In this document: positions 1-57,942 of the stretch, one piece after another
How positions within the stretch are numbered: position 1 is the stretch's first letter
How the letters are laid out: every line of letters begins with the position of its first letter
Virus record (IMG/VR): IMGVR_UViG_3300031784_000038
Coordinates: 1 to 57,942 of that record
Direction: 5' to 3' (one strand)
Source: a virus
Length of the DNA: 57,942 bases
The notes under the pieces: generated by a model
What the model saw: only the letters and a program-made list of their open reading frames with translations
What the model was told of the DNA's origin: nothing
Database searches by the model: none
Translations under genes and position numbers: made by a program

Positions 1-605
1 ACTATAAATCAATGATTGAAACTATGCCATCAACATATGGGGCTCCAGCAAAGGTTAATGTTATGGAAGAAGACAACAAAGTGAGAGTTAAACTATTGTC
101 ATATGATGAGAGTGGTAATTTAACGAGTGTAGTTTCTAATACACTAAAACAAAACATATTAAACTATCTTTCTCAGTTTAGAATGATAAATGACTACATT
201 GATATTGTTAGCGGTGAAGTCATTGATATGGGGTTAGAAATTGACCTTTTATTGGATAAAAACCAAAACCAAGGAGAAGTTATAAGAGATGTAATCTCAT
301 CAACAACAGAGTATTTTTCTATTGATAAAAGAAAAATGGGAGACCCACTATTTGTTGGTGAATTAATGAAAGAAGTAAACAATGTTCCAGGTGTTGTAAA
401 CGTTATTGATGTCAGAGTTTTCAATAAAATCGGTGGCGAATATTCTTCGTCACAGGTTTCACAGTCATACAAAGATTCAGCTACAAAAGAAATTTTACAA
501 AATGATATGACGATTTTTATGAAAGCTAATCAAATATTCCAGATTAGATTTCCTCAAAAAGATATAAAAATCAGGGTAAAAACATTAGGCACGACTACAT
601 ATTAA
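1..605 (+). CDS. Baseplate wedge protein, gp6-like (5'-truncated)
   Basis: This is the C-terminal part of a larger protein. The reading frame is already open from base 3 (Y-K-S before the first Met at 12), so the true start lies outside the window. The visible ~200 residues resemble the C-terminal part of T4-type gp6/baseplate-J wedge proteins: a conserved YKSMIETMPSTYGAP stretch, then alternating strands and a VPGVVNVIDVRV motif near residue 125. In T4, gp6 forms the wedge-joining ring of the baseplate. It is followed after 60 bases by a series of large virion genes, which fits a tail/baseplate operon. Assignment is by family resemblance only. Confidence 0.7.
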   Translation, partial: YKSMIETMPSTYGAPAKVNVMEEDNKVRVKLLSYDESGNLTSVVSNTLKQNILNYLSQFRMINDYIDIVSGEVIDMGLEIDLLLDKNQNQGEVIRDVISSTTEYFSIDKRKMGDPLFVGELMKEVNNVPGVVNVIDVRVFNKIGGEYSSSQVSQSYKDSATKEILQNDMTIFMKANQIFQIRFPQKDIKIRVKTLGTTTY

Positions 606-651
606 CGTCTTTTTTACTTATCTTTTTTCTATAGGAAAATTGATGAGTTTC

Positions 652-659
652 TATTTATA
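652..659 (+). promoter_or_regulatory. TATTTATA late-type promoter motif
   Basis: TATTTATA lies 6 bases upstream of the ATG at 666. The same octamer recurs before many virion genes in this window. A TATCTTTT (619-626) resembling the Bacteroidota -7 element also lies in this gap. Confidence 0.4.
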
Positions 660-665
660 GTTAAT

Positions 666-3600
666 ATGGTACAAAAGCACAGAATTAACACCACTTTAAA
701 CGGGGATAAGAAAGTAACTGTTGAATTAAAACAGGATTATGATCTTTTAGAAATTTTATCCTTAAAATTCACACAACAAGACGCTTATACGTCATTATGT
801 GCTGACTATGGTGTTGTTTGCGGTAGGGTAACAGCAAATAATGGATTAGGTATACCAAACGCAAGAGTTTCCATTTTAGTACCAATATCAGACCAAGACG
901 AGCAAGATCCAGTAATTTCCACACTTTACCCATTCAAACTTAGTAGTGATAAAAATGATGATGGTTATAGATATAACCTATTACCAGCTAGACAACAACA
1001 TGCTGGGCATACACCAACAGGTACATTCCCAGACCAAAACGATATTCTTAGTAGAGAAGAACAATTAGAAGTTTTTGAAAAATATTACAAGTTCACAGCT
1101 AAAACAAACTATGCTGGTGACTATATGATTTGGGGCATACCTTTAGGCGAACAGCAATTACATATTGATGTTGATTTATCAGATATGGGTTGTTTTTCAC
1201 TTAGACCATATGACTTTATAAGACAAGGTGAAGACGCTAATAAATTTGATAGATTTTTCAAATTCAGATCCGATACCGATTTAGATGGGTTACCACAAAT
1301 AGTTGCTTTCGATAAAACTATTGATGTTTCTCCTTTTTGGGGAAATATGGATTTGTGTCAAATAGGAATAACCAGGGCAGATTTCGACTTATCTAACTTA
1401 GGAATTAAAGTTGATCCAGTATCCTTAATGTTGGTTTCAGCGGTTACAGATTCAGATGGTGACGCAGTTAAAAGAAGTGGTGTTATTAGAAGAAAAAGTG
1501 GATATAAATGTAATTTACAAACAAGTGACGGTAAAATACAGGGGGTTAGATTTACTGGTAGGAAAGTTATAGGATCAGATGGTGTAACATTATATCCAGA
1601 ATTAGAATATTTTAATCCAGGGGTTATTGACGAAGATGGAACAGCAATGGCAACGATGCCAATGAATCTTGATTATGTTTATACAAATGAGTTTGGTGAA
1701 CAAGAAACAACAAATGACCCTAACAAAGGGGTTGCCACATCAACAATAGCAAGACTTAAATTAGAATTAAGCGGGTCATCAGGAGAAGGCTCAGCAAGAG
1801 GCACATCATCTGCAACTTATTTAGTTCCAAATATTAGAGAATTTAATAAGTATAGTACTGGCGGTGCTAGCGAATATAGTGAAGCTATTATTTCATCATA
1901 TGTTTTTTCAGATGTATTTGAAGATTACATAAATGTACCAGTACCAACTGGTGTAACACTTGAGCCACTAACATCGGCAGAAAAATTACATAAAAAAGAA
2001 TTGATATTAGGCACAAACAATAATGACATACCTGAAGATTATTTTTATAAATTTATTTACGGAAAAGTATACACACCAACATCCTTTCAAGGATCACATT
2101 ATGAAGTATCTGCTGTAGAAAATTTATTTGGTTTAACCAGAAGAGACGCATTTTTAGGTATAAAAGAAATTAGACCGAACTCTGAAGATGATTGTACAGG
2201 TACAGCAAATTACATACCAACAAACTTTGCATTTAAAAATAGAACTAAATTTGGTCTATTACTATCACAAGTTCTATTATTCTTACAATTTATATTTGCC
2301 ATCATATTAAATTTTGTTTTTGAATTACTAGGTAGATTTTTTATGACTATTGGTAAGGCATTGTATGCAATATATTTTGGGTGGCCGTTTAACTGGAGAC
2401 CTTTCGCTAAAATCGGGGAACAATTTCAAGATATCGCACATAGATTACAAGTTAATGGAACTCAAACATTATCATTAACAACGTATCCAGATTGTGAAGA
2501 ATGTTCTACTGATGATGAATATGCAACATTAGGTGCATCATTATCTAGTACTTATTGTTCTGTTGGTGAAATTACATTTAAGGTTATAGGGATTGGTGCT
2601 ACGGGAGGTAATGTATTTGTGATACCTTATTCATTTAACACAGATACAAATGAAAACACATCAGCAGTTTTTCCTGGTGGTAGAGCAAGAGACTATGATC
2701 CGAACGATTCATTTATGAGTGGAAACACCTTCGCAATCACAGGTAGTACTAACTCTGCTACAAGAACAATTTTAAATAGTTTACATACATATACTATCAC
2801 ACCGATACCAAATGACCCAAATAATTCTAGATTTGTTGCGGAAGCAGTATCGGCAGTTAAAGATAATATACTACCATATTCGCCAGCAAGTGGTGATACA
2901 TTAACAAAATCTGTTTCATTAAGTGATTTCACTGTTTCATTTAGTACAAATGCTGCGGCTGGGGATAGAATTAAATTTGCAACAAATACTATAAATCAAG
3001 GTATTTTAGATTCTTGGGCAACTGGTGAAGGTAACTATGGAACAGCATATGTTACATATTTAGTAAATGTTGTTGGAGAGTATTCAAGTAGAACTGTTAA
3101 TGGTTTATTTTTCAATCACGGAAGTTGGGCTGAGCTTTCTGGTTTTAACTACGAAGGATATAGTGGAGGTAATAATGGTTCAGGTAATTACGCAGATAGA
3201 GGTACATACGTTACATTTAGAATTTATGATAGAAGTAAACCCAAGATAAATCCAGATAGCCCTGCGGCAGTGTTTAATATTGAAGAGGGTTGCTTTAAAT
3301 ATGATAAGGCATATGATGAATCTATATCTCAAGCATATCTTTGGTCAACAGGATCAACATATGGTGATAGATATACACCAGTATATCCACCAGCGTACCC
3401 ATCTGGTTATGTTGAATCAGCAACAAAACCAAATTCAAGTTATACCATTATGGCTGATATCATTGGTTCTAGTGGTGCAGGTCGTTTGCCTAGACTAGTG
3501 ATTTGGTCAAAACTTGGAAATACATATTATGATAGAAAAACAAAATCTGGGTATTCAGAAATAAGGGACGGTGTGTTTACTGTTATACCGGTTGTTGAAG

Positions 3601-4973
3601 GTGGCTCTAAAAATGCATCGATGATACAAGAATGGTATAGAAGAAAAAGGATAGGATTGTTCTTCTGTGGTGGTGTAACAAATTATTCATTCATAGAGAA
3701 TTGGCTTCACGGATTATTATACTTCTTTAAATTTGACTATAGAATAAAATGGGATGATAAAACAATAAGAGATTTAAATCAAAGAGGTAGTAAGTACCCT
3801 AGAGAATTAGTTTTCTTTAATGTTTTAGATGGGAAATTCTATTATAGAAGCACACCTTATAATCCAACAACAAAATTATTTATTGGCCAAAAACCAAATG
3901 AACAAAAACCGTACGTTGAGCTTTTACACCCAACAACTTTCTATGATGTTGGTGTTAGAGATGAATTTTTTGATGAGATATGTTTTGATCCGGCGGTGGA
4001 TCCAACATGCTCAGTAATAAGAGACTTAACTGCGTCATCATATCAAGACCCTGGTAATGTCATAGAACATGTTATTAACTATAGAATGGATGTTTCAGCG
4101 GCAAGAACAAATATTGATGATTTCTTCACTAATAGTGGTTACACTTTTAATGGTTACGTAATGGATGGTGATGTTTTACAATTAATATCAATAAATTGTG
4201 AAGCTGGCATTGAAGCTTTTGATTTAGATAGTTCACATTATTTTATGTTTAATGGTGAATTCTTAGATCCAGAAGATACAACGTTTATGACATATTTTAA
4301 AAATGGATCGTCATGGGGGCCAACACCAATTGATTTTAAATTAGATGTAAATGGAAGTTTTGTTAGATATTGTTTAAATAATAGATTGGGTGATTTTACA
4401 CAAAAAGTTCCTTTTTATTTATGGAATAAAGGTGCAACTGGATTTGGTTTAAACGATGACCAATTTTGGGACAGAAATGCTATCGGTGTTCAAAAATTAC
4501 AAAGAATGGTTTCAATATCAGGAACAACTAGTACAACAACAAATTATTTAATGGCTGATGGTGAAGAGGAATATTTAATTAAACCAATGACAAAAACACA
4601 TGATACGTTTTCTCTTGTTGGTAACTATCCTGATTCATTAGAAAGATTTGAGGCAATAAGATTAACAACACCAACAAGTGCAACAGAATTTGTTGAAGGA
4701 GACCTTTGGCTACATGTTTTAACTGGAACCCAGAAAAATCCATTAACTGGAAATATCTATGTTGTAGTTAATGGGGCATGGTCTGCACCAATACCATATG
4801 TAAAAGACAATAATGAAACATTTATTTATCAAACAGCATTAAACTATTCTGGAAACAAACAAGTATTATCAACACCATTCCAATTCTATTTCGGATTAAG
4901 ACCTGGCAGCACGGCTTATGATAAATTTATAAAATATTATGGACCAAAAGGTGCATTCCCATCAACTGAATAA
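666..4973 (+). CDS. Large virion (baseplate/tail) protein with carboxypeptidase-regulatory-like domain and hydrophobic segment
   Basis: A 1435-residue protein in the tail module. Residues ~44-75 (GVVCGRVTANNGLGIPNARV) and ~155-175 (NYAGDYMIWGIPLGEQQLHI) look like the beta-sandwich repeats of carboxypeptidase-regulatory-like domains. Residues ~527-577 form a long hydrophobic stretch (two segments, LLLSQVLLFLQFIFAIILNF and a following FFMTIGKALYAIYF), unusual in a virion protein. Cys pairs follow (CEEC ~residue 617). The remainder is beta-rich and Gly/Ser/Thr-rich. It sits between the gp6-like wedge and other structural genes and overlaps the next gene by 1 base (TAATG). The exact virion role is not recognised; baseplate or tail periphery is inferred from context. 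Confidence 0.6.
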   Translation: MVQKHRINTTLNGDKKVTVELKQDYDLLEILSLKFTQQDAYTSLCADYGVVCGRVTANNGLGIPNARVSILVPISDQDEQDPVISTLYPFKLSSDKNDDGYRYNLLPARQQHAGHTPTGTFPDQNDILSREEQLEVFEKYYKFTAKTNYAGDYMIWGIPLGEQQLHIDVDLSDMGCFSLRPYDFIRQGEDANKFDRFFKFRSDTDLDGLPQIVAFDKTIDVSPFWGNMDLCQIGITRADFDLSNLGIKVDPVSLMLVSAVTDSDGDAVKRSGVIRRKSGYKCNLQTSDGKIQGVRFTGRKVIGSDGVTLYPELEYFNPGVIDEDGTAMATMPMNLDYVYTNEFGEQETTNDPNKGVATSTIARLKLELSGSSGEGSARGTSSATYLVPNIREFNKYSTGGASEYSEAIISSYVFSDVFEDYINVPVPTGVTLEPLTSAEKLHKKELILGTNNNDIPEDYFYKFIYGKVYTPTSFQGSHYEVSAVENLFGLTRRDAFLGIKEIRPNSEDDCTGTANYIPTNFAFKNRTKFGLLLSQVLLFLQFIFAIILNFVFELLGRFFMTIGKALYAIYFGWPFNWRPFAKIGEQFQDIAHRLQVNGTQTLSLTTYPDCEECSTDDEYATLGASLSSTYCSVGEITFKVIGIGATGGNVFVIPYSFNTDTNENTSAVFPGGRARDYDPNDSFMSGNTFAITGSTNSATRTILNSLHTYTITPIPNDPNNSRFVAEAVSAVKDNILPYSPASGDTLTKSVSLSDFTVSFSTNAAAGDRIKFATNTINQGILDSWATGEGNYGTAYVTYLVNVVGEYSSRTVNGLFFNHGSWAELSGFNYEGYSGGNNGSGNYADRGTYVTFRIYDRSKPKINPDSPAAVFNIEEGCFKYDKAYDESISQAYLWSTGSTYGDRYTPVYPPAYPSGYVESATKPNSSYTIMADIIGSSGAGRLPRLVIWSKLGNTYYDRKTKSGYSEIRDGVFTVIPVVEGGSKNASMIQEWYRRKRIGLFFCGGVTNYSFIENWLHGLLYFFKFDYRIKWDDKTIRDLNQRGSKYPRELVFFNVLDGKFYYRSTPYNPTTKLFIGQKPNEQKPYVELLHPTTFYDVGVRDEFFDEICFDPAVDPTCSVIRDLTASSYQDPGNVIEHVINYRMDVSAARTNIDDFFTNSGYTFNGYVMDGDVLQLISINCEAGIEAFDLDSSHYFMFNGEFLDPEDTTFMTYFKNGSSWGPTPIDFKLDVNGSFVRYCLNNRLGDFTQKVPFYLWNKGATGFGLNDDQFWDRNAIGVQKLQRMVSISGTTSTTTNYLMADGEEEYLIKPMTKTHDTFSLVGNYPDSLERFEAIRLTTPTSATEFVEGDLWLHVLTGTQKNPLTGNIYVVVNGAWSAPIPYVKDNNETFIYQTALNYSGNKQVLSTPFQFYFGLRPGSTAYDKFIKYYGPKGAFPSTE

Positions 4974-6739
4974 TGGAAAAGAAAACAATCATATTACCAG
5001 AGTTAAGGTATCATAAGGCCCCAGCTGTTGATCTATCAACAAGAATTGGTTTAGAAACAAGTGAAGAATTGTTAAGGGAAGGTGACCGTTCAATTGTTTT
5101 AGATCTTGAAGAACACTTTAGCTACGAAAGGGCACAAAGCAACAAATATAAAATATATGGTAAACTAAGAATGATATTCAGAAACATGTATGAGGGTGAT
5201 AGTAATTATCAAAATTTAACTGAATATCTTTATTTAAGCGGTGCGGGTGATATTGGAGATAATACAGGATATATTCCATATGATGAATTTGCATTTATAA
5301 GAAGAGACACATATAGACAAGATATTAGCATTCCATCTGTTAGTGGATCAACATACGGCACTTATACACCAACATTTTCATTACCAACAAAACCAAGAAA
5401 TAAACATCAGAATATATCCAATATGGATGCCCCATACCATAACTGGAATCTTTATATGAGTTACGTATACAGTGGTGATACTAATTACCCAATGAAGTAT
5501 ACACTAAGTGGGGCAACCAAAGTAGAAGGTACAAATATTATTACATTTACTAGTGGAAAAGGAATACCATGTAGAGTAGAAACAACAGCAACAAATTATA
5601 AATTAATAACACCAGTCCCACATGGAATTGGTGAAGATGAGTTTGTTATAATATCTTCTGTTTCGGCTGTAAGCGGAAAAACATATTCTGTTTCAAGCCT
5701 AGGGGATGATAAATACAATTCATCAAAGTATGTAATAAATTTAAATAGACAACAATTTAGTGGTATAACCCTACCAACATTAATCACAATTAAAAGATGT
5801 ATTAATGATAAAAATATATCAGGAACAACATCAACATATTACGTACATAAACATAAAATATTAACCCCACATACCGATTATATTTTAGATAAAGCCGGAT
5901 TTGAGGTACCAATATTTGAGGAAGAAAAAAAGATTTTATTTGAAGATAGTGTTGGTAATAATGATGTTTTAGTTGAAAGAAATCGACCAGAGTCTTTATT
6001 ATATGATTTTAGAAATAGTTTTATTTTAACTGGCCTAACAAATAATCTTGGTTATACACCAACAGAGGTTTATGTAACAGTTTTATTTAAAAATGGCTCA
6101 GGTTATTTTGAATATCCACCAAAGGTTGGTTATAGATTTCATTTACACGATAGTTGGATAGATGATCATTTTAGTGGAACAACAACACAAGAAACATCAC
6201 TTAGTGGTACATCTGTTACTATTAGTGGAATAACTTTTACATCTGGTAGCACAATACCAACTGGAACAATTTTAACTGGTGCATTTGTCGAATACAATCC
6301 TTATGAATTAAAAGAAAGAATCATATCTGAAGCGCTTCATAAAATTGTTCACCCAACAACAATTTTTGATCATAGTCAAGATGAAAATGTTACAGGCTTT
6401 AGCGGAGCTACAGCAAACAATAAAATGGGGTTATTATATCAACCACACTATAGAGTAAAGCTAAGACAGCTTTCATCATATATTGAAACATTTAATACTA
6501 ACAATATATTAGATCTTCCAGATAATGCCAGATACTTTCCAGATGAAAGATTATGGAAGTGGAGGGATTTATATGATCATGGGTTTGTTGATGATGAAGG
6601 TAATGGCACCGACTTTCCATTTGTAAATGGACAGCATTATGTTAAAACAGATTTTAATTTTTATTTTATAAACGAAAAAGAATTTAATAATAAATCAGAT
6701 GGATTTAAAGGGTTCGGAAATACAAACATAAATTGTTAA
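4973..6739 (+). CDS. Virion structural protein (unassigned, tail module)
   Basis: A 588-residue protein starting in the stop codon of the previous gene (TAATG), suggesting translational coupling. It has a charged N-terminus (LPELRYHKAPAVDLSTRIGL), a middle part rich in Gly/Ser/Thr and beta strands (~residues 110-300), and a C-terminal part with aromatic and charged residues (RYFPDERLWKWRDLYDHGFV). No family was recognised. Its place in an unbroken run of tail genes, one base before the next ATG region, argues for a baseplate or tail component. Confidence 0.5.
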   Translation: MEKKTIILPELRYHKAPAVDLSTRIGLETSEELLREGDRSIVLDLEEHFSYERAQSNKYKIYGKLRMIFRNMYEGDSNYQNLTEYLYLSGAGDIGDNTGYIPYDEFAFIRRDTYRQDISIPSVSGSTYGTYTPTFSLPTKPRNKHQNISNMDAPYHNWNLYMSYVYSGDTNYPMKYTLSGATKVEGTNIITFTSGKGIPCRVETTATNYKLITPVPHGIGEDEFVIISSVSAVSGKTYSVSSLGDDKYNSSKYVINLNRQQFSGITLPTLITIKRCINDKNISGTTSTYYVHKHKILTPHTDYILDKAGFEVPIFEEEKKILFEDSVGNNDVLVERNRPESLLYDFRNSFILTGLTNNLGYTPTEVYVTVLFKNGSGYFEYPPKVGYRFHLHDSWIDDHFSGTTTQETSLSGTSVTISGITFTSGSTIPTGTILTGAFVEYNPYELKERIISEALHKIVHPTTIFDHSQDENVTGFSGATANNKMGLLYQPHYRVKLRQLSSYIETFNTNNILDLPDNARYFPDERLWKWRDLYDHGFVDDEGNGTDFPFVNGQHYVKTDFNFYFINEKEFNNKSDGFKGFGNTNINC

Positions 6740-6740
6740 A

Positions 6741-7574
6741 ATGAATATATTGTATAATAGAGATAGTAAATCTTTGGTTTTTAATCCGGAAACAGATTTT
6801 AGAATAAATGCTGGTTGGGAAGAAAATTTCCTAGATTATCAGGAAGAAGTTCTTAGATCAATTATTAATCCGGTTGAAAACTATGAAACTGTTAGATATA
6901 TTCATGAACCTTACGATGTGACAATATCTGGGGTATCGACTAAACAATGTGACATTTGGTATCAGTTTTATTTTTTAAATAATCAAAATCCTAGAGATTA
7001 TGATAATGGCTTTGACTACGATTTAATTGGTATAAGCCCAAAAGAAAATGCTAAGTTATTAAAACACACCGTTAATAGTTTCTTTAGATTAGAATTTTAT
7101 ACAACAAGAGAAAGAGAAACACAAAAACTTGTTTTTGCTAAAAACCTATCAATACCTCTTGGACAAAAAGTTTTCGACTTAAATTTAAGAGAAGACATTT
7201 TTGTACCGGTATTTAATGGTAACAACTACAGAAACACCGAAAATATGTATTTGTTTTGGTTTGGTGATGATAGTGTGTTTAGCGGTCTAACCTTTTACAT
7301 GACTGCTAGATTTTTTAATGCTGAAGACGGCACAATTACGAGATTTTTAAATAAAGATTTAACAGCAAATAATTCTAGCTTAGTAAATGGTGAAAGAGTG
7401 GGTACAACAGCAAATCCTGTTAAGTTTTATGAGATGAATTATAGTAATACTGTGGACGAAATTAATGATGTTTACTATCAAGTAAGATTCAAAAGATCGG
7501 ACCATAGCTATAAAATAACTAGAGGAATTACAAGTGATTGTGATTTTGGCAGTGGTACTGCGGCTAAATTATAA
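6741..7574 (+). CDS. Virion structural protein (unassigned, tail module)
   Basis: 277 residues, beginning MNILYNRDSKSLVFNPETDF. The start ATG is preceded by TTAAA directly after the stop of the upstream gene, and the next gene begins 3 bases after its end, so it is cotranscribed. The sequence is a mix of aromatic-rich strands and short loops (FYTTRERETQKLVFAKNLSI; MYLFWFGDDSVFSGLTFYMT), with no signal peptide or membrane segment. It is not recognised; a baseplate or tail role is inferred from context only. Confidence 0.5.
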   Translation: MNILYNRDSKSLVFNPETDFRINAGWEENFLDYQEEVLRSIINPVENYETVRYIHEPYDVTISGVSTKQCDIWYQFYFLNNQNPRDYDNGFDYDLIGISPKENAKLLKHTVNSFFRLEFYTTRERETQKLVFAKNLSIPLGQKVFDLNLREDIFVPVFNGNNYRNTENMYLFWFGDDSVFSGLTFYMTARFFNAEDGTITRFLNKDLTANNSSLVNGERVGTTANPVKFYEMNYSNTVDEINDVYYQVRFKRSDHSYKITRGITSDCDFGSGTAAKL

Positions 7575-7576
7575 AA

Positions 7577-8839
7577 ATGAGAAAATATAAGTACGAAATA
7601 TTGCAAAAAAATATATTATCGGTTGTTTTATATAACGCTGGGCAGTATTGGTATGATAATAACCTACAGTTAGTTCCATGGTCAGCAACAACTGTACCAA
7701 CTAGTGGAACAACAGTCATGGATGTTAAATGGTATAGCGATATCACTTACACCTCTGGAGATACCATTTATTATAATGGTAAAATATATAAATCATTAGT
7801 TGTTTCAAATTTAAATAAAATACCGTCAACACAAACATCGTTTTGGGTTGAGCAACCAGAAGCGTTAACGTGGACAGACAAAGGTTATTATTATAGATGG
7901 AATGGAACATCTTGGGTTAACATTGGAAAAAATAAATCAGCTGCATATCCAGATTATGAATTACCAATACTTCTAGATTCAAAAGTAGATGAATTAGGTG
8001 TTATGGTTGGTTTTGATGGTGATATCGATCAAGTAGAACAACTTTGTAATTTTACATATAAAGCTTCTGGAAACACCGTAACTGTTTATAACACAACCAA
8101 TACAAATACTTTAAAAAGAGTCGTTGACGCAACCTTCCAAATTAATTGGGGAGATTCTACAGCCTCTTCTATTTCAATTTTAGGTAACGCAACCAAAACA
8201 TATTCAACTGCAGGTAGTAAAGTAATTTCAATTACAATGAATAGCCCTTGGAAAGTACAAACATTATCAAGGACAATAAAGCTACCTTTAGTTATCGGTG
8301 ATCCAACTAGTTTGGGTACCCTTACTTTTACCTTCCCATACACAGATTATGGTGTGGCGGCTTCAGGATCAACAAAAACACTATCGTCAACAAGTTTAAC
8401 ATTTGTTGCTGTTGGTAAAAGTAGAATTATAGAAAAAAAATTATACGGCCAAACGGCTTATACGGGTGTAACATCAACTTCACTACCTGGTACAACCTTA
8501 AGCTGTTCAAAATATACAGTTGATGGCTTAGATTATTATGATTGCTCAGACGGGGTAACCTATGTTACAGGAAAAGTGCCAAACCACATTATAAATGGAA
8601 CTTCTGGATTTACAACAGGTAACAGTACAGATTTTGCTACAGAGTATGTGGTAAATAAAATGTTAACCAGAAATGAGCATTTTTTGGGGTTTGTTTCAGA
8701 TCCATCGGTTTATTCTGACATATTTGTTGAAAGAGGTAAGATGGGGGTATCTGAATTTAATTTAAGATTAGGGGAAATTGACAATATTGGCGAATTAGAC
8801 ATATATGGAAATGGATTTTTCGTTGTGAAAAAACAATAA
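7577..8839 (+). CDS. Virion protein with CBM5/12-like and PKD-like segments
   Basis: 420 residues. Residues ~55-90 (YTSGDTIYYNGKIYKSLV...SFWVEQ) have the spacing and aromatic pattern of small carbohydrate-binding CBM5/12-type modules. Residues ~150-225 contain FQINWGDST...KTYSTAGSKVISITM, which resembles a PKD-type Ig fold (WGDG...HTYxxxGxYxVxxxV). The C-terminus (SEFNLRLGEIDNIGELDIYGNGFFVVKKQ) resembles the terminal strand region of structural proteins. Together these suggest a host-surface-binding or decoration role. The domain calls are pattern-based. Confidence 0.5.
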   Translation: MRKYKYEILQKNILSVVLYNAGQYWYDNNLQLVPWSATTVPTSGTTVMDVKWYSDITYTSGDTIYYNGKIYKSLVVSNLNKIPSTQTSFWVEQPEALTWTDKGYYYRWNGTSWVNIGKNKSAAYPDYELPILLDSKVDELGVMVGFDGDIDQVEQLCNFTYKASGNTVTVYNTTNTNTLKRVVDATFQINWGDSTASSISILGNATKTYSTAGSKVISITMNSPWKVQTLSRTIKLPLVIGDPTSLGTLTFTFPYTDYGVAASGSTKTLSSTSLTFVAVGKSRIIEKKLYGQTAYTGVTSTSLPGTTLSCSKYTVDGLDYYDCSDGVTYVTGKVPNHIINGTSGFTTGNSTDFATEYVVNKMLTRNEHFLGFVSDPSVYSDIFVERGKMGVSEFNLRLGEIDNIGELDIYGNGFFVVKKQ

Positions 8840-8844
8840 AATTA

Positions 8845-8852
8845 TATTTATT
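8845..8852 (+). promoter_or_regulatory. TATTTATT late-type promoter motif (variant)
   Basis: TATTTATT in the 24-base gap before the ATG at 8864. It differs from the recurrent TATTTATA by its last base. Confidence 0.3.
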
Positions 8853-8863
8853 ATTAAAATGCT

Positions 8864-9781
8864 ATGGCAGTAGGAAGTTACGGAACAATAAGACCAGCGG
8901 ATGTATCACCAGAAGATGTAGAAATACTACTTCACTATGCTGCGGACAGAGGTGCAACTACCGATTCAACACTAACAAAGTTGGATTCGGCAGCTATCTT
9001 ATCACCATTATATCACAATGCAAATACAACTGATGATACAAACGCTCCAAATGTGGAGGTTTTGGGTGGTATGTATACATTAAGATTAGAAAGTACCACA
9101 TTCTCCGAGTTAGGGATATACACACTTCACGTAAGACCAAAACAAATAAGAACACAAATAACAGATTGTGGTGTTTTAGCATCATTATCTTCAGTTAGGG
9201 GTATTGTAATTGATCTTGGAAACGTTGAACAAGAGGATAGATCTAAATTCGCCCCACAGGGTTTGGTTGGATATAGAGTAGAATATATAAGTGTTACTGA
9301 TAATAAAAAAGTCCAAAATTTTTATAAAATTGTAACATCTTCATTTTATTGTGAGCCAGTAACAACAAACTTAACAAATACCACACAAAAATCAGTTAGA
9401 TATAGATATTCAGACTCACCAACAAACTTAGTGTTTTTGACTGTCACCCCATCTTCTGCACCTACTAATAAACCAAATACTGTCCCATTTATTGGCCAAC
9501 CACTACAAAAAATTATACTAACAAACAGCTATTTTAATCCAACTACGATTGAGGTAGAAATGGTTGAACATGACGCATCTACGCTTGCACTTGCTCTTTA
9601 TGGTAATCAAAGTAAGGCGGTATCTTCAGGTATCTACACGATCTATGATGGCTCAAACAACATTTATAAACAGTTTAACCTATACGAAGTTAAGGACGAA
9701 TTTAATGAGACATTATATGAGATTCGTGAGGGAAGGACTGATATAGACCAAACGTTAAACTTTGACGATATTACTGAATAA
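8864..9781 (+). CDS. Virion structural protein (unassigned, tail module)
   Basis: 305 residues beginning MAVGSYGTIRPADVSPEDVEI. A beta-rich central part (MYTLRLESTTFSELGIYTLH) is followed by LQKIILTNSYFNPTTIEVEM and an acidic C-terminus (YEIREGRTDIDQTLNFDDITE). Motifs such as LGIYTLHVRPKQIRT are typical of baseplate-associated structural proteins of large phages, but no named family was recognised. The gene ends 2 bases before the next ATG, in the same operon-like run. Confidence 0.5.
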   Translation: MAVGSYGTIRPADVSPEDVEILLHYAADRGATTDSTLTKLDSAAILSPLYHNANTTDDTNAPNVEVLGGMYTLRLESTTFSELGIYTLHVRPKQIRTQITDCGVLASLSSVRGIVIDLGNVEQEDRSKFAPQGLVGYRVEYISVTDNKKVQNFYKIVTSSFYCEPVTTNLTNTTQKSVRYRYSDSPTNLVFLTVTPSSAPTNKPNTVPFIGQPLQKIILTNSYFNPTTIEVEMVEHDASTLALALYGNQSKAVSSGIYTIYDGSNNIYKQFNLYEVKDEFNETLYEIREGRTDIDQTLNFDDITE

Positions 9782-9783
9782 TA

Positions 9784-12700
9784 ATGGCAAAAAGAAAAGT
9801 TCCGAGTCAGGCGGCTAGTGGTTTTGATACGTTTAACGATAGTCTCGTTGGTAGACAAATTACCGACGGTACTAGTCAATTGACTAATACGAACTTCGCT
9901 CTTGATACGATTGTCCCAGAGAAAGACTCAAAAAAATTCCAAACTGCGCCATTTTCAGATTTTATTACATTAGAAAATCTTAAGGTTGAGGAAGATGTTC
10001 CAACAACAGTTGTACAATCTGATGGTAAAAAAAGACCAGTAAGATTTAATACAAATAAAAGAGATGCATCTAAGTCTCTTTTTGGATCATTAAGAGAAAG
10101 AATAAGAGTCTCTATTGCTAGAATTGCTAAAAATTTTCCCGGCGGTATTTTTATTGACAAAGATGCTTTAGCGTCTATTAACAGTTACACTGCTGAAAAT
10201 ATAACACATAATCCAACAACTAATACAACCACATTTAAAACTCAAGTTGGTAGATTTTTTAATCCTTTTGATATTGTATTAAAAGAACCAACAGCAAGTC
10301 AATTAATTGAAGTTGAAAATAAAATAAGAAATTTATTTTCTTCATATACAAAATATTGTATTGTAATAGAGGATAAAACTTATGCTGTAACAAGTTACGT
10401 ACAGCCAGATCAGTTTAACCAAATAACACTTGTTGTTGATGGTAAACCATTTACTGGTGCAACATATTCAGATAGTTTTATTTTAAGACCAAATGACAGT
10501 GTTGTTGAAGAATTTTATTTAGGTTTAGACGATTTAGAACAAACATTATTAAATCGAGAAACATACCCAATATATCAAGCTGGGTTTACGGTTCCTAGAA
10601 CTAGTTTAGACGAAACAAAAACAGAACTGATTTCCATATTAGTTAACTGGCCAACATCAAAAGATGGGTACAACATTCAAATTACCGGTCTTAAGTTCGA
10701 GGAATATCTAACACGTTTAAGTGACTTAGCAACTGAAATTGATAACTATAAATCCAATTTAGTTACAAGATTTCTTGTTGCGCCGCAATTATTTGAATTT
10801 GACACAGAGGATCAAAAAATTGATAAGATATTTCAATTATATGGTCAGAGCTTCGATAAAGTAAAATCTTATATTGACAATATCGCGAACATGAGAAATG
10901 TTTCTTATGACGCAATTGATAATATCCCAGATGTTTTTCTTAAAAACTTAGCAAATACACTAGGTCTTAATACCATTAATTTATTTGATCAAAAAAGTTT
11001 AGAAGAACAAATATATAAAGCTTCTTCCACTGTTTACAATGGACAAGCTATTGGTAAAAATTTAGTAGAAGCCGAACTTGAATTCTATAGAAGGTTATTA
11101 GTTAATCTAGCATTTATATATAAATCAAAAGGCACTAGAAGTAGTATTGAATTTTTCTTAAAGTTTATCGGTGCGCCAGATCCAATGGTGAAAATAAACG
11201 AATATGTTTATAAAGTAACCAGTGCGTTACCTCCATCTACTTTAGATGATCTAAATAACACATTAAATAATATTAATGTTAGTAATAGTGTAACATTTAA
11301 TAGTGATACATACACTTATACCGTTTCTTCTTTAACAGGGTTAACAACAAATAATCAACTAACCGATTACCCCATCGACGAAACAACATTATTACCTAAA
11401 GCTCCAACAACAAATCAAGAAAATGTTTTCTTCCAAATGGGGTCTGGCTGGGCAAATGTTAGCTTAGATCATAGATCTTCCGATGTCCTTGATACTGAAA
11501 ATTCAGTATTAACCGGAAGAACTAAAACGCTATTAACAACAGCAAAACCATATTCTTATGGTGAAGAGTTTTTTGATAATTACAGAACATTACCTGGCTT
11601 AGATTATGGTTTCACAATAAAAAGTGAAATTGATAATCAGCAAGGACAAATCTTAGAAGACGAAGCTCTTTCAAATTTAATTCTTAATAGAAAAAACATA
11701 AACGTATTCGTATCTGCAGCAAATGCTGTTAACTATGATATTTGGAGAAAATCTAGAGAACTTGAAGTAACTTTTGGCACAAATAGTCTACCACCACAAA
11801 CTGGTGTAACTTTTGCACAATATTTAGAAAATACCTTCTCAAATCAAATAACTAATTCAAATATAATAAGATATAAGAAGAATTATATTGCTTTAGAGGA
11901 TGTTTATCAGGATTATATAAATCAATTAGTAGCATCTGGTTATACAACTTATGATATAATATCAACATCTGATTTTGTTAATCAGATGAGCCCATATTGG
12001 TCAAATGTTTTAGAACAAATTATACCATCAACAACATTATGGATGGGGGGTAATTTAATTGAAAACAATGTTTTTGGTAGACCCAAGTTTTCATATAGAA
12101 AACCATGTAAACCATTAGAGATTGTAGAAAATTTATATCCAGAATTTGAAACAGTAATTGAAGAAGATCTTGAAACAATAATTGGAGATCCAGATAATCT
12201 AAGAGGTTTAATTGAATTTAGTGGTGTAACATTTACTTTACATATTGATATTGACGGTACTGATTATAGTGGAACGACACAAGTAGTTTTAACCGGCAGT
12301 ACCTTATTTGGTACTGGTTTTACTGCTGTGGAAAGTTGTAGTGTACTAACTTCCTCAACATCTAAAATACCACTTATTTGTGAATATAAAAATTGGATTA
12401 ATTTAAATTTAACAACAATAAAAGCCGCTTGGAAAAACGCCATAGCATCTCTTGTTGAACAAATTAATCAAACAGAAACACAATATAGTGCATTCAATAC
12501 CCCTTCATATGTTCCTGGAAATGCTATATTGTCAGGAAAAACACAATTAATATCTTATGAATTTTTCACAGATAATAATGGTGTTGAAAAAGTTAAATTT
12601 ATTGCACACACAAACTCTTCTGGAGAATGTTTAGTAAAAGATAATTTAGATTTTTATTTTGATGTTGATTACAAATATACTGAGCCAAAATGTCATTTAG

Positions 12701-14838
12701 ATTTATCATTTGATGCGTCTTGTGATGTTTATTCTGGTTATCCAACTTGTAAAGTTGCAACAGATGTTATTGTTAGCTTAACAGGTGTTACTGTTCAATC
12801 TGGTAACGATAGTGGATGGGGTGTATATGTTCAAAGAAATTGTACACCAGGAAATAACATCAGTACAGGATACCACCCAACTTATACAGATACAAGTTTC
12901 TTCCAAATTGTTGGAGAAAATTGTAAGTTCAAACTTAGTAATGTAAGAGAAGATGAGGTTATTGATTTAATTTTTACTGATGCAGCAAACTGTGATAAAA
13001 AAGTAAAAATAGAAGGACTAGCATTAAGATATGTAGAATACCCATCTGAAGTGCCTGATTTACCGTTAGTTGTTAACACTGGCTATACATTAGTACCAAA
13101 AGTACAATATAGAAACACATACAATTATGGTTTAAAACACAATACTAAAGTTATTGTTGTTAGTGGTGCTACAATTAATTCATCTACAACACCAGCAAAT
13201 ATTACTAGTTATTTAGCTGCTGGAACTCTTGTTAAGAAAGATGTTAAAGATTTAGTTAATGGAAATGTCATATTAGGTGCAACATACTTATCATGCACCA
13301 CACTTTCATCAAGCATGTTTGAATATGCTAGTGAAAACAATGATTATTCTTTTTCATATGATTATTCAACGCATACAATTAGCGATATTGATTGTTTAGG
13401 ATCTGTAAAGAAAAGTGAAATAATAGGTATGACCTCAAACGGTCAACAGGTTGTTATTGAAGTTTTACCAACAACAAAACTACGTGTTTACACAAATAAA
13501 GAGGTTGATGAAGCAACATATAGGGTATCTAAACGAGATGGTTACTTTTTTGATTCTAGATCTCCAGAGTTTTTGCAATTAAAACCAGAAACACCGGAGG
13601 AGCCTTGTTGTTATTATCCATCAGATTATTATGATACTGGTGATTTTTTAATTACAGAAAAAGGTGAATTATTAGAGGTTATTTCAGTTAATTTAAATTA
13701 CTGTGAAAATAATCTTTATTATAACATTAATATAACAGGAACACAACCTCAAAACCTAATATTGTTTAATGGTAATGATGGAACACAAGTATTAATACAA
13801 CACTCATATACTAAGTTTAATAGACTTAATATGAGCTTAAGTCAATATTATATTGATAATCAATGTTGTAAAACTGAAATTGAAGATCCTGTAAGAAATT
13901 ATACAACTGAATGTGGTGTTATAACCCCGGCCGTACCTTGTGGTAGCACATATCCAATAGTAACCCCAAGTCCAACATCTACACCTACACCAACAAATAC
14001 ATCTACCAGTACACCTACCATAACTAGCACACCAACCGCTACAAATACACCTACATCGACACCAACACCAACGTTGACTGAGACACCAACTAGTACACCT
14101 ACAAATACATCAACAAACACTGGTACGCCTACTGTAACAGAGACGCCAACTAGTACACCAACAGTAACAACAACACCAAATTGTGAATTTGTAATTGATA
14201 CAAATGTTGTGACGCTAACACCTACACCAACAACAACTTCAACATCAACACCAAATTGTGAATTTGTAATTGATACAGTTGCTGTAATTCCCACTCCGAC
14301 ACCAAGTATCACTATAACACCGACATCAACATCAACACCAAATTGTGAATTTGTTATTGATACAGTTGCAACAATTGCAACCCCAACACCGAGCGTCACT
14401 ATAACGCCGACATCGACATACACACCAAATTGTGAATTTGTTATTGATACAGTCGCAACAATTGCAACACCGACACCAAGTGTTACTATAACGCCAACAT
14501 CAACTTTTACATCTAATTGTGATTTTATAATTGATACAATTGCAATTATTGCAACACCAACACCAACAGAAACAGCTACACCAACTATAACTGAAACACC
14601 AACAACAACATCATCAGATAGTTGTGAATTTGTAATAGATATTAATTCAGTTATATCAACACCTACACCAACCTCTACCACAACGCCAACAATAACTTCG
14701 ACACCAACAATTACATTTACAGAGGGATCTTGTGATATGACTTATGAAATTGTTGAAAGTTCTCAAGGGATAATTCTTGAAAGTGGTGCAAGTTTTATTG
14801 TGGATGAAAATAATACTGACATATTAATAGAAGAATAA
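9784..14838 (+). CDS. Large tail protein with gpI-like region and C-terminal Thr/Pro repeat tail
   Basis: 1684 residues. The N-terminal third is mostly helical. Around residues 430-470 it contains [20 protein letters not shown] then [13 protein letters not shown], the pattern (R-x-L...YxxKGT..xI...L...G) of P2 gpI-like tail-tip/baseplate proteins. Residues ~780-1380 are beta-rich with many Cys ([29 protein letters not shown]). From ~1390 the protein is made of TPTPT linkers interleaved with six copies of a CEFVIDT-like core. It ends with an acidic segment ([16 protein letters not shown]). It probably bridges the baseplate to peripheral adhesins. The N-terminal assignment is by motif; the Thr/Pro tail may act as an extended stalk. 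Confidence 0.6.
13960..14730 (+). repeat. Thr/Pro repeat tract with CEFVIDT modules (copy set 1)
   Basis: Degenerate ACACCAAC-type DNA encodes TPT/STPT linkers. Six copies of a ~35-residue unit with a single Cys ([30 protein letters not shown] twice, [20 protein letters not shown]) alternate with the linkers. The same unit recurs in the two later adhesin genes. Confidence 0.8.
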
Positions 14839-14861
14839 ATAAAAAAAAATATTTAAATAAA

Positions 14862-15452
14862 ATGAGTATAACTAGAATTTCAGAATTACAACGATTAACA
14901 ACCCCAACAAGCGGATCGTTATTTTATATGGCTCAAGGAAATGGTCCATATGATTCTGCTGCTATAACACATGAAGATTTATTTTCTGGTGTTATAACAA
15001 GTGGCACAACAAGATTTTTTGGTTCATATAGTAGTTCCGTGATTCAAACAGGAACTACAAATACTGAGCATTTAATGACATTTAATAGTCTTGATGCAAC
15101 AAATGGGTGTACATGGGCTAATGGATCACAAATGATTGTTAGTAACCCAGGATCGTATAATTTACAATTCTCTGCTCAATTATATAGAGTACAAGGTGGA
15201 ACAACGGAAAATTTCTATATATGGTTTAAGAAAAATGGTACATCTATTACAAGCTCTAATACAGTAATAACTTTCGCCAATAACGGTGAATATGTTGTTG
15301 CTGCTTGGAACATAATATACCCCAACTTAAATAGCGGTGATTATGTTGAAATTGCTTGGGCAACAACAGATAGTAATATACAAATAACATCACTGACCCC
15401 AACTATTGGTCCGTCAGTGCCATCAGTAATAGCAACATTAACTCAAATATAA
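14862..15452 (+). CDS. C1q/TNF-like jelly-roll virion protein
   Basis: 196 residues. A short N-terminal segment (MSITRISELQRLTTPTSGSLFYMAQ) resembles the attachment part of phage fibre proteins. Residues ~50-195 have the strand order of a C1q-like beta jelly roll: NPGSYNLQFSAQLYRVQGGT, FYIWFKKNGTSI, YVVAAWNIIYPNLNSGDYVE and WATTDSNIQI. C1q-like heads are found at phage fibre tips and adhesins, where they trimerise and bind ligands. It lies between two repeat-rich adhesin genes and likely forms a small tip or decoration protein. Confidence 0.55.
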   Translation: MSITRISELQRLTTPTSGSLFYMAQGNGPYDSAAITHEDLFSGVITSGTTRFFGSYSSSVIQTGTTNTEHLMTFNSLDATNGCTWANGSQMIVSNPGSYNLQFSAQLYRVQGGTTENFYIWFKKNGTSITSSNTVITFANNGEYVVAAWNIIYPNLNSGDYVEIAWATTDSNIQITSLTPTIGPSVPSVIATLTQI

Positions 15453-15455
15453 TAA

Positions 15456-17822
15456 ATGGCAACAATAAGATTATATAGTGCATCTGGTTTATACAACGGT
15501 TATTATGCTGATGTTGTTTTTCATCCATATAGCGGAGGAACAGCTGTTACCATCGGAACCAACGTACTTATACCTTATTTTTGGACCTCAGATTATTACT
15601 ACGGTACATACGATTTTAATTTTAAAAATGAACTTGAAGGGTTTGTCTGTAACCTAGAAATAGTTCCAGGAGTAACCCCAACACCAACCTCAACCCCGAC
15701 GATAACAATTACACCAACTGAAACACCAACAACAACATCATCGGATAGTTGCGAGTTTGTAATAGATATCAACGCGGTTATAGCAACACCAACACCAACT
15801 TTAACGCCAACTGTAACATCTACTGAAACACCAACAACAACATCATCAGATAGTTGTGAGTTTATTATTAATATTGATGCTATTGTTGCAACACCAACAC
15901 CTACCTCTACTTCAACAGTAACCGAAACACCTACTATAACACCAACATGTGATTGTCCTGAAGGATTTACAGCCACAAATGATGGGGGTGCATGTTATAG
16001 AGTATTAACATCAACCCCAACATCAATTGAAAACTTGTTAGTTGGTGATGGTGGTAGTAACTCAGCATACGGAATGTATGGTGTTAAGATATACAATGAA
16101 AATGACTACAATACTGTTGGAAATTCGATAAGTGGTAACTTAGCATATTCTGGTTATACAACGGCATATGGTAGCCCAGATACAACACCTAACGAATCAT
16201 TCTGGGCTGGTAGAATGAATCAAATTAACGTTTGGGTTGATGGTAACACGACATGGCCAAATCCAAATTATCCTGATTACGTTAGTTTCTGTGCAACATT
16301 CAATTTAACTACAACAAAAACATATTATATCGGCGTGGCTGGTGATAATGATATTACAGTTAAAATAAATTCTGTAACATTAATAAATCAAGCAGATAAC
16401 TCACCAGTAGATAATTTTAGATTCTACCACATATATCCAGTAACACTAGAAGCAGGTCCAAATATTGTTGAAATTGAAAACTGGAATAGAAGTAGTGTGG
16501 GATCGTTTGCTGCTGAGGTATATGACGATACACTAGCAACATTGACTGGGGTAACCAATGCAAGTGAATTAAATATAATGTTCTCAACAGGTGATTACTT
16601 ACCTGGTGGACCTTTGGCGGGTGAGGGATTCTGCACAAACTATAGCTGTCCAGCTGGTTATACTTTAGACACCACTGATCCAGAAAATCCTGTATGTAAA
16701 AAGATTGAGTACGTAGATTGTGGTACAATATATACCCCAACACCAACATCAACTGCAACACCAACAGTAACCCCAACCCCAACAGCAACTGAGACACCAA
16801 CAGCAACAGATACCCCAACAATTACAATTACACCAACTGAAACATATACACCAAACTGTGAATTTATAATTGATACAGTGGCAGTAATTAGTACGCCTAC
16901 CCCAACATCAACACCAACAGTAACACCAACCGTAACATCTACTGAAACACCTACAGTAACAGAAACACCTACAATTACTTATACACCAAATTGTGAGTTT
17001 GTAATTGACACAGTGGCTTTAATTACTACACCCACACCTACATCGACACCAACACCAACGTTGACTGAGACACCAACATCTACATCAACTGAAACACCAA
17101 CACCAACTGTAACTGAAACACCAACCGCAACACCAACATCAACATACACACCTGATTGTGTGTTTGAGGCTGCATTAGGTACCCCATTAGTTGTTGATGA
17201 AAACACTGAAATTAATATTTGGTTTGACGATAGCGGCTCAATGAACTCAACACTATCACCATTACAAAGTATGAGAGATACTATTTTAAGAGATTGTCTC
17301 GTTCAATTCTACAATAATGATTATAACACATATGATCAAAACGTAACGGTAAGCAACTTCTCAAGTAAATCTGGTGGTACTGAAAGAACAATGTACGTAT
17401 TGAACACAACAGGAACAACAGCTGGTATAACCAAAGTTATAAACTTAGTATTCCAAGACGAATCTTCTCCATACGCTGCTGATGGTAGCTCATTTAATAC
17501 CAGTGTCAGAACAGGAACGTATGATACTGATATAAGCGGCTTAAGATCAACGCTTGACAATGTTCCTAATAGCAGTTATTATAGAGGTATTGTGTTTAGA
17601 GTTAATACGGGTCCAAATTCATATGATGGATTTAGACAATTCTTGGTGGCGGTTAAAGATGGAACCGGTGCATACTCAGGAACAAACGGTCTATCTGATA
17701 AGAGTGAAATAACCTACATTTCAAATGTCACAGCGGGTTCAACCGCTCAATATTATGCGGATCAAATAATAACAGCACTAAACACATTGGGATATAATTT
17801 AAACCCGTGTAATCAAAGTTAA
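15456..17822 (+). CDS. Modular adhesin: Thr/Pro linkers, beta-sandwich and von Willebrand factor A domain
   Basis: 788 residues. Order: N-terminal beta domain (~1-70); Thr/Pro linkers with two Cys modules (~72-160); a short Cys-rich stretch (CDCPEGFTATNDGGACYRV); a PA14/carbohydrate-binding-like beta sandwich (~185-390, with YYIGVAGDNDITVKINSV); a second CPAGYTLDTTDPENPVCKK element; more Thr/Pro linkers with two modules; then a C-terminal vWA-like domain (~578-788). The vWA part carries a MIDAS-type D-x-S-x-S (INIWFDDSGSMNS), implying divalent-metal-dependent ligand binding. The module set and context suggest a host-binding or decorative virion protein. It starts 3 bases after the previous gene. 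Confidence 0.65.
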   Translation: MATIRLYSASGLYNGYYADVVFHPYSGGTAVTIGTNVLIPYFWTSDYYYGTYDFNFKNELEGFVCNLEIVPGVTPTPTSTPTITITPTETPTTTSSDSCEFVIDINAVIATPTPTLTPTVTSTETPTTTSSDSCEFIINIDAIVATPTPTSTSTVTETPTITPTCDCPEGFTATNDGGACYRVLTSTPTSIENLLVGDGGSNSAYGMYGVKIYNENDYNTVGNSISGNLAYSGYTTAYGSPDTTPNESFWAGRMNQINVWVDGNTTWPNPNYPDYVSFCATFNLTTTKTYYIGVAGDNDITVKINSVTLINQADNSPVDNFRFYHIYPVTLEAGPNIVEIENWNRSSVGSFAAEVYDDTLATLTGVTNASELNIMFSTGDYLPGGPLAGEGFCTNYSCPAGYTLDTTDPENPVCKKIEYVDCGTIYTPTPTSTATPTVTPTPTATETPTATDTPTITITPTETYTPNCEFIIDTVAVISTPTPTSTPTVTPTVTSTETPTVTETPTITYTPNCEFVIDTVALITTPTPTSTPTPTLTETPTSTSTETPTPTVTETPTATPTSTYTPDCVFEAALGTPLVVDENTEINIWFDDSGSMNSTLSPLQSMRDTILRDCLVQFYNNDYNTYDQNVTVSNFSSKSGGTERTMYVLNTTGTTAGITKVINLVFQDESSPYAADGSSFNTSVRTGTYDTDISGLRSTLDNVPNSSYYRGIVFRVNTGPNSYDGFRQFLVAVKDGTGAYSGTNGLSDKSEITYISNVTAGSTAQYYADQIITALNTLGYNLNPCNQS
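15672..15948 (+). repeat. Thr/Pro repeat tract with CEFVIDT-like modules (copy set 2a)
   Basis: TPT linkers with two module cores ([20 protein letters not shown] and a diverged CEFIINIDAIV). The [11 protein letters not shown] unit is nearly the same as the last unit of the upstream gene at ~14610-14660. Confidence 0.75.
16735..17155 (+). repeat. Thr/Pro repeat tract with CEFVIDT-like modules (copy set 2b)
   Basis: A second tract within the same gene, with YTPNCEFIIDTVAVI and [15 protein letters not shown] cores between TPT/TET linkers. It immediately precedes the vWA domain. Confidence 0.75.
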
Positions 17823-17841
17823 TGAATAATTATATAAAATA

Positions 17842-20800
17842 ATGGCAAAACAATTCACAGTAACAATATCTTCAGGAACGGCACCAGGGCCATACAACAT
17901 TTATTATGATGTTGTTGATCCGTTGAATATTGCTACGGTGGTTTCAACGTCATTACCCGCAACAGGAATAACATATTCAGATTTAACAGATATAAACGGT
18001 GTGTTAGTTTCTGTACCTGATAATGCATATAAAATAATCTTATATAACACAGATCCATATTGTTTAATTGGTGACGATTTAATTTTACCAACACCAACAC
18101 CAACTGCCACACCAACTTCAACACCAACACTTACAGCAACACCAACCGAAACACCAACCAACACTCCAACTATTACTCTTACACCAACATCAACCTATAC
18201 CCCTAATTGTGAATTTTTAATAGACACTATTGCGGTTATAGCGACACCAACGCCAACATCTACATCAACCCCGACCCCAACAAATTCTGCACCAGTAGAT
18301 ATTAATTTAAGCAATAATACAGTAAATGAAAACAGCCCAATAAACACAATTGTTGGAACTTTAAGTACTAATGATGTTGATTTAGGCGACACACATACTT
18401 ATTCCATACAATCAACTGGGGATGCGGCATCTTTTAACATAGATGGTTCTGATTTAAGAACATCCGCAATTTTTGATTACGAGAATAAATCATCATACAG
18501 TATAATCATAAAATCAACCGATGCCGGTGGATTATTTTATGATAAAGCGTTTACAATTAATGTAACAAATATTAATGAAGCGCCATATGGTTTAAATTTA
18601 AACGGAAGTATTCCGGAAAATTCACCCACAGGAACAACTGTTGGTACAATAACAGCGCTTGATCCTGATAGTGGTGATACATTTACATACGAATTTATAG
18701 ATTCATTATCTTATCCAAATAATAATAAATTCACATTAACTAGTGGAGGGGTTTTAAAGTCTGCTGAAATTTTTGATTATGAAATCCAAAATTCATATCC
18801 AATTAAAGTTCGAGCAACAGATTCTAATTCTTTAACATTTGAAGGTGTGTTAACAGCTTATGTAACAAATGTTAATGAAGCACCATATGGTTTTAGTATT
18901 TCTAATGATACTATCCCAGAAAATTCAGCAACAGGAACAACTGTTGGTATTTTAAGTGGATTAGACAATGATTCTGGAAATACATTTACTTATGCACTTA
19001 GAGATACTATAACTTATCCTGACAACAACAGCTTTATCATAAGTGGATCAACACTCAGATCAGCTGCTGTCTTTAATTATGAGGTAAAAAATGAATATTT
19101 AATTAAAATTAGAGTAACAGATCAAGGTGGGTTAACTTATGATGGTACATTATATATCTATGTTAGTAATGTTAATGAAGCACCAACAAATATTGGTTTA
19201 AGTTCATTATCAATTGAGGAAAATGTGGCAACAGGAACAACCATTGGAACATTTTCAACAACTGACCCAGACGGCGGTACATTTACATACAGTTTAGTTG
19301 ATTTAGCAAATTATCCAGATAACTCTAGTTTTAGTATTAGTGGTATAACACTAAAATCTGCAGCAGTATTTAATTTTGAAACAAAAAGTTCTTATACAAT
19401 AAGAGTCCGATCAACCGATTCAGGTGGATTAACATTTGATAAAACATTAACAATATCGATAACAAATGCTAATGAAACACCAACAGCTATTTCATTATCA
19501 TCAAATACAATAGCAGAAAATTCTGCAACCGGTACAACAATTGGAACACTATCAACAACAGATCCAGATGCTGGTGACACATTTACATACACTTTAGTTG
19601 ATTTAGCAAATTATCCAGATAACTCTAGTTTTACTATTACTGGAGCATCTTTAAAATCTGCGGCAATATTTGATTTAGAAACAAAATCTTCATATTCAAT
19701 AAAGATTAGATCAACAGATGCCGGTGGTTTAACATTTGATCAAGTATTTGCAATCTCAGTAACCAATGTTAACGAAGCACCAACAAATATTTCTCTAAGT
19801 TCAGTTTCAATTTCAGAAAATGTACCAACTGGTACAACAATAGGGACATTTAGTTCATCTGATCCAGATGCTGGCGACACCTTTACCTATGCCTTAGTTG
19901 ACACATCATCATATCCAGGAAATTCAAGTTTTTCAATTTCAGGAACAACATTAAGAAGTGCCGCGGTATTTGATTTTGAAACACAATCAAGTTATACAAT
20001 TAGAGTTAGAGCAACAGATGCTGGAGGATTAACATATGATAAATCGATTGTAATTTCAATTACTAACGTAACTTTAACGGTTGGTGTATCAACCACAACT
20101 AATGTAACATGTAATGGTGGCTCAAACGGTGTTATTACTGTTTCTGGGGTTACTGGAGGTACTGCAAGTTATACATATTCAAAAGATGGTACAAATTATC
20201 AAGCGTCAAATGTTTTCAGTGGGTTAACCGCTGGTTCATATATTTTATATGCTAAAGATTCATATGGTGAAGTTGGTAATAGTAGTGTAGTAACAGTGAC
20301 TGAGCCAACTATAGTTAGTTCAACATTATCTAGAACAAATCCAACTTGTATAGGAAGTACAGATGGTTCGATTACCGTAACATCAGCTTCTGGAGGTACA
20401 GGCTCTGGATATACCTATTCTAAAGATGGTTCCACATATCAAACCGGTACAACCTTCAGCAATTTAGGTAATGGGACATATACAATTTATGTAAAAGATA
20501 GTGCCGGTTGTGTAAGAACAAACACAATAGGTTTAGATAGAACACAAGTAACCGCAACAGTATCACAAACAAATGTAACATGTAATGGCGGTAGCGATGG
20601 ATCAATAGTTGTTTCTGATTTATCAGGAGGCCAAGGTGGTCCATACTCAACAAAATTAAATTCGGGCGGAACTTATCAAGTATTAACTACCTCTAGAACC
20701 TATTCTTCTTTATCGGCTGGTTCATATACTATTTATGTAAAAGATAGCGCTGGTTGTGAAAATACATATGCTGTAACAATAACACAACCAACTCAAGTTA

Positions 20801-22821
20801 CTGTTAGTTCATCTGGATTACAATATCCAACTTGTTGGAATAGCACTAATGCAGGGTTCACACTAAGTGCTTCAGGCGGATCTGGAGGCGGTTATGAATA
20901 TTCTAAAGATAATGGGTCAACGTGGCAAAGTAGTGGTGTGTTTACCAATTTAAGTTCTGGTGTTTATACCGTTAAATCAAAAGATGGTAATGGATGTCAA
21001 TCTTCTAGTGCGACTGTAAGTGTAACAAAATCCGCTCCAACACCAGTTGTAAATCAAACAAATGCTTATTGTAATGGCGGTACCGGCTCATTAAATGTTG
21101 TTGGCGCAAGTGGTGGTAATAATGGACCATATACAGTATCTCTTAATGATATTACTTACTACACAGTACAAAAGATTTTCAGTGATTTATCACCAGGAAA
21201 CTATACGTTATATATAAAAGATGCAACAAATTGTAAAGCATCATATACCTATGTAATTACTGAGCCATCTGCATTAACAGTAAGTGTTAATTCAGCAACA
21301 AATCCAACGTGTTGGGATGGTGCTGATGGTTCTATAACATTATCCGCGTCTGGTGGTACTGGAACAAAAACATATTCAAAAGATGGTACAAACTATCAGG
21401 CAAGTGCAACATTTAGTAGTTTAGGTACTGGAACATATGTATTATATGCTAAAGACGCTAATAATTGTGTTGCTGCAACAACACAAACTTTATCTAAATC
21501 TGCACCAAACGCAACAATATCAATTTTTAATCCAACTTGTGTTGGAGGAACAGGTAGTATTTCAGTTAATTCTGGAACAGGTGGTAACGGTGGTACTTAT
21601 CAATCTAAATTAAACGCTGGTGGCACATATGGAAATTTACCACAGGCGTACGCTAGTTTGGGTGATGGTTCATATACTATTTATGTTAAGGACGGTTCAA
21701 ATTGTGTTCAAACATACACAACTTCAATTACGGTTCCAAGTGCAGTATCATTCTATACAAATGTGGTATATCCAACTTGTTATGATAGTACAAATGGTTC
21801 AATAACAGTAATTGCAAGTGGTGGTGCTGGCTCATATCAATATTCTATTAATGGAGGATCAACATGGCAATCAAGTAATAGCTTTACTGGCTTATACTCA
21901 GCAACATATACTGTTAGAGTTAAAGACGGAAACGGATGTGAATCGTCTAATCAAAACACTAATTTAAGTAAGGCGGCACCAAGCGCAACAATAACGCATT
22001 CTAATATATCTTGTTACGGTGGTTCTAATGGTTCAATAACAATAACAAACCCAACTAGTGGTAATAGTGGACAATTAACAGTTTCATTGACTGGTGATTT
22101 CTCAGACTATTACTTATTCAATTTGGTTAATGGTGTTCCAACAGCAACATTTAATAATTTAACTTCTGGAAGTTATACGGTGTACCTTAAAGACTATAAT
22201 CAGTGTGAGGCGACATATGGTGTATACATATCAGAACCATCACAACAATATGCAACAATTAATAATGCAGTTAATCCTGGATTTTATTCCCCATCAGCTG
22301 GAAGCCTTGATATTAGTTCTAGTGGTGGTGTGTGGCCTAAGACATATAGATTATATAAGGACACTAGCTCACCATATACAACTTGCGGTGGAGATATAGT
22401 GGCAGAATATTATAGTGTTGCGTCTAGTAACCCAACAAGATCAATAACAGGTTTAACATCTGGTGGATATTGTCTTGAAGTTACTGATACAAATGGTTGT
22501 ATAACAACAAGTGGTTTAACAGTTTTAACTGATGGGGATGCTCCAGGATATTGTTATACAATGACTTACGTAACAATACCAAATGATTTATATGTAAGAT
22601 ATAGAGACGTTACAGATACGGTACAAACAGTATTAATTCAGAATTTAGCGACCATGGATAATGGTAATGGTACATATACTGTAGGTATTTGTGTTAAACC
22701 TGGATCATCATATTCTACACCAGTTTGTGTACAAGGTGGTGTTGAAGTTACTTGTTTTGATAGTTGGACCCAAGGTGGAATTTGTGAATCTGATGGTGTA
22801 TGTCTAATAGGTAGCGTATAA
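17842..22821 (+). CDS. Giant adhesin with cadherin-like and SprB-like repeats
   Basis: 1659 residues. Order: N-terminal beta domain (1-80); Thr/Pro linker with one CEFLIDTIAVIATPTPT module (~82-148); six ~98-residue cadherin-like repeats (~150-745), each with an xENxxxGTxVG start, DPDxGDTFTY, and a VTNVNEAP-type end; then about ten ~80-residue repeats (~746-1545). These begin TNVTCNGGSNGxITV and contain YTYSKDG, FSGLTAGSYxLYxKDxxGC, the signature of SprB repeats. SprB is the surface adhesin of gliding Flavobacterium. A C-terminal ~110-residue domain (LYVRYRDV...CLIG) recurs in the next gene. It is likely a long, flexible, calcium-stabilised host-contact fibre. No signal peptide is seen, which fits a virion protein. 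Confidence 0.8.
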   Translation: MAKQFTVTISSGTAPGPYNIYYDVVDPLNIATVVSTSLPATGITYSDLTDINGVLVSVPDNAYKIILYNTDPYCLIGDDLILPTPTPTATPTSTPTLTATPTETPTNTPTITLTPTSTYTPNCEFLIDTIAVIATPTPTSTSTPTPTNSAPVDINLSNNTVNENSPINTIVGTLSTNDVDLGDTHTYSIQSTGDAASFNIDGSDLRTSAIFDYENKSSYSIIIKSTDAGGLFYDKAFTINVTNINEAPYGLNLNGSIPENSPTGTTVGTITALDPDSGDTFTYEFIDSLSYPNNNKFTLTSGGVLKSAEIFDYEIQNSYPIKVRATDSNSLTFEGVLTAYVTNVNEAPYGFSISNDTIPENSATGTTVGILSGLDNDSGNTFTYALRDTITYPDNNSFIISGSTLRSAAVFNYEVKNEYLIKIRVTDQGGLTYDGTLYIYVSNVNEAPTNIGLSSLSIEENVATGTTIGTFSTTDPDGGTFTYSLVDLANYPDNSSFSISGITLKSAAVFNFETKSSYTIRVRSTDSGGLTFDKTLTISITNANETPTAISLSSNTIAENSATGTTIGTLSTTDPDAGDTFTYTLVDLANYPDNSSFTITGASLKSAAIFDLETKSSYSIKIRSTDAGGLTFDQVFAISVTNVNEAPTNISLSSVSISENVPTGTTIGTFSSSDPDAGDTFTYALVDTSSYPGNSSFSISGTTLRSAAVFDFETQSSYTIRVRATDAGGLTYDKSIVISITNVTLTVGVSTTTNVTCNGGSNGVITVSGVTGGTASYTYSKDGTNYQASNVFSGLTAGSYILYAKDSYGEVGNSSVVTVTEPTIVSSTLSRTNPTCIGSTDGSITVTSASGGTGSGYTYSKDGSTYQTGTTFSNLGNGTYTIYVKDSAGCVRTNTIGLDRTQVTATVSQTNVTCNGGSDGSIVVSDLSGGQGGPYSTKLNSGGTYQVLTTSRTYSSLSAGSYTIYVKDSAGCENTYAVTITQPTQVTVSSSGLQYPTCWNSTNAGFTLSASGGSGGGYEYSKDNGSTWQSSGVFTNLSSGVYTVKSKDGNGCQSSSATVSVTKSAPTPVVNQTNAYCNGGTGSLNVVGASGGNNGPYTVSLNDITYYTVQKIFSDLSPGNYTLYIKDATNCKASYTYVITEPSALTVSVNSATNPTCWDGADGSITLSASGGTGTKTYSKDGTNYQASATFSSLGTGTYVLYAKDANNCVAATTQTLSKSAPNATISIFNPTCVGGTGSISVNSGTGGNGGTYQSKLNAGGTYGNLPQAYASLGDGSYTIYVKDGSNCVQTYTTSITVPSAVSFYTNVVYPTCYDSTNGSITVIASGGAGSYQYSINGGSTWQSSNSFTGLYSATYTVRVKDGNGCESSNQNTNLSKAAPSATITHSNISCYGGSNGSITITNPTSGNSGQLTVSLTGDFSDYYLFNLVNGVPTATFNNLTSGSYTVYLKDYNQCEATYGVYISEPSQQYATINNAVNPGFYSPSAGSLDISSSGGVWPKTYRLYKDTSSPYTTCGGDIVAEYYSVASSNPTRSITGLTSGGYCLEVTDTNGCITTSGLTVLTDGDAPGYCYTMTYVTIPNDLYVRYRDVTDTVQTVLIQNLATMDNGNGTYTVGICVKPGSSYSTPVCVQGGVEVTCFDSWTQGGICESDGVCLIGSV
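18090..18285 (+). repeat. Thr/Pro repeat tract with CEFLIDT module (copy set 3)
   Basis: One further copy of the shared module (YTPNCEFLIDTIAVIATPTPT) flanked by TPT linkers, joining the N-terminal domain to the cadherin-like repeats. Confidence 0.75.
18290..20075 (+). repeat. Six tandem cadherin-like repeats
   Basis: Each unit is ~295 bases. The protein signatures ENSATGTTVG, DPDAGDTFTY, LRSAAVFDFE, SSYTIRVRATDAGGLT and VTNVNEAP recur. Acidic DPD and NEAP positions match calcium-binding linker sites of cadherin-like domains. Units 4 and 5 are very similar to each other (shared LVDLANYPDNSSF). Confidence 0.8.
20080..22480 (+). repeat. About ten tandem SprB-like repeats
   Basis: Units of ~240 bases share a TCNGGSxGSITV start, a GGxxxYxYSKDGxxYQ middle, and GxYTIYVKDxxGC at the end. 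The first nine keep the leading Cys; the tenth (NNAVNPGFYSPSAGSLDI) has lost it. The pattern matches the SprB repeat family of Bacteroidota surface adhesins. Confidence 0.75.
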
Positions 22822-22851
22822 AAAAATTATAAACAATTTCAAATAAACAAA

Positions 22852-22859
22852 TATTTATA
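22852..22859 (+). promoter_or_regulatory. TATTTATA late-type promoter motif
   Basis: TATTTATA, 15 bases before the ATG at 22875, in a 53-base intergenic gap after the giant adhesin gene. The gap is A-rich (AAAAAGAAAAAACA) up to the start. Confidence 0.45.
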
Positions 22860-22874
22860 CAAAAAGAAAAAACA

Positions 22875-23435
22875 ATGATAGTTACATTCACATTACAAAA
22901 TCAATATTCTGGCGCAACATATGTTGCTGGGCCTTTTAATATTTCAGGAACAACCAGCGGTAATGTTACCACAGAATTAGCAACAGGGGTAACAAAGGAA
23001 CAATTATTAACCGGACATACAATTACTGGTATTAGTGATCTCACAACTGGTGGTACAATCGCAAGTACCGGAATTTGTACAAATACCCAGCAATGGGAAG
23101 CTTTCCCATCCCAACCAACACCAACGCCGACAACTACATCAAGTGTAACAGCAGAATGTTGGACTGTAACATACAGTACAACTAATCCACCACCAGGTGA
23201 TTTATATGTAAGATATAGAGATTATGACGGTACCGTCCAAACAGTTTTATTAAGTAACATTGAATCAATGGATAACGGTAATAGTACAATCACAGCTGGT
23301 TTATGTGTTTCATTTAGTGGAGCTTATAGTACACCTGTTTGGGTTCAAGGTGGTGTAGAAATTACAACAGAGTGGTTATGGTCAAATGACGGAACACCTT
23401 GTACAACTAATGGAACATGTTTAATTGGTAATTAA
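22875..23435 (+). CDS. Small virion protein sharing the C-terminal domain of the giant adhesin
   Basis: 186 residues. The N-terminal ~75 residues form a short beta domain (LQNQYSGATYVAGPFNISGT). A brief TPTPTTTSS linker follows, then a ~95-residue domain (LYVRYRDYDGTVQTVLLSN, STPVWVQGGVEIT, TNGTCLIGN) that is a clear paralogue of the last ~110 residues of the preceding 1659-residue protein. The pair probably assemble through, or share, a terminal domain. A rho-independent terminator follows directly. Function is unknown beyond a likely virion/adhesin role. Confidence 0.55.
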   Translation: MIVTFTLQNQYSGATYVAGPFNISGTTSGNVTTELATGVTKEQLLTGHTITGISDLTTGGTIASTGICTNTQQWEAFPSQPTPTPTTTSSVTAECWTVTYSTTNPPPGDLYVRYRDYDGTVQTVLLSNIESMDNGNSTITAGLCVSFSGAYSTPVWVQGGVEITTEWLWSNDGTPCTTNGTCLIGN

Positions 23436-23458
23436 AAACTAATTTAATATTATATTTT

Positions 23459-23490
23459 AAAACCCCTTCAAAACGAGGGGTTTTTTATTT
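23459..23490 (+). terminator. Rho-independent terminator
   Basis: The stem AAAACCCC(T)/(A)GGGGTTTT closes a TCAAAACG loop and is followed by a T-rich run, directly after the gene ending at 23435. Confidence 0.85.
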
Positions 23491-23507
23491 ATATTTTATA
23501 AGAGTTG

Positions 23508-23515
23508 TATTTATG
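23508..23515 (+). promoter_or_regulatory. TATTTATG late-type promoter motif
   Basis: GTATTTATG lies just before the ATG at 23520. A full TATTTATA at 23486-23493, in the terminator's T-rich tail, is a second candidate with a more usual leader length (~27 bases to the ATG). Confidence 0.4.
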
Positions 23516-23519
23516 TAGT

Positions 23520-24404
23520 ATGGGATTAAATCTAAAATTAAAAGGTATTGTTTCACCAAACCCATTTAAGTTATTATATAAAACTGGGCCCACCGCAGGT
23601 AATGAATCTGTGGTCACAACCGGGTATACATATTATCCAAATTCTGGTACAACTTATCAAGCAAGTTCTGATGGATCATATTACAACACAAACCCTATTA
23701 TTTTTAGTGGAGCGTCCTATAGTACACAATATTGGTTTAAAATTTTAGATACAGTAACCGGAGGTTATGTGATTGAAAATATTTTCACAAATCATGAGGA
23801 GGTTTATGATAATTGTATAAATTGTTGCTTATTTACTGGAGGTACATCGAATTATATTGATTGTAGATTTAGCGGTGGTTCTGCTATTAGCGATCAAATC
23901 ATTACCCCAAGCCCAACACCAACAACAACCCCTGCAGATTGTACTTTTACTGGAGGATCGTCTGAATATAATGTTATAATAACGCCAACACCAACAACAA
24001 CTACAACACCAACAACAACTACAACACCAACAACAACTACAACAACTACATCAGCAAGAATTGATTGGGTTATAGGTGCAGATTCTGGTGGACGATTAGT
24101 TATCTTAGATAAAAATGGTGCAACATTATTAGATGAAACCACATCTGCTGGAGGATCAAGAAGTGGAACTATATATGTTTTAGAAAGTTTATTACCATAT
24201 ACAATTAGAGGGATGTGGGCTAGTGGATCGGGTAATATTATAAGATATAGAGTTTGTGATATTATTGGAACATCAGAATTACATTTAAGTAGCCCGATTG
24301 ACAATCTGCTTGGAGAAGAGGATTACACACCATCACCAACACCTTTACATGTATCTGTGACATTAAGAGCTAATAACAATATACCTATTGGGTGTCCAGT
24401 ATAA
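23520..24404 (+). CDS. Virion protein with Thr/Pro linkers (unassigned)
   Basis: 294 residues from the ATG at 23520. A TTG five codons upstream would add MYLCS but lies inside the promoter-like motif, so the ATG is preferred. Residues 1-110 are a beta-rich domain (KLLYKTGPTAGNESVVTTGYTY; TQYWFKILDTVTGGYVIENI). A Cys-containing stretch follows (CINCCLFTGG; DCRFSGGS; DCTFTGGSSEYNVI), then a TPTTTTTPT linker (~155-180), and a C-terminal ~110-residue domain (IDWVIGADSGGRLVILDKNG). The Cys-TGGS units echo the CEFVIDT units of the other adhesins. Probably a peripheral virion protein. Confidence 0.5.
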   Translation: MGLNLKLKGIVSPNPFKLLYKTGPTAGNESVVTTGYTYYPNSGTTYQASSDGSYYNTNPIIFSGASYSTQYWFKILDTVTGGYVIENIFTNHEEVYDNCINCCLFTGGTSNYIDCRFSGGSAISDQIITPSPTPTTTPADCTFTGGSSEYNVIITPTPTTTTTPTTTTTPTTTTTTTSARIDWVIGADSGGRLVILDKNGATLLDETTSAGGSRSGTIYVLESLLPYTIRGMWASGSGNIIRYRVCDIIGTSELHLSSPIDNLLGEEDYTPSPTPLHVSVTLRANNNIPIGCPV

Positions 24405-24421
24405 TAAAATAAAAGAATTAA

Positions 24422-24429
24422 TATTTATA
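24422..24429 (+). promoter_or_regulatory. TATTTATA late-type promoter motif
   Basis: TATTTATA, 4 bases before the ATG at 24434, in a 29-base intergenic gap. Confidence 0.4.
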
Positions 24430-24433
24430 ACAT

Positions 24434-25666
24434 ATGGCATTTAACGCTTCAGTAAATTTAGGAACAGTAGGAAACGGAATCACAGGACAAACCGTTTCAA
24501 TATCAGGATGTACAGGTGCGTCTTGTGGAAGTGGCTGTACAAGTCTAGTAACATCACAAGCGGTATCTAGTTTTCCAAAAACAATTTCATCAATACCTGA
24601 TGGAACGGTTAGTTTATTTGTTAAAGTGGACGGCGGAGATTGTTCTGGTACAACACAATGTATTTCAATAACTGGAATACCAGGTGTAACACCAACACCA
24701 ACAACAACTTCTACCACTGTTACCCCAACAATAACACCAACAACAACTACCACACCAACTACCACACCAACTACCGTTGATCCAACAATTACACCAACAA
24801 CAACTACTACTACCGTTACACCAACAATTACACCAACAACAACAATAACCCCTACTAGCTTGCCAGGATGTAGTTCTACTGTAACAGGTGAATATACTGG
24901 GCCAACGATTTATAATTACCCTGATCGTCAACTAGATTTTACAGGGGTGGCTAACGGATCGCTAATTAATTTTACGTGTACAGCAAACGATAGACCAAAC
25001 AATATTTCAATTAGAACAGATTTAACAATTATTGAAAGTACAGGATGGTTTGGTAATTCATCTGGTTATGATTCAAATGATTATTGGTACCCAACTCAAA
25101 CTGGCCCAATAACATTAACAATAACATATGATAACACCCAAACATATTACATAGATGTATTAACAGCACCAATGTTAGCTGCGCCAAATGACGTAAATGA
25201 CTATTGGGAGGTAAGTATACAATGTCTTGGTGTTCCGACGTTAACACCAACAGTAACACCAACAACAGTTTATGTATACTACAGAGCAGAAGAAGTCATG
25301 GACACTAATATATCAACAACTTATTGTAATAATTTTGGTTCAGGTGGACAAGGTTATCTAATTAACTCACCATTCTATACAACTGACGCAATTTTAACAC
25401 CAGGTACTACAACAATCTATAGTGATTATGGTTTAACAACACCTGTTGCGGGTTCTTGGTCATTAGGTAATGTAACAAGAATGGCATATATAACTGAATC
25501 AGAAAACCAAAGTGCGCAAAATACCCCAACAACAACAAATCCTAATGGTGATTTATTATATGATGGAGGTACATATAAATTTATAAGAGTAGATTCAAAT
25601 GGTGGTATTATATCAGTAGGTAATGATAGTTGTTCAGGTGGACCTGGTGGGCCTAGTGAAGCATAA
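24434..25666 (+). CDS. Virion protein with Thr/Pro linkers (unassigned)
   Basis: 410 residues. Residues 1-78 form a small beta domain with several Cys (SISGCTGASCGSGCTSLV). The following ~60 residues are almost pure TPTTTTTVTPTIT linker. Then comes a ~125-residue domain beginning LPGCSSTVTGEYTGPTIYNY, with YWYPTQTGPITLTITYDNTQ. A second short TPT linker leads to a C-terminal domain (VYVYYRAEEVMDTNISTTYC) rich in Gly and Tyr. The architecture parallels the neighbouring adhesins. Specific function is unknown. Confidence 0.5.
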   Translation: MAFNASVNLGTVGNGITGQTVSISGCTGASCGSGCTSLVTSQAVSSFPKTISSIPDGTVSLFVKVDGGDCSGTTQCISITGIPGVTPTPTTTSTTVTPTITPTTTTTPTTTPTTVDPTITPTTTTTTVTPTITPTTTITPTSLPGCSSTVTGEYTGPTIYNYPDRQLDFTGVANGSLINFTCTANDRPNNISIRTDLTIIESTGWFGNSSGYDSNDYWYPTQTGPITLTITYDNTQTYYIDVLTAPMLAAPNDVNDYWEVSIQCLGVPTLTPTVTPTTVYVYYRAEEVMDTNISTTYCNNFGSGGQGYLINSPFYTTDAILTPGTTTIYSDYGLTTPVAGSWSLGNVTRMAYITESENQSAQNTPTTTNPNGDLLYDGGTYKFIRVDSNGGIISVGNDSCSGGPGGPSEA

Positions 25667-25689
25667 ATGATTAAAATAAATAAGTATAA

Positions 25690-27798
25690 ATGAGCTTTTT
25701 AGATAGCAGTAATTCAGAATTCTTATCAGCAAGAATAACCAGAAAGGGTAGAAAATCTATCGCTGAAGGTAATTTTGTTATAAAATATTTTCAGGTTGGC
25801 GATTCTGAATTTGATTATACTTTTAGTGGATTTACCGGGGCAGGCACAACACCAAGACAAAGGGTATTGGCGCCTATGGATGGAGATCAACATGTGAAGT
25901 ATCCCTATCTATTAACAGGTACAGATACAATCAACTATGGTAACGCTGTTGAACAATCAATAACAACCACATTAAAAAATGCAATGGGCCCAGCTGGATT
26001 CGTTACAAACTATAGACCATATGATAGTGATGTTTGTACTGGAACCACTGTTGAATGCTTAGTTAAAGAAATATCATTATCAGAAGTTGATGGAACTAAT
26101 ATTTTATCAGTTCCTAATGCTACAGGTTATTCACAGTGTGAATTCGTAACATTAGTATTTAAGAATCAATTTGTTAGTCAAAATTATGTTATAAGTGGGA
26201 CATCACAAAGCTTAGTTTATAAAATCACAAATGTTAGTCCTACAGAATTAACATTTGACAGACCGATGCCAAATCTTTCAGCGGAGACCGGATATGCACA
26301 AGTTATTTGCAATAGATGTAGTTTAGAATACCCAGAAGCACCAACAGGCTCTACGGTTTGTTCACCATTACCAGTTGACAATCTAGCACAACACGATCCA
26401 TGGACACTAGAAACAATATGGACACAAAAACCAGCTGGATTAGACGCATCAGATGAAGCATTAAGTGGTTATACTGGAACACAGTTCGCATCATTAAAAG
26501 AATACTTAGGTTATACCTCTACCGGCCAAACATTTACAAATTTAACTGGTGGGACGATTTCTAATCCAACATCATATACTAACTCATTTGGAGAAAGAAT
26601 AGATGTAAAACCAGAAGATCAAAGATGTATTGCGGTTATTCATTATTCAGAATTAGGTGACATTGTTAATGATCCAGAAAGATTTTTTAAATATGATGAT
26701 TATATTGGGAGCGAAACAGATGAAGAATATTACACATACGATCCAGATGATTTAGTTTCTGATGTTAATCATTTTGAAGTTTATATTCCTTTTATTTTTT
26801 ATCACAGAAATACCGGAACAACAATCGGCGCAAAATTTGTGATGGATACAACTGATTATTATGTTTCATCAGCAAAAAATACTAAACCAAACACAAACAA
26901 TCTTAAGTTTAGATTTTTATTAGACGAACAAGGTATTCGTGTTGGTAAAGTATTTGTTGATAAAAAAATTATTGTATTTGATGACCAAGAATTGGTGGCC
27001 GTATTAGAATATAAAACAAATAGAAAATATACATTACCAGCACCTAGATTCAACACAGTGCCATTAGATTTACCGACATTCTATGATTTAGATCCAGTAG
27101 TTCTTACAGGAGAAACCGCTTGGGTTACATATATGTTCCAATACACTGGTGACACCTATAGAAATGGTATGCATTGTAACTATTATGGAAAGATCACAGG
27201 AACAACAAATTCAAATATTGGTTTTAGATTTGAAACCGGTGATTTTAAATTTTTAAGTAATTCATCATATTTTACCGGGTTTACAGCAAATAAATTTTAT
27301 GCATTAGTTCAAGTTGTACAAACAGGTAATCCACCATCATCAGACGGATGGAAAATTATTGACTTAACAACACAAATATCTGGACACACTGTCGGTAACC
27401 TTATTTCTAAAACAAATATGTGTGGTTACCAATTTGTTATCACCGGAGATATGTATGATAGTGCCATTACTGCACCTACATATGATATAGAAAATTATCT
27501 TGGCCCATTACCAAATATCGATCAACCAACATTACCACAGTTTGGAGATTCACAACCTTTCCCAGGTGCAGTTCAATTAACAAGGGCAACTGACGTAGAG
27601 GTTTTAAATTTCATGGTTAATCTACCTGGAACACAATTCTTAACAAGCCAGAACCCAACATATGTTACTGGGCAACCAAAAAGAATAACAGAGGTAGCAT
27701 TATTAAATGAAAATAAAGAGCCTTTAGTTACAGCTAAATTAGCTAAACCGTTAGAAAGAACAGGTAACCAGGTATTTTCCGTTAGAATTGATTTCTAA
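25690..27798 (+). CDS. Large virion structural protein (tail-fibre-attachment-like N-terminus)
   Basis: 702 residues. The N-terminus (FLSARITRKGRKSIAEGNFV followed by YFQVGDSEFDY) resembles the N-terminal attachment segment found in phage fibre and baseplate-associated proteins (A-R-I-T-x-x-G-R-x-x-I-A-x-G...x-x-x-G-D). The rest is beta-rich, with a central acidic stretch (SETDEEYYTYDPDDLVSDVN) and a C-terminal TEVALLNENKEPLVTAKLA strand region typical of structural proteins. It is the last gene of the tail module before the replication genes. Confidence 0.5.
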   Translation: MSFLDSSNSEFLSARITRKGRKSIAEGNFVIKYFQVGDSEFDYTFSGFTGAGTTPRQRVLAPMDGDQHVKYPYLLTGTDTINYGNAVEQSITTTLKNAMGPAGFVTNYRPYDSDVCTGTTVECLVKEISLSEVDGTNILSVPNATGYSQCEFVTLVFKNQFVSQNYVISGTSQSLVYKITNVSPTELTFDRPMPNLSAETGYAQVICNRCSLEYPEAPTGSTVCSPLPVDNLAQHDPWTLETIWTQKPAGLDASDEALSGYTGTQFASLKEYLGYTSTGQTFTNLTGGTISNPTSYTNSFGERIDVKPEDQRCIAVIHYSELGDIVNDPERFFKYDDYIGSETDEEYYTYDPDDLVSDVNHFEVYIPFIFYHRNTGTTIGAKFVMDTTDYYVSSAKNTKPNTNNLKFRFLLDEQGIRVGKVFVDKKIIVFDDQELVAVLEYKTNRKYTLPAPRFNTVPLDLPTFYDLDPVVLTGETAWVTYMFQYTGDTYRNGMHCNYYGKITGTTNSNIGFRFETGDFKFLSNSSYFTGFTANKFYALVQVVQTGNPPSSDGWKIIDLTTQISGHTVGNLISKTNMCGYQFVITGDMYDSAITAPTYDIENYLGPLPNIDQPTLPQFGDSQPFPGAVQLTRATDVEVLNFMVNLPGTQFLTSQNPTYVTGQPKRITEVALLNENKEPLVTAKLAKPLERTGNQVFSVRIDF

Positions 27799-27837
27799 GA
27801 CTTTACTATAGATTTATTTTTTCTTATTATTTGTTTT

Positions 27838-28440
27838 ATGGACCTTAAATTCAAAAACAAATCGAAGATTCTTGGTTTAGATATTTCAACCAAGACAATT
27901 GGGTGGGCTTTATTTGACCTTACTGGAAAAAAGTTATTAGAATTAACACATTTTTCCCCAAAAATAAAACCACAACCTGAAGATAAATTAGAAGAATTAA
28001 TAAAAAAGGCTGACGCTTTTAAAAAGCATCTAGAAGCATATAAGAATCTAGGTATTGTAAAAGTTATTATTGAAGAGCCGTTATTAAATTCCAATAATAT
28101 CTACACAGTAGGTACACTACTTCGTTATAATACCATGATCTGTAAAGCGGTTTATGATGTGTTAGAGATTGTACCAACATTTATTTCAACATACAACGCT
28201 AGAAAGTTTGCATTTCCAGATTTAGTTGGTGACAATGGTAAAGGTAAGAACGTATTGTTCGGCGGTTATCCAAAAGATATAGATAAAAAACACGTTATCT
28301 GGGAACATGTTAACGCTGTGTGTACAGAAGTAAAATGGTTATATGGTAAAACAGGTAACTTAAAAAAAGAGAACTATGATATGGCTGATGCTGCAACAGC
28401 TGTTATAGGATATATAAACATGATAAAAGAAAACGATTAA
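27838..28440 (+). CDS. RuvC-like Holliday junction resolvase / RNase H-fold nuclease
   Basis: 200 residues with the RuvC/RNase H-fold catalytic pattern: Asp15 in LGLDISTKTIGWALFD, Glu79/Glu80 in VIIEEPLL, and Asp181/Asp184 in YDMADAATAVIGY. RuvC-type enzymes cut four-way DNA junctions; in a T4-like phage this would serve replication, recombination or pre-packaging debranching. It is about the usual length of the family. It opens the replication block, with the next small gene starting 2 bases later. A looser poxvirus/phage RuvC-like assignment is possible. Confidence 0.75.
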   Translation: MDLKFKNKSKILGLDISTKTIGWALFDLTGKKLLELTHFSPKIKPQPEDKLEELIKKADAFKKHLEAYKNLGIVKVIIEEPLLNSNNIYTVGTLLRYNTMICKAVYDVLEIVPTFISTYNARKFAFPDLVGDNGKGKNVLFGGYPKDIDKKHVIWEHVNAVCTEVKWLYGKTGNLKKENYDMADAATAVIGYINMIKEND

Positions 28441-28442
28441 AA

Positions 28443-28649
28443 ATGGAAAAAACAATTAAAAGAATGGTCGACGGAAAAGTAGTACTTGAAAATGTTATTT
28501 ATGATACCAGTATCAGTAAAAGAATTAATGTTACAAACCCAAACACAGGATATAAAATAAATTCAATTACTATTGATCAAATTACTTATTATCCTGTTGG
28601 AATTATCAAAGAAAAGAAGACTAAAGAAAAAATGGCAACTAATGTTTGA
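28443..28649 (+). CDS. Small hypothetical protein
   Basis: 68 residues, basic (MEKTIKRMVDGKVVLENVIY; a lysine-rich KEKKTKEKMATNV end). It lies 2 bases after the RuvC-like gene and just before a promoter and small-RNA-like element. No family was recognised. Confidence 0.5.
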   Translation: MEKTIKRMVDGKVVLENVIYDTSISKRINVTNPNTGYKINSITIDQITYYPVGIIKEKKTKEKMATNV

Positions 28650-28676
28650 TAAATGTTATTATTTGTGTTATATTTA
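28645..28676 (+). promoter_or_regulatory. Bacteroidota-type promoter for candidate small RNA
   Basis: TTTG (28645-28648), 20-base spacer, TATATTTA (28669-28676): seven of eight matches to the -7 TAnnTTTG, with an exact -33 TTTG and a spacer in the usual 19-21 range. A start near 28683 is expected. No ORF follows; a hairpin and a terminator do. Confidence 0.6.
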
Positions 28677-28682
28677 ATAATG

Positions 28683-28755
28683 TAGGCGGGAATGTAAATT
28701 TATTTACATTTTGGTTGGTTCCCCAGAGGGTGGTGTCTCTGGGGATTTTTTTTTA
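28683..28755 (+). ncRNA. Candidate small non-coding RNA
   Basis: A ~70-base transcript is predicted between a good Bacteroidota-type promoter and a strong terminator. It has two hairpins: AATGTAAA/TTTACATT (28691-28698 with 28703-28710), then a single-stranded TTGGTTGGTT stretch, then the terminator stem CCCCAGAG/CTCTGGGG. No start codon with a meaningful frame lies inside. Function is unknown. Alternatively it is only the 3' end of the upstream gene. Confidence 0.5.
28721..28754 (+). terminator. Rho-independent terminator
   Basis: The stem CCCCAGAG (28721-28728) / CTCTGGGG (28737-28744) with loop GGTGGTGT is followed by A and nine Ts. Confidence 0.9.
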
Positions 28756-28769
28756 CGGTTTTTTTTACT

Positions 28770-28777
28770 TATATTTA
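28770..28777 (+). promoter_or_regulatory. TATATTTA -7-type promoter element, near-leaderless
   Basis: TATATTTA ends only 4 bases before the primase ATG at 28782, so a promoter here would give a leaderless mRNA. The -33 position is a T-run rather than TTTG. Confidence 0.4.
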
Positions 28778-28781
28778 AAAT

Positions 28782-29720
28782 ATGACCGCAACAGACACCG
28801 ATTTCGACCAAATTGTTGAACTTTTAGAGGATATTCTTGGTAACTACAAGATGCATAATGACTATAAAGGTCAAATATCTTTTGATTGCCCTGTTTGTTC
28901 CTATGAAATTAAAGGATTGGATGAAGGTGATGGTAAAGGGAACCTGGAAATCAACTATAGAATGGGGGTTTACAAATGTTGGTCTTGTGGTGAAACTCAC
29001 GAAACCCACGGAAATCTTTACAAACTCATAAAAAAATATGGCACAAAAAAGCAACTACAGTTTTATGAGTTAATGCGCCCAGAAGACGTTGAACAACCGC
29101 AGAAAATCACTAAAATAGCTAAACTCCCAAATGAGTTTATTCCATTTTCAGGAGCAAGTATGGGGTTAAAACTCACACATCATTACAGGCAAGCATACAA
29201 CTATATCAGAAGTAGGAATATAACAGATGATATGGTTAATAAACATAATATAGGGTTTGCACATGATGGTTTATTTGCAAATAGAATCATAATTCCATCT
29301 TATGATGTAAACAGAAAACTCAATTATTTTATTGCCAGGTCTTATTTACCAAAGACCAAAATGAAATATAAAAACCCAGATGTTCAAAAAGAAATTATTA
29401 TTTTCAATGAACACCTAATAGATTGGAATAGAACGATTTATCTTGTTGAAGGGGTTTTTGACAGTATATTTGTTGATAACTCAATAGCAATGCTAGGTAA
29501 GGTTATGGGTGAGTTTCTTTACTCAAAGCTTTATGCAAACGCAAAAGAGATTGTGATTGTATTAGATGGTGACGCCTGGGAAGATGCACAAAGACTTTAC
29601 CATAAACTGAATACAGGAAAATTGTTTGGTAAAGTGTGGGTTGTTAAAATGCCTATAGACAAAGATATTGCTGACTTAAAAGGTGATTTTGAAAATTTAG
29701 AAAAACTACAATTAGATTAA
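28782..29720 (+). CDS. DNA primase (DnaG-type, zinc finger plus TOPRIM)
   Basis: 312 residues. An N-terminal CHC2-like zinc finger is visible as C36-P-V-C39 and C66-W-S-C69. The central part binds template. The TOPRIM domain shows the invariant Glu in IYLVEGVFDSIF (~residue 224) and the acidic pair in IVIVLDGDAWEDAQ (~264). The protein makes RNA primers for lagging-strand synthesis with the phage helicase, like T4 gp61 or DnaG, but it is compact and lacks an obvious helicase-binding C-terminal domain. It begins the replication operon, with 1-2 base gaps to the following genes. Confidence 0.85.
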   Translation: MTATDTDFDQIVELLEDILGNYKMHNDYKGQISFDCPVCSYEIKGLDEGDGKGNLEINYRMGVYKCWSCGETHETHGNLYKLIKKYGTKKQLQFYELMRPEDVEQPQKITKIAKLPNEFIPFSGASMGLKLTHHYRQAYNYIRSRNITDDMVNKHNIGFAHDGLFANRIIIPSYDVNRKLNYFIARSYLPKTKMKYKNPDVQKEIIIFNEHLIDWNRTIYLVEGVFDSIFVDNSIAMLGKVMGEFLYSKLYANAKEIVIVLDGDAWEDAQRLYHKLNTGKLFGKVWVVKMPIDKDIADLKGDFENLEKLQLD

Positions 29721-29721
29721 T

Positions 29722-30483
29722 ATGGATTTACTATTAGAATTAAACAAGTTTGATCACATCAAATATCATGATGAACCACATCACTATTATATTGAAGATC
29801 AATTATTAACATCTGCCACCACTTTTATTGGAAAGTTTAAAAACAAATTTGACAGCGATGGTCAAGCTGAAAGATATGCAAATAAACACGGTCTTGTTAA
29901 AGAAGAGGTATTAGCCGAATGGGATCACAAAAGAGATTATAGCACCATCAAAGGAAGCGCAGTGCATGATTATGCTGAAAACCATTGGAATAATAAAATA
30001 TTTCCATACGATTCGTCACCAGCTGTTAACAGGTTTGGTGAAGACATTGTTAAACCAGCATATGACAAATGTGTAAAACTATTTGATAGATTCTATAACG
30101 ATAGTAAAGCAAATTTAATACCTTTAAAAAGCGAATTTGTAATTGGCGATGCTGAATTAGGTATATGTGGAATGGTAGACCAACTATTCTGGAACAAGAA
30201 AAGCAATCAGATTCAAATCTGGGACTGGAAAACAAACAAAGCCATAAACATGAAGAGTGATTATGGAAATAGATTTAAAAGACCAATCTCACATTTAGAT
30301 GAATGTGAATATAATACATATAGTCTTCAAACAAGTCTATACAAATATATTATCGAAAAGAACACAAACTTAAAGATAGGGGATCTATATTTCGTTTGGT
30401 TTTTTGAAGGTAATGACAATTACAAAGTTTTCAAATGTGCAGACATGAGAAAAGAGATTATCGACATGTTAAACTCAAAATAA
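29722..30483 (+). CDS. PD-(D/E)XK nuclease (RecB/Cas4-like)
   Basis: 253 residues with the RecB-type nuclease pattern: His82 in KGSAVHDYAE, Asp153 in GMVDQLF, and Asp168-Trp-Lys170 in IQIWDWKTNKA, plus a C-terminal YSLQTSLYKYIIEK helix matching the QxxxY motif. Such enzymes are metal-dependent DNA exonucleases. Placed between the primase and the SbcD homologue, it likely acts in end processing or host DNA degradation. It is one base from the upstream gene and one base from the downstream gene. No helicase domain is fused. Confidence 0.8.
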   Translation: MDLLLELNKFDHIKYHDEPHHYYIEDQLLTSATTFIGKFKNKFDSDGQAERYANKHGLVKEEVLAEWDHKRDYSTIKGSAVHDYAENHWNNKIFPYDSSPAVNRFGEDIVKPAYDKCVKLFDRFYNDSKANLIPLKSEFVIGDAELGICGMVDQLFWNKKSNQIQIWDWKTNKAINMKSDYGNRFKRPISHLDECEYNTYSLQTSLYKYIIEKNTNLKIGDLYFVWFFEGNDNYKVFKCADMRKEIIDMLNSK

Positions 30484-30484
30484 A

Positions 30485-31300
30485 ATGATTAAAAAAATTG
30501 TACACATTGCAGATTTACACATCAGAACAATTCAATTACATGATTTGTATAAAGAGCAATTTGAAAAGCTAATTGAAGAAATTAGAGAACATAGTGCACA
30601 ATGGACATCTGAAGGTGTTAAATGGGATGAGATTCGTATTGTTATTGCTGGCGATATTGCACATCAGAAAATCAATATTTCAAACGAACAACTAATGTTA
30701 ACCAGTTGGTTTTTAAATAAACTTTCTAGTTATGGTAAGGTTGTTATTATTCCGGGAAACCACGATTTCTTAGAAAATAATATGCAACGATTAGATAGTA
30801 TAACACCGGTTGTAGAATTAATAGACAATAAAAATATTGTTTATCTAAAAGACAAAGGTGTGTATGAAGATGAAGATGTTGATTGGGTTGTATATTCATT
30901 GTACCAACACAATGAAAGACCAGATTTTAAAGCAGACGGTCGTTATAAAATTGGTTTGTTTCACGGACCAATACAAGGTATGTCAACAGATCTTGGCTTT
31001 AAATTTGAAGATGGGTATGATCGTTTAAACTTTGTTGGATTAGATTTACTTTTATGTGGTGATATTCATAAAAGACAAACATTTAAATTACCTGGTGGTG
31101 GATTAGCGGTTATGATTGGTTCTCTTATTCAACAAAACTTTGGTGAAACAGTTAAACATCATGGTTATGGGATATTTGATATGGTGACAAAAAAGTATGA
31201 TTTCTTTGATTTGCCAAATAATCAACCATATATGCATTTCACCATTTCAGATATAAACGATATTCAAGATGAAAAAGAAGAACTCGTTAACGCTGGATGA
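30485..31300 (+). CDS. Recombination endonuclease subunit, SbcD/Mre11 (T4 gp47-like)
   Basis: 271 residues of the calcineurin-type phosphoesterase family. Metal-binding motifs are visible in order: ADLH (~8-11), AGDIAH (~58), GNHDF (~96), FHGPI (~160) and GDIHKRQ (~193; Asp where GHxH is common). With the SbcC/Rad50 homologue at 32140 it forms the gp46/gp47-type complex that resects DNA ends for recombination-dependent replication. Its 3' end overlaps the next start by 32 bases. The length is close to phage gp47 homologues. Confidence 0.85.
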   Translation: MIKKIVHIADLHIRTIQLHDLYKEQFEKLIEEIREHSAQWTSEGVKWDEIRIVIAGDIAHQKINISNEQLMLTSWFLNKLSSYGKVVIIPGNHDFLENNMQRLDSITPVVELIDNKNIVYLKDKGVYEDEDVDWVVYSLYQHNERPDFKADGRYKIGLFHGPIQGMSTDLGFKFEDGYDRLNFVGLDLLLCGDIHKRQTFKLPGGGLAVMIGSLIQQNFGETVKHHGYGIFDMVTKKYDFFDLPNNQPYMHFTISDINDIQDEKEELVNAG

Positions 31301-31769
31301 TGAATTTGTAAGGTATTGTGAGCTTAACAATATTACAGACATCGAAGGAACAGCTAAAAAAATATTTCAAAGAGGATTTACCATAGAAAAATATGGTGAA
31401 ACACCAACAACAGCAAAAGGAAAAGAAGTAGAGGTAATCAAAGAAGTGATTAAGGAAGTTCCTGTTGAAAAGATTGTTGAAGTTATAAAAACAGTTGAAA
31501 TAATTAAAGAGGTTCCTGTTGAGAAAATTGTTGAGGTAATTAAAGAAGTTCCAGTACAAGTTAAAGGCGAAAAACAAGTAATCATCAAAGAAGTAATTAA
31601 AGAAGTACCTATTGAAAAGGTGGTTGTTAATGATGATGAAGTTAAAGCTTTAAAGCTGGAAAATGATAAATTAAAAGACGAACTAACCAAGATAACAACC
31701 GCTTTAGAAAAAATGAATAAAGCGAAATATCTAAAGGGTAGCGACTTGAATAATCTATATGACGAATAA
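31269..31769 (+). CDS. Coiled-coil protein with IKEVPVEKIVE repeats
   Basis: 166 residues. The N-terminal ~45 residues are helical (SLTLDDEFVRYCELNNITDI). Residues ~52-118 consist of a repeated VIKEVPVEKIVEVIKEV unit in five imperfect copies. The C-terminal ~45 residues form a coiled coil (ALKLENDKLKDELTKITTAL). It overlaps the SbcD homologue by 32 bases, which suggests coupling. The valine-lysine-glutamate repeat with periodic proline resembles extended spacer regions in phage and Bacteroidota proteins. No enzymatic function can be read; it may be an accessory factor of the recombination operon. Confidence 0.65.
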   Translation: MKKKNSLTLDDEFVRYCELNNITDIEGTAKKIFQRGFTIEKYGETPTTAKGKEVEVIKEVIKEVPVEKIVEVIKTVEIIKEVPVEKIVEVIKEVPVQVKGEKQVIIKEVIKEVPIEKVVVNDDEVKALKLENDKLKDELTKITTALEKMNKAKYLKGSDLNNLYDE

Positions 31770-31779
31770 AATTTAAATT

Positions 31780-32094
31780 ATGGTATCAGTTTTAATCTTG
31801 TGGGCATTTATGGGTTACGGTATGACCACTATTTTAGTTTACGGATCAATTTTTGAAAACCAACGAGCTTGGATTAAAAAGAAATCTAAATTCTTTGGTG
31901 ATCTAATTAGCTGCATGATGTGTACATCTACTTGGGTTGGTTTCTTTATGTCAATTCTTTTGGGTGGGTTAACTGAAAAATTTCTAGATGTTAATTGGCT
32001 ATTTGGTGTTTTCTTCGATGGTATGTTTACCTGCGGAATCGTTTGGGCAATTAATGGTGTCATAGAATTTTTTGAAGAAAGTAGAATTAAGTAA
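31780..32094 (+). CDS. Small membrane protein, DUF1360-like
   Basis: 104 residues with hydrophobic segments at ~1-22, ~45-63 and ~75-95. The sequence ISCMMCTSTWVGFFMS matches the C-x-x-C-x-S/T-x-W-V-G-F pattern of DUF1360-type proteins of phages and bacteria. The role of that family is unknown. It sits between the repeat protein and the SbcC homologue. Confidence 0.6.
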   Translation: MVSVLILWAFMGYGMTTILVYGSIFENQRAWIKKKSKFFGDLISCMMCTSTWVGFFMSILLGGLTEKFLDVNWLFGVFFDGMFTCGIVWAINGVIEFFEESRIK

Positions 32095-32125
32095 AAGAAA
32101 ATTTTTAATTTCAAAACAAAAACAT

Positions 32126-32133
32126 TATCTTTA
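32126..32133 (+). promoter_or_regulatory. TATCTTTA -7-type promoter element
   Basis: TATCTTTA ends 6 bases before the ATG at 32140, so any transcript would be nearly leaderless. No clear TTTG is seen at -33. Confidence 0.35.
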
Positions 32134-32139
32134 ACAGAT

Positions 32140-34473
32140 ATGAATCCTTTTATTAAAGTTGAGTGGGAAGACGTTGCTGAGAACTTTACCCCAGAAAGAA
32201 TTAAACGTGTTAAAACGTACTTTCAAAATAAGTACAACACAACACATGTACAAGTTGTTACAAAAACCTTAAGTCAGAAGCAAAATACAAAGCTGAAGAC
32301 TCTAGAGGTTACTGATAGTATATTAGACCATCAGTACCAAAAAACGTTAATGAAAGATTTTCTAACCGAAAATAAGGTTAATGTTAAGTGGGAGCTGTTA
32401 GATAGATTAGACAATCGTGTTAATTCTCAAATAGATAAAATCAATGAGAATAAAGTAAGATACAATAAATGGTTTATTAAGAAAGTTGAGTTCTCAAACT
32501 TTCTTTCTTTTGGTAAAAACAACAGTATTGATTTTACCGAATTGAATGGTATTAGTGTTATTGAATCAAATCCTAGAAACTTTGGTGGTAAGTCAACTTC
32601 AAGTGTTGATCTATTAATGTTTTTATTCTTTAATACAACAACTAAAACAAAAACAAACGGCGAGGTTTTCAATAAATTTACCGACGAAGATGAAGTTGTT
32701 GTAAAAGGACATATAACAATTGATGGAGAAAATTATGTTATCTCCAGAACATTAACCAGAAAGAAAGGTAGATCCGGCGAATACTCTGTAAAAAGCGAAT
32801 TAGAATTCTATAAAGAAAAGGAAGATGGTGAACTTGAGAATTTAACAGGAGAACAAAGAAGAGAAACTGAGACGTTTATTGAATCAGCGATCGGAACGCA
32901 AGAAGATTTTCTTTCTACAATTTTAACTACTGGTTATAATCTAGAAGAATTAATTGAATCTAAGCCAACAGCGAGAGGTCAAATCTTAACTAAGTTTTTG
33001 GGTTTAGAAAATCTAAAGCAAAAGGAAGAGATTTGTAAAGAAATCTATAATGATTGGTCTAGAAAATTAATTAGCAATACTCATAATATCGCACAATTAG
33101 AAGCTGATATTGAAGCTAGTAATGAAAGCATTGAAAATTCTAAAGATCAAATCTTTGAGCATACAAATCTTTTAACCGACTATGGTAATAAGTTAAAAGA
33201 ATTGGAGGATAGAAGAGACTATATTCTTGGCTTGAGATCAAATGATATTGATCAGGAACTAATTAAAACGAATCCCGTTGCACTTCAACGAGAGATCGAA
33301 GAATTAAACACACAAAAAGCAACAAGCAAAAGAAACGCAGAAGCTGTAGATGTGAAAGAACCATCCAAATATTACAGCGAAGATGAACACAAAGACCTAA
33401 AAGAAAAAATGGGTGATGTGTATTCGGTTATTGTTGCGTGTAAGCACACTAAAGGTGAAAAAGAAAAGTTAATAAAACAACTTGAAGAGGGAAAGATATG
33501 TCCAACCTGTAAGAGAGCCTTAGACGAAGTTGATCATACAGATGAGATTGAAAGTTTAAAGAAAGAGATTAAAGAAATTAGTTCTCAAGTTGATTCAAAT
33601 CAAAAAGAACTTGATGAATTAAAAGTACAATCGGATGGATTTGATTCCCTTAAATCTGAGTTTGATAACTACGAAAGAAATAAACTGCGTAAAGCAAGAT
33701 ACGAGCTTGAAGTAGATCAAAAAGATTTGGAGATTAATGTTAAACAAACTAAGCTAGATAATTACGAGAATAATAAAAAGAAGCTTGATGAGAATCAAAA
33801 AATAGATGCCGAACTTCTTTCGTTAAGAACTAGATTGGAAACTGTAAATGCTGATATCCGTGTTTCGAATTCAACAATTGAAAGAAACAAAATCAATATC
33901 ACGACGATGGAGGATAAAATTAAAACCTACAACGAATTGATAACAAAGATTAAAGCAGAGGAAGAACTTCAAGGTGTATTTAAGGTTTATTTGATGACTT
34001 ATGGTAAAAATGGTATTTCAAAAACAATTTTGAAAAACATGATACCACTCATTAATCAAGAATTGAGTAGATTACTTTCTGACAGTTGCTACTTTGTTTT
34101 AGAATTAAATATAAACGATAAGAACGAATTAGAGTTTATTATGATTGATTCTGAAACTAGAGTTGTTAAGCCATTAAATGCTGGTTCTGGGTATGAAAGA
34201 ACAATATCTTCTTTAGCATTAAGAAGTGTACTTACAAAAGTATCATCATTACCAAAACCAAATATTGTTGTTATGGATGAAGTGTTTGGTAAAATAGCTG
34301 ATGAGAACTTGGAGATGGTTGGTGAATTCTTTAAGAAAATTAAAAACTATTTCGAGCATATTTTTGTAATATCGCACAATCCATTGATCAGAAACTGGTC
34401 TGACAATTTGATTATGATCAAAAAAGAAGAGAATGTCTCGTCTATTGATTATGTAACAACAAAAATTTCTTAA
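32140..34473 (+). CDS. Recombination endonuclease subunit, SbcC/Rad50 (T4 gp46-like)
   Basis: 777 residues. After an extra N-terminal ~112-residue segment comes the Rad50 ATPase N-lobe: VEFSNFLSFGKNNSIDF and a Walker A variant ESNPRNFGGKST with Lys151. Two long coiled coils flank a zinc hook CPTC (~453-456). The C-lobe has a signature-like AGSGYERTISSLALRS (~680) in place of LSGGE, Walker B VVMDEVFGK (~707-715) and an HNPLIRNW switch region. It partners the SbcD homologue at 30485 in DNA end processing. The N-terminal extension and altered signature are unusual for the bacterial family but the fold is clear. Confidence 0.85.
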   Translation: MNPFIKVEWEDVAENFTPERIKRVKTYFQNKYNTTHVQVVTKTLSQKQNTKLKTLEVTDSILDHQYQKTLMKDFLTENKVNVKWELLDRLDNRVNSQIDKINENKVRYNKWFIKKVEFSNFLSFGKNNSIDFTELNGISVIESNPRNFGGKSTSSVDLLMFLFFNTTTKTKTNGEVFNKFTDEDEVVVKGHITIDGENYVISRTLTRKKGRSGEYSVKSELEFYKEKEDGELENLTGEQRRETETFIESAIGTQEDFLSTILTTGYNLEELIESKPTARGQILTKFLGLENLKQKEEICKEIYNDWSRKLISNTHNIAQLEADIEASNESIENSKDQIFEHTNLLTDYGNKLKELEDRRDYILGLRSNDIDQELIKTNPVALQREIEELNTQKATSKRNAEAVDVKEPSKYYSEDEHKDLKEKMGDVYSVIVACKHTKGEKEKLIKQLEEGKICPTCKRALDEVDHTDEIESLKKEIKEISSQVDSNQKELDELKVQSDGFDSLKSEFDNYERNKLRKARYELEVDQKDLEINVKQTKLDNYENNKKKLDENQKIDAELLSLRTRLETVNADIRVSNSTIERNKINITTMEDKIKTYNELITKIKAEEELQGVFKVYLMTYGKNGISKTILKNMIPLINQELSRLLSDSCYFVLELNINDKNELEFIMIDSETRVVKPLNAGSGYERTISSLALRSVLTKVSSLPKPNIVVMDEVFGKIADENLEMVGEFFKKIKNYFEHIFVISHNPLIRNWSDNLIMIKKEENVSSIDYVTTKIS

Positions 34474-34489
34474 TACCACAAATTTTATT

Positions 34490-34497
34490 TATATTTG
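34490..34497 (+). promoter_or_regulatory. TATATTTG -7-type promoter for clpP
   Basis: TATATTTG matches TAnnTTTG exactly. TTTC (34466-34469) lies 20 bases upstream, one mismatch from the -33 TTTG. The leader to the ATG at 34517 would be about 15 bases. Confidence 0.5.
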
Positions 34498-34516
34498 TAT
34501 TAAACAACAAAGAATT

Positions 34517-35182
34517 ATGATTACAAAAGATTTTAGTCTTTATGCGAAAGACAGAGGTATTGGTTCATTAGATTTACATCGTTTTAACAAAAACATTGAA
34601 AATAGTTTGACACCATATATTCTTGAGGAGAGGTCCCTTAATGTTACTGTGATGGATGTGTTCAGTAGACTTATGATGGAAAGAATCATTTGGGTCGCTG
34701 GTGAAGTAAATGATCATATGTCAACAATTGTTCAAGCGCAATTAATGTTCTTAGATAGTCTAGATAACAATGATATCACAATGCATATTGATAGTCCGGG
34801 TGGTTCAGTAAAATCTGGTTTATCTATGGTTGATGTTATGGAATACATTAATTCAGATATCAGAACAATTAATACTGGGATGGCTGCATCTATGGGATCA
34901 ATCCTTTTAGGTGCTGGTACAAAAGGTAAAAGAGGGTCACTTAGATTTTCACGTACAATGTTACACCAGTCTAGTGGAGGATTCCATGGGAACATTCAAG
35001 ATGCGAAAATCGATATGATTGAATGGGAGAAGCTTAATAATTTGCTTTTTGATTTGTTAGGTGGGTATTGTGACAAAGACGGAAAACAAGTAATGCAAGA
35101 TGCTTCTAGAGATCTGTGGCTTTCTGCTGATGATGCATTGGCTTATGGGATTATTGATGAAATAGTCAAAAAGAAAAAATAA
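34517..35182 (+). CDS. clpP: ClpP-type serine protease
   Basis: 221 residues with the full ClpP catalytic triad: Ser125 in GMAASMGSILLGAG, His150 in TMLHQSSGG and Asp199 in SRDLWLSADDALAYGIID. The SPGGSVKSGLSMVDVM segment forms the oxyanion strand. ClpP forms the proteolytic chamber used with AAA+ unfoldases such as ClpX. It lies at the end of the replication block, has its own promoter-like element and terminator, and is not beside a capsid gene, so it is less likely to be the prohead protease. It may cut host or phage regulators. A Clp-fold maturation protease remains possible. Confidence 0.85.
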   Translation: MITKDFSLYAKDRGIGSLDLHRFNKNIENSLTPYILEERSLNVTVMDVFSRLMMERIIWVAGEVNDHMSTIVQAQLMFLDSLDNNDITMHIDSPGGSVKSGLSMVDVMEYINSDIRTINTGMAASMGSILLGAGTKGKRGSLRFSRTMLHQSSGGFHGNIQDAKIDMIEWEKLNNLLFDLLGGYCDKDGKQVMQDASRDLWLSADDALAYGIIDEIVKKKK

Positions 35183-35204
35183 ATTAGTGGTTAGTGTTTA
35201 AAAT

Positions 35205-35231
35205 GGGAAGTTTTTTGACTTCCCTTTTTTT
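35205..35231 (+). terminator. Rho-independent terminator
   Basis: The stem GGGAAG (35205-35210) / CTTCCC (35219-35224) with a TTTTTTGA loop is followed by a T run, after clpP. Confidence 0.85.
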
Positions 35232-35247
35232 ATTTAAAAATTTTCCT

Positions 35248-35255
35248 TATATTTA
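35248..35255 (+). promoter_or_regulatory. TATATTTA -7-type promoter element
   Basis: TATATTTA directly after the clpP terminator. Transcription from about 35261 would give a ~95-base leader, the longest in the window. Confidence 0.5.
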
Positions 35256-35260
35256 ATATT

Positions 35261-35355
35261 AGACCTTGTGGTTGAATCGGAAGTGTCCTTGAGGCATTAG
35301 AGTTGGAATTGATACCAGCAAATTCGGATTCAAATACAAAAAAAATATAAGGAAA
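35261..35355 (+). ncRNA. Structured 5' leader (candidate cis-regulatory RNA)
   Basis: The leader can fold with an outer stem TTGAATC (35272-35278) / GATTCAA (35327-35333), continued past one mismatch by GAA/TTC. Inner short hairpins are CCT-TGA-GG and TTGG...CCAG. The first ten bases, AGACCTTGTG, are the exact reverse complement of CACAAGGTCT at 36164-36173, downstream of the gene it precedes. Function is unknown and no riboswitch family was recognised. Confidence 0.4.
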
Positions 35356-36153
35356 ATGAATAGAAAAATTTCAATCAACAGCGGTATTGCTGTACCGCAG
35401 TCTTTTATTACCAAGGGTAAACAAAGATTAAAACAGCACATAGACACCGTATACCTCAAAAACGGTGATGAGTTCGAAATCGAACTTTATAATCCATACA
35501 AAATGAAAATACTAGCCACCATTGAAATAAATGGTGAATCTATTGGATCGGGGATTGTACTTCGTCCAGCCGAAAGAGTATTTTTAGAACGCTATTTAAA
35601 TGAAGCCAGAAAATTTGTCTTTCAAACTTATTTTGTTGATGGGCAAAACAAAGAAGTTCAAAAAGCGATAGAAGACAACGGTGACGTGACTATAAAATTT
35701 TATAAGCAGAAGTCACCAAATACTTGGCCAATTACCAATTTTGTAACAACTACTTTTAGTGGTAACAGTTATACAACTAGAACTAGTGATACATTTTTAA
35801 ATGGTGGAACAATAACCTACACAACAGGATCTCCCCTTATTTACACATCAACAAATACCGGTGGGATAAACTCAACACTAACATCATCTACCGCTTTTTA
35901 TAATAGTGGGGCAACGCCGAGTCAAAATTTAGAGACTGGTAGGGTTGAAAAAGGTTCAACGTCAAGCCAACAATTCACATCTGATAATACGGAATTTAAT
36001 TCATACCCAGATTTGACACAATGGTGGAAAATAAAACCATTATCTACAAAGCCTCTTATCAGCGAGGATTTGGTCGTTTATTGCACAGAGTGTGGCGCAA
36101 AACGTAAAAAAGATAACCATAAGTTCTGCCCACATTGCGGAACAAAATACTAA
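35356..36153 (+). CDS. Zinc-ribbon protein with Ser/Thr-rich middle (unassigned)
   Basis: 265 residues. Residues ~1-120 form a beta-rich globular domain (KNGDEFEIELYNPYKMKILA, ESIGSGIVLRPAERVFLERY). Residues ~125-225 are Ser/Thr/Asn-rich and likely flexible. The C-terminal ~30 residues are a zinc ribbon, C-T-E-C ... C-P-H-C (VYCTECGAKRKKDNHKFCPH). The N-terminal domain resembles those of some phage and cyanophage virion-associated proteins, but this is not firm. It is preceded by a structured leader and followed by a terminator, forming its own unit. A structural or nucleic-acid-binding role is possible. Confidence 0.6.
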   Translation: MNRKISINSGIAVPQSFITKGKQRLKQHIDTVYLKNGDEFEIELYNPYKMKILATIEINGESIGSGIVLRPAERVFLERYLNEARKFVFQTYFVDGQNKEVQKAIEDNGDVTIKFYKQKSPNTWPITNFVTTTFSGNSYTTRTSDTFLNGGTITYTTGSPLIYTSTNTGGINSTLTSSTAFYNSGATPSQNLETGRVEKGSTSSQQFTSDNTEFNSYPDLTQWWKIKPLSTKPLISEDLVVYCTECGAKRKKDNHKFCPHCGTKY

Positions 36154-36179
36154 ATAAACTAATCACAAGGTCTTGCTTT

Positions 36180-36203
36180 GAGGTCGCTTTTTGCGACCTC
36201 TTT
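36180..36203 (+). terminator. Rho-independent terminator
   Basis: The stem GAGGTCGC (36180-36187) / GCGACCTC (36193-36200), loop TTTTT, is followed by TTTG. Confidence 0.8.
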
Positions 36204-36204
36204 G

Positions 36205-36212
36205 TATTTATA
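36205..36212 (+). promoter_or_regulatory. TATTTATA late-type promoter motif
   Basis: GTATTTATAGG, 15 bases before the ATG at 36228, directly after a terminator. It heads the three-gene lysis-candidate operon. Confidence 0.5.
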
Positions 36213-36227
36213 GGAAAAAGGATTTTT

Positions 36228-36572
36228 ATGAAAATAAACAAGCAAAACATTTTATTGGGTATTATAGCTTGTTTGGCGGCATACAGCATTTTTCAGGGAC
36301 AAGGTATTAGAACTGATGTTGCTGGGTATAATGCTAAAATAGATTCAATCCAAAACGAGATCGATTCTATACAAGACGTCAATACAGCACTCACTCAACA
36401 AATTCTAACTATCGATAAAGAAATCGATAACATCGATGGAGACATCAACAGCGTTACTAAAAACATAACAATTATTAAAAAGCAAACCGATGAAAAAATT
36501 GATTCTGTTAACAACTATAATTTTTCTGACCTCGAAAAGTTTTTCACAGACCGTTACAATAACAAAAATTGA
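36228..36572 (+). CDS. Membrane-anchored coiled-coil protein, i-spanin (Rz)-like candidate
   Basis: 114 residues from the ATG at 36228. A TTG start 31 codons upstream would read through the terminator, so it is rejected. One N-terminal membrane anchor (NILLGIIACLAAYSIF) precedes a coiled coil with regular Ile/Asp heptads (KIDSIQNEIDSIQDVNTALT) and ends FSDLEKFFTDRYNNKN. An N-anchored periplasmic coiled coil with a second exported protein overlapping its 3' end out of frame is the arrangement of Rz/Rz1 spanins, which fuse inner and outer membranes at lysis. The assignment rests on topology and context. Confidence 0.5.
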   Translation: MKINKQNILLGIIACLAAYSIFQGQGIRTDVAGYNAKIDSIQNEIDSIQDVNTALTQQILTIDKEIDNIDGDINSVTKNITIIKKQTDEKIDSVNNYNFSDLEKFFTDRYNNKN

Positions 36573-36906
36573 TACAATAGTGCCGTTAAAAGTACCTGTT
36601 GCTAAATTGGTTATTAAAGATCTCATTAGCGGAGACGGTGCAAAAGCCGAGGTGTTAGATTTAAATAAAGTTATCGGTCTAAAGGATGATCAGATCAAAC
36701 TTTTTAAGGAAAAAGACACGCTTAAAGATCAAAAAATATCAAATCTAGAGTTGATCATCGTTAAAAAAGATGAGCAATTTAATCTAGAAAGACAAAAATC
36801 AGAAAGTTTATTAAAAGAACTTAAAGGACAAAGAAGAAAGACCTTTTTATATAAAGTAGGATCTTTTGTTGGTGTATTAGCAACATCCGCATTATTAATT
36901 AAATAA
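36490..36906 (+). CDS. Exported coiled-coil protein with C-terminal membrane segment, spanin/lysis candidate
   Basis: 138 residues, overlapping the upstream gene by 83 bases in another frame. It has an N-terminal signal peptide (KKLILLTTIIFLTSKSFSQ, likely cut before Gln), a central coiled coil (IKLFKEKDTLKDQKISNLEL) and a C-terminal hydrophobic segment (VGSFVGVLATSALLIK). It lacks a lipobox Cys, so it is not a classic Rz1 lipoprotein. It resembles small exported proteins in lysis regions of Bacteroidota phages. A role in envelope disruption is inferred. Confidence 0.5.
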   Translation: MKKLILLTTIIFLTSKSFSQTVTITKIDTIVPLKVPVAKLVIKDLISGDGAKAEVLDLNKVIGLKDDQIKLFKEKDTLKDQKISNLELIIVKKDEQFNLERQKSESLLKELKGQRRKTFLYKVGSFVGVLATSALLIK

Positions 36907-36908
36907 AA

Positions 36909-37556
36909 ATGAAAAAATACTTAGACGTTAGAAACATAATTATTCTGCTATTATTAGCTTCAACTGTAATTGTTGCAGTAAATCCAAGGGGTATTATGCC
37001 AAACAGAACTAAGTATCATCAAATAATTGACTCAATACCTTATCCAGTGCATGATACCTTAATGGTTGATTCACTGGTTGAGGTTGAAGTCGAGGTACCT
37101 TACGAGGTTCAAATACCATACCCGATTCACGATACACTGCTTATGCCGGTTGATACCGCAGCTATTCTTAAAGATTTTTATGTGAAAAATGAGGTTAAAG
37201 AAACCTTAACACTACCTAATGGATTGGGTACCATAGCATTAAACGAGACAATTAGTCAAAATAAAGTTTTGTCTAGGTCTTTTGATGCAAAAGTTAAACA
37301 AAAAGTAATTAAAGATACAATTTACACCCCAGAACCGAAGAAAACACAACTATTCTTTGGGTTTGATGCCAATTTTGACAAACCAAATGTGGTTAGGCTT
37401 ATGGGTTTAGGGTTGATTTTAAAAGATAAAAGCGATAGATTATACAAAGTGTCGACTGGCGTTAACAATACGGTTGTAAACGGTTTAAGTGGCGAATTCC
37501 AACCATACATCGGTGGCGGTGTATATTGGAAAATAAATCTAAAGAAAAAGAAATAA
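36909..37556 (+). CDS. Membrane-anchored envelope protein, lysis-cluster candidate
   Basis: 215 residues, starting 2 bases after the previous gene. One N-terminal membrane anchor (IIILLLLASTVIVAV) is followed by a repeated IPYPVHDTL / IPYPIHDTL motif around an acidic VEVEVEVPYEVQ segment. The C-terminal ~90 residues look like outer-membrane-type beta strands (FFGFDANFDKPNVVRLMGLG; YIGGGVYWKINLKKKK). The topology suggests a periplasm-spanning protein. It shares its operon with two spanin-like candidates. Specific function is unknown. Confidence 0.5.
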   Translation: MKKYLDVRNIIILLLLASTVIVAVNPRGIMPNRTKYHQIIDSIPYPVHDTLMVDSLVEVEVEVPYEVQIPYPIHDTLLMPVDTAAILKDFYVKNEVKETLTLPNGLGTIALNETISQNKVLSRSFDAKVKQKVIKDTIYTPEPKKTQLFFGFDANFDKPNVVRLMGLGLILKDKSDRLYKVSTGVNNTVVNGLSGEFQPYIGGGVYWKINLKKKK

Positions 37557-37573
37557 AACTATTTCTTTTTTTA
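37545..37573 (+). terminator. Probable terminator (AT-rich)
   Basis: The perfect 10-bp stem AAAAAGAAAT (37545-37554) / ATTTCTTTTT (37561-37570), loop AAAACT, is followed by TTATT. It overlaps the stop codon. It is AT-rich, so weak, but positioned between units. Confidence 0.5.
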
Positions 37574-37587
37574 TTGCTTATCTTTTT

Positions 37588-38028
37588 ATGAAATCATATA
37601 TCCTTTTCATTTACGGATCATTTGAAGACCACGAAGACTTAGAATTCTTCTGTATGGAGCATTTTAATCAGGTTACAGAGGCGGGAATTAAATACGTAAT
37701 AGAAAGTTTGGGTAATTGTATTATAATTTTTGACACAGAGAAAGACAAAGAAACATTAATAAGTGATCTTAAAAAAACTTTGGAGATTGAACAAATTAAA
37801 TTCTATTTTATTTTTGAAAAAAATGATTTAATTTGGGCTGAAATACCGGAAGCACTTAGAGAGTTCATGTTTAAACCACAGGAATCCTCACATGATGCGT
37901 TTAAGATTACAATCAGAAAGTTAGACAAAAAATTCGACCTAGATGAGATTCTTGAAAAGATTCAAGATTTTGGGGTAGATAGTTTAACGGAAGATGAAAA
38001 AAAATTTCTTGACGAATTTGGTAAATAG
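37588..38028 (+). CDS. Hypothetical protein with C-terminal DUF6576-like motif
   Basis: 146 residues. The N-terminal ~100 residues are alpha/beta (MKSYILFIYGSFEDHEDLEF; IKFYFIFEKNDLIWAEIPEA). The last ~30 residues (DEILEKIQDFGVDSLTEDEK followed by KFLDEFGK) closely match the short C-terminal motif (DxILdKIsxxGxxSLTxeExxFL) common in Bacteroidota membrane and secreted proteins, often called DUF6576. A TATCTTTT at 37579-37586 lies one base before its ATG. Function is unknown; the motif supports a Bacteroidota host. Confidence 0.6.
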   Translation: MKSYILFIYGSFEDHEDLEFFCMEHFNQVTEAGIKYVIESLGNCIIIFDTEKDKETLISDLKKTLEIEQIKFYFIFEKNDLIWAEIPEALREFMFKPQESSHDAFKITIRKLDKKFDLDEILEKIQDFGVDSLTEDEKKFLDEFGK

Positions 38029-38048
38029 GTTTTTTTTCCGTATTTTAG
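38017..38048 (+). promoter_or_regulatory. Bacteroidota-type promoter for sigma factor gene
   Basis: TTTG (38017-38020), 20-base spacer, TATTTTAG (38041-38048). Spacing is ideal and the -7 is close to TAnnTTTG. The leader to the ATG at 38069 is ~14 bases. It suggests host polymerase starts the phage sigma gene. Confidence 0.55.
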
Positions 38049-38068
38049 CTTAACAAACCTTTTACAAA

Positions 38069-38878
38069 ATGAAGAAGACCGCTCCAATCATCAAAACAGA
38101 AGAGATCAACTACTACATCAAGGATCTCAAAAAAATTCCAGTTATTTCTCATGAAAGAGAAAACGAAATCTTTTCGCAGTTAAAAGATGAAATTTTAACA
38201 AAATCAGAACGTCAAAAACTAATTGACGAAGTTGTTAAGGGTAATCTTAGATTCGTTATATCGATTGCTAAAGGATACCAAAATCAAGGACTTGATGTTT
38301 CTGATTTAATATCGGAAGGAAATATAGGTTTGATAAAAGCAATTGAGCGTTATGATATATCATCAGGATTCAAATTTATTTCCTATGCTGTGTGGTGGAT
38401 TAAGCAACAAATTCTTTACGCATTAAATGAATATGCAAGAACGATTAGAGTTCCATCTAACGTTATCCAAGAAGCGCAAAAATTAAAAAAAGCAGAAGCT
38501 TCACAAGAAGATAGTTTTTATGTTGAATACAGTGAGATCCCATTAACAGGAATACCAACAACCATAGATTTATTTAGAGAAATAAATGAAGAAGGGGACA
38601 CTCTTCTTGAAATTATTGCAAATCCAAATGCAGTATCTCCTGAAGATTTAGCTAATAGTACTGAAGATTTAAAACACAGAATCAAATACATGATGTCTTT
38701 TTTAGATGAAAGAGAAAGCGCCATCATAGAGGGTTATTTTGGATTAACTGGTACAGAAAAGAACCTTGATGACCTTGGTGAAGAATTTGGATGCACCAAA
38801 GAAAGAATTAGACAATTAAAGGATAAAGCAATAAAGAAGCTCAGAAACGAGAGCTTTTCACTCTTAAAATATTTATAA
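38069..38878 (+). CDS. RNA polymerase sigma-70 factor (primary/RpoD-like)
   Basis: 269 residues. Region 1.2 (EINYYIKDLKKIPVISHERE) leads into region 2 (NLRFVISIAKGYQNQGLDVS, ~63-120, with the FKFISYAVWWIKQQI melting motif). Region 3 is visible, and region 4 helix-turn-helix is LDDLGEEFGCTKERIRQLKD (~232-256). Length and sequence resemble Bacteroidota RpoD/SigA rather than T4 gp55. It probably redirects host polymerase to phage promoters, plausibly the TATTTATA class. It lies upstream of membrane and virion candidates and has a host-like promoter. Confidence 0.9.
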   Translation: MKKTAPIIKTEEINYYIKDLKKIPVISHERENEIFSQLKDEILTKSERQKLIDEVVKGNLRFVISIAKGYQNQGLDVSDLISEGNIGLIKAIERYDISSGFKFISYAVWWIKQQILYALNEYARTIRVPSNVIQEAQKLKKAEASQEDSFYVEYSEIPLTGIPTTIDLFREINEEGDTLLEIIANPNAVSPEDLANSTEDLKHRIKYMMSFLDERESAIIEGYFGLTGTEKNLDDLGEEFGCTKERIRQLKDKAIKKLRNESFSLLKYL

Positions 38879-38881
38879 TAT

Positions 38882-39175
38882 ATGAAAAAGTTTATTGAGA
38901 ATAATTTTACTGTTGTTGTGTTTACTGTTGTGTTACTAACTTTTTTTAAAAGTTGTAGCGATAGTAGAGAAATAAAAAACATTAAAAATGAGATTAAAGC
39001 AATGAGAGATTCTACTTATACAAAAAAAGAATTAAATATTGTTTTACAAATCGAAGGTCTGAAATCTGAAAAAAGAATGATCCAAGCAACAGACCGAAAA
39101 ATTCTAGATGTTCAACGTCAAACAAAAATTGACCAAGAAGTTGTAGAATTAGAAAAAGAGCTTGCGAAATTTTAA
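38882..39175 (+). CDS. Small membrane-anchored coiled-coil protein
   Basis: 97 residues. One N-terminal hydrophobic segment (FTVVVFTVVLLTFFKSC) is followed by a charged helical coiled-coil region (REIKNIKNEIKAMRDSTYTK ... QEVVELEKELAKF). The Cys after FFKS is not in a good lipobox. A TATTTATA (38870-38877) overlaps the end of the sigma gene just upstream. Not recognised. Confidence 0.5.
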   Translation: MKKFIENNFTVVVFTVVLLTFFKSCSDSREIKNIKNEIKAMRDSTYTKKELNIVLQIEGLKSEKRMIQATDRKILDVQRQTKIDQEVVELEKELAKF

Positions 39176-39176
39176 A

Positions 39177-40409
39177 ATGAAACATTGGATAAATAAAAAT
39201 TATAAAACGCTAATCATTGCTGCGTTTTTAGTACCGATCATTACTGTAGCAATTGTATCAATATCACACGTTACAAAATGGTATGGTATATCAAATCCAG
39301 TTAGCTGGGCCGTATATCTTTCAATAGGTATTGAAATTGCTGCGTTGTCTGCATTAGCTGCAATATCGGCAGACATGGGTAAAAAGGTATATTTCCCATT
39401 CGCTATCGTTACACTAGTTCAATTTATTGGTAACATATTTTTTGCTTATTCATTTATTGATATCAATTCACAATCTTTTAAAGACTGGGTAGATCTTGTT
39501 GCCCCTTTATTAGAATTCATGGGTGTTGAACCAACAGATTTTGTTGGTCATAAAAGATTTCTAGCTCTTTTTTCTGGTGGTATGTTACCAATAATATCTT
39601 TATCTTTCTTACATATGTTGGTTAAATTTACAGAAGAAGATAGATTAAAAGAAAGCACTAATGAAAGTGTAGATGAAAAAATACAGAACAATATTGTTAA
39701 TAGTGATTTGGCTAACGAATCTCTAAGACTTAAACTAACAGAAAGAGATTTAGAGATACTTGAAAGATACTTGTCTAACCCACCAGAACCTAATGAAGTT
39801 TTGAAAGAGGCTGCAAAAAAGTATATGGAGAAAGCAACAATAGCTTCTGATGAACAGCCGGAAGTAAAAGAAGAACTCACTAAAGAAAAGCAAGCAGAGC
39901 TTATTTCTGAGATCATGCAAAAAGATCAAGAATTAGGTTTATATGATGAAGATTGGGGAGGGTTAACAAATGAAGAATTAATTGGCGACGATGAATTACC
40001 ATTTAATAGCGAACCAATTACACCAGCGTTATCTGATGAAGAGGTTAGAGAAATGTTTATGGATGAGTGGGAAAGAAAATTTGATACAGTAAATGAAGAA
40101 GAGCCTATCGAAAGAAATTTCTATGTTGATGACGAAATGCAAGTTCATGAAGTAGCGCCTGTAGAATACACTCCATCTCAAGAAGAAGAGGAACTAAATT
40201 TCAACAATTCTGTTTCTGAAGAAAGTGTGCAAGATTCTGGTGATTTTGAAGAATTTATACCGGAACCGATACCTGTTCCAGAAGAGGCTCCAAAATATAA
40301 TATTGATGATTCAATACCCGTAGAGGAAGAATTTCAAGAAATAAACAATGATAGTTTCTGGAGAGATCATATCCAAGAAGAGGATGATGATTTAAAAAAA
40401 AAATCATAA
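39177..40409 (+). CDS. Membrane protein with four predicted segments and acidic cytoplasmic tail
   Basis: 410 residues from the ATG at 39177; a TTG five codons earlier lies inside the upstream gene. Hydrophobic segments: ~10-30 ([20 protein letters not shown]), ~42-64, ~68-90 ([20 protein letters not shown]) and ~130-150. The remaining ~260 residues are highly acidic and low in complexity ([20 protein letters not shown]), likely flexible. The zero frame ends KKKS* right after TTTAAAAAAAAAA; see the frameshift site. Function is unknown. Confidence 0.6.
40391..40403 (+). other. Candidate -1 ribosomal frameshift / slippage site (TTTAAAA plus A10 run)
   Basis: T TTA AAA in the zero frame is a canonical X XXY YYZ heptamer at 40391-40397, within TTT followed by ten As. 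The zero frame stops two codons after the A run (TCA TAA). The -1 frame stays open to 40726. Polymerase slippage on A10 is an alternative, as is a homopolymer indel in the assembly. Confidence 0.5.
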
Positions 40410-40726
40410 CGACACCTTCCGCTACAGAAACACCATTGTACATTCAAGAAATAGTACCAACACCAACACCTAGTCCAACCCCAACTGCGACACCAACATT
40501 CACAGTTACGGAGACACCAACCCCAACACATACTTTTACAGAAACACCGACACCAACGGCAACCGAAACCCCTACAGAGACTCTGGAACCGACGCCAACA
40601 CCAAGCGAAACACCAGATGATTTATATTGGGAAGATGGTATTATTGAACCTGAACCCGAAGAACCAATAATCGGAAATAAAACATTCCAGAGAAATGTTA
40701 GAAATTCTAGACGCAGAAGTTTTTAA
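40403..40726 (+). CDS. Thr/Pro-rich -1 frame extension of the upstream membrane protein (or a separate small ORF)
   Basis: The frame reads [20 protein letters not shown], then [20 protein letters not shown]-type repeats, an acidic part ([16 protein letters not shown]) and a basic end ([13 protein letters not shown]). There is no ATG before the repeat part, only a TTG at 40436, and Thr/Pro coding starts immediately after the A-run. This favours a -1 fusion to the upstream gene (fusion ~515 residues). The Thr/Pro repeat is the same type as in the tail adhesins. It overlaps the next gene by 32 bases. Confidence 0.5.
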
Positions 40727-41318
40727 TCTTAACGAATTAAATTACAAAAAAAGAAAATATAAGAAAACACAAATCCTTCTATATGATACCAAAAGAAGAT
40801 TTGATGATTTCATTAAAATGCTCAAATATAGAAGAAATGGTAAATATGAAGATATTCCCCATTTCTGTATCACAAAGACGGGTAAGGTTTATAAGCTAAT
40901 AGAGCCCGATTACATGACCAAAACATTTGGTGATGCTTCCATAGACAAAAAGCAAATTAAGATCGCTATTGAGAATCTAGGCTGGTTAAATAGGAATACT
41001 ATTATGGGTACCTATAGCAACTGGATTAACGATGTTTATAGAGGTGAGCCTCATCTTAGAGGATGGAGAGGGTATTTTTACTGGGATGTGTATACAAAGG
41101 AGCAATTAACAGCCTTATCTAACCTATCGTTACTATTATGCGCACACTATGATATACCCTATCAAATAGTACCATCTTCAGGATATTTCGAGAATGCTAA
41201 AAACTTCAATGGGATAGTCAGTAAATCAAATTTCTCCGATATTTATACAGATATAAACCCATCATTTAATTTTAATATTTTTGAAGAAAATGTCACAGAA
41301 GCAGAACCTAGGATATGA
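40695..41318 (+). CDS. Peptidoglycan-recognition / amidase_2-like protein lacking canonical zinc ligands
   Basis: 207 residues. The amidase_2 (T7 lysozyme, PGRP) fold is suggested by, in order: strand [11 protein letters not shown], core strand [27 protein letters not shown], helix [20 protein letters not shown], and end [15 protein letters not shown]. Against T7 lysozyme, the ligand His in IxVHxS is Tyr/Asp (LLYDT), the GH ligand is Ser-Lys (GIVSKSNF), and the Cys/Asp ligand and the catalytic Tyr (Pro here) are also lost. It is probably a non-catalytic peptidoglycan or virion-binding protein. The alignment was made by eye. Confidence 0.55.
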
Positions 41319-41778
41319 TTTTACAAAAAAGATGCTCAATACTATGAGAAATCTTAATGAAAACGTACAATCAAAGAAAGTCCTAAAAGAAGAAGAAAGC
41401 CAGGAAATGTTCAATCTGGTTTTAAACGATAATGTTGAAGTAAAGATACACAGCACAGACCAAGAAGACCTGTCCTTATCAGACGAAGAGAAAAATTCAT
41501 TGAATCAGTTGATTCAAAACTTTAAATCTCAGGTTAGCGAACTTGCCAACTTTGAGGAAGGTTTTAATATCTATGTGGACAATGTTAGATTAGATGGTAG
41601 CATCGAGGAAGATCTTGGATTTGTCTTTATTGCTGGTAACAATGGGGGTTTATATATCAATGCGAATATGTTAAAAATAGAACAAGATACTGTAGAAATA
41701 ATCAGTAAGCTTGAGAAATTCAAACACAGCTTTGATGATGTTGTAATAGAAATAATGAATAATAGAAAAAATAATTAA
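41290..41778 (+). CDS. Hypothetical protein (virion-associated candidate)
   Basis: 162 residues from the ATG at 41290; a TTG three codons upstream is possible. It overlaps the end of the previous gene by 29 bases. The N-terminus is basic and helical ([20 protein letters not shown]) and the rest is acidic, with a beta-rich part (GFVFIAGNNGGLYINANMLK). No known family was recognised. Genes 41290-44478 read as one run, with downstream members having features of virion-associated proteins. Confidence 0.5.
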   Translation: MSQKQNLGYDFTKKMLNTMRNLNENVQSKKVLKEEESQEMFNLVLNDNVEVKIHSTDQEDLSLSDEEKNSLNQLIQNFKSQVSELANFEEGFNIYVDNVRLDGSIEEDLGFVFIAGNNGGLYINANMLKIEQDTVEIISKLEKFKHSFDDVVIEIMNNRKNN

Positions 41779-41780
41779 TA

Positions 41781-42020
41781 ATGGCTTTAACAAACGATGA
41801 TAAAAAAGAAGTTGAGAAAATTGTAAAAAAGGAAGTTAAAGATTTCCTTGATACAACTAAAGCTCACGACATTGTGGTTAAAATAATCCAAAAAGAATTA
41901 GGGACTAAAAAGATAGATGATAAAATTGTCGATCTAGCCACTAAAGTTGTTGTTGAGCTATACAAGACACTATGGACCAGAAACAACTTCTGGGTTAGTG
42001 CATTGAAAAACGTTAAGTAA
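41781..42020 (+). CDS. Small helical protein
   Basis: 79 residues, strongly helical and lysine-rich (MALTNDDKKEVEKIVKKEVK ... ELYKTLWTRNNFWVSALKNV). It starts 2 bases after the previous stop and abuts the next gene's ATG. Similar small proteins occur near head genes of large T4-like phages, but no name is certain. Confidence 0.5.
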   Translation: MALTNDDKKEVEKIVKKEVKDFLDTTKAHDIVVKIIQKELGTKKIDDKIVDLATKVVVELYKTLWTRNNFWVSALKNVK

Positions 42021-43199
42021 ATGAAATATACTAAGCCGAATTTTGATGAAGAATGGATGGAAGCCCTTCGTTACCGTGAATTTGAAAAAATGGGTAAGAA
42101 AGGTTGGCTAGATATTGCAACTAAAAATTATACTATCATTAGTTTTGATAAGATTGAAGACGTATTAAACAATGTTAATTTAGATTACGATTCATTAGAA
42201 GAAGACAAAAGAAAAAGATTTGAAGAAGCGTTTGCAAAAGGGGAGGTTGAAATACCGATCGCAGTTAAATTTGCGGATGATGATTATGACTTATTAGGCG
42301 GTAACACAAGATTAGCTGGATTGCTTGAAAACGGCATAAATGCTAAATTGTGGGTAATTGACCTAACAAAACAAAAGTCTGAACTGAAAGAAAAATGGTC
42401 CGAAAAATATAAAAAATCAATTGATTGCAATAACCCAAAAGGCTTCAGCCAAAAAGCACATTGCCAGGGTAGAAAGAAAAATGTTAGTGAGTCCGAAGAA
42501 CTAAAAGGTGGTTTAGCAGATGATAAATCGCTGGCGCAGATTGCAAAAAAACATGATGCAAAAAACTACTATCATATTAAGAATATGATGGATTCTTTAA
42601 GAAAACAACTACACATGGGTATGAAGGTTGAGATGGAACACACAGATGACAAAGAAAAAGCGAAAGAAATCGCTATGGACCATCTGTGGGAAGATCCTAC
42701 GTATTATACTAAATTAAAAAAGATTGAAGCAAAAGAAATGACAGGAGGAGACTCTTCTGGATCATTTGAAGGTCCTGCTTTCGGTGGTGTTATAAAGAAA
42801 AAACACATAACTAAAATACATAATATGACTGAACAGGAACAAGAGATCGATGAAGTAACTGATGGTAGTTCTTCTGGTGCTTTTGATGTTCCGTTGTTTG
42901 GTGGAACAAAGGGTAGAAAGAACCCTTTAAGTATTGGAGGTCCGGATACTATCTATAAAGGTAGAGCTGTTAAGGATAAGAAATTCCCAAAATGGGGAGG
43001 CCCAGGTGGTAAATTTGTTAAAATTGCTGACAAATGCAAAAAATATCCATATTGCAATCAAGGTGATATGAGTGCCCTAGAGTTACTAGAAACAGAAGAA
43101 ATTAAAAACGCAATTCAAGAAACAGCAAAAAAATACGGTTTACCAGTTAGAGAAGTGGAAAAATTAGTATCAAATCAACTTAAACAGATATTTATTTGA
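42021..43199 (+). CDS. Multidomain protein: ParB-like, CNNPKGF motif and DUF5661-like region
   Basis: 392 residues. Residues ~60-115 (VEIPIAVKFADDDYDLLGGN then TRLAGLLENGINAKLWVI) carry a ParB/sulfiredoxin-like GGNTRLAG motif. Residues ~133-153 (DCNNPKGFSQKAHCQGRKK) match a short Cys motif frequent in virion proteins of large T4-like phages. Residues ~190-235 (GMKVEMEHTDDKEKAKEIAM followed by DHLWEDPTYYTKL) match DUF5661. Two GDSSGSFEGPAFGG-type repeats (~245 and ~285) follow, and a KYPYCNQGD motif near the end. It begins at the base after the previous stop. Likely a virion-associated protein; the ParB-like part may bind or cut DNA. Confidence 0.6.
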   Translation: MKYTKPNFDEEWMEALRYREFEKMGKKGWLDIATKNYTIISFDKIEDVLNNVNLDYDSLEEDKRKRFEEAFAKGEVEIPIAVKFADDDYDLLGGNTRLAGLLENGINAKLWVIDLTKQKSELKEKWSEKYKKSIDCNNPKGFSQKAHCQGRKKNVSESEELKGGLADDKSLAQIAKKHDAKNYYHIKNMMDSLRKQLHMGMKVEMEHTDDKEKAKEIAMDHLWEDPTYYTKLKKIEAKEMTGGDSSGSFEGPAFGGVIKKKHITKIHNMTEQEQEIDEVTDGSSSGAFDVPLFGGTKGRKNPLSIGGPDTIYKGRAVKDKKFPKWGGPGGKFVKIADKCKKYPYCNQGDMSALELLETEEIKNAIQETAKKYGLPVREVEKLVSNQLKQIFI

Positions 43200-43200
43200 T

Positions 43201-44478
43201 ATGAAAACTGAAGATTTAAAAAATATTATAAAAGAATCAATCAACAGAGAGATAAAACAAGCTATTCTGGAAAACATTTCAGAAGAAGTTTTTATTATAA
43301 AAAATAAAGAGGGTGAACCTATTGAACAATTTGAAACCGAAGAAGAAGCTGAAAAAGCTTTAGAGGTTTACAAAAAGGAACACCCAGATCAAGAATTAAT
43401 AATTGAAAAAGGTAAAAAATTATCTTTTGAAGAATTAGACACAATGTCAGAAAAATTAGAAAGCATGGAAAATATCAATGAAACAGAACACAAGGGCTAC
43501 TTCACTATGGCTCAAGTAATGAAATTAGCTAAAAAAGCCGGCGAGTGGGTTTTAGACGCTGAAGACGATTTAATGGAATTATGTGAAATGTATGGCGAGA
43601 AAATCCCAGCAAACCGTGTTTTCGAAATTTTGGATGATTATGATATGCCAGAACTAAAATCAAAGATAAGAGTAAAAAAAGTAGAACCTAAAGAAGGTAA
43701 CGCTTTCACTGGAGCCTTAGCAAAAGCAAAAGAATCTGGTGATGATAGTTTTACTGTTGACGGAAAAGAATTTGATGTTGAAGAAGAAAGTGATTGCATG
43801 GAATGTGGCGATAACTATATGAAAGAAGAAGGAACATGTGAAAAATGTGGTAAAGAAATGTGTGAATGCGGTCCAATGATGAATGAATCAAAAGATAAAA
43901 TTCGTTTATCTGAATCTCAATTAGTTAACCTTATTAAGAAAATGGTTAATGAAGCTGTTCCAGGTTTAGAAACGTTCCAAAAAGCACATAAAGAAAGTGG
44001 TTCACAAAATGATGAAGCATTATCTGATGTAGAAAAGAAAATTAAAGAATATCTAAATTTTGATGGTAACGATAACCCAGAGTTTCCTCATCAAGTTGGT
44101 GGTGAAGTTAAAGCTAGAAGAGCTGATGAAGACGAATCTGAAGAAGTAGCAGATCACAGAGGTGGTGGTTTAGAGGATTTAATCTATGATGTTGATCCTT
44201 CTAAAGAAGCACAAGAAAGACATGCAATGGCATTAAAAGGTGATTCAAAAATGGGAAATTCCCATGATGCCGCTAATGTTATTCCAAGCAAATTAGGTGA
44301 AAAAATCATTAAAAAGGTAAAGAGAAAAGATAAAGAAGAAGAGAATATGCCAATGTACAACAAAGATGCACAACCTACAAAGGCAGTTAACGAATCTGAG
44401 GAGACATCTAAAAAGGTTATTTCTGAAGAAATTCAGAGAATGAAACAGATGGCATCTTACAATAAGAAAACTCAGTAA
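43201..44478 (+). CDS. Acidic virion-associated candidate protein (scaffold/core-like)
   Basis: 425 residues, highly charged, mostly helical and acidic. Features: an N-terminal helix (LKNIIKESINREIKQAILEN), GNAFTGALAKAKESGDDSFT followed by VDGKEFDVEEE (~165-200), a four-Cys cluster (CMECGDNYMKEEGTCEKCGK), and a recurrent SESQLVNLIKKMVNEA motif (~245) similar to short motifs in virion proteins of large phages. The high charge and low complexity fit a scaffold or internal head protein, but this is an inference. The start codon follows the upstream TGA by one base (TGATATG). Confidence 0.5.
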   Translation: MKTEDLKNIIKESINREIKQAILENISEEVFIIKNKEGEPIEQFETEEEAEKALEVYKKEHPDQELIIEKGKKLSFEELDTMSEKLESMENINETEHKGYFTMAQVMKLAKKAGEWVLDAEDDLMELCEMYGEKIPANRVFEILDDYDMPELKSKIRVKKVEPKEGNAFTGALAKAKESGDDSFTVDGKEFDVEEESDCMECGDNYMKEEGTCEKCGKEMCECGPMMNESKDKIRLSESQLVNLIKKMVNEAVPGLETFQKAHKESGSQNDEALSDVEKKIKEYLNFDGNDNPEFPHQVGGEVKARRADEDESEEVADHRGGGLEDLIYDVDPSKEAQERHAMALKGDSKMGNSHDAANVIPSKLGEKIIKKVKRKDKEEENMPMYNKDAQPTKAVNESEETSKKVISEEIQRMKQMASYNKKTQ

Positions 44479-44506
44479 CTCTCTTTTTTTTCTATTCTTT
44501 TATCCT

Positions 44507-44514
44507 TATATTAA
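44507..44514 (+). promoter_or_regulatory. TATATTAA -7-type promoter element
   Basis: Located 9 bases before the ATG at 44524, in a 45-base gap. No TTTG at -33; a T-run lies there. Confidence 0.3.
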
Positions 44515-44523
44515 AGGTATATT

Positions 44524-44982
44524 ATGAATATGAAAAAGGACGAAAGTTATTTAGAGTTTATCGCTTCCGAAAATTTCCGTAATCAAATCGAAGTTTGGTA
44601 TAAAGCGTACAACATTATTCGTGAAAAAACAGAATTATTTCATGATTTTGCTGTTAGCTTATATGATATTATTGAAGAAACATATCTTGGATCGGATGTT
44701 ATTGTGACAGAACAAGAACAAAAGAATCATTTTAATTGGTGCTGGAAGAAAGTTATACAAAGCTTTGAAAAAGAATCAATTAAGTTTAAAGAAACCGGTC
44801 AACACCACGATTATCTTTGGAATTTTTTCTATGAAGCGTTCTATATAAATGAAAACAACGTTAATAATAGAATCAAAGAGTATTTTACAAAACTATTTCA
44901 ATTTAACTACAGGAAAACCAGATCTGAACTGGATATGCTTACTGAAATTTATAAAATTCTGGAAGCAAATATCAAAAAGTGA
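44524..44982 (+). CDS. Hypothetical helical protein
   Basis: 152 residues, mainly helical and rich in aromatic residues (FRNQIEVWYKAYNIIREKTE; HFNWCWKKVIQSFEKESIKF; DYLWNFFYEAFYINENNVNN). There is a second ATG two codons in (44530). No signal peptide or membrane segment. Not recognised. It stands between a promoter-like element and a weak terminator. Confidence 0.55.
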   Translation: MNMKKDESYLEFIASENFRNQIEVWYKAYNIIREKTELFHDFAVSLYDIIEETYLGSDVIVTEQEQKNHFNWCWKKVIQSFEKESIKFKETGQHHDYLWNFFYEAFYINENNVNNRIKEYFTKLFQFNYRKTRSELDMLTEIYKILEANIKK

Positions 44983-45005
44983 AAAAAAATCTTGTTTTTC
45001 ACTTT
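44976..45005 (+). terminator. Possible AT-rich terminator hairpin
   Basis: The perfect 11-bp stem AAAGTGAAAAA (44976-44986) / TTTTTCACTTT (44995-45005) spans the stop codon at 44980-44982. No long T run follows, so termination is uncertain. Confidence 0.4.
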
Positions 45006-45033
45006 GAAAAACGGATATTTTTATTTATATTGC
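45003..45033 (+). promoter_or_regulatory. Bacteroidota-type promoter
   Basis: TTTG (45003-45006), 19-base spacer, TATATTGC (45026-45033), ~16 bases before the expected A-rich leader of the Hc1-like gene at 45055. Confidence 0.5.
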
Positions 45034-45054
45034 ATTAGGTAAAATATCTGAAAA

Positions 45055-45243
45055 ATGGAAACTTTAAAGAAAATAAAAGATTTGGTGGAGAAAATGTCCG
45101 TCGATACCCAGAAAGTTTTTCATAAGGGAAATCGAAGCGCATCTATCCGCGCAAGAAAACATGCACAAGAGCTTAAGGCTCTCATTGGTGTTTATAGAAA
45201 AGAAATATTAGACGAAATCAAAAGACATGATCAAGGTAATTAG
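45055..45243 (+). CDS. Histone H1 (Hc1)-like DNA-binding protein
   Basis: 62 residues, basic and helical. The pattern KVFHKGNRSASIRARKHAQE followed by LKALIGVYRKEIL matches the Hc1/histone H1-like proteins of Bacteroidota (KGNxAAgxRARKaSLELekLmKeFRK). Such proteins bind DNA non-specifically and compact it. It heads a cluster of small overlapping genes with its own promoter. The phage protein may coat phage DNA or alter host chromatin. Confidence 0.65.
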   Translation: METLKKIKDLVEKMSVDTQKVFHKGNRSASIRARKHAQELKALIGVYRKEILDEIKRHDQGN

Positions 45244-45409
45244 TATATTCTTTTTTATTTTTAGTATTATTTTTTTGCTGAGATATGCAATAGAATTTTT
45301 TATAACGCTAAGGGATGAAAATCCAAAACCAATGACAATAAACAAAGTTACTGAGATTTTTATTTATGTTTCAGTTGCTTATATAATAACATTTTTAATT
45401 ACAATATAG
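45227..45409 (+). CDS. Small membrane protein
   Basis: 60 residues with two hydrophobic segments (VISIFFFIFSIIFLLRYAIE; IYVSVAYIITFLITI) separated by a short polar loop (LRDENPKPMTINK). It overlaps the upstream gene by 17 bases and its stop overlaps the next GTG start, indicating coupling. Holin-like size and topology, but no evidence beyond that. Confidence 0.55.
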   Translation: MIKVISIFFFIFSIIFLLRYAIEFFITLRDENPKPMTINKVTEIFIYVSVAYIITFLITI

Positions 45410-45885
45410 TGTACGAATTAATATCAAGTTTAAGACCATATTTTTTCTCTTTAAGAGAAATCCAGGAAAACGTTAGTTTAGATTTAAGAATACCTACAAC
45501 ATGGAAATTAGAAAATGTTCAGGGTATTGTCTCTCAATACAAGTCATTACAAGTTAAGGTTCAAGATAAAAATGATAAAAGTCAACTTATATCACTTATA
45601 TCTATTGCAACACAAGATGGTTATGATACAGCAAGAATTTGTGCTGAAGAAATTATCAAGTATAACATTGAGCTTGAAGAAAAAGAAAGATTGTTCAGAG
45701 AAAAGGTTAAGGAACTTGAAATTTTATTTAAACACGAGTCTCTTAATAAATTGAAGGAAATAAATTTTATACCGGAAGAAAATGGACAAGAGATTGCAAC
45801 AGGGCATAAGCTGGCTCTCGAAAGAGATGGAGAAGGACAGCAAGGAGATCCTGGAACACAAAAAAAATCTGGTAAAAGAAATTAA
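45409..45885 (+). CDS. Hypothetical helical protein (GTG start)
   Basis: 158 residues, beginning with GTG within TAGTG. Residues 1-125 are helical and typical coding (RPYFFSLREIQENVSLDLRI; EEIIKYNIELEEKERLFREK). The last ~30 residues (GQEIATGHKLALERDGEGQQ and on) look atypical because another gene starting at 45782 is read there in the +1 frame. Not recognised. Confidence 0.5.
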   Translation: MYELISSLRPYFFSLREIQENVSLDLRIPTTWKLENVQGIVSQYKSLQVKVQDKNDKSQLISLISIATQDGYDTARICAEEIIKYNIELEEKERLFREKVKELEILFKHESLNKLKEINFIPEENGQEIATGHKLALERDGEGQQGDPGTQKKSGKRN

Positions 45886-45985
45886 GGCGCTTGATAAATC
45901 CCAGATGTTTGTTGAAAAACCAAAAAAGAAAATATCTATATGGGATAAGATATTAATAATTTTTGGATATGGAAAAAAAGGGTGA
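45782..45985 (+). CDS. Small charged protein overlapping its neighbours
   Basis: 67 residues, helical and lysine-rich (SKEMEKDSKEILEHKKNLVK ... KKKISIWDKILIIFGYGKKG). It overlaps the previous gene by 104 bases and the next by 17. Its composition looks more natural than the overlapped tail of the previous gene, so this frame is likely translated. A frameshift joining the two frames cannot be excluded. Confidence 0.5.
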   Translation: MDKRLQQGISWLSKEMEKDSKEILEHKKNLVKEIKALDKSQMFVEKPKKKISIWDKILIIFGYGKKG

Positions 45986-46202
45986 TTTATTCAATCAGTT
46001 AGCGATTATATCCGACTTATTAGAAAAAATAAATGTAGAATCTAAAAGCCAAACAATAATTCTAGAACTACCAGAAAGAGAATTTTATAGAATATATAAA
46101 ATAGTAGAATCTAAAGTTAGATTTGTTACAGGTAAACCACAAGATACTTTTAATGTGAAAATCGGCGATGTGAATATCGTCTTTAATATGAGTAATGCCT
46201 AA
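45969..46202 (+). CDS. Small hypothetical protein
   Basis: 77 residues from the ATG at 45969; a TTG two codons earlier is possible. Helical N-terminus (LFNQLAIISDLLEKINVESK), then alpha/beta (TIILELPEREFYRIYKIVES; FNVKIGDVNIVFNMSNA). Its 3' end overlaps the convergent minus-strand gene by 20 bases. Not recognised. Confidence 0.5.
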   Translation: MEKKGDLFNQLAIISDLLEKINVESKSQTIILELPEREFYRIYKIVESKVRFVTGKPQDTFNVKIGDVNIVFNMSNA

Positions 46203-46833
46203 ACAGCTCGTTTCTTGAAAACCCTTTAGGCTCCAACAAATCATACAACAACCTTCTTTGATAAGAAGTAACATCTTTAACAAACATAAAGTTTGTTCTT
46301 TTCTTTTTTAATAGCTCCGATTGAAGAATAGTAAATAATCTTTGAGTGTCGTTTAAGTTCTTATTTTTATAAACAGTCACATCATCATCAATCTGTAAAA
46401 AGATTTTATTATTCAATGTGAATATCTGTGCATGTTCAGTAACCTTGTTAATTATATCAAACATCTCTTCAAAATAAATGTGTTTCTTTTGCTGAAAATC
46501 ATAGATTTTTTCGGGTTCCCACCAAGGAATAACCTCTTTAATTCTATAATCATCATGTTCAATGAAAACCTCTTGATATCTGCCCAATGCGTCTTTAACG
46601 TGAAACTTCTCATCATTTTTAGCCCATCTATTATTTGGATAGACTAGCATTAAATGAAAATGTAGCTTAGCTCTGGATCTCCCTCTGTTTTCAGCACAAT
46701 AAATTGGTTTCTTTTGGCTTTTACACTCTCTCCAATATTCGTTGATGGTGGTCCTTTTATTGCTTTTATATAATACTTTTTTTCTTTTTTTATTCAGTAT
46801 TACTATAATCATGTATTTTGGATTCTTACTCAT
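46183..46833 (-). CDS. Hypothetical protein, minus-strand unit
   Basis: 216 residues, basic N-terminal half (YMIIVILNKKRKKVLYKSNK; ENRGRSRAKLHFHLMLVYPN) and a beta-rich, aromatic middle (EVIPWWEPEKIYDFQQKKHI), with a C-terminal VKDVTSYQRRLLYDLLEPKG. No family was recognised. Its ATG overlaps the stop of an upstream 50-residue ORF (ATGA), so both are likely cotranscribed from a promoter near 47017. With its partner it is the only minus-strand gene of the window. Confidence 0.6.
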   Translation of the reverse strand: MSKNPKYMIIVILNKKRKKVLYKSNKRTTINEYWRECKSQKKPIYCAENRGRSRAKLHFHLMLVYPNNRWAKNDEKFHVKDALGRYQEVFIEHDDYRIKEVIPWWEPEKIYDFQQKKHIYFEEMFDIINKVTEHAQIFTLNNKIFLQIDDDVTVYKNKNLNDTQRLFTILQSELLKKKRTNFMFVKDVTSYQRRLLYDLLEPKGFSRNELFRHYSY

Positions 46834-46982
46834 ACTAGCAACATAATTAAAGAGTATAGACCATATAAAGCCAATAGTGACCAGATAATCACAAAGCCTA
46901 TAACAGCATTATTAACCCCGGACATTTGTTTTTCCTTTTCATCCAGGTATGTGTTTTTCTTTTTACAATTTGAGCAACCCAT
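46830..46982 (-). CDS. Small two-Cys membrane protein
   Basis: 50 residues: MGCSNCKKKNTYLDEKEKQM, then one hydrophobic segment (NNAVIGFVIIWSLLALYGLY followed by SLIMLLV). It shares ATGA with the next gene on the same strand and lies right behind a good minus-strand promoter. CxxC plus a membrane span suggests a small membrane-bound, possibly metal-binding protein. It is short but well supported by context. Confidence 0.6.
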   Translation of the reverse strand: MGCSNCKKKNTYLDEKEKQMSGVNNAVIGFVIIWSLLALYGLYSLIMLLV

Positions 46983-46985
46983 AAC

Positions 46986-47017
46986 TAAATATAAATAAAA
47001 AAAGGTCAAAAACCAAA
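46986..47017 (-). promoter_or_regulatory. Bacteroidota-type promoter, minus strand, leaderless
   Basis: On the minus strand TTTG (47017-47014), 20-base spacer, TATATTTA (46993-46986). The ATG at 46982 follows after 3 bases, giving a leaderless mRNA. It faces away from the TATTTATA element at 47071. Confidence 0.6.
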
Positions 47018-47070
47018 CATTTGCTTATTTTAAAAATAATACGTATATTAATGATTAGGTGAAAAATAAA

Positions 47071-47078
47071 TATTTATA
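47071..47078 (+). promoter_or_regulatory. TATTTATA late-type promoter motif
   Basis: AAATATTTATAAT, 26 bases before the nusG ATG at 47105, in the 122-base divergent intergenic region. Confidence 0.5.
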
Positions 47079-47104
47079 ATAATTCAGATTAAAAAAAAAA
47101 TAAT

Positions 47105-47629
47105 ATGTCCAAGTGGTATGTAATAAAAGTTACCCCAGGTAAAGAAAGACAACTAAATGAACAATTCAACACTCAAATTGGGTTGGGTAAAATAAATTTC
47201 ATTGATCGATTTGTTTGCCCAATGGAAAAAGAATTCGTTGTAGTTAGAAAAAAGAAAGTTCTAAGGGAGAAAGTAATATATAATGGGTATCTTTACTTTG
47301 AATCTCAAAATCAATTAACAGAAGACCAATTGAAAACAATTGCAGCCAGCCCAGCGGTTATGGGTATGCTTGGTGATAAAAGACCGAGAAGAATGAGTGA
47401 GGATGATATTAACAAAATATTGAAAGACGATGTTTTAGAAAAACACAAAGAAAACAAAACTGTCAAATTCATTCTAGGTGAAAGCGTTGTTATCAATGAC
47501 GGTCCATTTACATCATTTAACGGGGTTGTTAGCAATATTTATAATGATAAAGTACAACTAAACGTTAAGGTTTTTGGCCGAGACACTGTTGTTGAGGTTA
47601 ATTTAGAACAAATATCAAAAGTTTATTAA
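47105..47629 (+). CDS. nusG: Phage NusG transcription factor
   Basis: 174 residues. The NGN domain starts with the family hallmark KWYVIKVTPGKERQLNEQF and continues through YNGYLYFESQ and SPAVMGMLGDKRPRRMSEDD. A KOW domain follows at ~123-172 (GESVVINDGPFTSFNGVVSN, then VFGRDTVVEVNLEQI). NusG binds the RNA polymerase clamp and controls pausing and termination. Its length matches bacterial NusG. With the phage sigma factor it points to active reprogramming of the host polymerase. The next gene starts in its stop codon (TAATG). Confidence 0.9.
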   Translation: MSKWYVIKVTPGKERQLNEQFNTQIGLGKINFIDRFVCPMEKEFVVVRKKKVLREKVIYNGYLYFESQNQLTEDQLKTIAASPAVMGMLGDKRPRRMSEDDINKILKDDVLEKHKENKTVKFILGESVVINDGPFTSFNGVVSNIYNDKVQLNVKVFGRDTVVEVNLEQISKVY

Positions 47630-47922
47630 TGGATACCGAGGTTCTTGTTTATCTACAAAAGGTTAAAAATTATTTAACCACAAATGAAGAAGCCAAAACT
47701 TATTTCATTGGTAATTCAGATGCAGAAGAATTTTACAAACACTTAGCTCTAATTTCAGAAAAAAATTTTGAGAAAAATGGGCAACCGGAATTAACACAAG
47801 AACAATTTGAGTTATTGAGAAAAACAATTTTAGCTGTTACAATCAGTAAACAAAAAGTATTCTATAGTGCAGATGGGTTATTTATGTTTTTCGAAAATTA
47901 CCCACCAATTTCAATGAATTAA
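47629..47922 (+). CDS. Small hypothetical protein coupled to nusG
   Basis: 97 residues, helical (DTEVLVYLQKVKNYLTTNEE; LTQEQFELLRKTILAVTISK) with a C-terminal FYSADGLFMFFENYPPISMN. Its ATG overlaps the nusG stop, so translation is coupled. Not recognised. It could be a partner of NusG or a small regulator; this is inference from position only. Confidence 0.5.
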   Translation: MDTEVLVYLQKVKNYLTTNEEAKTYFIGNSDAEEFYKHLALISEKNFEKNGQPELTQEQFELLRKTILAVTISKQKVFYSADGLFMFFENYPPISMN

Positions 47923-47925
47923 TGT

Positions 47926-47956
47926 TTTGATTTGTCATTTTTTTCGTGTATATTTA
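47926..47956 (+). promoter_or_regulatory. Bacteroidota-type promoter, near-leaderless
   Basis: TTTG (47926-47929), 19-base spacer, TATATTTA (47949-47956), then only 4 bases to the ATG at 47961. Confidence 0.6.
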
Positions 47957-47960
47957 ATAC

Positions 47961-49031
47961 ATGAACGTACAATATCCCCAACATTATAATTTATACGAAA
48001 CATCTTATGGGAATGAAGCGCCAGTTGAACAATTATATTTGATTCACTTTAATACTATCCCATCCAAACATTCGTATAGACAAACCTATTCTCACGAAAT
48101 TATACCTTATTTTAAGGATCATAATTTTATCGAACTATCAAGAATAGAATTATCAAGCAGAGAAATGAATTCATCTGAACGCTTGTTCGTAAATTATGAA
48201 AAAAAGTTATTTATCATGTTTTCACATGGTAAAACAACAGAAAAAAATCCCTTGTTAACCCTAACATTCTTTTATGATATAAGAGAGGGACAACTGGACG
48301 AACAAATGAATTTCAATGAGATTAATAAATTTGCAAAAAACAAAAAGAAAGCCAATATCAATTTGATAAAAAGTGATATGGGACACTTAGATACAGAGGA
48401 ATATGATTTAGCAATTCCGGATATTGATTTAGTTTTAAATTATGGTAAAGAATTCAAGAACGTTCATGATATCATGGTTAAAAGATTAAATAAACCAAAT
48501 GATAAAGGTATTATTTTACTACATGGTGAACCAGGTACCGGAAAAACATCTTATATAAAGTATCTAACAAAACTTATTAAAGAAAAGGATATTTTATTTA
48601 TCCCACCATCCATGGCTGAGATGTTATCTGAACCAAATATTATCCCATTTTTAATGGATCATAGAAATACAATCTTGATTATCGAAGATGCTGAGAGGGT
48701 TATTTCTGATAGAGAAGGTAATGGCTCTGCAGCCGGGGTATCTAATTTATTAAACTTAACAGATGGTATTTTAGGTGATTGCTTAAACATTCAAGTGATC
48801 GCCACATTTAATATGAAACGAGAAAGGATTGACCAAGCTTTATTAAGAAAGGGGAGACTTATCGTTGAGCATAAGTTCGAAAAGCTAACACTAGAGGAAA
48901 CCAATAAATTATTAAAACATCTGAAAAAAGATTACGTTTCATCAGAAGGAATGGTACTAGCAGATATATATAATGTAGATGTGGAGGTTCATAAATCATC
49001 AGATAAAAAAACAAGTAAAATAGGATTTTAA
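47961..49031 (+). CDS. AAA ATPase (BCS1/CDC48-type)
   Basis: 356 residues. An N-terminal ~170-residue domain of unknown kind precedes the AAA core: Walker A GEPGTGKTS (~187-195), Walker B TILIIEDAERV (~236-246), an SNLLNLTDGILGD pore/second-region segment, sensor 1 VIATFN, and arginine-rich DQALLRKGRLIVEHKF. Such ATPases remodel or unfold proteins. It may work with ClpP encoded at 34517, but no ClpP-docking loop is evident. Thioredoxin and glutaredoxin follow directly. The role is not known. Confidence 0.75.
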   Translation: MNVQYPQHYNLYETSYGNEAPVEQLYLIHFNTIPSKHSYRQTYSHEIIPYFKDHNFIELSRIELSSREMNSSERLFVNYEKKLFIMFSHGKTTEKNPLLTLTFFYDIREGQLDEQMNFNEINKFAKNKKKANINLIKSDMGHLDTEEYDLAIPDIDLVLNYGKEFKNVHDIMVKRLNKPNDKGIILLHGEPGTGKTSYIKYLTKLIKEKDILFIPPSMAEMLSEPNIIPFLMDHRNTILIIEDAERVISDREGNGSAAGVSNLLNLTDGILGDCLNIQVIATFNMKRERIDQALLRKGRLIVEHKFEKLTLEETNKLLKHLKKDYVSSEGMVLADIYNVDVEVHKSSDKKTSKIGF

Positions 49032-49034
49032 ATT

Positions 49035-49340
49035 ATGGAAAACGTTACAGGAGAAGTAGTAGAACAATTATTAACAGGAGACCAAGTTGTATTGGTTGAT
49101 TATTTTGCTAAATGGTGTGGTCCGTGTAAATCATTAATGCCAAGACTTAGTGATTTACAGTCAGAATATCCAAATGCAAAGTTTGTTTCGGTTGATGTGG
49201 ATGAAAATATGGATCACGCAGTAAAAGTTGGTATTAGATCGGTACCTACCGTGATGATATATAAAGGGGCTGAATTAATCGATAGATCTACCGGAGCGAA
49301 TTCGGATAGTTTCTATAAAGAAATTTTAAATAATTTGTAA
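49035..49340 (+). CDS. Thioredoxin
   Basis: 101 residues with the active site WCGPC in VLVDYFAKWCGPCKSLMPRL (~25-45), followed by VDVDENMDHAVKVGIRSVPT and its cis-proline motif. A complete thioredoxin of normal length. Likely keeps phage enzymes such as ribonucleotide reductase reduced, or acts as a redox partner. Starts 3 bases after the AAA ATPase and ends 1 base before glutaredoxin, in one operon. Confidence 0.85.
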   Translation: MENVTGEVVEQLLTGDQVVLVDYFAKWCGPCKSLMPRLSDLQSEYPNAKFVSVDVDENMDHAVKVGIRSVPTVMIYKGAELIDRSTGANSDSFYKEILNNL

Positions 49341-49341
49341 A

Positions 49342-49614
49342 ATGGCATATTCTGTAAATATTTTTACACTTAACGGTTGTTCACATTGTAAATTTCTCAA
49401 AGACGAATTAATCAAACAAGGCATATCATATGAAGAGTTTGAAGTAAGTAAAAGTAGAAAAATTTATGATGAGGTTGTTAAGTTAACAAAGGTGGATGCT
49501 TTACCCACTGTTTATTTACAAGACCCAGAAACCTTATCCGGCCCAATATTCGTAGCTGGCCGTGATTTTCAAACAAAAGAAGAGGCAATAGAAAAAATAA
49601 AAAAATATCTGTAA
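49342..49614 (+). CDS. Glutaredoxin-like protein
   Basis: 90 residues. The active site is CSHC in VNIFTLNGCSHCKFLKDELI. A KVDALPTVYLQDPETL segment carries the cis-proline (LPTV), and PIFVAGRDFQTKEEAIEKIK closes the fold. The CxxC type and size match glutaredoxins. Probably paired with the upstream thioredoxin. It is followed by a strong terminator that ends the regulatory/redox operon. Confidence 0.8.
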   Translation: MAYSVNIFTLNGCSHCKFLKDELIKQGISYEEFEVSKSRKIYDEVVKLTKVDALPTVYLQDPETLSGPIFVAGRDFQTKEEAIEKIKKYL

Positions 49615-49623
49615 AAAAAGTTC

Positions 49624-49655
49624 AAAGGGGATTCAAAAAAAATCCCCTTTTTTAT
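49624..49655 (+). terminator. Rho-independent terminator
   Basis: The stem AAAGGGGATT (49624-49633) / AATCCCCTTT (49641-49650), loop CAAAAAA, is followed by TTT. Confidence 0.9.
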
Positions 49656-49675
49656 GCGAAGAACCATAATAAAAG

Positions 49676-49683
49676 TATTTATG
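49676..49683 (+). promoter_or_regulatory. TATTTATG late-type promoter motif
   Basis: AGTATTTATG, 19 bases before the ATG at 49703 and directly after a terminator. It heads the tail-fibre block. Confidence 0.45.
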
Positions 49684-49702
49684 TAAAAGACTTTACTTTT
49701 AC

Positions 49703-50440
49703 ATGCCTCTACAACAGATAAATTGGTTACAGATTGACACCCAGAACGTTCCATTAAATTCGAGTGGATCGGCTTCATTGGTAGTATTGGGTGGAACCGG
49801 CTCAAATTATTTGGAAGCCGTATATGCTAAAAATTTATATGCTTCGGGATCATTAGTTGTTGGTGGCGACTTGGATATTCCAGGTAACCTTGTAGTTAGT
49901 GGTAATTTAACCGTTAAGGGTACAACAACCGCAGTAGAATCAAATGTTGTTACGATCGGTGACAATATTGTTGAATTAAATGGTACTGCAGCTTCTTTTG
50001 GCGGTTTGTTAATAAAAGACCCCACCGCCCCAAATACAATTTCTGGCTCATTTTTATGGGACTCACTTAATGATAGATGGATAGCTGGGCCTTTAGGAAG
50101 TGAGCAACCTATTTTATTAGGTGGTACTGGAACCGCAAATTATCTACTTAAGACCGGTCAGGATGGAACTTTAATTGATTCCAGGGTTTCTGACGATGGT
50201 ACAACAATATTAATGAGTGGGTCTGTTAGAATTCTTGGTGATCTTAAAGTAGAAGGGGGGACAACATTGGTACAGACAGATCATAATAAAGATACTTTGA
50301 CGGTATCAGGTGCTATGGCAATTGTTAAGAATATTGTTAATAGTCACATAGTATCTGCGTCATTAACTATAGAAAATCTAGGTTCGTTAAGTGACCGTAA
50401 CAAAAATTCGGTTATTGACTGTGGCGACGGTTTTTTCTAA
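49703..50440 (+). CDS. Tail-fibre protein (short)
   Basis: 245 residues. Residues ~45-95 are short beta repeats (GGDLDIPGNLVVSGNLTVKG) followed by SNVVTIGDNIVELNG and a module ending SFLWDSLNDRWIAGP. The module recurs in the two following fibre genes. The C-terminus (IENLGSLSDRNKNSVIDCGD) differs. The pattern is typical of trimeric phage fibre shafts. Probably a fibre segment or connector. Confidence 0.6.
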   Translation: MPLQQINWLQIDTQNVPLNSSGSASLVVLGGTGSNYLEAVYAKNLYASGSLVVGGDLDIPGNLVVSGNLTVKGTTTAVESNVVTIGDNIVELNGTAASFGGLLIKDPTAPNTISGSFLWDSLNDRWIAGPLGSEQPILLGGTGTANYLLKTGQDGTLIDSRVSDDGTTILMSGSVRILGDLKVEGGTTLVQTDHNKDTLTVSGAMAIVKNIVNSHIVSASLTIENLGSLSDRNKNSVIDCGDGFF

Positions 50441-50452
50441 TTAAAAATAAAG

Positions 50453-50460
50453 TATTTATA
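50453..50460 (+). promoter_or_regulatory. TATTTATA late-type promoter motif
   Basis: AAGTATTTATAT, 25 bases before the ATG at 50486. Confidence 0.5.
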
Positions 50461-50485
50461 TAAATAAAACTATTAAAAAAGAAAG

Positions 50486-53134
50486 ATGGCACAAATAATT
50501 AAACACAGGAGAGGTAGTATAACCCAATTAAAAGATGTTACAGCCAGAATTTCTGAACTTGTTGTAGCCACAGGATCAATCGGAGACCTTAACGGTCCGT
50601 TTCTTTTTGTTGGTGAAACTGAAGGTATTGCAGGTGCTTATAGACCGATTTCCAAGATTTATCAAGGTGCTGCAGCCCCAACAATCACAGTTGGATCACA
50701 TGGTTCAGTAATCGATGGTACACCATTTTATGCTTCGGGAAATAAATCTCTTTATATTCTTAGTAAAGATGGTAACAGTAGATTAGATTTTACTGGTAAC
50801 ATTGAAGGTAACACTATTAGTAATGTTACAATTACTTCACTTACCGGTAGTAATGCAAATATTACTAATGTTACTGGTACAACCTTAAGTAGTACCAATG
50901 CTAACATCACTTCTTTAACCGGAAGTAATGGTAATTTTACAAATCTAACTGGTACAACATTCGTAAGTACGAATTCAAACATCACTTCTTTAACCGGAAG
51001 TAATGGTAATTTTACAAACTTAACTGGATCAACTTTTACAAGTACATACGGTACGGTTACTAATTTAACTGGTGGAACCCTAACTGTTAGCGGTCAAACT
51101 TTCTTAGGTAACGATTTACATATAACAGGTAACACATATCAAACAGGTTCTATTGAAGTAACTGGTGACATCACTTTAGGTGGTAACATCACAATCGGTA
51201 ACCAAACAACAGATATTATTCAATTTGGTGGTGAGGTTAGTTCATCAATATTACCAATTGTACACAATTCATTCGACTTAGGTTCTTCAAGTAAAAACTG
51301 GAGAAACCTACATGTTAGTGGAACTGCTTATGTTAATATATTAGAAGCACAATCAATATCACTTGATGGTATCACAGTATTTGAAGACTTAGTTGTAAGC
51401 GGTTCATCTTATTTAGGACAAGGCGCTGGCGATCAAGTAGTAATATCTGGATCGATATATAATGATCAATTAACAGAAAAAAGATTAGTTGTTGCTGGCA
51501 CAAACGGTTTATTAACGGACTACAGTGGTTTAACTTTTGATAACGGCAATTTAAATTTATCTGGTGCACTTGAAGTAACTAATATTCAAGGTACCGGTTC
51601 ACTATATTTGAAACCAGATCTTAATGATTCTAGAGATTTTAGAATTTATAATACCGCACCATCTGATATTCATATCAAAGGTAATGCTGCATATAGCTTC
51701 TTCGGTGATGATAGTAATTTCTTAAAAATAGATGATAATACTAATACAATCACAATAGATTCATTAAGTGGTGTAACAATTGATATTGATACAACAGTTA
51801 GTCAATCATTAAGTGTTGATGGTCACATTAACTTAACAGGATTAAATCAAATTAGAGTTGCGGATAACACCGACAACACAATATACGGTTTCTATGATGG
51901 CTCAAACATTTTAGGTTCATATTACCAAATGTTTGGTAACAATTATGCAACCCCATCTCAAAGAGGTGGTGCTGAGTTTGTATTTGATTCAAGAAATAGT
52001 GGTACTGGTGGATTTAATATTTCTGAGTACAATGGTTCTACATGGTTAAGAAAATTATTAATTGGTTCAAGTACAATAGGTCTTACAGGAACAACAACAA
52101 TTAACGGTGATTTAACTGTGACAGGCGCAACTGAACTACAAAGCACATTAGAAGTGCTATCAACATCAGAATTGAAAGGTGCTGTTGGAATGAATTCAAC
52201 ATTAGACGTAACTGGTTCTGCGCAATTTAAATCAACAATAAATGTTGATAGTGAAGCAACATTAGCATCTGCAACAGTTGAAGATTTAACTCAAGACAGA
52301 ATTGTTACGGTTGGTGCTGGTGGATCATTAATTGATAGTTCAGGATTTACATATAATGGAACAGTTCTCAAAATTGGTAATGGTCAATTTGAGGTTGATG
52401 CCAACGATGGTGATGTAAGAACATCTGGTTCATTAACAGTAGAAGGTGGCCAAACAATTAATGGTGATGTAACAGTAAATGGTATATTAACTGTAACAGG
52501 AAATACACAATTACAATCAAACTTGTATGTTTCTGGTAATCTCGAAGTTCTTGGCTCTGCAACCAACGTAACTATTCAATCTACAACAGTTGAATTAGAT
52601 GATAATATTATTAGATTAAACGCATATTCACCATTCGAAAGATATGCTGGTTTTGAAGTGATTGACTCCGGATCAACTGGAGTTTCAGCATCACTTGTTT
52701 GGGATGGTTTAAATGATTATTGGATGTTTGTTTCTTCAAGTGGCCAATCAAGCAAAATGATTGGTACAACCGCAGGAACATATGGTTCAGAAATTAGTTT
52801 AACCGACACATATTTCCCAATCGCAACTGGGCCAAATACAATTGGTGATAGCTTATTAAGATATAGTGGAACAACATTATCTTTCAATACAAATAAATTC
52901 ACGGTTGATTCTGGTACTGGTGATACTTTAGTAAGTGGTAACTTTACTTTATCTTATTCAGGTGGAACAGATAACGGAAACAACACCTCAGCAATCATGT
53001 TTAGAAATTCAAGCAATGTTGTTGGTTTTGTAACTACAACTGAAACTACAGATGTTTTAGATGGTATTTTAGGTTACAAAAATTCAGATGGAGCGTTGGT
53101 TTTCTCAACCGTAATTGATGGTGGGGGCTACTAA
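50486..53134 (+). CDS. Long tail-fibre protein
   Basis: 882 residues. The N-terminus (MAQIIKHRRGSITQLKDVTA) is a fibre-attachment type, similar to the next fibre. Residues ~110-200 are LTGSNGNFTNLTGTT-type tandem repeats. Many GNLTVTGx beta-helix-like repeats follow. A region near 705-755 (TVELDDNIIRLNAYSPFERY, SLVWDGLNDYWMFVS) is the shared module. No chaperone domain is visible at the C-terminus. Typical of a trimeric fibre shaft with beta-helical repeats. A terminator follows. Confidence 0.7.
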   Translation: MAQIIKHRRGSITQLKDVTARISELVVATGSIGDLNGPFLFVGETEGIAGAYRPISKIYQGAAAPTITVGSHGSVIDGTPFYASGNKSLYILSKDGNSRLDFTGNIEGNTISNVTITSLTGSNANITNVTGTTLSSTNANITSLTGSNGNFTNLTGTTFVSTNSNITSLTGSNGNFTNLTGSTFTSTYGTVTNLTGGTLTVSGQTFLGNDLHITGNTYQTGSIEVTGDITLGGNITIGNQTTDIIQFGGEVSSSILPIVHNSFDLGSSSKNWRNLHVSGTAYVNILEAQSISLDGITVFEDLVVSGSSYLGQGAGDQVVISGSIYNDQLTEKRLVVAGTNGLLTDYSGLTFDNGNLNLSGALEVTNIQGTGSLYLKPDLNDSRDFRIYNTAPSDIHIKGNAAYSFFGDDSNFLKIDDNTNTITIDSLSGVTIDIDTTVSQSLSVDGHINLTGLNQIRVADNTDNTIYGFYDGSNILGSYYQMFGNNYATPSQRGGAEFVFDSRNSGTGGFNISEYNGSTWLRKLLIGSSTIGLTGTTTINGDLTVTGATELQSTLEVLSTSELKGAVGMNSTLDVTGSAQFKSTINVDSEATLASATVEDLTQDRIVTVGAGGSLIDSSGFTYNGTVLKIGNGQFEVDANDGDVRTSGSLTVEGGQTINGDVTVNGILTVTGNTQLQSNLYVSGNLEVLGSATNVTIQSTTVELDDNIIRLNAYSPFERYAGFEVIDSGSTGVSASLVWDGLNDYWMFVSSSGQSSKMIGTTAGTYGSEISLTDTYFPIATGPNTIGDSLLRYSGTTLSFNTNKFTVDSGTGDTLVSGNFTLSYSGGTDNGNNTSAIMFRNSSNVVGFVTTTETTDVLDGILGYKNSDGALVFSTVIDGGGY

Positions 53135-53154
53135 AAAATAAAAGATAAAAATAT

Positions 53155-53178
53155 AAGGGGACTTCGGTCCCCTTTTTT
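53155..53178 (+). terminator. Rho-independent terminator
   Basis: The stem AAGGGGAC (53155-53162) / GTCCCCTT (53167-53174) with TTCG tetraloop is followed by TTTT. Confidence 0.9.
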
Positions 53179-53209
53179 ATTTCTTGTTTATTAAATCCAA
53201 ATTTTTGTG

Positions 53210-53217
53210 TATTTATA
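53210..53217 (+). promoter_or_regulatory. TATTTATA late-type promoter motif
   Basis: GTGTATTTATAG after the terminator and 65 bases before the ATG at 53283, leaving an unusually long leader that holds two dyads. Confidence 0.5.
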
Positions 53218-53220
53218 GTA

Positions 53221-53258
53221 AGACTTAAATAAGTCTAATTAACGGTGGTATATACCAC
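53221..53258 (+). promoter_or_regulatory. Two dyad-symmetric elements in the S74 fibre leader
   Basis: AGACTTA-AA-TAAGTCT (53221-53236) and the perfect palindrome GTGGTATATACCAC (53245-53258). They could be 5' mRNA hairpins or a DNA-binding site. Function is unknown. Confidence 0.45.
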
Positions 53259-53282
53259 AACTTCATTGATGGAACCATATAT

Positions 53283-56200
53283 ATGGCACAAATAGTAAAA
53301 CTACGTAGGAGCAGTGTATCGGGTCAAAAACCCACAAATACCAATTTACAACTTGGCGAAATAGCATTAAACACAACCGATGGTAAGGCATTTATGTCTG
53401 TATCCGGGTCTATTGGGCCAACAGTTGAAGAATTTATTCTCACGAATACTGTTAATACTGGTTCCATAAATTTAGTTGGCGATATTACTGCTAGTGCATT
53501 AAGAATCAACGGATCAGCCTTCATTAGTAATAGTTTAACACTTGGTAATGGGTTTGGTGACTTTTTAAATATTAAAGCCGTAATTTCTTCTTCTTTGTAT
53601 CCTGATTCAGACGGAGATACGCATAATGTTGGTACTCCGGAAAGAAGATGGAAATCTATTCACGCTGTTACCGGTGCTTTTGATACACTAACTGGTTTTA
53701 GCGGCACAACACTTAATATTAAAGACGCAATAATAACTGGTTCTTTCACAGGTTCTTTTGTAGGTAATGCCTCCGGTTTAACAAATGTACCATTTGTTAT
53801 TACAGGTTCCGATGTCGATGGAAACAATTATGATAAACAATTTTCAAAACTACATTTCGATTCAGATACTGGATTAAATGTTAGTGAATCTGCTCCAGGT
53901 ACCGCATTTATATCAATTGGATCACATTTTAGAGATATTTTTGTTTCAGGATCTGGAATGCTTAGAGCGACCGGATCTGATGCGTTTGAAATTACATCTG
54001 ACGGAGGTTTAGTTGTATCCGTTCAAAATACCGACACAAATTATAACGGATATACAAAAGAATTAAATTTTAGCGTTGCCAATCTATCATCATCTTTGAA
54101 CACAAGGATGAATGAAATTACAGGTTCATTAAATAGTTTTACAAGTTCTGTTAATCAACACATACTTGAGATAGATAACTTTACCTCAAGCGTTGTTTTA
54201 ACAAATCAAACTTCATCAATGACCGTATTAAGTGCATCTTATGCGGTGACAGCAGCTTTTGCTTTAAATGCTGGCGCTGGTGGAGGTGGTGGCGCTGGAT
54301 TGGGTTCATATTCATTGTTAGATCAAACAACACCATCAACTACTTGGAGCTTTCAACATAATGCAGGTCAAAGATATCCAGTATTCCAAGTATTTGACAC
54401 AAACGGAAATGTTGTTATACCAACACAAATCAGAACCATAGATGAGAATAACGCTGAAATTATTTTCGGTAGTGCTCAGAGTGGTAAAGTAATCGCTTCG
54501 CTTGGTAGTGGTAACGGAACAACACAGGAATTTACTAATTCAAATCTATGGACCGTAGATCATAATTTAGGAACAGATTATCCAGATGTTACTGTTTGGG
54601 ATAACAATAAAACTATTATTATTCCAAATAAAATAGAATCAATAACAGAGAATCAAATTAAAATTTATTTTAGTATTCCTGTTACAGGTCATGTAAGCGT
54701 ATCAAGAGGTGGTCATATTGTATCGGGCTCAGTTACTTGGAACGATATATCTGGAAAACCATCTGGTATTGTTTCAGGCTCAAGTCAATTAACAGGTGCC
54801 TATGATGCTCGTTATGTTTTAAGTGGATCAATTACACAAACAACTTGGGATAATATTGCGAACAAACCTGCGGGAATTGTCTCAGGTTCTTCACAGGTTC
54901 AGTATTCAGGTATAACTGGTGTTCCATCAGGAATAATCTCCGGTTCAGTACAAGTTGACATCACAAATACAACAAACTATACAACATTTAGCTCATCAAT
55001 ATCAAGTTCAATTGCTGCCCTATCAGCGTCAATTGCCGCAACAGATTTATCTGATGATAGTAGATTAGATTCACTTGAAACTGCGAGTGGAAGTATTAGA
55101 ACGGATTTTAATTCTTTTACCTCATCATATACAACAGTATCAGGTTCACTAGATTCAAGACTTGATGTCTTAGAGGCTTATAGTGGTTCACAATTAGTAC
55201 CATCATCTTCAATGTCATTTAGAACATTACAAACTGATGTGTATTGTAAAAACGTTTCAGGTGTTCAAATTAATAAAGGTCAAGTTGTTAGAATAGTTGG
55301 AGCTGTTGGTGATAACCCTCTAATTGCCACCGCATCGTATGAAAATGATGCGAATTCAGCAAATACCTTAGGTATTGCAACAGAAAATATCCCAAATGAT
55401 TCATTTGGATTAGTTATTACCGAAGGTGTTTTACTTGGTGTTAATACTAGTGGAATGACCGCAGGTGATTTACTATACTTAGGTGCTAATGGTTCATTTA
55501 CAACAGTTAGTCCAACCGCACCTTTACACGGTGTTAGACTAGGTGAAGTATTAAGAGTCCAACAAAATCAAGGATCAATTTATGTTCGTATCGATAATGG
55601 TATTGAATTAAATGAAGCTCACGATGTTATATATACGGGGATTACTCATGGTGATTTATTAATAAGAAGTGGTAGTGTTTGGAAAAATAGTAAGTCATTA
55701 AATGGTGACTATACTGTAACAGGTAGTTTAACAATTACACAAAATTTAACAGTATTAGGATCATCTTCAATTACCTATGTAACATCTTCACAATTACAAG
55801 TCGCAACATCTGTTATTTCCGTTAATGTTTTTGAACCGGCAGAAAGATTTGGTGGATTAAAAGTTTATGATTCGGGTTCAGAATCTCATTTGGCAACAGC
55901 ATCTTTATTGTGGGATAGTTTAAATAATCATTGGATATATCAAAATGCCTCTGGTAGTAACTATTCAGGTGGTATGTTATTGTCTGGCCCAAGAAATACC
56001 GGGTCTTTAGGCGATGAGATTGGATTAATTAGTGGTAGAATAGCAAAATCAGTCGGTGGTGATCATTTGGATAATTCAATTATATCTGAAAGTGGAACCA
56101 CAATTACAATTGCCGGTAGTTTAGTTGCAGATTCATTTACAGGTGCGGTAGAGTTCAGTAGTTTAACTAACAAACCAACTTTAGTATCGGGTAGTTCACA

Positions 56201-57443
56201 AATATCATATACAGGGTTAACAAATATACCAAATGGGATTGTTTCAGGTAGTGAACAATTAACTGGATCATATGATACAAGATATGTTTTAAGTGGATCA
56301 ATTACACAAACAACTTGGGATAATATTGCAAATAAACCTGCTGGAATAACAAGTGGTTCATCACAAATTGTTGAACTAGGATTTTTAGAAACAAGTTCAT
56401 TTAACACATATACATCTTCTGCAAATGGAAGATTAAATTCATTAGAATCAAAAACAGGTTCTTATGCAACAACTGGTAGCAATTCATTTATAGGTAATGA
56501 AAATATAAATGGTAATCTATCTGTTACAGGTTCTGTTGTTATATCCGGATCTTTAGATATCTCAAATGCAAATGTTGGTAGTTCAAGATATCTACATACA
56601 CAAACATCAACAAATACAACTTGGAGCATTACTCATAACTTGGGTTACAACTATCCAAACGTAACTGTTTATGATGGCTCTAACAATAAAGTGATGTTAC
56701 CTGCTGATGTTACATCGGTTGACCAAAATACAACACAAGTAACGTTTGCAACACCTGAATATGGATATGCTTTAGTATCTGTTGGTGGTGTAACAACCGC
56801 AACTGCAGACAGATATCTACACACAGTATCATCAGCAACAGGTTCATGGGTTATTAATCATAACTTTAATTACAAGTATGTAAACATCGATGTTTATGAT
56901 AACAATGATGAACAATTAATTCCACAGAAAGTAACGGCAGTATCGGCGAACACAGTACAAGTCGATTTTGCGACACCAACAAGCGGTAATGCGATTATTA
57001 CAACAGGTGGTCCACGTTCAACATCTATATTCAATCAAACAGGTTCATTCTATAATACAAATTATAATATTGGTATCACTGGTTCATTAGTTGTAAGTGG
57101 TGATGTTGATGCTGCAAACTTTAATACTACGTCAGATAAGAAATTAAAAACAAATCTTGAAAAAATTGAAGGTGCATTAGATAAGATTGAAAAATTAAAT
57201 GGTTATACCTTCAATTGGTTGGAATCTTATAATGATGACAAGACAAGACAGATTGGTTTATTGGCAAATGAAGTTCATGAAGTTCAACCTGAATTAACAA
57301 CACAAAGAGATATATTATTGAATGGTGAAGAACAAAGAATATTATTGTTGGATTATTCTAAACTAACAGCATTGTTAATTGAGGGTATTAAAGAATTAAA
57401 TAAAGAAGTTAAAGAATTAAAAAGTAAAAAGAAGAAGAAATGA
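53283..57443 (+). CDS. Giant tail fibre with C-terminal S74 intramolecular chaperone
   Basis: 1386 residues. The N-terminus (IVKLRRSSVSGQKPTNTNLQ then LGEIALNT) is the conserved attachment type. Four ~60-residue HNLG-type repeats (WSFQHNAGQRYPVFQVFD; WTVDHNLGTDYPDVTVWD; WSITHNLGYNYPNVTVYD; WVINHNFNYKYVNIDVYD) lie at ~350-490 and ~1100-1240. The shared LLWDSLNNHWIYQ module is near 880. A repeat around ITQTTWDNIANKPAG occurs twice. The C-terminal ~110 residues (TTSDKKLKTNLEKIEGALDK, GYTFNWLES, GLLANEVHEVQPE) are the peptidase S74 chaperone, which trimerises and self-cleaves before Asp. Confidence 0.85.
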   Translation: MAQIVKLRRSSVSGQKPTNTNLQLGEIALNTTDGKAFMSVSGSIGPTVEEFILTNTVNTGSINLVGDITASALRINGSAFISNSLTLGNGFGDFLNIKAVISSSLYPDSDGDTHNVGTPERRWKSIHAVTGAFDTLTGFSGTTLNIKDAIITGSFTGSFVGNASGLTNVPFVITGSDVDGNNYDKQFSKLHFDSDTGLNVSESAPGTAFISIGSHFRDIFVSGSGMLRATGSDAFEITSDGGLVVSVQNTDTNYNGYTKELNFSVANLSSSLNTRMNEITGSLNSFTSSVNQHILEIDNFTSSVVLTNQTSSMTVLSASYAVTAAFALNAGAGGGGGAGLGSYSLLDQTTPSTTWSFQHNAGQRYPVFQVFDTNGNVVIPTQIRTIDENNAEIIFGSAQSGKVIASLGSGNGTTQEFTNSNLWTVDHNLGTDYPDVTVWDNNKTIIIPNKIESITENQIKIYFSIPVTGHVSVSRGGHIVSGSVTWNDISGKPSGIVSGSSQLTGAYDARYVLSGSITQTTWDNIANKPAGIVSGSSQVQYSGITGVPSGIISGSVQVDITNTTNYTTFSSSISSSIAALSASIAATDLSDDSRLDSLETASGSIRTDFNSFTSSYTTVSGSLDSRLDVLEAYSGSQLVPSSSMSFRTLQTDVYCKNVSGVQINKGQVVRIVGAVGDNPLIATASYENDANSANTLGIATENIPNDSFGLVITEGVLLGVNTSGMTAGDLLYLGANGSFTTVSPTAPLHGVRLGEVLRVQQNQGSIYVRIDNGIELNEAHDVIYTGITHGDLLIRSGSVWKNSKSLNGDYTVTGSLTITQNLTVLGSSSITYVTSSQLQVATSVISVNVFEPAERFGGLKVYDSGSESHLATASLLWDSLNNHWIYQNASGSNYSGGMLLSGPRNTGSLGDEIGLISGRIAKSVGGDHLDNSIISESGTTITIAGSLVADSFTGAVEFSSLTNKPTLVSGSSQISYTGLTNIPNGIVSGSEQLTGSYDTRYVLSGSITQTTWDNIANKPAGITSGSSQIVELGFLETSSFNTYTSSANGRLNSLESKTGSYATTGSNSFIGNENINGNLSVTGSVVISGSLDISNANVGSSRYLHTQTSTNTTWSITHNLGYNYPNVTVYDGSNNKVMLPADVTSVDQNTTQVTFATPEYGYALVSVGGVTTATADRYLHTVSSATGSWVINHNFNYKYVNIDVYDNNDEQLIPQKVTAVSANTVQVDFATPTSGNAIITTGGPRSTSIFNQTGSFYNTNYNIGITGSLVVSGDVDAANFNTTSDKKLKTNLEKIEGALDKIEKLNGYTFNWLESYNDDKTRQIGLLANEVHEVQPELTTQRDILLNGEEQRILLLDYSKLTALLIEGIKELNKEVKELKSKKKKK

Positions 57444-57942
57444 GAATAGATGGACCTCAGATAACAGGTAGTTTTAGTTTAAATGGTGATGGTGTTCAGG
57501 ACTTAGATGTTTTTGCAACCACATCATCGTTAAATACTTACACATCTTCTACCGACACAATGATGGGACACGTTTTAACTGCAACCCATTCATTAAATAC
57601 ATTTACAGGTAGTGCTAGTAGTAGAATGGTTTCTATTGAAGGCAAAACTGGTAGTTATGCAACAACTGGCAGCAATACTTTTGTTGGTTTACAAACAATC
57701 CAAGGTTCAATTGTTCCTTCTGCACATGCCACATATGATTTAGGATCTGCTGGTTACAATTTCAGACACTTATATCTTTCTTCTGCTTCATTATATATCG
57801 ATGGAACCAAAGTATTGGGTTCCACAACACAAGAATTACAAATAACAACTGACAATGGTCAGTCATTTAAAATATTAGAAGCGGGTTCTGATACCATTAC
57901 ATTACAAAGTAATGATGGTAACATAACTCTTGCAACATCTGG
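57440..57942 (+). CDS. Tail-fibre protein (3'-truncated by window end)
   Basis: The ORF begins ATGA-overlapped with the stop of the previous gene and stays open to the window end, at least 167 residues. It starts MRIDGPQITGSFSLNGDGVQ and includes SLNTYTSSTDTMMGHVLTAT and GSYATTGSNTFVGLQTIQGS, the latter repeating GSYATTGSNSFIGNENINGN from the upstream fibre. It also has a DLGSAGYNFRHLYLSSASLY motif found in the other fibres. Another fibre of the same family, coupled to its neighbour. Confidence 0.7.
   Translation, partial: MRIDGPQITGSFSLNGDGVQDLDVFATTSSLNTYTSSTDTMMGHVLTATHSLNTFTGSASSRMVSIEGKTGSYATTGSNTFVGLQTIQGSIVPSAHATYDLGSAGYNFRHLYLSSASLYIDGTKVLGSTTQELQITTDNGQSFKILEAGSDTITLQSNDGNITLATS

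Follow-up and report, generated by a model that had tools for sequence, protein, structure and literature searches.

The SprB adhesins with which Flavobacterium and further Bacteroidota glide are cell proteins exported by the type IX secretion system (T9SS), in which SprB repeats follow one another in tandem within a long, extended architecture. A long chain of Ig-like domains also makes up GhpA, the adhesive grappling hook of Aureispira, which is a cellular, T9SS-secreted heptamer (PMC11205867). On phage particles, Ig-like domains are found in T4 Hoc and decoration proteins and in the neck whisker protein gp24 (PDB 3shs, 5lxk and 9occ), all of them short. Tandem cadherins are encoded by large phages of Caulobacter, Brevundimonas and Rhizobium (CcrPW, Kabachok). 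The adhesin described here, encoded within a viral record of 57,942 bases (the window, i.e. the whole stretch of DNA analysed), shares the tandem repeats and extended form of the gliding adhesins and the long Ig-like chain of GhpA. Unlike the Bacteroidota adhesins, it lacks export signals, is joined to cadherins as well as to an anchor found only in phages, and has repeats that group with those of other phages; unlike Hoc, decoration and whisker proteins, it has a long repeat array, a stalk and an exchangeable tip. Over its six cadherins, it is 26–35% identical to the proteins of the CcrPW/Kabachok-type phages, in which no SprB repeats were matched and whose hosts, unlike the one predicted below, are Alphaproteobacteria.

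The adhesin gene and the domains that it encodes are arranged as follows:

17842–22821, + strand: adhesin gene, ATG start, open over 1659 codons, 1659 aa
17842–18090, + strand: N-terminal anchor domain (residues 1–83)
18091–18288, + strand: Pro/Thr-rich stalk with one 'NCEFLIDTIAVIATPTPT' unit (residues 84–149)
18289–20073, + strand: cadherin repeats C1–C6 (residues 150–744, about 100 aa each; PF00028)
20074–22530, + strand: SprB repeats S1–S10 (residues 745–1563, 77–95 aa each; PF13573 and unit alignment)
22531–22821, + strand: C-terminal tip domain, Cys-rich and exchangeable (residues 1564–1659)

The original prediction, made from the sequence, placed an adhesin composed of cadherin-like repeats and SprB-like ones at 18290–22480, an interval that covers the repeat region well, and proposed a search with PF13573 and cadherin families. 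This search gave scores above both curated cut-offs, and the proposed composition is well supported. The six cadherin-like repeats were recovered by PF00028 as six stretches with 180.8 bits (E = 6.4e-54; cut-off 28.8 bits), whereas PF13573 matched six stretches above threshold with 122.6 bits (E = 4.5e-36; cut-off 28 bits), single repeats scoring up to 39 bits. The estimate of about ten SprB-like repeats also held, as our own alignment and HMM resolved ten units (S1–S10, residues 745–1563), six of which pass PF13573 alone. Part of the SprB region additionally matches phrog_26672, named 'virion structural protein'. Motifs of Ca2+ sites (xEN, DxD, F[DN]xE, TDxGG and NxNE) were present in all six cadherin units; in C2 (TDSNS) and C6 (NVT) they are partly lost. 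The last SprB repeat had been described as having lost its Cys; the first Cys of S10 is indeed absent (VNPGF), but S10 retains other cysteines. Its closest relative, in L037, still has the first Cys (VNPPC), and the loss is a lineage-specific change. An assembly artefact was ruled out, because three longer contigs (121, 89 and 82 kb) encode an identical protein, and two more (118 and 44 kb) a relative that is about 55% identical.

An AlphaFold2 model of S8–S10 together with the tip was all-beta, with a mean pLDDT of 86.9 (about 73–98 for S8–S10 and about 75–82 for the tip); the anchor N-domain was modelled with a pLDDT of about 84–92. The best PDB matches of the S8–tip model included three GhpA fragments (9fls, 9flv and 9flw; best match E = 3e-8, 17% identity) and SiiE, a giant adhesin of Salmonella, with E-values from 3e-8 to 2e-6. 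The TM-scores of about 0.3 reflect the multi-domain nature of these chains, and the matches therefore support the type of domain rather than the whole shape. In the structure prediction that had been suggested as a check, the SprB model resembles the Ig-like rods of GhpA and SiiE. The anchor N-domain itself gave no structural match that was convincing, those in the viral library following the cadherin part, and the tip had neither a Pfam match nor a significant PDB match; weak matches of a tip profile to envelope polyproteins (best E = 0.034) were treated as chance.

When run against the PDB, a narrow SprB profile found nothing, and a broader one reached GhpA and RemZ as well as decoration and whisker proteins of phages (E = 0.018 to 4e-6 for 3shs, 5lxk and 9occ). 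For the Ig-like domains of other phages, a role in keeping virions close to such surroundings as biofilm matrix has been put forward. The matches to decoration or outer-capsid domains (5lxk, 3shs) and to the neck whisker protein (9occ) hence lend some weight to an accessory decoration, in which low-specificity Ig-like SprB and cadherin domains would hold virions in the vicinity of biofilm matrix, algal mucilage or other particles, host specificity residing in other fibres. The presence of a separate tail-fibre gene with an S74 chaperone points the same way, but we regard this reading as rather unlikely in view of the gene position and tip exchange presented below.

The window genes recur almost unchanged, except for the fibre genes at the 3' end, in the 121-kb contig (G001), which extends 65 kb further upstream. 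This contig encodes a tail sheath, a tail tube, a gp6-like baseplate wedge, a UvsX-like recombinase and a family B-type DNA polymerase, a gene set that, with its sheath and tube, identifies the virus as a contractile-tailed phage. No close cultured relative was found, the nearest polymerases being those of Salinibacter and Nostoc/Anabaena phages at about 24–28% identity. Moraphages, which are aquatic jumbo phages infecting Bacteroidota, overlap partially with this phage in gene content (PolB, sigma factor, gp6-like wedge and primase) and provide a lead only (PMC12619734). The sigma-70 factor of the window, at 38069–38878, contains regions 2 and 4 (PF04542 and PF04545). Shine-Dalgarno-like motifs are depleted, preceding 4 of 81 genes (5%, compared with a background of 10%); the leaders of the phage's genes are A-rich, and signal peptides in other genes of the phage end in SFSQ or VSTAQ. 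Depleted Shine-Dalgarno motifs, leaders rich in A and signal peptides with a terminal Q are Bacteroidota traits, and the phage probably infects a member of this phylum. It is presumably a large, uncultured freshwater phage. By their IMG sample ids, several related contigs come from aquatic metagenomes, which would also favour retention on matrix or particles.

The genes that place the adhesin within its neighbourhood are the following:

12–605, + strand: C-terminal part of a baseplate wedge (gp6/J-like) gene, by identity to the G001 gene
9784–14838, + strand: conserved baseplate/tail-cluster gene ending in PT stalks, on the 5' side of the cassette, by synteny
15456–17822, + strand: PT-stalked neighbour with a putative C-terminal VWA-like domain (DDSGSM, MIDAS-like); phrog_15511, unknown function
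22875–23435, + strand: neighbour with its own N-domain, a short PT linker and the adhesin's tip domain, without repeats
25690–27798, + strand: conserved gene without an assigned function, flanking the cassette 3'

The full-length wedge gene in G001 matches the baseplate wedge families phrog_6 (E = 4e-19) and phrog_219 (E = 2e-18). The fragment at 12–605 therefore assigns the locus to the baseplate cluster, with the adhesin gene downstream of the wedge gene and of a conserved gene run (666–14838) and upstream of 25690–27798. Counterparts of the latter gene, with 65–89% identity in L037, L011, L043, L044, L045 and L081 and 46% in L049, always lie downstream of the adhesin in these seven relatives. 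Gene order is kept at least partly in L037, L011, L041, L043, L044, L045, L049 and L081; in L086, L088, L091, L056 and L060, the adhesin is flanked by different genes of this baseplate/tail cluster. Like modular side fibres, the adhesin is thus encoded within a tail/baseplate cluster. This position supports the original description of a virion protein and suggests that the product resides on the particle, and it speaks against a purely decorating function. The adjacent ORF 15456–17822 is 79% conserved in the relative G005; it gave no Pfam VWA match and no PDB match, and its putative VWA identity is a reading of the DDSGSM motif. The stalk type of the adhesin recurs in ORFs 9784–14838, 15456–17822, 23505–24404 and 24434–25666; a Pro/Thr-rich stalk is also present in ORF 40436–40726, and in several of these six ORFs, the adhesin included, the stalks are punctuated by similar 18-residue units. 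The N-domain of ORF 24434–25666 (24434–24700) shows weak similarity to the SprB units (about 31–35%, E = 4e-4 to 2e-5, unmasked) and is perhaps a derived SprB-like domain.

Bacterial SprB proteins mostly have signal-peptide-like starts and/or T9SS-like tails. In the adhesin, no signal-peptide-like N-terminus was detected, nor any T9SS sorting domain of the CHU_C/TIGR04131 type in tests that do detect the one of LR756502.1. At the protein level, the adhesin consequently lacks what defines SprB-type T9SS gliding adhesins. LR756502.1, a 642-kb huge phage, is, within the annotated phage collection, the only other record that was found with SprB repeats:

LR756502.1 514378–519390 (L012:8192–13204): SprB protein, 1670 aa

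This protein has a signal-peptide-like start, 13 SprB repeats, a PKD domain and a T9SS type B domain (TIGR04131, CHU_C), and is predicted to be a host-exported adhesin rather than part of the particle. A Bacteroidetes host has been predicted for genomes of this size, in a paper whose main text mentions neither type IX nor gliding (PMC7162821). Because the LR756502.1 protein carries export signals and the window adhesin does not, SprB repeats seem to serve phages in two ways or more. By analogy with this huge phage, the window protein might also be a moron adhesin, synthesised in the infected cell and presented on its surface instead of on the virion. This is highly improbable for a protein that has no signal-peptide-like start, is encoded among tail genes and bears a phage-only anchor, and host-exported cargo was ruled out here by the absent sorting domain. 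For viral metagenomes, the adhesin shows that SprB repeats are an unreliable sign of either host origin or T9SS export.

The anchor N-domain was present in 42 viral loci, on contigs of up to 251 kb, and was usually followed by a Pro/Thr stalk. A three-row profile of this domain, which detected all four large viral records used as positive controls, had no match among the 396 Bacteroidota genomes sampled (0/396) or among 151 genomes of one family (0/151). The anchor is 83–84% identical in G005, and in that relative the VWA-like neighbour gene has an N-terminus that shares 49% identity with it. Scanning for SprB repeats yielded 50 viral loci, and 25 distinct complete viral proteins combine cadherins with SprB repeats, 19 of the 25 with the anchor N-domain. 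Among these 25 proteins, the number of cadherins is always 3 or 6, the number of SprB repeats resolved by our own HMM ranges from 4 to 14, and no CHU_C-type motif was found by a regular-expression test. This type of adhesin seems common in uncultured aquatic phages.

The original prediction had also proposed a comparison of individual repeats with those of the host by phylogeny. In a tree of 406 viral and bacterial repeats, the viral/bacterial label changed 24 times, compared with a mean of 131 in shuffles (minimum 121). For each of the ten window repeats, the nearest repeat of the other phages (0.12–0.71), mostly one at the same array position, was closer than any bacterial repeat (1.14–1.87). 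Sampling of bacterial repeats was biased to those resembling the phage query, and the test for recent capture is therefore conservative. The best bacterial SprB matches were below 50% identical over long alignments and came nearly all from Bacteroidota, and the SprB proteins encoded at 50 bacterial loci showed no match to cadherins. Both the window and G005 have ten SprB units, S1–S3 being 72–82% identical to their counterparts. The tree and the similarity to the repeats of other phages thus speak against a recent capture from the host; the suggested domain capture would fit only as an ancient event. The adhesin is an old, widespread phage design and not a recent theft from the host.

The claim that adjacent cadherin units are nearly alike applies to part of the array: C4–C6 are 66–76% identical to one another (71–77% at the nucleotide level), whereas other pairs share 42–58%. 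At matched positions, however, the window and L037 agree at 81% (C4), 87% (C5) and 89% (C6). As these units are closer to their L037 counterparts than to each other, the six-cadherin array predates the split between the window and L037, which speaks against the recent expansion that had been proposed.

The separation of phage and bacterial repeats also bears on a link with gliding. Since SprB repeats are common to gliding adhesins, the phage array might bind SprB-type filaments of the host, homotypically or through their glycans, so that virions ride or dock on them, which we consider improbable. It is similarly improbable that virions would be carried on the gliding conveyor to an injection site, where the tip would then recognise a secondary receptor. 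Host-surface mimicry and interaction with the gliding machinery, both raised in the original prediction, gained no positive support from the analysis. Gliding proteins do matter for phage adsorption in flavobacteria, where SprB/RemA may be receptors (PMC13288928), and swarming Capnocytophaga transports phages (PMC11205867). Nonetheless, the low identity between phage and bacterial repeats and their largely separate groups on the tree argue against such docking. The phage transported by Capnocytophaga was lambda, which is not known to carry SprB.

The feature of this protein most relevant to its function, absent from the original prediction, is an exchangeable tip on a conserved, phage-specific anchor. 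Between the window and L037, the anchor is 98% identical, the cadherins 69–85% and the SprB units 59–91% with almost no gaps, whereas the tips share 15%. In G005, the anchor is retained and the tip is unrelated to that of the window. Tips fell into five classes, the largest of which is loosely joined by single linkage. The tip of the adhesin is 55% identical to the C-terminus of ORF 22875–23435, a gene whose G005 counterpart keeps the N-domain and has a different C-terminus. Receptor-binding fibres typically combine a base that is conserved with an end that is exchanged, and the alignments point to the same organisation here, a constant N-terminal region that would serve for attachment and a variable C-terminal tip. 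Such exchange of a discrete tip suggests selection on specificity, for which a pure decoration would have no need.

We therefore favour the view that ORF 17842–22821 probably encodes a tail- or baseplate-borne adhesin, a side fibre or whisker-like structure whose tip contacts the host. The phage-specific N-domain would dock on the particle and the flexible Pro/Thr stalk would provide reach; the six cadherin domains, predicted to bind Ca2+, would form a stiff rod, and the ten SprB Ig-like domains a long spacer, possibly with a weak affinity of its own for glycans. The exchangeable tip of roughly 95 residues would then make the specific contact with the surface of the host. Its putative receptor-binding role rests on position and exchange, because its fold matches nothing known. 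The S74 tail fibre could be the main receptor-binding protein, the role of the adhesin then being secondary.

In databases, 'SprB repeat [uncultured Caudovirales phage]' and similar names have already been assigned automatically. No paper on SprB repeats in virions was found in the open literature searched, and searches combining SprB with virion or cadherin returned nothing relevant, many matches concerning sprB of Bacillus SPbeta. Modular phage adhesins are known, but the combination of a gliding-adhesin repeat with cadherin rods on a phage-only anchor is undescribed in the open literature searched. The adhesin offers a concrete handle on host recognition by large Bacteroidota phages.

The T4-like long tail fibre gene with the S74 chaperone occupies 53283–57443. 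The window diverges from the otherwise near-identical G001 at about 51700–57942, within the tail-fibre genes 50486–53134 and 53283–57443, a possible strain-level change of the long fibre.
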